Shown here one piece after another: positions 1 to 64,000 of a stretch of 64,000 nucleotides of DNA. Under the pieces are notes generated by a model that searched no databases, was not told the origin of the DNA, and saw only the letters and a list, made by a program, of their open reading frames with translations. The position numbers and the translations under genes were made by a program. Numbering within the stretch: the stretch's first letter is position 1; each line of letters opens with the position of its first letter. Location: positions 3,891,501 to 3,955,500 of the forward strand of contig NC_083506.1 of assembly GCF_032362555.1 (NCBI RefSeq), read 5' to 3'. Source of the stretch: Amyelois transitella. Its lineage: Eukaryota; Arthropoda; Insecta; Lepidoptera; Pyralidae.

Positions 1-2724
1 CGCAGGAATCAGACCCTATGTATGAGGTAATTATTACATCATCTTCGTTTCTAAAGGGCTCTATAAACATATTTTTCGCTCATTTACAAAGTTTATAAAG
101 TATGCTAAAACATTACCTACGTAAAAAATAACAAATAAATATATGTATGCTTTATCTTGGTTTATCATCTCGAATGTGGTAAAGAGAAATTATAAAAATA
201 TTTCTTAATTACGAGTAATATAATTTTTTCTAGACCTCTATTCTCGAACAAAAATGGTTGAAAAAATATGTATTTAACAATTTATAACAATGGAACTTAT
301 AGTAACAAGCTAAGAATCATTAACATTACAAAAGTACCAGAAATGAAAATTCAGGAATTACCTACGATGTCACGATAACTAAATATTTACAATCAAAGTT
401 TTAATGTAAAACGATTATGATTTCAGGTGTTCATTGGCGGTTGGGGCAACACAAAGAGTGTCATCAGGAGAAACAGAACAAAACCGGATAAAGTTGAAAT
501 CGAAACTCCTCAAATATTGAATGGAGGCGAGTTCCGCGGATTCTGGGTGAGGTGGGATGGCGGCATCATATCCGCCGGCCGAGAAAATGAAGTCATTCCA
601 TTCATCTCTTGGACGGACCCCGAACCTTTCCCAATCGGATTTGTGGGTGTTTGCACAGGGTGGGGCGCATCTGGCACGTGGAAGATAGAAGGTAAGTTTT
701 GCTTCAGGACCTTTTCGCAAAATGTACCCAACGATTGATCAAAATTATCAAACCATTCTATTATCGGTGCAGAGGGTGCTGAATTTGATACCCCGGACAA
801 GCTCGATTATAAATTTGGTCCTGTGGCTACGGGACTACTGGAGTTCGAATACCGCGGACCTCACAACTGCCACGTATTCTTGGGCAGTGCGCCTGGAGAA
901 GTAAACCCTATGTATGAAGTCATCCTAGGTGGTTGGGAGAACACCCAATCCGTTATCAGAAATTGCAGACAAAAACCAGATAAGGTATGAGGAAATGCCG
1001 TGTTCGTTGTGTTGAATGAATGATGTTCTGCGCTTCGGAACTAAGCGATTGTTGTGTTGTGTAGGTTACGCTCCCGACACCAGGAATCATGAATCCAAAC
1101 GAGTTTAAAAAATTCTTGATTGAGTGGAAGTGTGGCAGGCTTCTTGTCCGGCAAGGCTCCGATGGCGCAGTGCTCATGGAGTGGGTGGATCCCAATCCAT
1201 TCCCGATCACGCACTTCGGAGTACGCACTGGCTACGGCGCGAGAGGCAATTGGCGTATTAGCCATTTCGCCAAATCAGGACAAATCCGTTGAGTGTCTAA
1301 ATTAGCTTTGGACATAAAGTTGCTTTTGGTGTTGGTGATAATCAAATGCGATGTTTGTGAATATCTTTTGCACATGAATAACAATTATTACCTGTCGAAT
1401 GATCACTTCAAATTATTTCTTAAGAATATAATCTTATTAATATTCCTTGCTTTATAAATTACTAACTGCCATAATTGATACCTAGGTATTCAAGGAGAAT
1501 ATACTTAATTCTAAAGATGGAAAAATTGGAAATAAAACGTTGGGTACGTTTTGTGTTTGAATGTCATCAAAATATGCTCATTTTTATTTTGTGCACGTTT
1601 TGGAAAACCTATAACTATATATAATACTACACAGTTCTTTCAGGCAATTTTCTCTTCTTTGAATTACAGCATTTAGATATTATTTTGTTTTTCGTTTTGA
1701 TTCGTTCCTGAATGTATGCATGACTGCACAATTGAATTAATATAACTAGAAATATGCAGCTCAATCCCATCATCACTCATTATAGTTAGACTTTCACACC
1801 GTTTAATTTTGTCGTTTATCGAAGGCACCACAACAATATTAAATTTTACAAAATCCATATCATCAATTTAATAGCTATTACAATTTCATTCAATGGCTAA
1901 CTCGTTAATACACAAATAAACAACGTCTTATTGTTATTATTATACACAGCCCCACCGTCTGCGCCTTCGGCTGCAGCTCTCTACGCAAACCCACCTGGAT
2001 ACCCAGGAGCTGGCGCTGGTGGTGCTGGGGTATGGGCTGATGCCTCAGGGGGACAAGTACCCCCTGGTGCTGTAGTGGGTGGACAAGACGCGTCTGGAGA
2101 ACCCCTTTACGTCGCCAGGGCAGTGCATGAAGGAGCTACAGTGCCTGGAAAACTGGTCGCATCACATGGATGCGCCTATGTGCCTTGGGGAGGACAAGAG
2201 CACGGGAAACCTGAGTACCAGGTATATTTTAAAGATAAAGTTCATTTATGTTATCAAACACACATTTGAATTATCAAACAAATAATATGATATTTTATTT
2301 ATTACCCTTGAGAAGAAGACAAGCCAGAACTAGATAGTTAGGTACTCTACTATCTAGGACTTGGACTTGGTTATAATTACCTACATTAAAGAATAATCTG
2401 GTACTTTTACCCTTTCTAACTGAGCTCAAAAATTACTTAAAACCCTGATATTTTTTACTTATGCTGTCCACGTGCCTTATACTTAAATTTTTGCAGGTTC
2501 TGGTAGGCGGACCGAACAACTGGGTACCGACAAGTGGTTCAAACGTCCCGCCCGGGGCCTTCCCCGGCGGACAATCCGAAGATGGAGAAACTCTTTTCGT
2601 GGGAAGAGTTCGTCATGAAGGCAGCATCACCACAGGCAAGGTCCAGCAGTCACATGGCGTCTGCTACATCTCTTTCGGAGGCCAGGAACTAGGCTTCCCG
2701 GAGTACGAAATCCTGATGCCTTAA
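1..2724 (+). CDS. Methyltransf_FA/DM9 protein, 5' part outside window (gene 1)
   Basis: Six exons join in phase: <1-26, 427-691, 773-984, 1065-1287, 1950-2221, 2497-2724 (stop TAA). The predicted protein has the end of one Methyltransf_FA domain (motif GGWGNTKSVIR), a second complete copy (GGWENTQSVIR ... GVRTGYGARGNWRIS), a Pro/Gly/Ala linker, then two DM9 repeats (GGQVPPGAVVGG ... YVARAVHEG; NWVPTSGSNVPPGA ... HGVCYISFGGQE). The domain order is that of insect proteins labelled farnesoic acid O-methyltransferase-like, such as Drosophila CG10527. Family knowledge: a methyltransferase activity is doubtful for the insect members, and oyster DM9 proteins bind mannose. The donor at 1288 (GTTGAGT) is weaker than the rest but is the only one I found that keeps phase 1 into exon 1950; without it the frame stops at 1290-1292. 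The doubled first domain is unlike genes 2 and 3. Confidence 0.85.
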
Positions 2725-2897
2725 ACGAAACTAAACCATCGCATAATTTATTACTGAGACTGCTTTAACTTGGATTATAAATCCATTCCGTAGGCGCTAT
2801 TTATAATAATCATGTAATCACGCTGTGCCTGCACTTGTAATTAGATATTGTATGTGTAATTTTGTCAATTCACGTGAAATTGTTATAAATATTTCTT

Positions 2898-2903
2898 AAT
2901 AAA
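2898..2903 (+). terminator. Polyadenylation signal of gene 1
   Basis: AATAAA lies 174 bases after the stop of gene 1, in AT-rich sequence, a normal distance for an insect 3' UTR. Confidence 0.6.
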
Positions 2904-3585
2904 TATAAACATTGTTTAATTTCTTTTATTAGGTAGCTGTTAACCGCATATTCGTTAAGGGGCTTACATCAGCTAAGTGAAATTTAGAAACGCAAGCACA
3001 CATTGACATTATTGACTTCAAGGCTTATCAACAATTACTATGACCACAGGTGGCTCCGATGGTCACAAATGAAAAACCTACATTTCTACCTTCAATAAGA
3101 GTCAAAAAAAAAATGAATTTGTTTCTTACCTTGTATACACGAAGCATATGTTTGGCGTTTGATTTATGTGAACTTTTTTACTTCTTCTCACAGGTATCAC
3201 TTTACTACATTTATTATAAACAACAATACTAATAAGAATAATAAAAAAAATCTTTACAACAAAAACAAAAATTTAATAAACAACCAACTCGAAAACTTTT
3301 TGCGATTTCGCGTCATTTAGGCTTATCGGGCGACGACAAGTGTATATAGCATCGGGCCTCGGCCAGGTGTGTCTGTACTAGGGTTGAAAAAAGCGGGAAA
3401 TTTTCCGGTTTTTTCAAATTCCCTCGTACTTATACAAGTTTATTACGAAAGTTTCAAGAAAGATAAGAATGAAATATTTCATGTTTTTTATTAATAAAAA
3501 TATGAAAGGAACGGAAAAATACGATAGGAAAAGTATTTATTACCTTACAATATGCATCATTGTTTTAAAAATTGGTAATTATACA

Positions 3586-4263
3586 TCTATACTAATATTA
3601 TAAAGCTGAAGAGTTTGTTTTGTTTGTTTGTTTGTTTGTTTGTTTAAACGCGCTAATCTCAGAAACTACTGAACCGATTTGAATAATTCTTTCACTGTTA
3701 GATAGTCTATTTATCGAGGAAGGCTATAGGCTACATTTTATCCCGGATTTCCTACGGGAAACGTCAACAATGCAGGTGAAAGTTGAATGAGTCGGCCATC
3801 TGCGAGCTTTCCACGCGAACGCTGCGCAAACCAACAAAGATATAGTAAAACAATGTACTAAAGATGTGAAGTACTCATTTTTTGCCACAAAAAAGTCCGC
3901 GAGAGCATATATCTATCTCTTAAGGTTTACTTACAATAACCACTTTTATGTTCAATTTTTAAGATTATTTTTTCAATATAAACATAAGTTATTTTGAAAC
4001 CAATTTTCTTTAATTCAGTATTAATCCTTATCCAAATAAATATGTTTATTACTTTCGGCTTTTCATGTAGACTAAAATTGCCATTTACAGTATATAAATC
4101 AGACGAATAGGTTTTGAGATATAGTCGTTATAAGCAATTTGCAACGAAACATTTAATACGGCGAACCAGCGTTCTTTCTAATACGCGTGACCGCCTGACC
4201 GAGAAATAAAATATGATGCCCAAAATAACTATTCCACGCAGACGAAGTCGCGGGCACAGCTAG
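3586..4263 (+). mobile_element. Non-autonomous Helitron-like element (678 bp)
   Basis: It begins TCTATACTAATATTATAAAG after an A and ends GCGGGCACAGCTAG before a T. TC...CTAG termini with insertion between A and T are the Helitron signature. The interior holds a run of TTTG repeats near the 5' end and no coding capacity. Related starts (TCTACACTAATATTATAAAG) occur at 10885, 11559 and, inverted, at 55016. Confidence 0.65.
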
Positions 4264-5270
4264 TAGAATATATATATAGTTTTCTAATCGTTTTTTTTTA
4301 TTTTTCGAAACAAACGACGAAAATCTCAATAAAACCGTTTTTCCCCCAAGGTTTTATTTTAATATATTTCAATGTAACAAACCAATAAAACGGTAAAAAA
4401 CGAAAAAACGTTTCTTTCACCGAAAAGAACTATTTGTTTCTTTCGGAATTTTCAACGCTAGTCTGTACACGGGCGCTCACGCACACATGCGTATGAAAAA
4501 CCCGTAGAAACAATAGGTATTCACAGATATTAAAAAAAAATAATTCATTATTATAGGATACTTCATATCGCTTAATAGTAAAATCTTTTGGTTTCACAAC
4601 ATTGGTTGACGTCAAATAAATAACTTAAACCTAAGTTTACTGCCGCTTCCAAGGTGTCAGTGCAGAAGAAGCGATAACAAACTGCACTGCAGCGTTTTCT
4701 TCAACAACGTCAACTGCAGTTGTGAAACTATCCAAACTTAGAATAAAAATGTGGACGAGAGAATACATTGTTCAGATTAATTTATTTATAAGAGATCTTT
4801 TAATGATCAACAACTCATTGAAAGATATTTTAGATACCTTTATGATTTTTAGAATCTTTTGAAAGATATTTTAGATACCTTTATGGTTTAGGTACCTTTA
4901 TGATTTTTTTCTATCTAGTCAAAATATTGATATCATATGTCCCCTAGAATGACATACTCGTACATTCTCCCCATTCCCGTGGGAAACCCCAGAAAAAACA
5001 ACTCTCTATTTCTGTGCCAAATTTCGTCAAAATCGAATGTTTGTTAATTCGTCACAAACAAAATACAAATATTTTCTCTTTTTATTGATTTAGTAAAATT
5101 AACCATCACAAAAAGATAAGAAAAGAATTGATCTTTTCTTATCTTTTTGTTATAGGGCTATTTACCCATAGACAGCCTGATATTAACGCGGAAAAATAAA
5201 GTGTGCAAATGTCAAAAATAAGGATATTACAATAGTTACATTAATATCCATCCAAATTCCCCAATTATAT
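4264..5270. other. AT-rich spacer, no gene seen
   Basis: I see no coding exon or clear element edge here. It holds poly-T/poly-A runs, a repeated stretch around 4838-4915 (GATATTTTAGATACCTTTATG occurs twice) and the hairpin listed at 5109-5149. Confidence 0.5.
5109..5149. repeat. Perfect 18-bp stem, 5-nt loop hairpin
   Basis: CAAAAAGATAAGAAAAGA at 5109-5126 is matched exactly by its reverse complement at 5132-5149, with ATTGA between. It lies about 140 bases before the LINE-like coding remnants, so it may be part of that element's 5' region or an unrelated short palindromic insertion. Confidence 0.7.
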
Positions 5271-5274
5271 TTGG

Positions 5275-8122
5275 TACTAAGAAAAATGTGAACAATAGCG
5301 AGCTTTTTCAAGAAGTTCACTATATTCGTAACCAGATGGAAATGTTAAATGACCGAGTATCCAAAAAACTTGCTTTTCTAGAAATTTCACAACATAAACA
5401 AGATGAAAGTAATACAAAACTTATTGAAATACTTGAAAAATCTAACCAAAGTACTACCTCGTACGTGTGTATTTGCCAAAAGAAAACTGCCGGTTATGAT
5501 ATAATAAGTCACATTTGATGGATAATGAGAACATTCCACCTAATCAAAATAATTTACTAGATAACCAGTATCAAATTAATGAAGAAAATTTTCAAAAGAA
5601 CACTGTTTCAGAACTTTTGATTCTATCAAAGCAAAATTTGTAGCCAAACACTAAGAATACTCAATCTAGAAATGATAAAATCATATCTCTGAACATTATT
5701 TAACCATCGGCACGTAAACAGACAGCAGATGATTTAGCTTCCAAAATAACAGGAAATACGAGCAAAGTGATTCGTGGTAAAACTCAGAGACCAATTTCTC
5801 AACGCGGTATAGCTGGACCAGATGTAACTTTTCTTAAATATGCCACGTAAAATTATTCATCTTTGGAACATGGAATCAAGTGCAGAAAATATAACCTCTT
5901 ATCTAAAAAGTCTTTTTCCTAATGCTAAATGAACGGTACATTGTGAGTGCTGACCTAAGGCCTCGTGGAGATTACAAGTCATATAAAATTACAGTACCTG
6001 AAGAATTATACGAAAACTGTTTGGCTACTGATATTTGGCCTAATAATGCACAGATAGAGGTAACTCTCATGGATATAATATGTAAAGGACAGAGATTTAA
6101 AACTATTACAAAAGATGTTTATAGAAACAAATCTGATAAAACTTTCGAACTTGAGTTCTTTTATCAAAATGCACGAGGTATAAGAACAAAAATCAAAACC
6201 TGGAAGTCTAATTTAATGTTTATAGAATATGATTTAGTAGCAGTGACCGAAACAAATCTTGATAGTTCAATTTCTGATAGTGAAATAATATTTGGTGGAT
6301 GGCAAGTAGTGCGACGCTTCGGCAGGCGGTGGAGTGTTACTAACCGCACGGGCTGGCATTACTCTTGAGAGACATAAAGACCTCGAAACGGATTTAGGTG
6401 AAATCTTTTGGACTTTTTTTGTAATTTAAAAACAAATAATATACGCCTGTGTAGTGTACATTAGCCCCAGTGCAAAGGATGATACTTATTTCAATTGGAT
6501 TACAAAAGTATAAAGTTACATCGGTAAAATTAAAGGACACGTTGTAATTTTAGGGGATCTTAATTTAAATAGTGCTACTGTTAATGTTAATAACTATTAT
6601 TGTTACTTTCTTTCATTTTGCGGTTTAAAAGATATGAATGAGATTTTTAATACCATAGGGAGTAAACTAGATGAAGTTTTAGTTCAGGAATACGCTAAGG
6701 CTTCATGCTTCACAGAACCACAGTTTGGTAGCATCTTTAACAACGCTCTACCTCATCCTTCCTTAAAATTTGCTCTTATAAAATATAAGAAAAAAAGAGT
6801 TAATTAAGAATATTAAAGTAGAGAATCGCAAAATCATAAATTTATTAGATCAGAACCCAGTAGGTAATACAGATAGGAATAGAGATTGGAACTTCAAAAT
6901 AACTGACTATCCAAAAATTTTAGAACTAATTTCTGAAATAGATTGGGGCGATTTTTTTAATGAAGATAATGTCAATAGGGCTACTAACAATTTTTACAGT
7001 ATTATTTATAAAATATTTGATTCAACAGTTCCTAAAAAAATGCGAGATAAAATTAATTATAACTATCCAAGTTGGTTCACTAAAGACAATATTTATGACA
7101 TTAAATTGACAAAGAAATTAGACAGAGCTTGGAAAACACACAAAACTGAAGAAAGTTGGAAACTCTTTTCGAACTTAAGAACCAATATTAAATCACGCAT
7201 AGCTGCAGCCAATAAATTCTACATTCAGGATATAGAAAATAGACTAAAAACGAATTCTATATATATTTTTGGAAGCATATTTCGAACTTAAAATCTCGAC
7301 GAACTTTGAATTCTAGTGTATCTTATAATGGTTTCACTTACAGTGGCGCCGATGCGGCAGAAGCTTTTGCAAAATATTTTGGAAGTGTATTTTCGACTGA
7401 AACACCCACTCTTAACCCTGATAAAATAGAAGCTATTCACGAAATCTTTCCAGATAGTACTAATGTAGATATTATTAATTTCAATGACAGTGATATAAAA
7501 TGGGCAAGCAACAAATTAAAGTCCAAATCATCTATAGGCCCAGATAGCGTACCCTCTCTGTTTTTAAAAATATTTCAAGATTATGTCGCATCTCCTCTAC
7601 GTCACATTATTAATATTGCAATTCACACTGGAACATACCTAAGTCTATGGAAGTTGTCTCTTCTTAGTCTTCTTACCCCTATTCCCAAATCATCTGACAA
7701 TCTTTCCGTCGACAACCATCGACTTGTAGCTTTCGGCCCCAGCAAAAGTCTCCGAGCGATTATTTCACAAAGAAATTTACAACCAATTAAAAACAATTTT
7801 ATGTGATGAACAGCATTAACAACAACAACTAACAACTAATTTATTAACAATAGTAAACTATATTTCAAGTAGCTTAGATAAAGAACATGAAGTTGATGTA
7901 ATTTATTTCGATTACACCAAAGCCTTTGATAAGTGGACAACGACAAACTGTTAGCTAAACTTAAAGCTATAGGCTTTTCTTCACGTATGCTTGAACTATT
8001 TTCTGATTATCTTTGTGATCGTCAACAGTATGTGAAATTTGATGTGTATATTTCAGAACCTTATCCAACACGCTCTGGGGTCAGTCAAGGATCCATATTA
8101 GGACCTTTACGGTACTGTTTTA
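5275..8122 (+). pseudogene. Decayed LINE (Jockey/CR1-like non-LTR retrotransposon)
   Basis: Broken frames read in order as one element. At 5288-5518 there is an ORF1-like, coiled-coil-rich piece. From about 6150 an apurinic-type endonuclease begins (YQNARGIRTK, AVTETNL, later ILGDLNLN near 6553). From 7040 the linker before the reverse transcriptase reads PSWFTKDN, IKSRIAAANKF and SKSSIGPDSVPSLFLK. At 7900-8118 come palm motifs DYTKAFDK and SGVSQGSILGPL. Many stops and frameshifts separate these. The YADD box and everything after it are missing; the copy stops abruptly at about 8122 where another repeat begins. It cannot move by itself. Confidence 0.85.
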
Positions 8123-8221
8123 TTATATGTACTAGCTGTTGCCCGCGACTTTGTCCGCGTAAATTTCGAGTTGAATCTTGATCATACAGTCAGATACAGA
8201 CAGACAAAAAATGTAAAAAAA

Positions 8222-8289
8222 ATGGGATTCGAACTTGGACCGCCAGCTTCACAGTCTCTCGGGCTAACCACTGGACCATCGAGGCCGTT
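8222..8289 (-). repeat. tRNA-derived SINE head
   Basis: On the minus strand this reads like the body of a tRNA: an A-box-like TGGTCCAGTGGTTAG and, about 35 bases on, a B-box-like AAGTTCGAATCCC. The sequence after it is T-rich and runs into CAGACA-type repeat sequence rather than a clean acceptor stem, so a SINE 5' head fits better than a working tRNA. A weaker relative (TAGTGGTTAAACG ... GGTTCAAATCCTA) sits at about 33163-33225. Confidence 0.6.
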
Positions 8290-8317
8290 GCGGTGATGTC
8301 GAAATTAAAGTAGACTT

Positions 8318-8500
8318 CATACATATGGTCACGTCTATATCCCTTGCGGGGTAAACAGAGCCAACAGGCTTGAAAAGACTGAATGACCACGTTCAGCTAT
8401 TTGACTTAATGATAGAATTGAGATTCAAAAAGTGATAGGTTGCTCGCCCATCGCCTAAAAAAGAATCCCAAGTTTGTAAGCCCATCCCTTAGTCGCCTTT
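8318..8500 (-). repeat. SINE-like dispersed repeat, family A
   Basis: One of many copies of a 180-260 bp unit. Read in its + sense it contains CTCTTTCCCATGGATGTCGT, GGCGATGGGCTAGCAACCTG and TCTACCCCGCAAGGGATATA, and ends in a TATG microsatellite. The fullest copies are at 35890-36157 (-) and 59597-59857 (+). Other copies: 20742-20976 (+), 22756-22957 (-), 27535-27668 (-), 30050-30165 (+), 33502-33650 (-), 37483-37699 (+), 45253-45497 (-), 61373-61565 (-). Degenerate pieces lie near 42490, 50180 and 52100. Confidence 0.75.
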
Positions 8501-8884
8501 CACTTATATTAATATGTTATAGGTATAATGCTGTCGTATAATGATAAATGACTTTGAATTTTTAATTTCGTAACTTATTTGCAGGCAAACTGATGCCTTG
8601 AGTTCATTCAAATGTCGATAACTTTTTTTTAGTGAACCGATTTTGATGAAACAAACTTTAAATGTTATTCTGAGTAAAAACAAAGCAATTGGTGAAAGTT
8701 TGTAGTAAATCGGTTCAGTACTTTCGGAGATAATCGTGATCATACATACAGACAGACAGACAAGAAATTAAAAAAAAATATTTTTGCTTTCTATTATTCA
8801 TTCTAAGTGTCCCTCTATCCATTTCAGTCAAAAATACTAAATGTACAGACAAAACGTTTTTACTGTTTTATTATATTATATGTA

Positions 8885-10771
8885 CTAGCTTTCCGCCCGC
8901 GGCTTCGCCCACGTGTAATTCGGTTATATATAGCGTTTTTTAATGATCTCGACAGGGCTTTTTCTTCCACAGGCTGAAATCTTGTTACAACTGGAATTAA
9001 ATATAGCCTGTGTTACTCAGGGATGATTATCTACCACAGCATGAGGAATATAATTCCCATTAACAAACAAAATTTCTTGAACCATTTTAATTAGAAATTT
9101 TTTAACTAAAACTATATCTATGGAAATTAACTAAGACTAATAAAGTAACAAAGAAATGAATAAAAAATGAAGAATATTTTTTTAAAAATCAACTCACACT
9201 ATAAAACTTATCCAACACTAACTAAATATACTATCAAAAATATCAAATCTAATCAACAAATCAAAAATTAACTGAAATAGAGAGTAAAATAAGTTAAATA
9301 AGTCAAGTTAAAAGTTAATGAATCAAACGAATAATAATCTGCCTACCCCTCCGGGAAAGAGGCGTGAGTTTATGTATGTATGTATGTACGAATAATAATT
9401 TCAAATCAAAATATTTGTAGTGTGTATTATGTAGTTTCGCGTATGTCCGCTAGGGGCGCTGCTAAAATTACACGATAAATTAGAATATTTTACGCTACCT
9501 AGCTAAATGACGGTAACGAAACCATAGCGCGATCTATCTCGATGCCAACGCCATCTATCGAGCATCGAGACAACTCGTGATAGTTAATAGAAAATAAAAT
9601 TCGGGTGTTTTATTTATGCATACCGATTACGCCGAGATTTATGGACCGATTTACGTGATTCTTTTTTTGTTCGGTAGAGTATACTTTCAAGTTGGTCCCG
9701 TTGTTACCTAGTCAGGATCTGATGATGGTATTCCAGGGAAATCAAGGGCAAACCTCAAATTTACAGGCAATTACGTTTTTGACAATTTCATAGATCTGTT
9801 TAAGTATTTGCGTCTGATAGTCATCATCCCATGTGAATGAGCTGATGATGGAAGGTACAACTCCTCAACGGTTAGGAGTTGAAAGAAAATTCTTACGAAG
9901 TTATACGTACATGTGAGGCTATTAGGTTGACCTGATAATAAAAAGTAAATCTCATTAACGTTAAGAATTTAGGTGAAAATGGATGCGGACAAATTTCGTC
10001 TCTTCACTTGTTTCCTTTTAGCTGTTTGTATGGGTAGTGTTAACACAAAATAGGGATTTAAAGGCGTGATGTTATAAATGTTATGCATGTATGTACATTT
10101 ATGTATGTTATTATGTATGTTAAAGAGACGACTGAAAGTTGTCATACAAAGTCTTTTTTTAAGGATGGGAAATCATCAAATGACCTCTCCCGCTCTGGGT
10201 GGAACGGAAGGGAGTGTCAGACTTTTACTGACTAAAACCCACCTCGTTCCTTCAGTTGCCCTTTGCGTTCCGGGGCCACGGTATCTCGTTAGAACTTTCC
10301 CGCAGCCCCGGCTCAGTTTATCCCGTTTCCCCCCCTTGGGGGTTGACATTTCAAAAATCCCTTCTTAGTGCTCACTTATGTTACTAAAGGAACCTCTGTT
10401 CAAAATCTCAGACTCCTATACCGAGCGGTTTCGGCTGTGCGTTAATAAATCAGTCACCCAATCGCACCCCCTAAATCACGTATGGAGGGTAGTTTGAAAA
10501 AACTTATAATGTCAAACATATTTACTTGCCTATGTACGTGTTCATGCCAAGTTTCAAGTTTATAAACCCAAGGAATAAGATTTTTCATAGAAACGTTTTT
10601 ACCCCTTTTCCCCCCCTTGGGGGTTGAATTTCCAAAAATCCTTTCTTAGTGCTCCCCTACATATCCCAAGGAACCTACATTCCAAATTTCAGCTGTCTAC
10701 GACCAGTAGTTTCGACTGTGCGTTGTCTGTCAGTCAGTCACTCAGTAACGGAAGAGTTTTATATATATAGA
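8885..10771 (-). mobile_element. Helitron-like element, 1,887 bp, inverted copy
   Basis: On the minus strand it starts TCTATATATATAAAACTC and ends GGCGGAAAGCTAG, flanked A/T as Helitrons are. It is a near-identical inverted copy of 14973-16859, of exactly the same length. It carries a 96-codon open frame (10078-10368 here) that is the same in both copies but looks like chance translation. No Rep or helicase was seen. Confidence 0.7.
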
Positions 10772-10840
10772 TATATATTAATATATTGATTTGAAAAATA
10801 TCGATTCGACGAGTCGAGTCGCAGGAAAATGAAGTAACCA

Positions 10841-12188
10841 GTGATTTCGCGAAATCCCTAGGGATATCACGAAATCACGGCTTATCTACACTAATATTAT
10901 AAAGAGGAAAACTTTGTTTGTTTGTTTGTTTGGTTGTAATGAATAGGCTCAAAATCTACTGGACCGATTTTAAAAATTCTTTCACCATTCGAAAACTACA
11001 TTATCCACGAGTAACATAGACTATATTTTATTTTGGAAAAAAATAGGGTTCCGTAATATATTTGGAGTTTTCGGACACAAACTGAAAAAAATCAACCAAA
11101 ATGTTACTTATTTTGCGTACGCTGCCTAAACTACAAAAGATAGAACCATAAAATGTTTTAATTAATTGTAGATCTTATAAATATCTACAAAAAAGTCCGC
11201 GACACACTATACCTATCTATGTCGAGTGAGGCACAACAACCACATTTTTATTTAAAAATCTTGAATTTTTTTTGCTCTACACTCATACGCGTTTTTTTAC
11301 TCATGCTATTAATCCTTATCAAAATAAATAATTTCATCAATAAGTACAGTTTATGTAGATAATATTTAGTCTTTGAATGATTAAAATTGGACGTTTGGTT
11401 TTGAAGTTGAGGTGAAATTAAAATATTACGATTTCTGCTGCACGGCCCGGGACTGCAGGCAGAAGTGACACTTTTGCCGGGAGCAAGACTTGGTTAGCCG
11501 CTTTGCGGGCGGCAGTGATTTCGCGAAATCCCTAGGGATATCACGAAATCACGGCTTATCTACACTAATATTATAAAGAGGAAAACTTTGTTTGTTTGTT
11601 TGTTTGGTTGTAATGAATAGGCTCAAAAACTACTGGACCGATTTTAAAAATTCTTTCACCATTCGAAAACTACATTATCCACGAGTAACATAGACTATAT
11701 TTTATTTTGGAAAAAAATAGGGTTCCGTAATATATTTGGAGTTTTCGGACACAAACTGAAAAAAATCAACCAAAATGTTACTTATTTTGCGTACGCTGCC
11801 TAAACTACAAAAGATAGAACCATAAAATGTTTTAATTAATTGTAGATCTTATAAATATCTACAAAAAAGTCCGCGACACACTATACCTATCTATGTCGAG
11901 TGAGGCACAACAACCACATTTTTATTTAAAAATCTTGAATTTTTTTTGCTCTACACTCATACGCGTTTTTTTACTCATGCTATTAATCCTTATCAAAATA
12001 AATAATTTCATCAATAAGTACAGTTTATGTAGATAATATTTAGTCTTTGAATGATTAAAATTGGACGTTTGGTTTTGAAGTTGAGGTGAAATTAAAATAT
12101 TACGATTTCTGCTGCACGGCCCGGGACTGCAGGCAGAAGTGACACTTTTGCCGGGAGCAAGACTTGGTTAGCCGCTTTTCGGGCGGTC
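10841..12188 (+). repeat. Direct tandem duplication, 674-bp unit
   Basis: Positions 10841-11514 and 11515-12188 match base for base apart from scattered differences (for example CAAAATCTACTGG against CAAAAACTACTGG, and CTTTGCGGG against CTTTTCGGG). Each unit opens with the palindrome GTGATTTCGCGAAATCCC..., then a Helitron-like 5' end. Only the second unit continues to a 3' end. Confidence 0.85.
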
Positions 12189-12260
12189 CTTTAGTTAGTT
12201 CTAATAGAGATATATTAAGTATCGGCTGTGCATCCGTGCGAAGCCGGGGCGGGTCGCTAG
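11559..12260 (+). mobile_element. Non-autonomous Helitron-like element (second tandem copy)
   Basis: It starts TCTACACTAATATTATAAAG after an A and ends GCCGGGGCGGGTCGCTAG before a T. A 3'-truncated copy lies at 10885-11514. A shorter inverted relative is at 54595-55016, and the same 3' end closes the element at 28330-28513. Confidence 0.7.
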
Positions 12261-12692
12261 TGTTGAATATTCTTATTTACGACGCCTTCTTACTAAAATA
12301 GTCAGTGAAATGTCGTTTTACTAAATTAAATCTAATGAAATGTCAGAAAAACGGATACCTCCGAGTAAAAATCGTCTAATGTATCTATCTCCCTCTCTCT
12401 ACCCAAACGGACACAAGTGGGAGCGAAAGGAAGCCGCCGTGGAAGCGGCCGCCGCACGGTGGGGCAATAGACCCTCATTCGTACCATCAAATCAACTAAA
12501 CCAGTTAGACCTTCTAAAATGGATCGGATGTTATCAAAGACGTGTCTTCTTCTAGAAATAAACTCAAATTAACTCAATTTTGGTGATAATATTTTTTATT
12601 TATTTAAAAAGGTACATCATATTATTATTTCAATAAACTAAATAAATTTAAATCCTCCAAAATTCGTAGTTATGAACAATATTGGGTTATTA
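12261..12692. other. Spacer and 3' flank of the transposase gene
   Basis: There is no convincing gene. A 71-codon open frame at 12340-12555 has no splice or family support. TTTATT at about 12594-12602 gives AATAAA on the minus strand, about 90 bases after the stop of the RAG1-like gene, a plausible polyadenylation signal. Confidence 0.5.
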
Positions 12693-15600
12693 TTAAAGAT
12701 ATGTTAAGGCACCGTCATCGTCATCGTCATCATCGTCATCATCATCATAATCATAATCAGCACCTTTATCAACTGATTTATTTGGAGATGGAGCTTTTAA
12801 CATGAACAGTGCTTCTTGAGGGATATTTTTAACTTTGTTTTTGACCGGTTTTTGTTTACTTGTGATAACGGGATCAGAACTTAGTAAAAAAAAGTTAAAA
12901 ATATCCCTGTTCGATTGCTGCCTACTACATTTCCTAGAATGGTGCTCCCTATAGCGCTTAAAGTCCTTATTTCTTGCCTCCTGTGACTCTTCTGTCAATT
13001 GTCCTATGGGCAATGTCGCAAATGATATTATTTCTGGCCCATGAATTAAATACTTATGTAAGGTAGGTGGCATGTTGTACCATGGGTATAAAGATACGAA
13101 ATATCTGGCAGTATTAAGCGCAAACAACCTGTACTTTTCACTATCTATGTCAAATCCACTTGATATAGTGATCAAAATTATGTGCATCTTTTTAATTAAG
13201 TCAATGTCTATATGAGTAATTTCTGCGGATAGCTCTGGATTTTGAAAAAAACGCCTGGCTGTATTGCCATCGTTGCTATTTCCAAAACCAGGTTTGGGTT
13301 TGTCTACAATAAGGCCACACTTTTTTCTAAACTCTGTTTGTATGCGAGTTTTATTTTCTGAAACGATTTGCTTGTCGTCCTTCCCACGAGCTTGCCATCT
13401 TGCTATGGGCAGCTTGTATGCTAAATGTAGTAGACATTCGAAGCATCGAATCCAACCGTGCAAAATAGAAAGACCAAATCTCAAATTATCGGTATTCACA
13501 TCCCTTTTAACCATTTCATCTATGTTATTGAAAAGTTTTGATGTTGCACCGCATAAAAAGCATTTCATGGTTGATGTGGTTTCTGTCAGGGCATTACACA
13601 CCTTCCCGTCCACCATAGATAAAATTAATTCGTAACGAATTTTTAATGTTTTGTTCTCAATATTTACAGTACTTTCACGAAGATTTGATATTTGGTTTTC
13701 TATTTCACGGTTTTCTTGAATAGACACATCAACAGATTCCTTCTGAAATTCAATTTTTATTGGCCTACAATATCTTGTTGACGCAGGACTTGGGTTTTGC
13801 CATATGACGATATCATTAGCTACCAATCTTAGCGGTACCAGACATGTAATAAATACAGCTGAATCGGTAGCTGCAGAGTCTTGAAATGCTTGCTTATAAG
13901 AGCTATGACCGGAAGACCCGTCAAATCCCCATTTAGATACTAGACATATTTCATTGCACCGGTCGAGGTCGTCATTCAGGGTATTGATGACAGGAATCAA
14001 TGTTTGACATAATCGCATAGAAGTGTGATCTAAAAGAGATTGTAGCTTGACAGAAGCACTAGTTTCAGTTACGGTAATGTCATGAGGGTAACATAGCTTT
14101 TTAGCAGCCTGAACTAATTTATATGAAGGGAATTTTTCCGGAGCTCTTCGTCGAATCACATTGTACGCCTCACGGGAAAGCTTTGCTTCTATCATATCAG
14201 ATAAAGCATCTTCAGCTGACACTAACTCTTGCGGCTTCAAGGATTTCTGATAAGCTTCTTTATAAGCCTTGGCTTGTTCTGGATGTTTAGAAATATCTTT
14301 AATAACTTTTGAAGCTTGCACTTGACCTTCAGATCTTAAACTCATACAAGCAGCATAAACTAATTCTTTGGATGTCATTGATTCACGCAACTGCTTGGTT
14401 TTAGCACGTTTGCTGTTATCCGAAGAATTCTCAAAAGAGGTAACGGGTCGGCCGCGTTTAAGTGTGGACTTACTTAGTGCGTGGAAAAGAAATTGATGTC
14501 TCAAGCCATTCTTTGTTATTAATACTAAATTTGTTTTCAGTTCTACTCGCTTTTGCCCATCTTGATTTGTATTGAGACTTGAAAGCACTCAATTTCTTTT
14601 TCATATACTCGAAGTCACAACCAATTCGTTTTTCAAGCTCTTTAATTAAATGCATGTATCGTTGTTCTAAACTATTCTCCCCAGAACTATTCATTATGCT
14701 TATAAGTTCTTTTCTTGTAATAAATAACAATTTATTAGACGTTCCTGAAAGAAAATAAATAGTTCTAAATGCGAAAGTCAAATATGATAAAAAATGTTTT
14801 CTGTGAGTCATGAACTAAAAATTGACATACTTCGTATAGTGGCAAAAAGTGGCAAAATTTGAAACTTATTTCTAAAAACCTATAAAGTAAAGAATATTTT
14901 CGTATAACAACCATAGCTTAATATTGCTTTGAACTCAAACAAAACATCGAATGTTTATAAAATTTCTCGTAATCTATATATATAAAACTCTTCCGTTACT
15001 GAGTGACTGACTGACAGACAACGCACAGTCGAAACTACTGGTCGTAGACAGCTGAAATTTGGAATGTAGGTTCCTTGGGATATGTAGGGGAGCACTAAGA
15101 AAGGATTTTTGGAAATTCAACCCCCAAGGGGGGGAAAAGGGGTAAAAACGTTTCTATGAAAAATCTTATTCCTTGGGTTTATAAACTTGAAACTTGGCAT
15201 GAACACGTACATAGGCAAGTAAATATGTTTGACATTATAAGTTTTTTCAAACTACCCTCCATACGTGATTTAGGGGGTGCGATTGGGTGACTGATTTATT
15301 AACGCACAGCCGAAACCGCTCGGTATAGGAGTCTGAGATTTTGAACAGAGGTTCCTTTAGTAACATAAGTGAGCACTAAGAAGGGATTTTTGAAATGTCA
15401 ACCCCCAAGGGGGGGAAACGGGATAAACTGAGCCGGGGCTGCGGGAAAGTTCTAACGAGATACCGTGGCCCCGGAACGCAAAGGGCAACTGAAGGAACGA
15501 GGTGGGTTTTAGTCAGTAAAAGTCTGACACTCCCTTCCGTTCCACCCAGAGCGGGAGAGGTCATTTGATGATTTCCCATCCTTAAAAAAAGACTTTGTAT

Positions 15601-16964
15601 GACAACTTTCAGTCGTCTCTTTAACATACATAATAACATACATAAATGTACATACATGCATAACATTTATAACATCACGCCTTTAAATCCCTATTTTGTG
15701 TTAACACTACCCATACAAACAGCTAAAAGGAAACAAGTGAAGAGACGAAATTTGTCCGCATCCATTTTCACCTAAATTCTTAACGTTAATGAGATTTACT
15801 TTTTATTATCAGGTCAACCTAATAGCCTCACATGTACGTATAACTTCGTAAGAATTTTCTTTCAACTCCTAACCGTTGAGGAGTTGTACCTTCCATCATC
15901 AGCTCATTCACATGGGATGATGACTATCAGACGCAAATACTTAAACAGATCTATGAAATTGTCAAAAACGTAATTGCCTGTAAATTTGAGGTTTGCCCTT
16001 GATTTCCCTGGAATACCATCATCAGATCCTGACTAGGTAACAACGGGACCAACTTGAAAGTATACTCTACCGAACAAAAAAAGAATCACGTAAATCGGTC
16101 CATAAATCTCGGCGTAATCGGTATGCATAAATAAAACACCCGAATTTTATTTTCTATTAACTATCACGAGTTGTCTCGATGCTCGATAGATGGCGTTGGC
16201 ATCGAGATAGATCGCGCTATGGTTTCGTTACCGTCATTTAGCTAGGTAGCGTAAAATATTCTAATTTATCGTGTAATTTTAGCAGCGCCCCTAGCGGACA
16301 TACGCGAAACTACATAATACACACTACAAATATTTTGATTTGAAATTATTATTCGTACATACATACATACATAAACTCACGCCTCTTTCCCGGAGGGGTA
16401 GGCAGATTATTATTCGTTTGATTCATTAACTTTTAACTTGACTTATTTAACTTATTTTACTCTCTATTTCAGTTAATTTTTGATTTGTTGATTAGATTTG
16501 ATATTTTTGATAGTATATTTAGTTAGTGTTGGATAAGTTTTATAGTGTGAGTTGATTTTTAAAAAAATATTCTTCATTTTTTATTCATTTCTTTGTTACT
16601 TTATTAGTCTTAGTTAATTTCCATAGATATAGTTTTAGTTAAAAAATTTCTAATTAAAATGGTTCAAGAAATTTTGTTTGTTAATGGGAATTATATTCCT
16701 CATGCTGTGGTAGATAATCATCCCTGAGTAACACAGGCTATATTTAATTCCAGTTGTAACAAGATTTCAGCCTGTGGAAGAAAAAGCCCTGTCGAGATCA
16801 TTAAAAAACGCTATATATAACCGAATTACACGTGGGCGAAGCCGCGGGCGGAAAGCTAGTTCGATTATAAAACTTTATTTATCTCGGCTACTAGGAAGTA
16901 TTTACGCAATGAAAAAAAAAGAATGACTAAATCACTGTTACATACCTGAGGATGAAGGTTCCAT
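12693..16964 (-). CDS. RAG1/Transib-type DDE transposase, intron-containing, one frameshift
   Basis: The main open frame, 14588-12693 (631 codons), aligns with the RAG1/Transib catalytic core. Putative triad: D223 (SKWGFDGSSGH), D327 (LSMVDGKVCNAL) and E537 (EESQEARNKDFKRYR). The zinc ligands of RAG1 are also matched by C343/C346 (CFLC) and H511/H516 (LHKYLIHGPEII). The N-terminal 70 codons lie in another frame, 14744 to about 14480 (MNSSGENSLEQRY ... NKEWLETSISF), so one +1 frameshift near 14480-14510 separates them. A predicted first exon, 16964-16946 (MEPSSS, donor GTATGT, phase 1), joins an acceptor TTTCTTTCAG before 14744 in the right phase; the 1,887-bp Helitron-like copy lies inside that intron. 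The C-terminus is a run of Asp from a GAT/GAC microsatellite. It could be a decaying transposon, or a host-captured gene with an assembly error. Function in DNA cutting and joining is inferred from the family. Confidence 0.8.
14973..16859 (+). mobile_element. Helitron-like element, 1,887 bp, direct copy
   Basis: It starts TCTATATATATAAAACTC after an A and ends GCGGGCGGAAAGCTAG before a T. It mirrors 8885-10771 over its whole length. It lies in the predicted intron of the RAG1-like gene; removing it would leave an intron of about 300 bases. Confidence 0.7.
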
Positions 16965-18050
16965 GTCTAAATAACACCAAAAATAATTCAATTTAGTGAG
17001 AAATCGCACTTAATTGCACGTAAATTACGAGCGCTAAATATCTTATCGACAATATACGGATGTTTACTTCTCTTTTATAACAAACTAAGTTCGTAATGAG
17101 ACGTTTCAATACTGTCGATTGATACCTCGGTTAGTTATCTTAATAAGTGATATAATAAGGGTACTCTGTAATCACTTTATTTTATTGAAATATCGGTACA
17201 GTTTGAGGGTAGCGGCCCCACTGTGCGCCGCGTCACGAACATGAGCGAGGGCAGCTCATGCTCCTTACAACGAAGCGGTAGGCGATGGCACCGTGTGGTT
17301 TAAGTGGGTTCAAGCCCCACATAACCGTAGTCCGGCTTCCCGTACCCGGCCGGCAAGACGAAGGTCTTTCCACGCGTAAAAAAAAGCTTAGGTTAGGTTA
17401 ATAATTATGTTAGTACTTGAAATGGACTTAGCACGAACTTTTTCATTCTTTATTTCACTAGATTTAAATGAGTGAAATGATATATCACTAGATTGAAATA
17501 GTATTTTGTCATATCACTAATATTTTTTTAAGTAAGAAGATGTATTAAATATTCATCATCTTCCGAGATTTCGTGGTATACCTAGGGATTTCGTGAAATC
17601 TCTGATATCCTCATTTCTCTGCGACAGATATATACCGATATTTTTTTCCCTTTTCCGCATCCGTATATGTCACTGTCAAACAAACAGTTAAATTGACACC
17701 ATTACATTTTCAGAATTGACATTGACACACAAACAAACAACCGCGAGAAATCACTGTAATTTCATAATAATAACTGTGATAATTCCATCTCCGCACAAAT
17801 TTCATTTAGCATGCTTAAATTTCACTCTGTAGGTACTTACTACAAAATATAAAAGATCTTCAAAAAACTTGTGTTGAAAAGTATTAGAGGGTATTTTATT
17901 CTTTTTATGTTTTGTAATTTGCATGATTCAATAGGTATGCGATGAGTTCATACTCTGCTATTAATCTGAATCATCTTTCTAAAAAAATCTGTAGGTAATT
18001 AGTCATATAAAGTAAAAAGAATCTTCAAGGTAAAGTGAAAATAACCGATA
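16965..18050. other. Spacer upstream of gene 2
   Basis: No gene was seen. A GC-rich stretch at 17219-17400 stands out from AT-rich surroundings and carries a B-box-like GGGTTCAAGCCCC, then an A-run and GGTTAGGTTA. It may be an old pol III-derived repeat. The palindrome at 17567-17604 is listed separately. Confidence 0.45.
17567..17604. repeat. 38-bp near-palindrome around CCTAGG
   Basis: GAGATTTCG ... CCTAGG ... GAAATCTC is an inverted repeat. It resembles the palindromes at 10841-10878 and 11515-11552 (GTGATTTCG ... TCCCTAGGGA ... CGAAATCAC). Confidence 0.6.
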
Positions 18051-20174
18051 ATGGGTGATTTTATTGGTAAGTTAATTATGCAGTTAAAATAGTTACGTAG
18101 GCGGAGACTACGTTTTCTTTCATGCCCCTATCCCTGTACTCTTGTTCTTTTTTGTTGTTTGTTGCTTGTTCTATGGTTCAAATTCAAATTCAAACTTTTA
18201 TTTGCATAATATGAGTACAACAAGGTCTTAAATATAATGTATAACAGATCTTCATATTTACCCTTTCGGGTGTTGCAAACATTTTTATGTATTAGTAGAC
18301 ATACAAACTTATACATAAAGGTACCTACTTAGTAATCCACTTTCAGATATGTCTTCAGTTTAAGGAACTCTTGATCTGGCAAATGTTTCATTTACTTTTT
18401 TATTTTGTTTTTCAGAGCTGAGCACATTGTCACAAGACAGATTAGGCTTTTACAAGCTCTCCTCTGGTGGTCTTAAAGTTGATATTAAAGGCCATAGTGC
18501 CGTCATTGGTTTGAAAAAAGAACTGGATCCTCCTAGTAATGAAAATGAGGATTGTGAATATGACTATATGGTACTTTTATGAACAACATACAAAATTTGC
18601 TGTTTCAAATATTTGAAAGATATTAAATTCTGATGATTATAATTTTACTTATTTTTAGGATGTTTTGCTATTGCTTAAAAATCTGCTATCATTATAGGAT
18701 AGTTGTAGTTTATGGCAAAAGTTAACATTCTACTTGTATTTCAGATAGTGCTGGGACACGATCAAAGATCCTGGATCAAACGGCCACATAAAGATTTTGT
18801 TGTAAAAGATACACCAAACCTTTTGACTCAGGAGGAATTCAGAAGTTTCTGGATCCTATGGAATACTGAAATGATCAGCGTGGGTAGAATTGGTGAAAGT
18901 GAACCATTTATCATATACAAAAATTTAGAGATTCAAATTAACTATGTAACATTTAGTGGGAAAGATGGAGTAAGGCATGTCAATTGGAGAATTGAATGTA
19001 AGACAGATGTTTTATATTGTAATAGTTTATAGTAGTTATTGTGCAGGGAGTCCTGTTAAAGTGCAAATTAATTTCTGAAAAATGTAACCTCTGTTACTCC
19101 TGAATCAAAAGTCTGTCACAATGGGAAATATCATCCTTATCTTTCTAATTGTTATTTAATTATCCTGTTACCTTCTTCATACTCCATACTACATGGAGAT
19201 ATGCAAAATTTCATGGAATTGGTTCATCATTTTGATGTGTCTATAAATTGATCAAAGCAGTTCCATCTTTAAGTCATCGGGCTAAATGTGGCCTTTAAGT
19301 CTAGTAATTACTTGCACTGTCTACCACAGATGGGACTAAGATGAACATGTGAAGACTACATATAACAACATGTATGTATTAATGTACAGGAACGTAATAA
19401 TTCCAATATAACATTTTAGTGCCACCAGAATTTCCAAAACTGAAACAGAAATCTATCATTGGAGGGGAACCAACATGGGTAGCTGCTGGTGGTCAACTCC
19501 CACCGGGAGCAATCATTGGTGGCTATGAAAACGGTGCTCTCTACATTATAAGAGCCACACATCGAAATGCATTGACCCCTGGGAAATTTGTCCCATCGGA
19601 AGGTGTAGCCTACGTTTCTTGGGGTTCAGATGCTCATGAAAAAGAAGATTTTGAGGTTGGTTGCTCTTATATGCAGTTTCTGAAGTTGAATTCCATGCAA
19701 AGCATAACGGGCTCTGCCTAAAAATATTCATCCCATCGGTCAAAGTCGGAGCAAGGGGTTTATTTTCGGTTGCAATTTGCAGAAAGACCACGCATCTGGT
19801 ATATAATATGCCTGTTCTGTAATATCTATAATTTCTTATTACAGGTTTTAGTTGGATACAACTTTACTTGGGTTCCCACATCTAGAGGCCAGATCCCAGT
19901 CGGGGCCGTCGTCGGTGGACATACAGAATCTCATGAAAGAGAAAAGCTGTATGTTGGTTGTGTAAGACATGGTGATCACATTATCCCTGGAAAGGTGCAG
20001 CCGTCCCATAGGGTATGCTATGTGGCATATAAGGGCAAAGAGATTGCTCATCCCAATTACGAAATCCTAGTTTCAACTCAAAAGAACAACAGATGCTCTA
20101 ACAGTATATACTATCGTAGTGAGTTCAGTACAATAGAAGTTGGCATTCCAAGATTAGATAGTGATGAAGAATAA
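18051..20174 (+). CDS. Methyltransf_FA + two DM9 repeats protein (gene 2)
   Basis: Five coding exons join in phase into 329 residues: 18051-18066, 18416-18570, 18745-18997, 19420-19655, 19845-20174. The start ATG (MGDFI) is matched by the MGDIV start of gene 3, with the same 16-nt first exon. Residues 1-141 form the Methyltransf_FA-like domain (FYKLSSGGLKVDIKG, FRSFWILWN). Residues 150-220 are DM9 repeat 1 (GGQLPPGAIIGG, YIIRATHR). Residues 221-290 are DM9 repeat 2 (FTWVPTSRGQIPVGAVVGG, YVGCVRHG). The tail is acidic (IPRLDSDEE). There is no signal peptide, so a cytosolic protein is expected. A carbohydrate-binding role is possible from oyster DM9 proteins. It is a tandem paralogue of genes 1 and 3. 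Confidence 0.9.
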
Positions 20175-20379
20175 CTGCAATGTTGAGTGATAAAAGATTT
20201 ATTTGAATTTGTACTTACAATTCAGCTTTGCAAACAAGTCCAAACCCTTAAAGTCCTAAAGGAATGTTACAATATGCTGTATTAAAATAACATAATGTTG
20301 AGTTTAGTAAGTGTAATCAGTTTAATTTTATTAAGTTTGTTTGTTTAAATTTCTAAAATACTGTTGGATTGCTACTTTT

Positions 20380-20385
20380 AATAAA
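20380..20385 (+). terminator. Polyadenylation signal of gene 2
   Basis: AATAAA lies about 205 bases after the stop of gene 2. Confidence 0.55.
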
Positions 20386-20741
20386 TTATATATTTCCTAT
20401 GAAATGTTTTATTATTTTCTAGGGATCACTATATTATTGGGCTCAACCATTGTGGTTAAATAATAGTACCTGAGTTACCGAATTACGTAACTAAAAAAAC
20501 ATAAAAACCCAACAAAAAACGATATAGGTGAAAAATTAAACTGTACGTTGCCAGTTGCCAGACAAATCGGCTTAAATGCCAAATCGCTCGCCAACTAAGC
20601 CATCTCGAGGAAGAATGCGAAGATTGGCCATGTCGAAATTATGGATCTGTAACGACCATATTATATGAGAAAATGTTTTGGGTAGGTATATAACAAATTT
20701 TCCCAGACGTGGGAACCAGGACTCAGCTAAATTGATTATTT

Positions 20742-20976
20742 GTGCCGTGTGTTCCCGGCACCAATAGAAAGAAAATAGGACCACTCCATCTCTTTCCCAT
20801 GGATGTCATAAAAGACGACTACTACAAGAGATAGGCTTATAAACTTGGAATCCTCATTTTTAGAGCTGGGCTAGCAACTTTTCACTTCTTGAATTTCAAT
20901 TCCATCATAAAGCATACAATCTGAATGTGGCATATCAGTCTTTACCAGACTGTTCGCTCTGTCTACCCCGCGAGGG
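20742..20976 (+). repeat. SINE-like repeat, family A
   Basis: This is a diverged full copy, from TGCCGTGTGTTCCCGGCACC to CTACCCCGCGAGGGAT. A CTT trinucleotide run follows at 20978-21001. Confidence 0.7.
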
Positions 20977-21263
20977 ATCTTCTTCTTCTTCTTCTTCTTC
21001 TAACGTTATAACGTTGCTGATGATTTTAGTTAACAGTAAAAGGTATCGATTGTATCGTTACCACTAGTTTTCGTTGATTTAATGACGGATTCTCCGTGAA
21101 CACTTTTAATCGCGTCGCGTAATGTACAGTTGCGTTGCGGCAGACACAGTTGAGGTACCTATATTTTATAAAACAACAGATTCTCATTTATTTCACATAA
21201 TGGTAACAATAGTTAAAACGCTATTGGTACCGTCATTTAAAAAAATATTTGGTATTGCTATTC

Positions 21264-21440
21264 TTTACATACATACATAAAAATCACGCCTCTTTCCCGG
21301 GGGGGGGTAGGCAGAGACTACCTCTTTCCACTTGCCACGATCTCTGCATACTTGCTTCGCTTCATCCACATTCATAACTCTCTTCATGCAAACTCGGCGG
21401 TTTCGGGTACTTTTGACCTGCCCCTTTATCAGGACGTCCT
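21264..21440 (+). repeat. Dispersed repeat, family B
   Basis: It begins with CATACATACATA and TCACGCCTCTTTCCCGG...GGGGTAGGCAGAGACTA and continues through CTCTTTCCACTTGCCACG. Shorter pieces of the same start are at 58487-58532 and 61283-61338 (+), reversed at 62806-62850, and inside both 1,887-bp Helitron-like copies. Confidence 0.6.
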
Positions 21441-21779
21441 TAATTGCTATTCTTTACCTTAATTGGTAATGACATTGACTTGACATATAAAGTAAAACTT
21501 TAAAATCATTATACTTAATATGACGTTATAAGATTAAATTACAGATATCACGCCTATAATGGTATCAGTCATTACTTTTTGTGAATAACGTTATTTACCA
21601 TTGCTTTTAATTTTAATTTGGTAACGTTAACAAGCCCTGATTGGAAGGTCGATTCTTGGCTAAAGTTGAATGTTTGACGTTCTTACGTCACTTTTTATGA
21701 CACTTCTTCACAACTTCTTCATATACCGATTTCTGTTATAATTTAATTTCTTTCCGAGAAAATTTAATTAAAATTTACT

Positions 21780-24425
21780 ATGGGGGACATTGTTGGTAAG
21801 TGGTACGGATTATAAGGAATAGTACCAATCAATCATACTGCCGAAAACCTACCGGCAGGTCTTCTGGCAGTGTTTGTTTTCATTTTTTAATCTCACAATT
21901 AATTGGTGTGACATGTTCAAATTTTTTTAGAACTAACGACCCTTCCTCGAGAACAAAAGGTGTTCTACAAAGTTCCAACAGGCGGCCTTAAGTTTGCAGT
22001 TAAAGGGGCAAATAATGCTGCCATTGGGATACATTCTAAAAAAGAATCTAAGAGTGTAAATTTCTGGGTAAGTATGGTATTAATTTGATAGTTGTAATTA
22101 TTATGTATTTATGGATATGTGGCAGGTAATTTACATAGTGTAATATTGAAAGAAAGAATCAATGATATCATGAAACCAGAGTAATTATAATTAAAAAGGA
22201 GTTTTAGTGACATGGCAAGTGACAGCCTACTTAAAGTGTGGGATAAAGTGTATAAGAGGAAAAACTTTACCTATACCTACTATACTTCAATGCCCAAAAA
22301 ATTGGCTCTTATGTTTATCTAGTTATGTTCTGTCTACTATAATAATAGGAATGTAGATGTCTTCGTGTTCCCTCTGGCATTAGTCCCCAATAAATCCATA
22401 CCTTTTTGGAGAGGAGCCTTAGATGCGCTTTTATGACCATGAACCTGGTGCAGGTTTCCTAATGATATTTTGCCTTGTCATTAGAGCATCGGTTAGCAAT
22501 ATAGATACTGTAGGAACACTGAATGTATGTAAGTACCCATACTAACTACTCCATTGAATATCGGTTAAACCACATTAAAACATTCCAGCTCAGTAGAAAA
22601 CTTCACCCCAAATTTCGTTCAAAACCTAGTAATAATAAGGAATTATTATTAGGAAGGTTCATCCATTTGTCAACTTTTATTAGATAAAAAAGTAACTAGG
22701 TATGTACCTACTACTTTCTTAATGATGGTTTAAAATTAGATCTTCTCATACATACAATGTCTATATCTATATCCCTTGCGGGGTAAACACAGCCAACAGT
22801 CTTGAATGGACTGAAAGTTTAATGATAGAATTGAGATTCAAATAGTGACATGTTGCTAGCCCATTACCTAAAAAGTCGCCTTTTACGACATCCATGGGAA
22901 AGAGATGGAGTGGTCCTATTCTTTTTTTATTGGTGCCGGGAACCACATGGCACATATTCTCAGTTGAGACATTTATTTATTCTTAGGTGGTGCTAGGGCG
23001 AAGGCAATGCACCTGGCTCAGATCTACTTCTGGATCTTGTAAGGCACATACACCGAACATCTTAAGCCCAGCTGAATACAGAAGTTTTTGGATATCATGG
23101 AGTAATTTAGCTGTCAGTATTGGTAGGGAAGGGGAAAAAGAGCCTATCCTTACAATTCCAGAAAAACACAGTAGAGATCTTTGTTATGTAACATTTTTCG
23201 TAAACTCTAGGGGATTCAGCCCCGTGCATTGGAAATTTGAATGTGAGTTATTTTCTAAGCTATCTATAAGTACTTATAATTAATTTGCAGTATGCAAGCA
23301 GGATCAATTCTGTATGTGTATGCCACAAATCTACCAGTTGGATTACAATGAAACTTATAAGTGTCTAGAGCCAATTTAGCAGTACTTCATAGAATGAAAG
23401 GAAAAATAGACTATTGCAGTGGTGACTATTGCATTTGCAATAAACAACATAGTGCACAAGCGAAGCCTCTGGCAAAAACTTAGTGAGCATAATATACCTC
23501 TCAACATACTATACAGTATGTTGAGATGTCTCATGTTATACAGCATTATTTATTGAGCAATGGTTATATAAGAGGTGCATGAGAGCATTAATAATTATTG
23601 ATGTTTAAAACAAATAAAATAAAATGTTATTTTCAGTGGCTCCTGAAATTCCAAGGCCTATAGAGAAACGCATAGATGGTGGAACAGTTAGGTGGGTACG
23701 TTCAGAAAACCAGGTACCATGGAATGCAATCATTGGTGGCTATGAGCATGAAACTCTCTACATAATACGGGCCCTACATAGAGGCTCCCTTGCAGTAGGA
23801 AAATTTGTACCATCAAAACGTGTGGGCTACATTCCTTGGGGTTCTGAATCACACGAAAAAAGAGGTGCTGAACTTGAAGTGAGTAGAATATATATTAAAT
23901 AGCATAGTGTATATTTTTTTGTAATAGCCTGTTTTGTGAACCTCTGCTTGGCAAAGGCCTCCACTTTTTCCCTCCACAAGCCTCTATCTAAAAAATAGTT
24001 TGTCAGAAAATTATTAACCTTCAAATGCAAAATTTAAAACTACATATTCTATTTTTCAGTTTTTGGTTGGTTATGACTGCCATTGGGTACCGACAAGTGG
24101 AAGTGAAATTCCCGTGGGAGCTGTTGTTGGAGGATACACAGAGCACCAACCTGGTGAAAATATTTACGTCGCCCGCGCTTATTGCAGAACTCACCTCATA
24201 CCTGGAAAGGTTCATAGGATGTATGGACAGTGCTACACGCCTTATGAAAACAAAGAATTTGGACATTCAAACTATGAGGTCCTAGTATCACCAGAAATCA
24301 ATCAGCGAAGTATGAAAATAGTATTCACTGATCACATATCAATTGATACACCCACTGGGTCTGACGTGGGAGAATCTGATGAGGATGGAATTGTCGAAGA
24401 ATATGATGATTATTATAACTTGTGA
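21780..24425 (+). CDS. Methyltransf_FA + two DM9 repeats protein (gene 3)
   Basis: Exons 21780-21795, 21931-22067, 22987-23242, 23637-23878 and 24060-24425 give 338 residues with the same phases as gene 2. Residues 1-136 are Methyltransf_FA-like (FYKVPTGGLKFAVKG, YRSFWISWSN). DM9 repeat 1 reads VRWVRSENQVPWNAIIGGYE ... YIIRALHRG. DM9 repeat 2 reads CHWVPTSGSEIPVGAVVGGY ... YVARAYCR. An acidic tail follows (GESDEDGIVEEYDDYYNL). It starts about 1.6 kb after gene 2 in the same direction and is clearly its duplicate. Intron 2 carries a family A repeat (22756-22957, minus). Possible polyadenylation signals (AATAAA) lie at about 24520-24570. Confidence 0.9.
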
Positions 24426-25643
24426 CCAGAATTTCCATTGTAGCATTATTAAAATTAATGTTTTAGAAAACTAGTCAATCCTGGAAAATAACTACAGTGC
24501 GCTTGTATCAAAACAAATTAAATAAATTAATAAATTCTGTTAATTACTTATAAATTTTAATAAATAAAATACTTATCACTAAAGGTGGTTACTCATTTAT
24601 GGCCTATTTTCTATTCCATGAAGAATTGTACTAATCACAGGAGCTACAGCTACTCATGTGCTATATCATGTAAAGGCCATGTCTTTATCAGGAGCTATCG
24701 GAGAGAAGCGATTAGATAGAGAAAATAATTATAGGTATCCTTACCTTATCGAAATGTATTATTAACCCCACTGCGCGTTTATTTTATATCCGAACGTTCA
24801 CAAGGTAATATGCCTGTTCTTGCCTGCCTTATGCTTTCCCTCTCGCGGGACTTAAAGATTAACCCCCCACCCAGATTAATATAGGTATACCTACCTAATG
24901 GAGTAACCACAAACAAAATAGAGTGAGATTTTGTTGAGCCTGATACGTGGTGGTGTAGGGTGCAACAGAGAACACGCTAAAATGAGAGAATGAACAAGAC
25001 TTGTCAACGTTTGTGAATATCTGATCTTTAACTGAAATTAGTTAAATTGCTTCTATGAATACCGTGATTATGGGGGTCATAACCTAGAAAGAAAAAAGAC
25101 GTGCCTTGTAAACGTCAAATGGGGCGGACCAAATGGGATGGGAGTTAATGATAATATCATCTTGGAAGTTGTTGAGGTCAAATCATCCATAGAAAGGACA
25201 ACTGGGTCCTGTAATGTCTATTATGTAAGTAGGTAGTATTAGTAAGTACAGTCATCGACTGAGAAACCTGACTCCCTGACAGATTCGATTTGTATGGGGG
25301 TCATGTTTGTCTGCCATTGACTGTACATTATTAGATATACAGATTACCATAGGATGTTATCTCGTTATCGGCGTTTAGCATTCAAATGTACTTAGGTATG
25401 TAACTTGGAAAAGACACATTCTTACTTGGTTGCAGTGGGATACAAAAACGAGTCAGTACCTACGCTTGACCACCGACGCTCAATTTTCTGAAGTAACTGG
25501 CTGCCGACTTTTGTAACATGACATATAAGAACTATTCTTTCACATACAATATGTCATTCTTCAAAATGGTATCGGCAACGTCGATCGAATAAAATAGATA
25601 AGATTTGCTTAGGACTGTTTCGAGTTGATAAAAAAGAATCACA
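24426..25643. other. Intergenic spacer before the giant gene
   Basis: It holds the 3' UTR of gene 3 at the left and presumably the promoter and 5' UTR of the module-repeat gene at the right. I see no coding exon, element edge or recognisable core promoter. Confidence 0.5.
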
Positions 25644-28600
25644 ATGACTTCTGCAACGCCTTCGGAATTCGCTGCAAGCGAAATGCCTGCTTCGCTAGCT
25701 GGGGAAGGTAACTACTTATTATTAAATTAATACGCTCACTCGAGTTTAACCCAGTAAAAAAGGAGGTTGTCTTCGTAAAGCAAAATTCTTTACGCACAGG
25801 GTGCTGACGCGCCGCCTGTCTTAAGGACGACTATGAAAAATTATAGTAGGTAGTTACATAAAGTAAGTTAGAAATGCATTTGTCGGCTTGCAGCGACGCC
25901 CGCTGCGCCAGCGACGTCGTTTCCACCTTACCCGCCGTACGCGACGGAGCCTGCGCCCGCGTCGGTGGCCGACGCCATCGTCGCTGGCCGGGACCTTCGC
26001 GTCATGCACAAGTCACTGCCAAGGAAACCGGTGCGCCCTCCACCAAGACCTGCTAGACCCAGGTATCGAAATATATATATGGAAATTATTATTTCTGGTT
26101 ATCGTAGTTGAGCAATATACATACCTATGCGTACCTACTGTTTATAATTTTAGGGGTCCAAGCCGCAGACGTGTACTTAGTTATCGCGCCCGTTGTCAGC
26201 AACAGCATTGAGTCTTTCAGACCAACCGGTTGGAGAGCAACAAAATAGCACTAAATCCTCGGAAGTTATCATGTTACAAAGGGGATGCTACCTGCGTATT
26301 AAACAGTTTGAAGTAACATGCGTGCTTTTCACTTTTTTGTAGGGGTCCAAAAGCCACCGACGTGAAGTTGTCGCGGGCGGCAATGCGAGCTCACGCCCGC
26401 TGCCTGCGCCGCCACGGGGCCGTGCTGACGGACAGGCTGGAGTACATGTCGAAGCCCCCGCGACGGTCCATCATCTACCTGTGGAGAGAACACGCTCATA
26501 CTTTACCTGCGGAGACGGTGCGTATACTTTATATTGTACTCTGTTACTAGCACTTGGACCGAAAAGAATGTAACCGCTATATTTCATCATCTCAGGGTAA
26601 GCTCATCTGCTCCATTCCAAATTTCTTAAAAATCAGTCAAGCTTGACTGTGAATTCCTACAAGAGAGACTTTAGCAGTGAAGACCAGGGTGACGGTGTTT
26701 TTCATGTTCATCTTCTTAAATACTGCGCATAATTTGCGTCACACACGACACATCCAGAACCTCATACAATACTTAAGAAGGAGGTCATTATATCTTTGTG
26801 CTGGTAATCGAATCCACAAACAAATCTAAATTAATCGTGTTCAGATCGCTCGTCTGCGCGCGATGCTGGATGCTGACGAGCCTTTCAAGCCAGATCAAGC
26901 CTACGAGTATTTCATCAACCTTAAAAAGACAAGGAAGAGGAATGCTGCGTGAGTAATAATTTCAATAGATTCAAATTTTGTAGAAATTCGATAATTAGAT
27001 AATAAGGTATATTTGAAAGTAATATGTACAGACATAATATTTATTTGCTTTTCGAAGAACCTTTTTTAAGTAGATACTTATCGTGTGTTTGCGCGATGTG
27101 ATGTTGCCATTTTTGGCGAATTCAAAAGTCACCACAACTCATCAACTGAAAAAAAACGTACCTTATTATTTTTGTGAATTTATAAAACTGTAGGTTTGAC
27201 CACGAAAGTACAAGAAATCATCATGAAATTATAAGGCATTTTTTGTTTTCTAAATCCAAATGACAAATATTGTACATACAATTAGTACCCACTAAGTAAT
27301 AGTAGGTAGTTTATTTTCCTAAGGATCCGTGTGAACCAGATCAAGAAGGACGTTTTGGCGATATGCGCAGACAAACGTTTCGTTTGGGCGCGCAACGCCA
27401 CCGTGGCGTTCGCCCGGGGCATCCAACAGCGGCTGGCAAGGCCCGGACGATACGCCCTTGCCGACAAGTGACTATACATATTCTATTTATTTATATAACA
27501 CATCAATGCAGTATCTTTACAGCCTCAGTGATCACGTTCTTATTCCTTACGGGGTAGACAGAGTTAACAGACTCGCAAGACTGAAAGGCCGGATTCCCCT
27601 GTGTGGCTTGGCTTTATGATGGAATTGAAGTTCAAATAGTGACAGGATACTAGCCTATTGCCTAGAACAAGTGTTTATTGTTAGGTACTAGCATTCGCAC
27701 GCCGCTCCGACTGCGCGAACGCTATGTTCTTCTTCGTATTACACTAAATGTATGCAATATTTCATGGAGATCGGTTGAGTGGTTTTGACATGAAGGGTTG
27801 ACAAACAAACACACTAACATAGTTAAACATTTATATAATATAAATATGGATTTTAATATCAAATGGAATGAGTTCTTCGGTTAGTCTTAGAGTCTTGTAA
27901 TAGCTAGAAACTCACTGACACTTGTATAGGTAAAGTGCATGGGTTTTTGTGGGCAATAATTGAACAATTTTCTAAGACGCGAGTTTAAACCATCTAGATG
28001 TATTCATCTTTAGGGCAGGTTTTTCATCCTATGAAAGTTTTTTTCATGTAACTCAAGGCTACTATGTCGTTATACATATCTAACCTTGCATTCTCTTAAT
28101 TTTACCAAAACTATTTGTTGAATTGAAGGAAGCATTGGGTATATGATTTGTTAATTTAAAAATAATAATTGACACGAGTAAATCCTTGAAATGGTTTGAA
28201 CAGAATGCTAAGACTGTCGAACATAATTTTGGGCGAGCTATGCGGCTGCATGCACACGAAGCCTCCATCCCGCAGGAACACCCATCCTAAAGCTAGATTC
28301 ATGATGGAGATGGCCGACAAAGTAAGTTATCACTACATAGTATAAAACAAAGTCGCTATTTTAGTCTGTTTGTCTGTATGCTTAAATCTTTAAAATTACG
28401 CAACGGATTTTGATGCGGTTTTTTGTAACAGGTAGAGTGATTCAAGAGGAAGGTTTTTATGTATAATAACATTTATAATTTTGCACCCGTGCGAAGCCGG
28501 GGCGGGTCGCTAGTTAATTTAGAACTATCTGTTGCCTGTTAAGTAATACAAGTAGTTCACTGGCAGTTTCAAAAATGTTGAGTCCTTGTATTGCCAATAT

Positions 28601-31600
28601 CCTATACGGATATGGCTCTGTTACACAATTTCATTATTTTGTATGAATTGGATAATCATATACTTAGTACCTATTTGCTTTAATTTTGCGATAATTCGTC
28701 ATCCTTTGTATGTATGTAATGTAATTATTGAATTTTCAGGTTGCAGTTTGGATCGATGAAATACTGGCAGAGTCTGATGATCGCATGCTCATGATGGACT
28801 TCGACGAAGATGACGGTAAGTGGGTAACTTAACCCATAAATAATTGTCCTATACTGTTTGAAAGCAAGAAAAAACAGCGTTGCGGACTAGACTAAGAATT
28901 TCAGATACGACAATAGAGGGACTGAGGGAATTTCAGAAGGTTGGTGAATGACCAAAATGAAATTAGAAAAACTAACATCAAGTTAAATTGTTGTCCATGA
29001 TCAAAACGGTTAAACGAAATTTAAATAATTTTAACTGTACAAAACCGTGGAAAAATTTGATTGGTGTGCTTTGATTCCACATCGCGAATTAAGATATTGG
29101 TCCATCATATTTAAGGTAAGGGTCTCAAATTATGACCATTGTTCAAAAGCCCTATCAGACTTCTTCATGAAATAAAGTTTTGTCGATTAGTATCTAGATA
29201 TGTAAAATTAGAAAATTTGTCTGAGGAAAATGGGGTCACTCGAAAACGGTGAACAATTGTCATGAATTTCAAAACACCGTAGTTAGACAGTCACCCCATT
29301 TTTCTCAGAGGCTGTATGCGGTGGTTTAAGGTACGTCACAGAAGTTCGCACGAAGTCCATTTAGCAGTGTTTGACTACCATTTTAAATTTGCAAAAAAAT
29401 TATTAGAGACTTTCAATGAAATAATTATTAATGTTTTTATTAATAAACTTAAATGAGAAAATAAACATTATACAAAAGTCTTTCTGTATGTCTAGACTAC
29501 TACAAACAACAAAATGGGCTTCGTAAGGCATTCTCTTACCTAGCTACTTCTATTTTTATCCATGTGAAGAAGTGGAACGGAGTCATGCTGATGACAAGAG
29601 GCCGGAGGTGGCTCCTGACGCCGCTGGGACCCCCACCACCACTTCGGGAGGCACGAGCCCCACGGCGACCCCCAACGACACGCCGAACCCCACGCCGGGC
29701 CCCACGCCCCTTACCACTCCGGCTGTCACACCGAAAGCATCGGCAAGCAATTTAAGCAAACAGTAAATGGTAAGTATCGGTCGGGCCGTACATTCCGTCG
29801 CCCGAAAGCTATATTGGCCATATCACGATGTGGTTGGACGATTCTTGAAGAAGTATTTAGCGATTTAGTCGGCCATGTCAATAAATGAATGGATGAAGAA
29901 TTATTTATTCGACTAACTTGGACTCACAATATGTTAGTACACTTAATGCTATGTTTGTAATAATATAATTTTTGTCATTATCTAAATGTATACCATTTTC
30001 CATTTACCATTTTCCAGCTAAAAACTGGGCGGATCGTTAAGTGGCGCTAGGTTGTCTATTCTATCGTAAAGCCAGCTGAACGTGGCTTTTCAGTCTTATT
30101 GAAAATGTTGGCACTGTCTACCCTGTAAGGGATGTTTATGTATACGATATACTTATGTATGTAAAAGTGTGTTTAAAATGAGAAGTTGTTTTTTTTTACT
30201 ATAAAGTGGGTAGTTTTTCTCGTCTTTAATATTAAGAGATGCACTTACATGAAATATACAAATTAAATTCAATATATGTATGTAATAATTAAATTGATGT
30301 AAAATTTTACACTTTTCTTGCTTATTTGAAGATGTAATGGAAGCAGATGCCGCAGGCGGCGGCTATGGCGACGCAGGATTCGCCGACGACTTTCTCAATA
30401 TGATGGGCGAAGTAAGTGCAATACCTTTTAACACTATTAAAGTGGATATACTGCCAATATGATTGAAATTAGATCAAGTAACTGGTTCTGTCTGAAATAG
30501 ATTCTACGATTTTTCCTTAATGCAAAAACATCGTTACAAGTTATGACGAAGGTTACGAACTCACCTTACTTTTCGTTAACCGCATAGCAATGTCTACGAA
30601 TCTGCTTTACGTTTTCAGACCTCGTAGCAAGGTCAACGAACCCACCTTATTTATGTAAGCCTCGTAGCAAGGTTTGTGAATCCGCCTTACCTTTCCAAAG
30701 CTTCGTGGTAACGTCTACGAACGTCTACGAGCCTAGTTACGAGGTCTACGAACCCGCTTTACTTTTCGTAAGCTTGCTACGAAAGCAAGGTCTACGACCT
30801 TACGATACAATTTGTAAAAAACTAGATATGGTTGTAATTAACTCTCAAAACTTGCGAGATAAGTTTTTAACTTTGTTTTTACTATTTTTCATAGGATAAC
30901 GGTAGCTGCATATTATCAATTAAGATTATCTTCATGCCGGACCTTAATTGGATGATAGACAACTATGACACAGTCCTAAACAAAAGCAAACCTCAGTCTA
31001 CTGCAATCACCTGAATTTTTTTACAACAAAGAAATTTATCAAAATTCCCACTTACTGACAAAGTTTTTGTAGTGTGCCAATTATGATGTTAACAATGATT
31101 TATTTTAAGAAGTATATAATAAAAAAAATAAAGTAAAATATGTAACTTTATCAATGTTTTTTATTTTCCTATCTCGTACAAGTGAACACGCCGTCAGACA
31201 AAGGTAACTATTTGTCTTCATAATGAAAAAAACCTTTCTTCATTTGCTCCATTTTAATGGCTTTACTTTCGTATATTTTCCGAAAAGTGTATTAGCGTGT
31301 TCATTTTGTACAAGATTGGAGATTGAAGAAAGGTTTGATATTTTGAACTTTTGGTAAATAACTTAATTGTCTTTAAATTAATTATTATCTGTTTCAGGGA
31401 GGACTTCTCAAAGGACGTAAGTATAACTTTTGCAGATTTGTAGTTTGTTTTTTGTATATCTATACTCGTATCATAGTACAATATAATTCATGTCATTCAG
31501 TCGTAAAAACAATCAACAAATTATTTGTTGCAGCGTCACCGGCATATCTCAAGTTTTCTGGTAAGTGAAACATGATCTTATTTTTTTTTATATATACATA

Positions 31601-34600
31601 TTTTAATTAATTAGAAACTTCAATTATTATTTTTTGATCAGGTGAAATGTTGGAAGCTTTTATGATTCTCACTGATTCGATGGAAAAGAAAGGGAATGCG
31701 GAGCTTTTGACCCACGGAAAGTTCACGCAGACTTACGAAGAAGGAGCTGATGAGTATGACGATACATAGAACTTCTATTTGTCGCTACAAACACACACTA
31801 TACAGTCGCATAAATTTAGACCAACTTTTCAAAAAAAGGTGTAAATGACTCAAATATACTAAATATTAAACGTCGTGAAACCTAAATTCTCATTCCCTTC
31901 TGTCTTATTTTAAGTTTATTCGTTATAAACAAACACAAAATTCTATTTTTTAAGTATAGATACGCATGGTTGCTCTGCAGTAGCAAAATAAGGCTAAAGA
32001 TAAAATTATTACCCTTGAGGATAATGCAATACACTAATACACAAATTTTCAGTTAAAGCCCCAAAGGTCAGTGCGAGGAACAGTTGAGAAATCGTTATCC
32101 TTTCAGATTAAAACAAGCAACCAATTTCGAAGCCCCAGATATTGATACGACTCTAGCTGAAAAGTTACATACGGACCTGGCGGAAGTCGTAAAGTCTAAC
32201 ACACCGAGCAAATTGGCATCAAATATGAAAGGTTTTCATTGTCATTATATATTTTGGTATGACTTAAACTAAGTCTTGCATGCTGGTATGATAGCGAAAA
32301 AAAACGTAGTGTGTGTCAGCTGGACTAACTACCTGTCATTTCAGTCTCAATTCCATCGTGATGATATGTAGGTATAAGTAGGTAAATAGGTTCCTATGAA
32401 TGTGTAACTTAAACGATTCCTTAAATTGTTTGACGAAGCATATTGCTGACACACTTTTGTTGCTATTATAATTTTTTGACTAACAAAAATATTCTTATAA
32501 GATTAACTTTTAAACAAATAAGTTCAATTCTGCCGTCTGTTTTTTTTCAGAGATGGTTAACATATGCGGGAATTACTTAGCGCAAAATGCAGAATATAAT
32601 AGTAAGTATGTAATACAATGACAATACAAGAAATATCAACAACATATTACAAATCAGACGGTCTCCTAGTCGCTCGCAGTCTAGCAGTCAAGGTATTATA
32701 TATTGCCCATATTGGAATGCTACCACGGTCATGTATGTACCACGGTCATGTATGTACCAACCTTTAGTAAACCTGCATATTCAGAAAATATGGATTATTC
32801 CGAATGCAAAGTTTGCTGAAGACTGATGTCAGGACGACGGAGTCACCTCGTGTTTTGTGATAGGATTTTATAAAAATCTGTTTGATAGTTTTGTAGTCGT
32901 ATTGTTATGATACAACATTTTAATTAATTAGGTACGCCACTTTATTTTAATTACAGAGGATAAAGGCCCTGCATTCCGGTTGCTAATAGAAGCTATGAAG
33001 AAGAAGCCCAATGAGAAACTATTTGAGCAAGGGAAAGCTAAACGCACTTACGGCGCTGCTGCGGCTGAGTGAGATACTTTTATAAATATAATAAATAAGT
33101 AAATCTTATAAAATGTATAATTACCAATACGTCGAGATAGATTTTTAAAGTTGTAACTGGCTTTAGTGGTTAAACGAATACAATGTCTTAAAATACCATA
33201 ATACACCGGTTCAAATCCTACTCTGAACATTTATAAATGAGTTATGTGCAGTTATCATATCTATCGTATGCGCTCTTACGGCGTAGGAAGTGAAGCAGTG
33301 GAGCTATCACCCTATCTTTGAAGTTTTATTAATGACTAAATGTCTTTAAACAGCCTTCAAAAGGCCAAGGGTCTTGAAACGGATCACGATGAGCCCAACC
33401 TGTCTCAAGCGATACACGCTTCCCTGACGAAGACTGTGGAGAGCACCACGCCGCCCGAACTGAAGGCTGAAATGGCAGGTAACATACTAATATCTTTTAC
33501 ATACATACATACATATGGTCACGTCTATATCCCTTGTGGGGTAGACAGATCAACAGTCTTGAAAAGACTGATAGGCCACGTTCAGCTATTTGGCTTAATG
33601 ATAGAATTGGATTCAAATAGAGACAGGTTGCTAGCCCATTAGCTAAAAGAGGATTATCATCTTGTATTTTTGTCTTGTATTTTTGTTAGTAACAATTTGA
33701 TTTTGATGATTTTTGGTAGGTATACGTAATAAGCGCTATATCAAGAGCTAATATCAGCCTCAAAATGGTTAAGTAACTAATTGTTAAAAAGAAAACGAAT
33801 TTGTGAAACAAAATAAGGGCCTAAGTATTTATTACTTAACATAATTTCACCTTACAGATACTGTGGATCTCTGTTCAAAGTATTTGTCTGAGCAGGCGGT
33901 AGACGAAAGTAAGTAAAACCACTAGTAGTTTTTGGCTAACGAACAACACAACAGCTTTTACATACCAATATTCCATAAATAGGCATTTTGTTTCATAGAC
34001 CTCTTAATAGTTCGACGTTTGCTACATGGGTGATTAGCTAGCTAGGCAGATTGCTCATTAGAACTTTCGCTTTGTTTGACATTTTGCACTTAGACTCTGT
34101 GATCGGGAAGACTTCATATTAAGTTTTACCAACGGAGGAGAGTGGTATCCACCACGGAATAATTTGGTTACCATCAAGTAATAAAGACTGTTTAATAATG
34201 CTGTAAGCACTAAGTCCGCTTGTTGCACCATTAACATTGTATTTTGTATAATATGGAATCCATATTAAAATTATGAAAATCTGTCCGTCTGTCTGTTCCA
34301 CTTTCACAGCTAAACCGCTGGACCGATTCGAATGAAATTTAGTATGCATTTAGTTAAAACCCCGTGTTCTAAAAAGGATGCTTTTTCAAAAATCAAGCTT
34401 TTTGGAAGTTAATGTTTGTATGGAAATAAATAAGGTTAAATATTGTATGGAAATAATAAAATCAATAATTAAAATCAGGTAACCCCAGAATGTTTCTGTA
34501 GATACGCCAATGAAAGCATTAGTTTCATGAGTACCTATACAAAGTAATAGCTTAAAATACTATTTCAGACGAGCGCGGACCAGCCTTTGACCTTCTCATT

Positions 34601-37600
34601 GACACATTAGAGCATTTGGGAACCGAACCGTTCACCCCCAATCATCCTCCATTGGCATATTGCTTTGAGACAGCATACACGTTAGTATTACATACATATG
34701 TTTTTTTTTCTACTTTAATATAGTAGTTAGCCTATTTGTTAGCGTGAATTACCACAAACTTAGGTATACATTAAAAATTATTCACAACCAATCAGATGCT
34801 GATTACATATTTGTAAAATCCTGGCCTTCTCCTCCGGCTCACAAAATAGTCTACTCATAATTATGCAGTTTATTTTTAGTAAAATTAATTGTGCATGATC
34901 AACGTTTTGTAGCGGGAGCCTTATTTTGGCTCTACCGCCACCAAAGGGAAAATCTTCCGCCAGGCTAAGTTTCTTCAATAAATTAGCTCGTGAAAAATTA
35001 CAATTTTGAAATGCAATTAATGTTTGATTTAGCTTGAAATCAGCCCCCGGTTTGACCGTGAGCAATCCGGACCCAACAACAGCGCCTATGTTCAAGGAGG
35101 CATTGCACAAGGCAGTTGACGTCTCCACTCCAAAGAATCTAAAAAGGGATATGGACGGTAAGAATAAAACACAGCATTTCTTTTTTTATTTTAGACAATT
35201 TATTTTCTTTGTAATACAAATATTTTCGTTAATATTAATTGTATACCTACTAACTTTGATAAAACCATTTATGTAAAATATAAAATCATGAATGAATTTG
35301 TTCCCTGCCACAGACCTACTGGGACCTAGGTTAGAAAATAACACTATTCCGTAATTAAATAACACAACATTCACTTAAGGTATTTATTTGATATTATGAG
35401 CCTATTCTATTTAATTGTTATTACGTAAGACTAAAAATAATGTAATAATTTGTTTTTCAGAGGTTGTCGACAGATGCGCTAATTACTTATCTGCGTTTGT
35501 TCGTGACAGGGGTAAGATATTATACCAACCGTTGGAGCTATTCTCAAATATTTTCAAGCATATGTTATTCAGTTATTAGCCATTAGCCTTTTCAACGTTC
35601 GTGAATAGTTCCTAAGGTTCGATTTACTAAGGTTATGTCTTATATCTTTCTTTTTTACTTACCATCCATTAGCTAAGTCAAAAAGAACGAATAGAGTGAA
35701 AAGTGATTATTTTCTTCGCAGATCTAGCAATGGGAAATTTGCTTAAAATGATGAAGGCGGCTGGTCCAAAAGAGTTGGTTAAAAGAAATAATTTCAGCTT
35801 GTCTTATGGAACCGGAGCTACTGAGTAAGAATATTATTTACTAGCGGCCCAGATATAACACCCGCAGATTCGGTGAAAGAATTATCATGATACATACATA
35901 CATACATATCGTCACGTCTATATCCCTTGCGGGGTAGACAGAGCCAACAGTCTTTTATAAAGACTGAATGGCCACGTTCAGCTATTTGGCTTAATGATAG
36001 AATTGAGATTCAAATAGTGACAGGTTGCTAACTCATCGCCTAAAAAAGAATTCCAAGTTTGTAAGCCTATTCCTTAGTAGCCTTTTACGACATCCATGGG
36101 AAAGAGATGGAGTGGTCCTATTCTTTTTTGTATTGGTGCCAGGAACCACACGGCACTCTATATAATAAATAATTGTTTTGTACCTACTGGTTTACGAAAT
36201 CAAAATTAGAAATTTATTTTTTTGTCATTTTTATTTTAGAATCGAAACATCTCCCACTATAGTACCGTATTCGCCGATTAAAGATGTCTCAAATGAAATA
36301 AAAGCAAAGTTGACAACCGATATGGAGGGCAAATTTCCACCAAATCTTGCACTGGCTACAAAATGTAAGTAATACCTACTCGTAGCTTTACAATATCTTA
36401 CTCGTACTACATGTTTATCTCAATATTCAAGTGTAAGAATGAAAAGTTTAATGTTTCTAAGCGCCTTTTTTTGTTTCGTTTGATCCCCCACTTGTACGTT
36501 TACCAAATGATAAATAATATGTTATGAATAGAATATTTTATACATTTCTTTCCCCTTACAGCGGCTATTCAAGATGCTTCTAAGTTCTTGTCACAGGTGG
36601 TGGCTTTAAGAAGTAAGTTGATTTTTTTTATAAAACTATTGATAACATATCCCATTATATAAGCTAGATCCTAAATTGTATTACCTAGAACCACAACAAA
36701 GTTGAATATTGTCCTGAAATTGCTTGATAATATACAAATTCCTAGTTTTATTATGCAAATCAAACATCTTAAGTCAGGCATAAAGAATGTAAACTTAACT
36801 AAACTATTAGTTACTTACATACACTTATTTGGGTCAAATGTAATTTGTAGGTGGTATAGGCGGTTCAAGATATTCGATGAATTTCTTGGCGGCGGTCATT
36901 CGGTCCTTGGGGAAGAGACCTCTATTCAAGTACAAGCACTATGGCCAGACCTACAAAGAAGGCGGAGACACGTAAAACTAATACATTAATTAATATTGAT
37001 AACTCATTTTGGCCCGGAATTGGCTACTGTTATATTTAAAAAAAAATTAGGCTACTTGCTTCCTTGGCATACGCCTTCGGCATCATTACTTTGTCAAATT
37101 AAAACACTACCCATTTAATGATTTTGACTTTACATTGATAAGTAGGTAAGCCATGCCAATCCTTTTACAGACAAAGATAATGAGTACGCACCTTTTTATG
37201 AGCTACCCTAGGTTTCGCTTCTCTAGGTATGTTCGGGCCTGTGGTCTCTTTCTGACTTTCATTTTCTCCTTTGTCCGGTTTACAGCTCTCCTCAGTATTA
37301 AGACCATTAGCACATTGACTTCAAGCCAGGTTTTTGGGCCTACCCCTTCTACCAAAGCCCGGCTAAGGCAGCATAGCTCATTTTAACCCGATAACTCCCA
37401 GGACAGCCGAAAACCGGCTCTATTGTATTTTGAATTAACAAAAAGTTGAAAGTTTTGATTTATTTAAATTATATTTGTTTTTGCCACTCCATCTCTTTCC
37501 CATGGATGTCGTAAAATGCGACTAAGGGATAGGCTTACAATTTTGGGATTCTTTTTTAGGCGATGGGCTAGCAACCTGTCACTATATGAATCTCAATTCT

Positions 37601-40600
37601 ATCATTAAGCCAAATAGCTGAACGTGGCCATTCAGTCTTTTCAAGACTGTTGGCTCTACCCCGCAAGGGATATAGACGTGACCATATGTATGTATGTATA
37701 TTTGTTTACAGTTTAAAATACGTTGGTCCCTTAGAACACGACCCTAAGAGCGATAACTTAATGTATGAGATTTCCGCGGAAATGGGGAGGGGCGTCCCCT
37801 CCAAACTATCGCCAGGAGTCACAGAAAACGTGAGAGGTATGCATATTTTATATTTTTCATACGCGGTTATCACGACTTTATTCTTTACGGAGTTGACCTA
37901 ACATATTTCACAAAACTTTACGTCTTTGTAATGAAATTAAGTTTCGGAGATACAGTCAGGTGGTTAGTAGGTTAATTGTAAACCTGACATTACCATAAAA
38001 ACCACTGTTCTTAACAGATTATGCTACAAAACACAATAAAATATATTTTTTTTGACTTGTTCTATAGGAAAATAATCTAATACTAATAACTAATAATAAT
38101 CTAATACTAAAATAATCTTATTCGAGATCAAATTCTTTTGTGTGTATGATTGTTAGATATAAAAAAAAATTGTTTCAGATACTATGGGTGACGCTTCGAA
38201 ACATTTGGCTAAAGTGGGGATGGAAAAGGGTAAGATCGTAATCAGTTTCAGTGAAATTGTAATATTTTTACATGCACAGTTTCAACCAGTGAAAATACGT
38301 TGGTAAATTTAGTATACTTATACATATAAGTAATAAGTAAAATAGCTTTTTACTAGTTACTTTTAAATACAATTTTACATAAGTAAATCTCAGTTTATAT
38401 TAGGTACAATTCCTTTTGTACACTGGTACCCACTGTAAAAACAGGAATGTGACGTAGGTAACTAACAACTAGGTGACTAACAAAAAACGAGACATTAAAC
38501 TCTATGCAAATCATCTATAGGAATGGCGTTGGATCACTTGGTAAAAGTGATGAGAGAAGACGGCGGCGATTCTCCCCTGGGACAGTTACAAGGATACCAG
38601 CAGTCTTACAATGATGGGGCTAGAAGGTAAAGCAAATGGCACTATAGGCGTACGCCAGTCATTTTACCTATAATTTGCAATGGGTGTGGGTAAAACTCTT
38701 ACCGTTTTAGAAAAGGAATTCAGGTGGGTACTGGGATCATAGATAGGTAAACATCAGTGATCGTGCTAGAAGAATTTAAAACGCAAGTTCCGGCTGTCAT
38801 ACTCATTTTTTTTCCCTTACCATGAAAACAATCGGTTAGCGGTTTGACTAATTTACTCTATGTTTTTCATAAATGGAACGACGTAACACTGTATGAACGT
38901 AATAATGCCCGCTAATGTTCAGCAGTTTATTATTTTAATACTTTTATTCTTACTGATTTAGTCTCAAATATAAAGTTTCAGTTCTAACTTGTATACCAAT
39001 ATAATTTCAGAATTGAAAATGCTCCATCTTTGCATAATGACAAAGTTGACAAAGGCGCGTATGAATCTGTGAGAGGTAAACTGACGGAATTAACTGAGAA
39101 ACGACCTGCTAAAGAGCACGAAAAACATATGGCAGGTAGGTATATACCATGATTTTGTGTGGAAAAGTTGACTGGCTTATTAATCAAAAATAATAATGAA
39201 AAGGTCACCTTTCTCCTATTCGTTTTGGCTAATAAGTCAAAACCATAGAATAGGTTTTTGTAATGTTATGCTAAGTAACTACATGTAATAATAATGTATT
39301 ATTATATGTTTATAATTCAGCTAACCTCCAAGTAGATATTCAACAGTTGTAATAAAGCAAAATCCCAATCCCATAGAAAAGCTTGTTTTATGTAATAAAA
39401 CCTCGTCTTATTTGTGAAAATTTGTGTAATAAAAGTTTTTATTTCTTTTAAGGGATCGTCGATGATGCCTCAAAATTTTTGGCAGCGCCATTTCCGGAAA
39501 GTAAGTACATACTTAAATGTTTTAAATTATTTACAAAATTATTCTTCTAGCCAAGAAGATGGGATAGAATAAGCTTGGGACTGATTTTGAGATTCATCCT
39601 ATAGTATTTTTTATTAATAGAGCTCCTTAATATACAGCCGATAAGGAGAAACGTCGGGTGCTAGCTGACCTCATGGGCCGGCAGGGCGACACCATCGTAG
39701 GCCAAGAAGGGATTTACAAACTGACGTACACTGAAGGTGGAGATGAGTAGGTACCTTTTTCACATAACTCTCCCCAAAATATAGCAATTGGAATAAAAAA
39801 AGACAAAATAAATATTGTACTTAAACACTGCAGGTGTCATGTGTCGTAATATTGCATAAAAGCTGTCAATTCTCAGAGATGCAATATGAAAACTTTATAG
39901 TGTTACAACCATCAGTTGCGACGTTACATTACCTACGACTTCTATAGTCTTATATTATTCCGAAATCTATACCTACCCTAGACTATGGCCCAATACTTAC
40001 GAGCCGAGACATTACGTACTATATAACATAGATATAATAATCTTGAAAATATTTTACCGTTCCATTATTGTTCAAACTTTTCAGAATAATGAAAGCTCCA
40101 ATAGGTGTGACATCAGCCCACGATGAGTCAAAACGCAAGGCCATGCTCGGCAAGGTGGAGGGTGTCATACCCGAGCAGAAGCTAAAGGCTGCGCTTAAAG
40201 GTACGGTACCTATTCCCACGAGAAATCACAATGGTAAATGCTCTTGAGGTAAACTATGCTCTCGTAGTCCAAAAAAGGCGAGAAACCACGTGTAGGACAT
40301 AATATGGATGGTGATGTGATGATTAACATGTATTTTAATAGTAGCCACATATTTAAAATATCTCCTCCTAAATTACCTCGAAATTTTTCGATACTTCTTT
40401 GTCTCTTTCTAGTAAGGCCAATTAGAAAGAGTTGGAATAAAAAAAATCTGTGGAGGTAGTTTATCGATAAAAATTGTGGCGTTCATGGTTTTACGTACTT
40501 CTATGCGATAATAATGTTATTTATTGTCTAGATTTACGTGCATACATCTTTTTCCAGATCCGGCGCACGAAGGAGCCGCACATCTGACTGATATTATAAA

Positions 40601-43600
40601 AGGAAGAGGTGGGTAAAAAACATTTTTAAAATGTCATAAATATTTAAAACTAGCTTTTCTAGAGAAGCCTATATTACTTCTAAAGGTCTATCTTTGTCCT
40701 AAATTTAGTCAAAATTGATCCAGTAGATTTTGAGTTTATTCTTCAAATACAAATCTTTCCTTATTATAAATATGTTTTTAAAATTTAAAAACATTATTAT
40801 TTCCTAAGAGCATATAATATCTATCACCTTATATACCTATACATATAAGTTGGGGCAAGGATAGTCATAGTATTCTTAGGTGCATATTTACCTAAGACTT
40901 GAACAAAGTGTGAAAATAAAAGAAATGATAAAATACTTTTAAACTGTATGTTCATATTATATCTCCTTGTTTATTAAGTCATATACTAACTGAAACAAAT
41001 TCCTATATAGGAGAAGCAATGCAAGTTATTCATGATGCGATGGATAAAGAGAAAGGGAAGGAATTCCTCACGATTGGCAAGTTTAGCGCGACCCATGAGA
41101 AGGCTGCCGAAATGTGAGTGCATCGTACAATTTCACAGACACGAACGCGTGGACACGGTTCTCTAGCTATTATTTTCTGAGCTCGATAACTGTTTTTTTT
41201 ATTTCAGTTCTCGACCATTATTTAGGGAGAATTCTCACTAAATTGTAACACTGGTATACGCGTAAGTACTCATGGACATGAAAAGCCCGTCACTATTAAG
41301 AGTTTCCTCAAAGTTGGAATTTTTCAGGATTGGAAATGCGCCACATTTTGGAGGTCAACGACCTGCTCCTTTTATCGAAGAAAAGGTCGGCGAAAAAATT
41401 AAGGCCCTTAATTTGACTGGAGGCTCGGCTGTTGCCCAGAAGAATATGTCTGGTAAGTGGCCGGTGTTGAGGAAATCTTTACATTTACTATTGAGCTCGG
41501 CAGTATAAGTAATTACTGTTACCTGCTTATTTTGTGGCTTCTTACCTTGAGCGAGAACTTTTTCATACAAATATATAGTTCTGATCACTAGTAGCATGGT
41601 AAATTTCGTCGATTTTGTTTCATTATTCTGAGTACTTTAATATGTACACATATTTCAGAAACGGCTGATATCACGAAGACCTATTTGGCGGGAGTCGCGA
41701 CCAATGAAAGTGAGTTCTCTTTTTGACAACTCTGATAAAATTTTCGCCCCGCAAAATTTTGTCGTGAATTAAAGTATTCTTCTACTCAAATGGAAGCCCT
41801 TTTATTTGAACTAGTTATATTGAGGATTCGTGACAAAATTTGTATTGCGGGTGAGGTGGCAACAATCTTTTACCGATTGCCATGAAACATTTTGTGTACT
41901 TTTAGGTGGATTAGATCCTAAAGCGTTGGCCGAGATGGATCCCTCAATGAAGGGAATGCTGGCAGGATTAGGAGGAAAAGGACGACCTGGGTAATTCTTT
42001 TTTTAATTTACGTTCTTACCCGTTCTACTCCGTAAAAAACGAGATTAAACTTAACAACTACATATTAAGAAATTTTCTGCCTCTAACTAATAAGTTAGAG
42101 GGAAATTAAATAAAGTTATTAGGTACTTAGTAGTTAATAAACTTTTTTTAATAAACTTTAATTTCCCCAATATACAAACCGAAACTTATATTTCAATAAT
42201 TTGGTTTTACCTTTGAAAATTGAAAAAGTCATCAACGAAAGTTTAAAAGTACATTTATAACTTCTTTTTCACATTTCTCGCAGCTCTCCAGAAACTGAGG
42301 AAGAGCGTCGTAGACGGGAAGCAGAAGAGGCGCGGATACGGGCAGCGGGGGGAGCCGGTGGAATCGGAGGGGCGGGGGGTGCCGGGGGAATCGGAGGGGT
42401 GGGAGGAGCGGGGTCAGGCGGCGGCCCGGGCGGGGCAGGAGCGTGGGGCGCAGGGGCAGGCGGGGTCGGAGGTTTGTTACCATACACATATGTCACGATT
42501 TTATCCTATGCGGAATAGACAGGGCCAAAATGTCACAAAATTTAGCTGCATGGCGTATTGATGAAACTGAAATTCAGACAAAGTGATTATTGACATGTTG
42601 CTAAGGGAGTATTCCATACCCTTACAAAAAAAATCTCAATTTCATAAGTCTTTGATACCAGTTGGACACGAATACCTCCGACTGGCTAACTACAAATAAT
42701 AAAGTCTATATGAAGTAAATCATTTAGTTCCTCTCATACATACTGCCTTTGTCACCTTAATTCTAAATATAGAATTTTAATCAATTTATTTTACATAGGT
42801 AAATTAAGATCAGTTAAATTTAGAAACAAAGCATTCAAATAACACATTAGTATTTATGACTCAGGTAACATTAGACAGGTGATAAAAGTGCCTGTTCATC
42901 TCTGTACGATACAGGTTTTGGTGCAGGAGGAAGTCCAGATAGCTTAGAAGCGCGCAAACGCAGGGAGGAAGAGGAAAGGAAAAGACGTGAAGCCCTGGCG
43001 CGATCCGGTAAGAATCTTGACTACTACACTACTATGCCATAAAAAAAATGTATATATGAGAAAAAATACTCAAATTCAGCTAGCCCCAAAGTAAGTTCAA
43101 GATTTGTGTTATGGGATACTAAACTAAAAGATAAACTAGAACTAAACTCAAAGATACTATATTTTGTAATATAGCATCTTTGAGTTAGTTGACAAGACAT
43201 ACCAGAAAAAACCTTACAATCAAAATTTGTTTGAGTCAGCAAAAGGTTTATAAATACTGCGATTGTTTGGAAGGTCCGTAGACAGGTGGGCTAATTCCAC
43301 TTTGTACTATGCCCCATTGAAAGTGTCAAATACCTTAAATTTCGTCCAGTTCCATTGAAACGATATAGATAGCTTATAGCCTAGGCCTAACTGAGCCTAT
43401 AGCCTAGACTAGGTCACACATCTTCTTTGTATAAAATTTCTCATATTGTAAAAATTGTCGACATGCGCATCCAGTGAGGCTGCCGAGTAGATTGGATGGA
43501 TGAATGCTACTTACTCAATAATTTGATTTCTAGGTCGAGGCAGTGGTAGCGGAAGTGGCAGTAAGTATTTTCATGACCAAATTTTTCAGAAGAATTATTT

Positions 43601-46600
43601 TAGAACAAATATATGATGTATATTTCATCCTTATTTTTTTTTTATTATTTTTAAGCAAGCTTTAGTTTTTTTACACGATATTTGAGTGCGACGTTTGCAT
43701 TCAGGCGAAATAGATCCGGAGCGACGTATGGCGCAGGAGATCCTTCACAAACAACTTAAGGCCAAAGGAGGGGAGACGCTATACAAACAACCACCTACTG
43801 AGCTTTCTCATTCACAGGCCTCTGATTGGTAAATATGATATATACCTACATTATTACAACTCTTTTATAGAATAATGTAGGAAATCGAAAATTTTCAAGG
43901 ATATTAAGAAAGACAAATCTTGAATTTTCAACTTTCACATTTATAAATTATCATATCGTTATTGTGTGACTTGGACTTAAGTATTTATGGTTTTAAGAAC
44001 TTTGTCATTCTGATAAATATGACACTTTATTAATAGGTTAAAAGACCCACCGATGAAGGTAGACAAATCAGTGAAGGAGTCTGGGGATACGGACCGACTG
44101 CATAAGAAGTTTGAGAGGAAACTCAGCAACTTGGTCAGCAAAATTACTCCTCCCAATATGGCTGACACGATGCAAGGTAATTAAATTATACACAGCCAAA
44201 ACAATAGAAATTTTTTATTTAATTCAAAAGCCGATTCTATGCTGTTACCCAATCTTGATACATTTCTGGACCGTGTTTCTCAATATTCGTCATTGATATG
44301 CATGCCTTCAACCCAGTTTCTCGGTTTCTAAAGTAGTGTCAATATTTTTTGGTTGAAGGTTGTGACGAGAAATAATAATTTTTTGTTTGTTTCTTAACGG
44401 TCGCCGTTTTGCAGTTGTGTTTAGGATTCTGTTATCGTGCTGTTTTTTCTCGGCATGGGTTGGTTCTCGTTCTATTATCAATCACAGCTGTATGACTACA
44501 GTTTGATAGTGACTATTGCCATTTACCCATGTTTGAATATATTTCGGTTCAACACCGTTTCTATGAGTGTTTTGAGGACGTCATTTTATGATTATTTCGC
44601 GACATGGGCTGTTTCTCGGTTATTTCTCGGTCATAGACGTATCTCAATAATTAACCATCATAGTTTCTCGGGTTCTCCTAAATCTTTGCCATTTGTGTTC
44701 AGCATTTCATTTTCACGTTAACCATCAATACGTACCTTCATTAAATAGGATCAAAATTTATCAATACGCTTAAGATTTTTATTCTATTACGCCCGTATTA
44801 TATCGTAAGCAACAATTATTTACAAAAACGTTTTAATTTGCAGATGTCGTCATCGAATCATCAAGGCAGCTCTCTGAATACTTCGTGTCCAGCAGTAAGT
44901 AGAATTATTGTATTATGGTATATCGAAACATCGTTTTTTTTTCTATTTTACACCATGTTTTTCTTTTTAATTATAAGAAATCCCACAAAGCTACCTACTC
45001 AAATATTTTAAAATTTCAAAGATTACAAGGCGCTGGCGCGCGACGGTCTCATATCCGAGATGCAGAGAAAAGGCAACGAAATACTAATAGACTTGGACGG
45101 CAACGCTGAAACATTCTTCTTTGCTGCTCAAAGGCGAGTTTCTATAAGTTCACTTGCCATTATTTTAAATTTTATAATTTTTTTATGTTACAAAAACAAC
45201 GTCGCATGCATAACATTTTTAAAAGCACCAATTACTTATTCGTTTCCGTCTACATTCATATAATCACGTCTATATCCCATACGACTGTTGGCTCTGTCTA
45301 CCCAGACAGAGCAAACAGTCACGCGAAAACTGTAAAGTCACGTTCAGCTGTAATGGCTTCATGATTGAATTGAGATTCAAATAGTGACAAGTTGCTAGCC
45401 TATTGCCAAAAAAAGAATCCCAAGTTTATTGTCCCATCCCTTTGTCGCCTTTTACGACATCCTAATGTAAAGTGCCAAAAACCACACGGCACTTTCAGTC
45501 ATATATGAAGATTTTTTGGGATTTCATTAATCATCCTTTTGTTCTGCTCAGATTGAAGAAGGCTAAAGATCCCTTACAAGCGAAAGAGCCATGCAACCAA
45601 GTGGCTTACCAACTGGGCAAGAAACTGGATGACATGATACGGTGTCGGTCCATGGCGAGAAAACTAACTGCCACCATGAAAGGTAACAATATGTGACCGA
45701 AGCCTATCTTACAAACAGAATGAGAAATCATGTGACAACATTTAGAACTTTTAACTCTACTACTTAAATTATAAACGATGTCGTCTTTCTTACAGATCAC
45801 ATAAAGGATGCCGCTGAATATTTATCAGGACTTGTAACCAAACCAGGTAATAACTGAATTTAGCATAATTTTATAATACAACATAAGCATATCATTAATT
45901 TTTGTTTCTACTACACGTTTGTAGACCTACCTAGGATAAATTTAGGACAAAAGGTATGGTTGAGAATATTAACCGCGAAGCTCGTCGGTTGGAATGAAAA
46001 GCCACGATCCGGCCACTTACCACAAGTGGTAGGCAGAGACTACTCTTTCCCTACTCTTCGGAGAAAGATCCCTCTGATAAAATGTATATATGTATGCAGA
46101 TGAAGAGATCGAGGCGTACGTGGCTCTGCTGGGCGAAATGGAGTCCAGAGGGGACTCACTACTTATTGAAGGAGATATTCCGAAGTCATACTCCGACGCT
46201 GCTAAATAGTTAGTACTCAAATGAAAACGAATCCAAAATGCTTTTGAGTTATGATTTTACTATGAAAGAGCACCTCACTTACTTCAGCTAATCACAACAG
46301 TTGATTAACACATACAGTTCTTTAAGAACTTTTTAAATCTTGCATTAACGCCAGTAAGATATTATGTACGAGTACATACGAATATAACTGTAACTATAAT
46401 TAATAAAATAGTCTTGTTTAAATTTCGTACAGTTTTACCAATAAGTGTTCAAGAACTGAAGCATCTTCGACGTATCAAATTCAATATTTTTTTTAATAAT
46501 TTGTCAGTCTCCGCCAATTGACTACTTGGGAAGATCAAATAAGAAGGCCGAACAGTTCTCTACAAAGTTCCACGGAGTCAAAACTGAAGACTATGATGGC

Positions 46601-49600
46601 GAACGTGGAGCCCAGGGGTTACAGCAAGGGAGTGTTGGATGGTAAATATATCATATTTAAGTGATTTTGTATTGCGTCATCTAAAACTATATTCTCGTAA
46701 CATTAAAAAAATTAAGAAATTGCACTTTGAATTTTCACAAAAATATATCTTTAATGCACAAAAAATACATCTTTAGTATCAATAAAACTTTATCCGTTTA
46801 TATTTTATCCCTATAAATATTTTGCTTAACAAGAACCAATATTGACCAATTTTCTTACCCGTAAACAGGTGTCATCCAAAAGTGCACAAAACTGCTCGTT
46901 TCCTACATCATGCTTCAAGGTAAGTTTTACCAACATATTATTTTCATTTATTTTTGTTTAAATTATTTTTCTTTATTAAAAAATAAAATTGTTTTAAGGT
47001 GAAAAGACGGAAGCCCTGAAGGTTCTGATAGAACAAATGGAGAAAGCTGGCGAAGGAGTTTTGTTACGACATGGAGCTATCCAAAAGTCCTACAACCAGG
47101 GTGCAGCTATGTAGGAAATTTTTATTATTATATTTCGATAACATTTTTTAGCACGTTGACTATTTTATATTATATTCTTTGGTATTGTTTCAGTCTACGA
47201 GGGAAGAATTCAGATCAGCTTAGTGTGCCTAATGCAGATCCGGTTGTGGCGAGGAAAATACAAATCAAGTTCAAAAACCTCATGAGTAATGCTACTCCCG
47301 ACAAATATAAGTCCCTTATGGATGGTAAGAATTCCAAAAAAAGTTTAATTTACAATATTTGCAAATTGATTGAATCTTAACTAAAATCAAAGGAATTGCT
47401 TCCAGATGTAATTGAGGATGCTACAATGTATCTTGCTGTCCATTTCCTGCAACCACGTAAGTATAATTAACTGCCACTGTTCATTTGAGCTACGAAGGAT
47501 GGTGTTGTTTTTTTCAATTCACGTAATATGTATTTTATTAATACCTACAAGAGTTTAACGCTTCTTCTTTCAGAGGTGATACAAGTGTGCAAGTGCATGA
47601 AGAACGTGTTCGTGCAGTGCGAGCTGTGGTGCGACGAGATCCTGCGGCGCGTGGCGCGGCCGTGCTGCACGTGCTCGCGGCACGTGTCGGTGCAGGCGCT
47701 GGCCGACCTCGCGCCCGCGCAGCGCCTGCGCGTCAGCCCCGGCGGCTCGCAGGCCTTCGCGCCCGGCCTCGAGATCTCCCTCACGCAGTGCCCCAAGCTC
47801 AGGGCCCGCGGCAACAAGTCCAGCCAGGACGTCTGCCCCGCGAAAAACCCGAGCAGCGGCTGCAACCAAGTGTCTGCCTCCTATCTCCTCTACTCCACGT
47901 CGTACGACCGCTCCCCCAGCCCCACCAAGCTGCCGCGCGAAGTCGCCGACACGAGCTCCTTCGAAACTACCACGTCCTCCACCAGCCTTCACGACAAACC
48001 GCCGGTGATGATGACCCGGTCGCAACCTACTAAACTTACGCAACCTCCCGCTACGTCCACCTCTCAAATGGAGCCGGAACAGGAAACATCGGAACACTCG
48101 ACCGGTGCGTCGTTTTACACGCCGCCGTCTGGTCAGGGATCGAGTAGTTCTCCGAAGTCGAAGAAGACTGGCGGCCCGTACTTCCAAGCGCCGACGACGA
48201 TGTTTGCGAAGATAAAGCAACACGACATAAATGTACAAGCTCCAGCTCCGGAGCGGTCGGGGTCGCCTTATCTACAGAGTCAGACTTACAGCTCGCGTGA
48301 GTAATTCTTGAACGCTTTTATTTACCTTGCACAGTTTTTAATATCATCACTTGAGTAGATATCCTTATTGATTCTGTTCTAGCAGCTGTTACTATAAATA
48401 CCCGTATTGCCTGCGAACCCTATCCACGTAGCCTTGGTATTTCATTAATTTATGTTTTGAATTATTTCCTCTACTTTTACGCGCATTTGTAAATAGTTTA
48501 TCGGATCAATTACAAGGTGAATTTACCGACATTACCAGGAACACCAATTGTGTCGACGGACCAGATGGGCGACTGGCACGCCATGATGGTCAGCCTGATG
48601 TGGAACGTACAGGCCTGGCGCGACTGGATCCAAGAGAACATCGACAGAGCCCTGTCTTGGAGCCAAACCGATGAATCATTAGGTAATAAACACTAAAAGT
48701 GGGCCTGCTGGAAGAAATTTCTCTAGAAATGAGTAGTGCTCTTATACTGAATTCCTCTTTATTTTAAGTTTTATACTTATATTCCTTGATGTACAAAATG
48801 CACATTAATATATAAATAAATAAATTATTAAAATGAAATTAACGATTTCAGCACCTGAAATGCTGCTTGTTGTCATCGTCATAACATTTATTTGTTTGAC
48901 ATTTTCAAAAGAATGATAATGTTTTTAGCGTTAATTTTATATAGGGTATATAGTTAAAATAACCACTCGCAGATCGTCCACTGCTCGTAATGAGCAATTT
49001 CTCCATAAATTTTAACAGAATAAATTGTGATATTAAATTAACCCTAAATTTGGGAAAGATAATGATGCATGAATCGTGTTTTACTCGTAATAGACCTAGA
49101 AATGAAAAGGGATTGATCATTCTAAACAATCACCTTGGTAACGTGAAATTTTATACTTCCTATATTCAAATAACAGACAACTGGACAACATTCCAACGAA
49201 GAGTTTCTCAAGAGGCCTTGCAATGGCGACAATACAACACCTTCAGTCGGCAGCTCACACTGCGGCTTGCTCTGCGGTATCGAGACAAACAGGTGAAGAC
49301 ATTTGCGGAAATTCTAGATTTAGTTGTTGCTTATTTTTATTGGTTAGTAGAGTTTTTTTAATTGATAATAATTATAAGTATATATTTATCCACAGAATTA
49401 AGTTACAACACTTTTTGTTTTAATTTTAGATAGTATCACCAACAAGGGCTACAGTGAAGACGGAAATTTACATGGAGTGTCAGAGAGAAATGCTGGACAT
49501 TATTGACATGTTCAACAGGTGGACTCATTGGCTGAACGTTGTTGTAAGTGCTTCGTTACTGGTTAAGGTACACACGGCTCAGGAGATAACTGGACTACCA

Positions 49601-51356
49601 CCTATACCATTAAAGGCGAAGTGGCACAGCTATCACCTGAGCTCACCGTACTATACTTTGGTAGATGTTTTTGTATAAAAGCACATAGGTAATATTAGCT
49701 TGACAGGATTGATACAGTGAACGACAAAAAAAAACAAACAACAAAACCGTACAAGGGTCGGTTTTCTATTATGAGGAACAATATTTTATGTAGACGCCGC
49801 CGTAGTATTTTTGTTTTATTAAGTTTCTATTTGTTTATTTTATTTTTCTCTTAACAAGGTGAAAGAAACTGACACATTGCAACAAATTCCTGAGTCCGAA
49901 GTGTCACTTCAAGTAATGTATGTTGAATGTTATTTAATTTATTTTTTATAATTGTATGTATTGCTTTTATACATTTTTATTTTAAGTATATTTCTTTTTT
50001 AAAGGCGATGGAATCACTTTAAGGAAAAAGTGGAGGAATATGCTGATGATTGGTCAAAATACAATACGCATTTGAAACTTTGCTGGGAACATAAATACAA
50101 AACAATTATATCAGGTATCTATAAAAAAAAAACATATTATTATAATATCTTTACTCATAGGTTTAAACTTCTAAATCCTTCATTACTGTTGACTCTGTCT
50201 ACTCCGCAAGGGAGACGTGATTTTATGTATGTATGTATCTTTCGTTAGAGGATGCCGAACTTCATTATATCTATCGTTTTACCTTATTTTTTATAAACAT
50301 AAATCTAGATCAACAGCTCAGTCGACTGTTAGAAAGAGTCCTTAGATTTAATATAATGGAATAATTCGGTGGAGGCAAATCGGTCCAGTAGTGTTTAAAT
50401 GCTACAAAAAAAATTAAATTAACACAAATATTTTCTCTTAATAATATTAATTCAGATAACTTTGTTGTCGTTATTTAATTTTGCAGATTGGTTGCCGTCG
50501 TGGCTGCAGCACGGGCCCGTGTGGGTGGTGAGCGCGTGCGGGGCCGTGCCCAGCGGCGCGGTGGCCGCCGGCGTGTTCGACGGGGAGGTCACGTGGGTCG
50601 CGCGGACTACGCACAAGTACCGAGTCTTATCATTATCGTATAGACTAGTGCCGACTATGTTTTGTGGACTGGTTTCTTGTCGATACCGTGGTCGACTACG
50701 CCCTTTGTTAGAATTTTACGTGATTTTGTTTAAATATGTTGTCTTTTGCGTAGGTGCAACGTCCTCCCAGCAGCATTGCATCCTTCAAAACACTATTGTT
50801 TAGTGTACGCTGATGGGACCGTACACCATTACACCAAGTATCAAGTGAGTCACCAATATAAACGATTTTATTGAAATTTTAATCCTTTTTAGATTGAGAG
50901 GCAACATTAAAAAATTCTAAAGCATCTTGCATATCGGCTTTGCCCTATGGCCTTCACGGTACTGCTATAGCTGCGGCTCAACAAATGCCAATGAACCCAA
51001 ATCGCTCCGCCCATTTTGTAAATACTCCATGGTATTCAAAAATGGTCGTAAAATTAACAGATTATTCATTTACAGAACAACGTACCTACCTATAATTTAA
51101 AAAAACACGTCACGTTAATTCTTTCTAGGTAATGTGCAACGCGGAGGTGAAATGGCTAGCGTGGCGGGCGGGCGAGGTAGGCGCTCGCGCCGTCAAAGTG
51201 GCGCCCGGCATCTACGTGGGCAGAGTCCACTACCGCGGTTCCCACCTCCTCGGCGCCGTACACGCACCCTCCTATAGATGCCACGTGGTCATCTTCGGGA
51301 GACCCTTCGCATTCAACTGCTATGAACTCCTAGTACTTGCGTCCAATACAAACTAG
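25644..51356 (+). CDS. Giant module-repeat protein with C-terminal DM9 pair, 2,184 aa
   Basis: About 59 coding exons, 6,555 nt in total, read through without a stop from ATG 25644 (MTSATPSEF) to TAG 51356. Layout by residue: 1-310 Pro/Ala-rich then basic helical N-terminus; 311-362 a leading half module; 363-1111 modules 1-8; 1112-1255 Gly-rich and charged insert; 1256-1650 modules 9-12; to 1854 Cys-rich then Ser/Thr/Pro-rich; 1855-2035 Trp-rich helical; 2036-2184 two DM9 repeats. No signal peptide or membrane segment was seen, so an intracellular, perhaps scaffold-like protein is my inference. I do not recognise the module or the N-terminus. All introns fit GT-AG except one GC-AG (45133). 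The gene could in truth be two overlapping transcription units, but every phase agrees across the joins. Function unknown. Confidence 0.82.
26154..26211 (+). other. Partial duplicate of exon 3, possible alternative terminal exon
   Basis: After TTTATAATTTTAG comes GGGTCCAAGCCGCAGACGTG, near-copying the start of exon 26343 (GGGTCCAAAAGCCACCGACG) with the same acceptor phase. The frame ends in TGA at 26209-26211 (RGPSRRRVLSYRARCQQQH). If spliced in, it would make a protein of under 100 residues or send the RNA to decay. It may be an inert leftover of a local duplication. Confidence 0.45.
28330..28513 (+). mobile_element. Short Helitron-like element in an intron
   Basis: It starts TCACTACATAGTATAAAACA after an A and ends GCCGGGGCGGGTCGCTAG before a T, 184 bp. 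It begins only 8 bases after the exon end at 28321, directly behind the donor GTAAGTTA. It shares its 3' end with the elements at 11559-12260 and 54595-55016. Confidence 0.65.
29570..29766 (+). other. Alternative Pro/Thr-rich terminal exon of the giant gene
   Basis: A GC-rich stretch enters in phase 1 from the donor at 28815 and reads EVERSHADDKRPEVAPDAAG, then repeated SPTATPNDTPNPTPGPTPL, ending NLSKQ and TAA. The following exon, 30332, is also entered in phase 1, so the same donor can either stop here (about 350 residues in total) or skip to the repeat array. GTAAGT directly after the stop suggests it could also be spliced on. The choice would decide between a short and a 2,184-residue product. 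Confidence 0.55.
30540..30795. repeat. Intronic degenerate minisatellite
   Basis: About five diverged copies of a roughly 50-base unit built on CGTAGCAAGGTCTACGAACC and CGCCTTACTTTTCGTAAGC. It fills part of the 1-kb intron before exon 31398. Confidence 0.7.
31398..41990 (+). other. Half module and modules 1-8 of the repeat array
   Basis: The lead-in is 31398-31416, 31534-31560 and 31642-31753 (C0: EAFMILTDSMEKKG ... GKFTQTYEEGADE). The A/B/C exon triplets are: 1) 32107-32231, 32551-32601, 32957-33068; 2) 33354-33478, 33858-33908, 34569-34680; 3) 35033-35157, 35461-35511, 35722-35824; 4) 36240-36364, 36562-36612, 36851-36971; 5) 37712-37836, 38179-38229, 38521-38626; 6) 39011-39135, 39453-39500, 39638-39746; 7) 40085-40200, 40558-40608, 41011-41113; 8) 41328-41452, 41659-41709, 41906-41990. 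Typical A: L.KA......D......L...L......TP..L...M. Typical B: D...DASKYL......E. Typical C: A...LI..MKK.G...L...GKF..TY..GA.E. Introns carry family A repeats, a tRNA-like piece (33163-33225) and simple repeats. Confidence 0.8.
35890..36157 (-). repeat. SINE-like repeat, family A, near-complete copy
   Basis: It starts with CATACATACATACATA and GTCACGTCTATATCCCTTGC and ends TGCCAGGAACCACACGGCAC. It lies in the intron between exons C3 (35824) and A4 (36240) of the giant gene. Confidence 0.75.
42284..43828 (+). other. Gly-rich and charged insert after module 8
   Basis: Exons 42284-42471, 42915-43007, 43534-43560 and 43705-43828. They encode a basic/acidic stretch (ETEEERRRREAEEARIRAA), a long Gly/Ala run (GGAGGIGGAGGAGGIGGVGG), a second charged stretch (LEARKRREEEERKRREALA), a 27-nt micro-exon of Gly/Ser (GRGSGSGSG), then a C-like exon (SEIDPERRMAQEILHKQLKA). 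It looks like a flexible linker splitting the array. The 27-nt phase-1/1 micro-exon recalls the one at 31534-31560. Confidence 0.75.
44037..48296 (+). other. Modules 9-12 and Cys-rich/Ser-Pro-rich exon
   Basis: A/B/C triplets: 9) 44037-44176, 44844-44894, 45022-45133 (GC donor GCGAGT); 10) 45552-45682, 45796-45846, 46100-46208 (donor GTTAGT overlaps an in-frame TAG); 11) 46508-46641, 46869-46919, 46999-47110; 12) 47194-47324, 47406-47456, then 47574-48296. The last exon replaces a normal C unit. It starts Cys-rich (VCKCMKNVFVQCELWCDEIL, RPCCTCSRH; about ten Cys in 120 residues), then becomes Ser/Thr/Pro-rich. It is far richer in GC than its surroundings, so large antisense and alternative open frames there are shadows. 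The regular A exons here are 6-15 nt longer than in modules 1-6. Confidence 0.78.
48539..50114 (+). other. Trp-rich helical segment of the giant gene
   Basis: Exons 48539-48682, 49177-49292, 49430-49543, 49859-49917 and 50005-50114 encode about 180 residues with regularly spaced Trp (WHAMMVSLMWNVQAWRDWI, WTTFQRRVSQEALQWRQY, MFNRWTHWLNVV, WNHFKEKVEEYADDWSKY). The pattern suggests several amphipathic helices, perhaps a helical bundle. No family was recognised. It connects the module array to the DM9 tail. Confidence 0.7.
50487..51356 (+). other. C-terminal DM9 repeat pair of the giant gene
   Basis: Exons 50487-50616, 50754-50844 and 51129-51356. Repeat 1: VWVVSACGAVPSGAVAAGVF ... TWVARTTHKCN ... 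HYCLVYADG. Repeat 2: VKWLAWRAGEVGARAVKVA ... YVGRVHYRGSHLLGAVHAPS. The Trp, G.VP.GAV..G, YV.R..H and late Cys/Val positions match the DM9 repeats of genes 1-3. As in those genes, an intron of phase 0 separates the repeats, and the last exon is 228 nt, the same as in gene 1. Repeat 1 has an extra intron at 50617-50753. Repeat 2 is diverged at the loop (lacks P.GA). Confidence 0.8.
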
Positions 51357-51902
51357 TTTTACGAACATTTTTCGGAGGGTATGGTGACAAATTAAGCCTT
51401 TTGGGCTGATGTGGAGCAAACAATTGGGAATCCGTTTAGGGTGGTGCAATTGGAAATCCTTTGGGAGTTGATTGTTTGAATTGACTACGCTGGTAAAGTG
51501 GCAATGAGTTTAAAGCTAGAATAAATAAATCGCTTCCGAAATCGATATTGTCATTTAAATAATTTATAACATGGTTTATTATGAAAATTTTACTTGCAAA
51601 ATCCTTGCTACGAGTATTTATTAAGATAAATTAGTCGTGAATTGAATACACTATTCGGTCTAATGTGAAAATTGTACATGATTCTGTAACATTTACAATT
51701 TACAAAATCCTTGCAACTTTTTTTGGTTTAATGCTAGCGTATTTTATTTATGTGATTATGCAAATCGAGTCGACGTTGTGTCTTACGAAGATGTATTTTT
51801 TACATATTGTTGTATTTTGATATTTGTTCTATTTTGAGAAAATATACAAGATTTTTTTTTAAATAAAATTTTATTATATCATGTCAAGTATTTAATAAAT
51901 AA
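51357..51902. other. Convergent intergenic spacer
   Basis: This is the 3' UTR space of two convergent genes. TTTATT at 51870-51875 is AATAAA on the minus strand for the RPH-like gene. No separate gene was seen. Confidence 0.55.
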
Positions 51903-54900
51903 TCACATTTCGTTAGTTGGGTCGTCGGCTACGGTAACTTTTTCTAGAATGCCCCGGTGTCCTAAAAGTCTCACTGTGTCGCCGGTGCTAAATAAATCCG
52001 TGGCTCCAGTCGCTCCTACTACACAAGGCAATCCATACTCACGCGCAATGACGGCGCCTGTAAAGATACAAATATGTTAGAAAAAACACACATATAATCA
52101 CATCTTTATCTCTTACGGGTTAAACAGAGCTAACACTCTTGTAAAGACTGAAAGATACTAGAAACAAATTGAGTTTAGACTTAGTTCTTGTGTCTGATTG
52201 TTTGTCTATATGTTTGTACCAGCATCACGCGAAAACCAATTTGATTGCGATTTTCTTAGACGTGTTTGTCTTGGTCAAACTGGTATACAAAAATTTATCT
52301 TAGTGTAGCGTAGCCCTAGATAACATAATAGACATAGATAGAGACTGTAGACCTAGTGTTTTGAGTTGTGCATTGTCCTTCAGTATGTCAGTCATTCTAA
52401 CAGATTTTATAAATGTGTACAGGTTATGTCCCTTCTCCGTACTGCGGCCTATAAATTTCTGCCAAATTTCATTGGTTTAGTGGTTTTGACGTGAAAGACG
52501 GATAAAAAACACACTTTCACTTTGATATTTGTATGGATCATCACGAACCATGTGATATAAGTCCTCCCAGCTCCGTGACTATGCCGGAGAGCAGCGGAAA
52601 GTATGGCGACCAGCCGATGTCTGTGGCGAGCGTGATGAGGATGTCTCCTTGTTGGAGCTGGTGGATCTGCAGAAGAATTATATATTAAAATTTGTGAAAA
52701 TCAAAATTTTTATAAATTAAAGTATATTGAAGTCATAGTACATCGAAATCCATAGGATTAGTCGGTAAAAACACAGAATAGCGCCATCTAGCGCAATTCG
52801 ATGAAACTACAACTAGATGGGGCTTTCTTTACGCAATCTCTGTCCCTGGCGGTGTGGATAGAAGAATCGAATTGGTCGAACGAACGTAAGTAACGGGCTG
52901 CGACCACGAGACCACTTTTCCCATCCACTTTTTCTTGATACTAACCTCCGATAGGTCTTTGACGACACAAGCTCTCCCAATGACCTCTCCCCCGAACACG
53001 GAGGTAGCCTCCACTCTCACGTCCCCAGCGGTGACGGCGGGGCCCTTATCTTCAATCGGCTTGGGCCAGCCCGTGTGGTTTTCCGCAAACCGCAACTTGG
53101 ACCATTTGGGGAAGTATTGCTGGCGTTGTATTGCTCTGAAAGTGATGAAATAAGTTAAAATAATTAGTTAATGAGGGCGCTAGTTCTGCGTTTCCTATAG
53201 CAACATCAGATACTTATTTGAGTTATAAAGGTAATTAGACAATAGTGCACCACTTCAAATATTTACCTACTGTTTAAATTATTCCTATCTGGTTTAGAAG
53301 ATATTATAAAAGTAGTTATGATTAGCAACGCAATATGACGTATGCTATATTTTTGTTCAAGCTTTAAAAACGTAACTAACTTTCTCAACAGCGCCGGGTC
53401 TCTGGTCTGGTAGTATCTCCTGAGCTCGTTCTCCCTGAAGTAGAACACGAGGTCAGGGTCCGGCAGATACCACTCCTTGACCAGCTGCTTGCCCAGCTGT
53501 ATGGCCATCAGCCTTATTTTGTGGACGGCTAGGATCAGCTGCGCTTTGGTCGCTTCTCTGTTGCGAACCATGTGTCTGCACACTGGTAGCAACAATCTTA
53601 ATATTTTCCTGGAAAAAAGGGGTTTTTATTTGTCTGTGTCGTGGGCCGATCGTTGTATAAAAACTCTCGCTGTTTCGCTTTTTATTATGACGGGAAACGA
53701 GACAGCGATAGTTTATCGCGCGACATCTGCAACTCAATCCTGATTAAATATTCAATAAAATAAACGAAATCATGCGAAATGCTCTATTAGTACCTTCCTT
53801 AAGGAAACAACTAACATTTCCTATGGAAAGACCTGTTTACTTAAAGCTATCATAACTCGTCATTTGAGCTGTGCGTTAATTAATCCGTTAGTTTATAGAT
53901 CTAAAGAATTGTGTCTACTTTTGCCTTTTTTTTTCTGCCCGAATCTTCATTTGCATGTAGTTCCACATTTTCCTTGTATTTAAATATACTTTATTGTGAC
54001 AAAACACACATATATGTATATCTAAGCAAGCATACCTAGTGCTGCTTCTCTGCGGCGTCTTCAAAGAAGCGATGATTTGAGCGTCCGTCTTGCTCGTCTT
54101 GACGTCCTCGGCGGCCCTCATGCTGGCCAACACTTTCATCAGCTCTTCTGGCACTAACACCCATGGCTTTGTTGCTACATCAAACTGAAATAAAAAAGAA
54201 TGATGAGTGATGAAACTATAATTTTAGTAAACTGTAAAAAAATATATTTTAAGTAATCTCTAAGGAGTCTAGAAATTTGGCTTTGGTTCTTGTGGTACGT
54301 TTATTATATATACGGGTGCATTGAATGAGATTTACCGAAATCCCCGCGGGAACAGAATAAGCAGAATTTATCGTTTCACATGGGCGGAGCCGGAAGAAAC
54401 AATAAGTAATGGATACAATAAGTTTTGCTCGGTGTTGTCACTATATGCTACCGTTTGTAGTAAATCAAATTCATTTTTAAAGTAATTAAAAACATCATAC
54501 ATACATAAAAACATCATAATATGGCAATTTAACGAAGTGACGAATATTTAAGTTAATGCCAAACCAATTCGTTTTTAACTTAGTTTATACCATACTAGCG
54601 ACCCGCCCCGGCTTCGCACGGATGCACAGCTGATACCAAAATCTAAAAATAATCTCATGAAAAAATGTGGTTGTTGTGCCTCACTCGACATAGATAGGTA
54701 TAGTGTGTCGCGGACTTTTTTGTAGATACATATTTATAAGATCAACAATTAATTAAAACATTTTATGGTTCTATCTTTTGTAGTTTAGGCAGCGTACGTA
54801 AAATAAGTAACTTTTTGGTTGATTTCGGTTTGTGTCCGAAAAATCCAAATGTATTACGGAACCCTATTTTTTTCCAAAATAAAATATAGTCTATGTTACT

Positions 54901-57900
54901 CGTGGATAATGTAGCTTTGAATGATGAAAGAATTTTTGAAATCGGTCCAGTAGTTTTTGAGCCTATTCATTACAACCAAACAAACAAAGTTTTCCTCTTT
55001 ATAATATTAGTGTAGAAATAATGACAGATTATTATCTAATTGACGAATCATTAATAATGAACGCTATCTTTGCTCGCATCGTGACATTACCGTAACTAAT
55101 TATCATCAGAGTTTTGAAAATTTGTCCACTTGAAAACATGGTTACATGTTACCATACCTCCATGATAGCTCTAAAGCCGTGTTCATCCAGAAATTTGACT
55201 ACATTCTTGTAAACATCAGGCAGCGTCTCCTCAAGCCACCGCATCGCTTTCTTCGGCTCCTGGGCTTTGAACTCTTCCATTTTCCCGCTCTCGTGTATCT
55301 GACGCGCCAACTTTGCCAACACTTGCGGAACCTCCGCTGACAACACGTCCCCTGAGCTCAACATCATTCCGATTTCTGAGCACTGCTCTTGGCTGAAATC
55401 TGGACAAAACTCGAACATTTATTTAAGTCTTTACCTTAATTTTTTATTATTATTTTATTTATTTATTTACCTTTCCTACACTCTAATACAGTGTTAGTAT
55501 TTTGGTAACTGAGTGTCGAAGTAATATAGGTGTGAATTCGTTCAAAAGTGCAACAAAATTAAGTTTATTTCCTTCGCTACTCGTATTAGTATTAGGTTAA
55601 GAATGTGCAGCGCACGCATCAGTAACATGTACCATAGATCCATACATCCCTAATGTTCTACAATTATCTAAAATTCTCTTGTCTCCTTTTAACTGAGGAT
55701 TTTGCTCAATGCAACTTTTTTTTTAAATTTTTTCCTAATAAACTAGATCAAAACATTGTGTTGTGTGTTGGTAACCGTCCTTGTAATCCTTCGGTATTGC
55801 CAACAATGACCACGGTTTCAAGAGCATCTCTTCTGCGCGCTTATCTTTCCAATGTTACCTTCTAAAAGAGATATAAAGGCATTTATCTTACCTATTCCTC
55901 GTCCCTCGAGCAACACAGACATCGCAATCAGCTGACTACCAGAGCTGGCCGAGCTGGTGTACATGTGCCTTAAACCCACATCTTCCATGTGGCCGTGTAA
56001 CCCTGATATCGCTTCAATGATCTCTAAACTGCTCATATTCTCAGTTGAGCACGGCATGTTCTTGACAGTTTGGGTCGCCTTCTTCAATTGCCATTTGGAG
56101 GACAGCAATGGCTTGAAAAAAAAAGTAACAAGATAGAGATAAACTTGCGTAATAGAGGGGTTAGCTTGATAATTGCTTTGGCTAATAGAGGTGCAATTGG
56201 TGGGGATGTCGAAATATGAATGTTTTATAATTCTTACCCAAAAGTGCGCGCGATGTGCTGATCAGCGATTTACACACCTACTTCCTACCACCCTATTCCG
56301 ACATATAAAGTTAGGTATCTAAATTCATAGTATCAGATAACTTACCCATAAGAGAGCTCGCATTATCATTAAGAGCCTCCTCGTCATACTAAAAGGTCGT
56401 CGATGTAGCGCCGTGTCGATGATGTGCTGGTCAGCGAATTTGTGCCCGTGCAGCGCCATCTCCTGCATGCGGACGCCAATGTCTATCTTCTTGGGCGGGC
56501 GACGGTACGATAACTGCAAAAGGATTTATCTAATCTATAAATTAAAGGTTTATACGTTTTATTATGGCCATGATTACTTATGATCTTAAAAACTGAAATG
56601 TTTGAAAAACATGACCCTAGTAGTGATAGGGCACAACAAGATATATTTTTAGTACCTTTAATAGTCAATATGCTCCAATAACACGTTGTACAATGACGAA
56701 CCTATTTACCCGTTCCTGGGGGCCGGCAGGCCACCCCCGCACTATGAAGACGAAATGGACCGAATATCGCCGAAGACGAGCGAATCCGCAAGTCGTGGTC
56801 TCTCTTAATATACTTGCGTTCTCATCGATACCTGTCTCGTCAAATTATACCATAATTTCTTAATAATTTTAATTGGTGATACAGCGACCACATCTACAAA
56901 CAGTCCACTCCAGCAACTTCCACACAGCCATATTGAGATGTACCAATAATACTCAACGAAGTTTAACTTACCTACAGCATACAAAGGCATACTTACCATG
57001 ATCCGGGTTTGGTTCCCCTGCATAAGTACCGAAATTCAGACAGGAATTGCTTCTTGTAAAAAAATTACTTACCCAATTAGAGATCGTAGTCATAGACAGA
57101 TAATACAGATAATTTAGTACATAATCGGAACTTATTAGTATCTGATGTTAACGCCAGGAGGAAGAAAAAGTTAGTGTCTCTTGTTGTACCAGCTCGCGTC
57201 GGGTTTGCGCTCCAAACCTGTCATTAGAGTGACCGCCATGGACTTCATAAGTGTAAACGAAGACTCAACAAGAGGAACGGTCATGGGCTTCATTATACTA
57301 ACAACTCGACAAGCGAAGTGTGAATAAGATGTTGAAAGGGGAAGGCATAGACCAAGGTATGTTTATCAAATCTGGGACGTACTGGCGATAAACAGACGTA
57401 CTTGCATGAAGAGCAAAGAGAGACGCATGCAGCGACTGTATCAAGTACTAAAGTACTACCTCTCCGGTAAGACGCGTGATGTTAAGTAGGTATGAAGTCT
57501 ACTTACAGCATACAAGGCCATGGTGACCCGGTAGTGCGTCATGAACGCCCAATGGTCGTACGGGCTGGCGTCGGGCTCCATACCGTGCATCAGAGTGTCC
57601 ATCAAGGGCTTCAGTAACACGTCTATGCTAAGAGGCGACATCGGTTTGGGCATCACCTGTCAGATAGTACAAATTTTATTTGTGTTACCATTTATGCACA
57701 ACATGATGAGAAACGAACCTTCTCTGATTGGCTTAGGACTTGTGGACATCTGACAGTCATCTGACAGGCATCTGACAATATTTTAGTATAGGTAATGATG
57801 TCGGCCAAGACCAGAAACACCACTTTCATGTCATTATCAGTCCATCTAAATATCTCATCAGCCACTCTGGTTACAATATGTCTCACAAAACATCAGATAT

Positions 57901-60900
57901 TTCTTCCTCTTTCTTAAACCTGTCCTTCTTAAAATCCCCTTGTCTCATAAGATACCATTTTATTGTCTAAACAGACATAAGACATTCACACAAGTCTCGA
58001 CGTCTTACACACAAATAATTTAACATTTCGTAGTGTCAATTTTAATTTCTAAAAAATGCCCTTTAGCTTTAATAGACAATGGACAAAATAAAAAAAATCG
58101 TTCGTTCGTCGATGAATAACAAAACAACCAACCTCTCCGCAGTTGGCGAAGGTAATGATATCGTCGTCCGACATGATTGGCGAGTCGTGTTCGTGCAGTA
58201 GTTCCTCCTCGGTCCACTGCTCCAGCGAGGTGATAGGCCGGGCTTGCAGTAAATAAATGCCGTCCTAAACATAAGAATTACTTGAATAAAACAAAGGGTA
58301 CGAATGACCTCGGTGAACATTTAGGGATTGCAGATCAAAAGGAGGCAATGTATTACGGGCAGGCGTTGATAATGCAAGATACATCTAAGAATCATTTGCG
58401 GACCCCAGGTCCCAAAGCTTAATGACAGAGTATGAAACTGGGAACACCAACACGCCAAGATGAGAGATAGAGAGATCTAAGAATACATACATACATACAT
58501 AAAATCACGCCTCTTTCCCGGAGGGGTAGGCAAATCTAAGAATCATTGCAATTAATAAAACAAAGTTAGGTACGATAGTCTTCGGTGAACATTCTAGGGA
58601 CTAGATTACAGTTCAACACGGCACGTTCCGTTCTCACTCCGGCCCAGACTGTGGAGTCACGTTACCAACGAGTATCCTGACCTTGGCTACAGCCCACTCT
58701 ATGTCCCTCCCGGCGCCCCACAGCTGCTCCTGCCTCCCCCCCAACCTGGCGAGCTCCAGCATCTCGCTCTCAGACAAACACGGCACGTTCCGTTCTCACT
58801 CCGGCCCAGACTGTGAAATCACGTTACCAACGAGTATCCTGACCTTGGTTACAGCCCACTCTATATCCCTCCCGGCGCCCCACAGCTGCTCCTGCCTCCC
58901 CCCCCAGCCTGGCCAGCTGCAGCATCTCGCTCTCAGACAAACACGGCACGTTCCGTTCCCACTCCGGCCCAGACTGTGAAATCACATTACCAACGAGTAT
59001 CCTGACCTTGGCTACAGCCCACTCTATATCCCTCCCGGCGCCCCACAGCTGCTCCTGCCTCCCCCCCAGCCTGGCCAGCTGCAGCATCTCGCTCTCAGAC
59101 AAACACGGCACGTTCCGTTCCGACTCCGGCACGGATTGTGACGTCACGCCATCGTCCGCCGTCGTCACTCGTTCCGTTTTCGAGCCGAGCTCGATCTTCA
59201 TGATACTCATGTCACCGTCTTCGTGACGTCTCACGGTTATCGTGTCGGGCTCCACTGTGCCGGATACGACGCTCTGAAACAAGTTAAGAAAATATAACAG
59301 CCGAATGTTCTACAAAATGTGTGTAAGCCAGCCCCCGTAGAAAAAACTATCGTTGTTTCGCTTTTCATTATAACGTAAAACGGGACAGCGGTAGCTTTTC
59401 GCGCGATAAAAACGTCGTCTCGCGTGCCTTACAAAGAGGGCAGATCGTGCGTGCCAAACAATTATTTTAGCAAACAATGTTAAACTCTATGCAAATACGA
59501 AAACACGGCAGTTTACACAGTTAAGCACCGATGTCAGTGCAATAAAAGACAAGATCTAATTAATACTTTTTACTACTTTATCATGTACTATTTCAGTGCC
59601 GTGTGGTTCCCGGCACCAATACAAAAAAGAATAGGACCACTCCATCTCTTTCCCATGGATGTCGTAAAAGGCGACTAAGGGATAGGCTTACAATCTTGGG
59701 ATTCTTTTTTAGGCGATGGGCTAGCAACCTGTCACTATTTGAATCTCAATTCGATCATTAAGCCAAACAGCTGAACGTGGGCATTCAGTCTTTCCAAGTC
59801 TGTTGGCTCTGTCTACCCCGCAAGGGATATAGACGTGACCATATGTATGTATGTACTATTTCAGTATATACGAAGTGTACCTCGCCGAGCCCGTAGTTGG
59901 CGGTGAGCAGCAGCCGCGCGGCGTCCCCGCGCGCCGGGTGCCGCGAGAACAGCACGCCGGCCGCGCGCGGGCTCACCAGCGCCTGGACCACGACGGCGCC
60001 GCCGCACAAACACGGCTGACCGTTCTGCCTGCAATATAGGTTTAAAGATCTTTATTTCACTCACAAACAATTAAATTCACTTACAATGAGCCTTAGATTA
60101 AGATACAAAATAATAGTAAACAAGTAACGCGTTCAAGCAGTGTTAAATTTTTAAATAAACACAGTTGTCACAACAATAATTTTAAACTTGTTCGTAGACA
60201 TGTTTTTTTAAATCTTTCTGTGAACAAAGTCAAAGATTTGTATTCTTTCAGTTGATTTGGCAGTCTGTTGTACATTTGCGCCCCTTCATACAATATTAAT
60301 TTATCATCTTAATAACAGAGACAGCAGTCTCGATTCAGATAGTGGTAGGTAGCTAGCCCATTGAGTACATGGAGATTCTTAAGTTTAAAGTTTTTTAAGA
60401 TCTTTAGGATTCCATTCGGCGTTGGCATGACTAAACGAGGACACATGTGTATAGTTAGATCCTAGAATAGGAGATGAGTAATACAGAACTAATTGGACAC
60501 TATAGAGCACTTTTGAAATACAAGCCAGCTCTTTCTATCAGATGGCAGAGATGGCGCTAGCGTACTTGCCTGCGGTAATACGCGCTGGTGAACGCGAACA
60601 TTGACCCCCAACATTTCTGCACGCCTCGCAACACGTCCTCATCGCTGACACAGCCCAGTATGGTCTCGTTCTGACCAGCGGCCGATAGCGTCTCACTGTC
60701 TTCGCCAACAGCTATATAACAAATTCATTAAATTTGCGAAAGGAAACATGTTCGTCAGAATTTTTCATTGGTTACTAACTTAGGCAGTTATCATTACGTT
60801 CCCTAAGGTACCTACATTCATGCAAGTCTTTGTGGGCAGATATGAAGTGGTTCTCCTCATACTTTACCAATTTCGTTATGTTGTAAGAGACAACAAAATA

Positions 60901-63900
60901 AATAAAGCATTGTTATTTTTGGATACAGTAAAAAATATTATTACAAGTTGCTACGAATTCAAACAAATAGACCCGAAATTTTGTTGATTGGTATAATTAA
61001 AAAAGACATGTTTTTTAAAATTATATTTACCCGAAGACCTAACCGCGAATCGTTCCTCCAATCCCTTATTCCTCGCCTTAATCCGTAGATCAGCTAAATA
61101 ATTCAAAATGTCATCCTTCACGGCACCAACTATCTCTGTCGTGGTGAATAATTGCGTTGCCCTTAAAAGAACACATGTATTGACTAGTTATAAATCACTA
61201 CTTACCTACTTATACAAAACCACTTAAACTATTTTCCCTATTCAGCAGAAACAATATTATTACATTGAATAATGGATGCATACACATACATAAAATCACG
61301 CCTCTTTCCCGGAGGGGTAGGCAGAGACTACCTCTTTTCAATAATGGATGCGATTATTTTAAACATATTGTCAAGTATCCCCTGCGGGGGAGACAGTGTC
61401 AACAATCACAGAAAGACGGAAAGGCCAGATTCAAATGTTTGGTTTCATGGTGGAATTGGTATTCAAATAGTGATAGGTTGTTAGCCTACAAGGGGAATCC
61501 CAAGTTTATAAGCCTATCCCTTAGTCGCCTTTTATATCCATGGGAAAGATATGGAGTGGTTCTATTCTAAAGTTCCGGAAACCGCACTTACATATATGTA
61601 AGATTTGTGGAAAAGTGTAAGACTAAAATCTATATGATGTTTGGATACCCAATTTATAAAATGCACAAAAATATTTATGTACTAAATATTTTTAATTAAA
61701 ACTTATAAGTGTTACTTTCGTTAATTTTACCAGTATTTAACTGATAAGTAAACCAGCCACAAAGATTAATTATTTATTAAATTGAGATAATAAAAAGGAT
61801 TTACAAAAATATCGATTACTCTTTATTAATAGATAAGATTAGAAGGTCATTTCAGAAATCACATGTTTCTTATCGTTTATAGTCCTAAATACTGTCTATC
61901 AATGTTTGACTTTGATCTTTTTTAAGATTATTTATAGTTCTTACGATCAAACGCCATAAAAGAACTCCCGGAAGTAATTACAAATACAGTAATACTCGCC
62001 GTAAAATAGGTTTGCATTCAAACTAGTGTAGGTACTTAACGCTCACAAAAGAGTCAATGTTGACCATTGGTATTTGAACCTGAGCATTTTTAGTCGGGAA
62101 CTTAACGTTATACCATTGACGCACTGCTACTTATTCACTTACGTTGAAAATATGTCTTATCTACTCTCTCTTTCCACCAATTCAATTAACATCAATTCTT
62201 GAAAGAGAAAGATACCCTTTCGATGTTCGTGAATAACAAGATATAAGTATGTCACAACTTCTCTCTTACTCTGTGGCAACATCAAAGAAAGACACCAAAC
62301 GCACATAAGACATAATTATTTGTCTTGGTATTTCATAAATGTTCAATGTTCATAAACTAGTGCCTTTTTTCACTCGAACTCTGAGCTTTTTTTTACTAAG
62401 AATGAAATCGGATATACATACACATGACTTGAGTGATGACATAACACTTACCTGTTACACTTGGCCTTGAAATTGCTTTCCTCATAGTTTTCGTTCGCAG
62501 ATTCGATCTCTTTGATAGCGCTAACCAGTTCTGGGTTCATTTCCAAATGTTTCTCCAGCGCTAGGGTAGTCAAACAGAACCCTGGTGGTACTTTGTACCC
62601 CTGCCAATTATAAATTCAACTTTATTATGGACACAAGACTTTCATTCGGATTTTTTCAACAAAAAGATGACAGACTGACTGGTTGGCTATTAAAACTGTT
62701 GAGAAAAGATTTCATCAAGTAAGGTTACACACGCGTCGATAAGCTGTGGTGTAGCCGACCAGTAAAGCTAAGAAGTATGCAGGGATCATGGCAAGTGAAA
62801 CGATGTAGTCCCTGTCTGTCCCTTTGGGAAAGAGGCGTGATTTTATGTTCTCGGGACTTATGCCTACTTAATTAAGTAAAATGTTGATATTTACGCCTTT
62901 AACAGCCAGTTGGTACTTCTGACAATCTGCCTAATCAATGCAAACTCACTTATTTAATACTAGCTAATGCCCGCGACTTCGTTGTCGTGACTGACGACTT
63001 TTAGTATTTTTTTTTCATTCTTACTCTTTAACTGTTGTTTTGTCGACAAATTTTGTGTTTATGTGAATATTTGATGTAAGTACATAATATTTTTTTTCCA
63101 CTTTTATTAACGGTATTGATTAATATTGATTATTTAATTTTTCTTACCTCAGCTTCCTGAACTGAAGCTAATAAAGCCAGAGACGCTCCCTTACCCCCAA
63201 CATAGTCCACACACTTCGCGGCGCGGTCTTCGAACTTGAGACAGTAGCTCGCCGGGCCCGCCTCCTCCGCACTCAGCCACTTGAGACTTCTCGCCTCAGG
63301 TATAGGATATGCAGGGTATGAGTGTTCAGCTGAAGTTAAAAAAGGGATGCTTTAAAGGTTAAATAAACTGCAATCGTCAAAAATAAGCTAATGTGGCAAC
63401 TGTTAAAAAATACGTATTTTTACGACGCACAAAATTTATACTTTCGGAATACTGATTGTCCAGAAATGGAGGAAAAAGATAGACATATGAGTGAGAGCAG
63501 GACGGCAAAATCCTAGACACTTATCATAAGTTAGGTACAGTCGTCCGGCTAGTTCGAGTAATGTACTTGAAGCAAGCTATGTATTATTTTAACTTATTTT
63601 ATTTGTATTTTTATATTAAGATTAATTCATTTCAGTATAGATTGATTTTTATTTTTAAATTTTGATTGCGATTTGATTTTTTAATTTAATATTGATTTAA
63701 TTTTATCTATTTGATTTTTATTGAAAATTGTATATGGATCTTTCTTGTCTGAAATAAATAAAATTTATTTATTTATTTATGTACACATGATATACTATGA
63801 TCGTCAAAACAAAGCGTAACTCGCGACCTTTTTGATCTGTAATCTTTGTTTCTCGCTACATACCTGCCTCGTAGCCAAGGACCAACATGCCTGTAGCCGG

Positions 63901-64000
63901 ATATCCGTTTATAAGTCCTTCAACATAGCGGTATTCAGTATCCTGTTGGTACGGCACGCCGCTGAACAGTCGTCCGCCATCTTTGATTGACAACACCACG
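51903..64000 (-). CDS. PEP-synthase/rifampin-phosphotransferase-like enzyme, 5' end outside window
   Basis: Seventeen exons, in coding order: >64000-63864, 63329-63148, 62600-62452, 61161-61031, 60711-60570, 60028-59881, 59273-59007, 58264-58133, 57656-57507, 56513-56346, 56111-55892, 55399-55158, 54184-54036, 53608-53381, 53135-52946, 52666-52549, 52057-51903. All phases agree; 968 residues end at TGA. The ATP-grasp-like PPDK_N domain shows VGGKGASLALLA, VPPGFCLTTLA, RFAVRSSA, AGVLFSRHP, ANYGLGE, VSGTVEPDTITV, DIEWAVAK and IYLLQARPITS. The C-terminal swivel domain shows GGLISHGAVIAREYGLPCVV, with the His expected to be phosphorylated. The protein ends about 45 residues later, so the PEP/pyruvate TIM barrel of true PEP synthase is absent, as in rifampin phosphotransferase. 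Substrate unknown. Exon 60570 uses a GC donor. Confidence 0.88.
54595..55016 (-). mobile_element. Short Helitron-like element in an intron
   Basis: On the minus strand it runs from TCTACACTAATATTATAAAG to GCCGGGGCGGGTCGCTAG, 422 bp. It matches the start, middle and end of the elements in the 10.9-12.3 kb tandem block but lacks part of their 3' half. It lies in the intron between exons 55158 and 54184 of the RPH-like gene. The 5' flank is T rather than the usual A. Confidence 0.65.
58618..59110 (-). repeat. Tandem 162-bp copies of an exon end (pseudo-exons)
   Basis: The 3' half of coding exon 59273-59007 plus its donor and about 30 bases of intron recur at spacings of 162, 163 and 162 bases (marker GCACGTTCCG at 58621, 58783, 58946 and 59108). 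The three extra units lie in the next intron. Each has an acceptor-like CACAG and the same donor AAG|GTCAGG. One has an extra G that shifts the frame, another reads TGA after four codons, and the last is truncated. They are best read as non-coding leftovers of unequal exchange or replication slippage. Confidence 0.8.
59597..59857 (+). repeat. SINE-like repeat, family A, near-complete copy
   Basis: The fullest plus-oriented copy in the window. It opens TGCCGTGTGGTTCCCGGCAC, passes CCACTCCATCTCTTTCCCAT and ends GGGATATAGACGTGACCATA plus TATG repeats. It sits in the intron just 3' of the exon at 59881 as seen on the plus strand. Confidence 0.75.

Follow-up and report, generated by a model that had tools for sequence, protein, structure and literature searches.

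An old tandem array of a three-exon unit and a putative non-canonical DM9 end in a long open frame of Amyelois transitella

What kind of protein is encoded by a run of small exons in which the same three-exon pattern returns about a dozen times, and how did such a run arise? The question is raised by the window, a 64,000-nucleotide stretch of Amyelois transitella DNA for which a sequence-only reading had described, within positions 31398–48296, a module of about 95 residues repeated about twelve times, which it could not assign to a known family. Each copy was said to be encoded by an A-B-C exon triplet of fixed phases and nearly fixed lengths. When the listed exons were joined and translated, one open frame with a single stop at its end was obtained. 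The complete frame joins 59 exons into a single ORF of 2184 aa on the forward strand (25644–51356), with one stop, the terminal one, in 2185 codons and 109 and 113 stops in the two other frames. GT donors are found at 57 of 58 junctions (C11 has GC; the donor of exon A2 is the weakest of the 58) and AG acceptors at all 58; as the junctions were picked by eye under the open frame, this consensus is not independent evidence.

The exon lengths and phases agree with the earlier description. The A exons measure 125 nt in 7 of 12 cases, the rest being 116, 131, 131, 134 and 140 nt (the 19-nt A1 left out), and the B exons 51 nt in 11 of 12, with B7 at 48 nt (the 27-nt B1 left out). Eleven of 13 C exons fall between 103 and 121 nt, the exceptions being C9 (85 nt) and C10 (124 nt), with the 723-nt C14 left out. 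Counting all exons so labelled, of which A9, B9, C9 and B14 were assigned chiefly from position, length and phase, the phase is 2 to 1 in 12 of 13 A exons (A1 is 0 to 1), 1 to 1 in 13 of 13 B exons, and 1 to 2 in 13 of 14 C exons (C14 is 1 to 1).

Homology among the repeats was assessed with leave-one-out profiles. Full A-B-C modules were recovered in 10 of 10 cases at 19.7–67.0 bits, against at most 7.6 bits for shuffles (best of 200 each), and C-A-B units in 12 of 12 at 21.9–82.7 bits, against at most 10.3 (best of 500 each); the best score of the C-A-B profile on 28 non-repeat segments of the same protein was no higher than 1.0 bits. The existence of a repeated module with one exon triplet per copy is upheld by this recovery. 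With exons of the same type set aside, the held-out single exon ranked first among the six-frame ORFs of the window for five A and four B exons, out of ten each, and for nine of eleven C exons, which is weaker evidence than that from whole modules or units; B8 was not recovered in this search. The mean pairwise identity of the units is 20%, which marks the array as old, in keeping with the weak conservation noted before. Adjacent units are 20.1% identical (permutation p 0.40), and no gradient of similarity is left along the array.

Homologous units with alike exon phases are what an array of tandemly duplicated exon groups would present, and they support an origin by duplication of a three-exon unit, as had been proposed. 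Since the array starts with a C exon and finishes with a B exon, it divides evenly, with no exon left over, when it is read as C-A-B, a unit whose phases are symmetric (1-1). The data fit twelve such units plus a thirteenth position turned into a Gly/Arg/Glu-rich linker. A long-ago tandem duplication of the phase-symmetric unit would have built the array, with its units diverging later. The locus offers a clean case of domain amplification that is still readable at about 20% identity.

All units lie on the forward strand, each running from the start of its C exon to the end of its B exon. The first two have the highest held-out scores: unit 1 (C1 31642–31753, A2 32107–32231, B2 32551–32601; 82.2 bits) and unit 2 (C2 32957–33068, A3 33354–33478, B3 33858–33908; 82.7 bits). 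They are followed by unit 3 (C3 34569–34680, A4 35033–35157, B4 35461–35511; 51.4 bits), unit 4 (C4 35722–35824, A5 36240–36364, B5 36562–36612; 51.0 bits), unit 5 (C5 36851–36971, A6 37712–37836, B6 38179–38229; 36.8 bits) and unit 6 (C6 38521–38626, A7 39011–39135, the 48-nt B7 39453–39500; 54.4 bits). Unit 7 (C7 39638–39746, A8 40085–40200, B8 40558–40608) scored 21.9 bits, and unit 8 (C8 41011–41113, A9 41328–41452, B9 41659–41709) scored 31.7 bits as a whole compared with 2.0 bits for its A9-B9 stretch alone.

The thirteenth position (41906–43560) comes next and is composed of C9 (41906–41990, phase 1 to 2) and three Gly/Arg/Glu-rich linker exons, D1 (42284–42471, 2 to 1), D2 (42915–43007, 1 to 1) and D3 (43534–43560, 1 to 1). 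The module profile found no match between residues 1092 and 1220 of the joined protein, and C9-D1-D2-D3 is probably a decayed unit. The pattern resumes with unit 9 (C10 43705–43828, A11 44037–44176, B11 44844–44894; 46.1 bits), whose C10, outside the training set, reached 14.7 bits where no ORF from outside the family exceeded 9.9. The array is completed by unit 10 (C11 45022–45133 with its GC donor, A12 45552–45682, B12 45796–45846; 50.4 bits), unit 11 (C12 46100–46208, A13 46508–46641, B13 46869–46919; 27.1 bits) and unit 12 (C13 46999–47110, A14 47194–47324, B14 47406–47456; 66.1 bits).

The claim that the unit belongs to no known family holds within the Pfam, NCBIfam and PDB profile searches, none of which produced a match. 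None of the 12 units and none of the 13 modules, of which three are partial, reached the curated Pfam cut-off, the best weak matches having E-values of 0.07–0.26, so that no described repeat family was matched above cut-off; the long first module block came closest to bDLD1 (E 0.24, 12.1 bits, cut-off 25). Against PDB sequence profiles, the best E-values were 0.15 (alignment A1), 0.044 (alignment A4) and 0.11 (C exons). Likenesses to RIIa, TPR and death domains were considered and gained no support from the Pfam scans. The unit points to a domain missing from the Pfam copy searched.

AlphaFold models of single-exon peptides place a helix (4–16), two strands (20–24 and 27–30) and a short helix (31–35) in the C exon (mean pLDDT 95.1) and two helices (16–31 and 34–40) in the A exon (mean pLDDT 79.6). 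Pieced together in A-B-C order, these models of single exons give helix-helix-helix-hairpin, an arrangement which may resemble a winged helix with its three-helix core and beta-hairpin wing. On this ground the unit could belong to a known family, helical or winged-helix, from which it has diverged beyond the reach of sequence profiles; however, the profile searches named above do not favor it, a helix running from A into B would measure about 23 residues, which is long for a winged helix, and Foldseek returned 11 matches for the 36-residue C-exon model with a best E-value of 5.2, the model being too short for these to carry meaning. This reading is considered unlikely. In the C-A-B frame, each of the twelve units is predicted to fold as a small domain of alpha/beta type, in which a helix, a beta-hairpin and a short helix are connected by a linker to two further helices.

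Relatives of the unit were sought more widely. A genome search with units 1–7 and C8 as queries matched this gene only. No module exon was found in 17 stretches of 10 kb, 14 of them at DM9 matches on other contigs and three adjoining the window; the best scores there were 6.9 (A), 7.1 (C), 9.5 (B), 6.1 (whole module) and 5.9 (whole unit), and for comparison the ORFs of the window outside the family score up to 6.4 (A), 9.9 (C) and 8.4 (B). No homologue was found in another species. Modules 3 and 4 (189 aa) gave pattern matches in 10 and 32 stretches of viral and genome contigs, respectively, with no relative confirmed, and tblastn with 229 aa of the array found nothing in phages, though both scans are of little bearing as the collections behind them are viral and prokaryotic. 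It is a possible but tentative proposal, which we would rate clearly below an even chance, that an undescribed alpha/beta family, perhaps of one insect lineage, was amplified to thirteen copies ahead of a DM9 that lost its lectin function, yielding a scaffold without a close genomic copy.

Beyond the array lies C14 (47574–48296, 723 nt), with a Cys-containing stretch followed by a long Ser/Thr/Pro-rich tail; residues 1621–1854 of the joined protein contain 9 Cys. The Trp-rich region that follows (T1–T5, 48539–50114) carries a two-copy motif, WxxFxxxVxxxAxxWxxYNT, in T2 and T5. Their comparison scored 51, a value reached by none of 1000 shuffles (best shuffle 41), and T1T2 against T3T4T5 was equalled by 1 of 1000. 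Among nine exon pairs compared outside the array, 0 of 1000 was seen only for T2-T5 and N2-C14, the latter discarded for its small margin (30 against a best shuffle of 29); the other seven were unremarkable, at 92 to 477 of 1000.

The C-terminal end of the gene seems, from its sequence, to be a DM9 domain, which the earlier reading had not described. Exons T6–T8 (50487–51356, with the stop at 51356 and an AATAAA at 51520) encode a DM9 pair that, when joined, matches PF11901 in two stretches (E=2.9e-14, 53.4 bits, cut-off 26.2). The DM9 end occupies residues 2036–2184 of the joined protein. Oyster DM9 chains align with it over oyster residues 4–138 at E-values of 3.1e-6 to 1.3e-5. This DM9 is diverged, because an exon-by-exon PF11901 search of the genome left the gene's own T6–T8 exons out of the matches listed. 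Three other places within the window code for DM9.

According to excerpts of two reports, the oyster DM9 proteins CGL1/CgDM9CP-1 bind mannose, with contacts from Asp22, Lys43 and Glu59 (site A) and Lys114 and Glu130 (site B) (PMC4932603, PMC5712788). In contrast, these five positions read gap, Ala, Val, Ala and Pro in the present gene, so that every one of the mannose-contact side chains is replaced in the alignment. One position is doubtful, as an Asp lies two residues past the Asp22 gap and a shifted alignment could restore it. In the neighbouring DM9 half-domains, the Lys and Glu at the mannose positions are kept in 3 of 3 and Asp22 in just 1 of 3. The likeness to the oyster proteins and to mosquito PRS1 resides in the DM9 pair. 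The oyster chain has 143 residues and PRS1 144, whereas here DM9 sits at the end of a 2184-aa frame. Other DM9 proteins are reported as fusions to farnesoic-acid-methyltransferase-type, pore-forming or RING parts, and the portions of the DM9 literature surveyed hold no description of a repeat array alongside DM9.

Whether all of these parts belong together is a separate matter. We infer that the exons of the joined frame form one transcript, while its 5' end as drawn and the join of the array to the DM9 exons are putative. The possible N-terminal exons U1–U5, N1 and N2 (25644–28815, forward strand) form a phase-compatible open frame that is basic and Pro-rich, but may be a separate upstream gene. 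The lead-in to the array, read by eye, consists of N3, A1 (19 nt) and B1 (27 nt) in an open frame (30332–31560, forward strand). Two or three neighbouring genes could have been wrongly joined: a small upstream gene (U1–N2) with its end near 29766, the gene for the repeats, and a DM9 gene of its own. An alternative terminal exon read by eye (about 29569–29766, ending in TAA) with an AATAAA at 29880, an alternative in-frame ATG at 30337 within N3, and AATAAA signals at 48685, 48815 and 49019 in the T1-T2 intron speak for such a division. However, no internal stop interrupts the 59 exons, their phases are compatible throughout, and AATAAA is frequent in introns of the same gene, which leaves the signals little weight. 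A false join is considered less likely than not, and it is compatible with the other readings being true as well.

The role that we favor, while giving it slightly less than an even chance, is that of a long, probably intracellular scaffold with an elongated shape and a non-canonical DM9 end. The intracellular location is judged by eye from composition: the two module blocks hold 8 Cys in 1166 residues and have GRAVY values of -0.53 and -0.47, and few Cys with negative GRAVY fit an intracellular protein. A Gly-rich hinge would separate units 8 and 9, and the array would lead into a probably disordered Ser/Pro-rich tail, the Trp-rich pair and the C-terminal DM9 pair. The divergence of the units fits different partners for each, or a role as spacers, better than it fits a single ligand bound again and again. 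Titin, nebulin and spectrin are giant tandem-repeat scaffold proteins, and the likeness to them is a long array of one diverged unit, read as elongated; unlike those proteins, the blocks, modules and units matched no Pfam family at the curated cut-off, those of the scaffold proteins among them, the comparison having been made via Pfam alone. As the family match is kept and the mannose-contacting side chains are lost, the DM9 pair likely serves to bind proteins or to dimerise and does not act as a canonical lectin; DM9 proteins may, however, use other residues to bind other ligands. An insect DM9 protein, PRS1, is reported to be cytoplasmic (PMC2902509). A module known from oyster proteins as sugar-binding and immune would end a giant protein here, and with its sugar-contact residues replaced a non-lectin role for DM9 becomes testable.

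A secreted or phagosomal pattern-recognition receptor, with the array as a stalk and the DM9 end binding microbial sugars, would draw on the PF11901 match above the curated cut-off, the further DM9-coding places in the window and the mannose binding of CgDM9CP-1/CGL1 in the excerpts cited (PMC5712788, PMC4932603). It appears improbable, however, given the replaced side chains at all five named mannose contacts, a Cys-poor array and the lack of a signal sequence evident by eye. Equally improbable is a fast-evolving, repetitive structural protein of sperm or spermatid in the male germ line, a guess that divergence among the repeats and the basic, Pro-rich make-up of the N-terminal exons would fit, but for which DM9 and the sperm proteome did not occur together in the portions of the literature surveyed. 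The "DM9" of one further report (PMC4490664) proved to be a label for Toll-9.

The sequence-only reading had described a module of about 95 residues coded by a recurring exon triplet (A, B and C), and the repetition proved to be real since profiles recover each member that was held out of them. All ten full A-B-C modules scored 19.7–67.0 bits, against at most 7.6 bits for the best of 200 shuffles per module. Scored as C-A-B units, all 12 were recovered at 21.9–82.7 bits, where shuffles (500 per unit) reached no more than 10.3 bits and 28 non-repeat windows from the same protein no more than 1.0. Single held-out exons were weaker, ranking first among six-frame ORFs of the window (same-type exons excluded) in 5/10 cases for A, 4/10 for B and 9/11 for C. 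The A9-B9 stretch scored 2.0 bits and was assigned from its exact length, phase and position. Exon lengths and phases were as claimed, except that C9 (85 nt) and C10 (124 nt) fall outside the stated C range and that A1 and C14 depart in phase (A 12/13, B 13/13, C 13/14).

The module also matched no recognised family in Pfam, NCBIfam or the PDB, in line with the earlier reading. No Pfam cut-off was reached by any of the 13 modules or 12 units, weak matches (E = 0.07–0.26) each coming from one member; NCBIfam matches (best E = 0.0083) likewise came from lone members and were to unrelated families, and PDB profile searches gave best E-values of 0.15, 0.044 and 0.11. Pairwise identity between units is 9–31% and the mean of 20% upholds the view that the array is old. 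Adjacent units are no closer than other pairs (permutation p = 0.40). A protein search of the moth's own genome (327,366,114 bases, 33 contigs) with units 1–7 and C8 gave 20 matches, every one of them in this gene; as the search runs exon by exon, it would overlook paralogues that have diverged as far as the units have from one another. Seventeen 10-kb regions, some adjoining the window and others surrounding DM9 matches on different contigs, contained no module exon scoring above background.

Every rotation of A-B-C is phase-symmetric. The array opens with C1 and closes with B14, leaving no partial unit in the C-A-B register. Between units 8 and 9 lies a 13th position, C9-D1-D2-D3, which now reads as a Gly/Arg/Glu-rich linker and has phases 1 to 2, 2 to 1 and 1 to 1, followed by D3 at 1 to 1 again. 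From the array ends and the phases kept at this position, C-A-B is favoured as the putative duplicated genomic unit, and length variation at the B/C junction, judged by eye in the alignment, also fits this register. AlphaFold was run on single-exon peptides. The C13 peptide (12 rows; mean pLDDT = 95.1, pTM = 0.62) was modeled with a helix (4–16), two strands (20–24 and 27–30) and a second helix (31–35). The A3 peptide (12 rows; mean pLDDT = 79.6, pTM = 0.45) had helices at 16–31 and 34–40, the latter probably extending into B. Each unit would thus consist of a helix, a β-hairpin, a short helix, a linker and two helices. Since the A-exon model is of lower confidence and non-helical at its start, the folded domain may instead run in the A-B-C register.

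After inspection of window positions 24000–58500, the gene was assembled manually, using splice sites and reading frame. A single frame stays open across 59 exons (25644–51356) and codes for 2184 residues with its sole stop at the end; the spliced sequence has 109 and 113 stops in its two other frames. Because the frame guided the by-eye choice of junctions, its openness is in part a product of that procedure. The independent test of the model is the homology between exons. Donors are GT in 57 of 58 cases and GC in one, all 58 acceptors are AG, and GC content is 0.56 at third positions versus 0.32 in introns. We infer a single transcript. The 5′ exons U1 to N2 may form a gene separate from the array: a candidate terminal exon after N2 ends in a TAA at 29766 (by eye) with AATAAA at 29880, and the next exon, N3, carries an in-frame ATG. 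At the 3′ end, the intron between the Trp-rich exons T1 and T2 contains AATAAA at 48685, 48815 and 49019, so a transcript could end upstream of the DM9 exons; many other introns of the gene contain the signal likewise. The intron ahead of the array holds 2.1 copies of an 80-bp unit (30554–30722, +). N2 (28740–28815, +) and the tail exon C14 (47574–47650, +), which lie on either side of the array, have (V/L)W(I/C)DEIL in common, a marginal similarity (score 30, best shuffle 29).

Under the single-transcript reading, the protein ends in a DM9 pair (exons T6–T8, residues 2036–2184; PF11901, E = 2.9e-14, 53.4 bits, cut-off 26.2). Oyster DM9 structures, which the PDB table names Natterin-3, also match this pair (E = 3.1e-6 to 1.3e-5). 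The oyster lectin is reported to contact mannose through Asp22, Lys43 and Glu59 at site A and Lys114 and Glu130 at site B (PMC4932603), and its binding is lost in the D22A and K43A mutants (PMC5712788). In the alignment, a gap replaces the first of these five residues, and the other four are Ala, Val, Ala and Pro in that order. Asp22 is the single doubtful position, since this gene has an Asp two residues beyond the gap. Upstream, DM9 is coded at 2027–2691, 19536–20048 and 23684–24260 (+; six half-domain matches). Of three half-domains from these places (about 2.0, 19.8 and 24.0 kb), all retain the Lys and Glu and one has Asp in the Asp22 column. Among the 18 matches from a PF11901 search across the genome, six fall in these three places and none is to the gene's own DM9 exons, in keeping with a domain that appears to have diverged. 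T2 and T5, located 5′ of the DM9 exons, have a Trp-rich motif in common (score 51; 0/1000 shuffles). A genome search with T1–T8 gave 18 matches, eight in this gene and ten at other DM9 places, the latter all within the DM9 part of the query (best E = 3.2e-4, others at least 0.1).

From these features, we infer that the protein may serve as an intracellular scaffold in which small domains arranged in a long, hinged series would precede a DM9 end that has presumably lost mannose-lectin activity. The insect protein PRS1, a short DM9 protein, is reportedly cytoplasmic and relocates to vesicle-like structures (PMC2902509), which fits an intracellular scaffold without proving it. No DM9 protein with a repeat array is named in the titles and abstract openings consulted on DM9 or DUF3421, mostly from non-subscription literature.

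Elsewhere in the window, a 631-residue open frame (12693–14588, −) matches the DNA transposase structure 6pqn over residues 119–579 (E = 8.6e-117), with a weak Pfam RAG1 match (18.1 bits, under the cut-off of 25); we take the transposase to be of the Transib type and the structure to be from Helicoverpa zea. Open frames at 5907–7806 (+) resemble non-LTR retrotransposon fragments by eye, and Pfam at 0.001 gave no match on 5907–6365 and 7243–7803. A 162-bp (54-codon) tandem unit at 58615–59148 (3.3 copies, 94% matches) overlaps an ORF (58824–59309, −) with a match to PPDK_N, the ATP-binding domain of pyruvate phosphate dikinase (E = 5.7e-14); by eye, the copies differ in poly-C length, so the frame or assembly may be affected. 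The 25-mer TATCCCTTGCGGGGTAGACAGAGCC, an interspersed repeat, occurs in seven copies on both strands with up to three mismatches (8338, 20955, 22770, 33528, 35921, 50191 and 59805) and in none of 100 shuffles.
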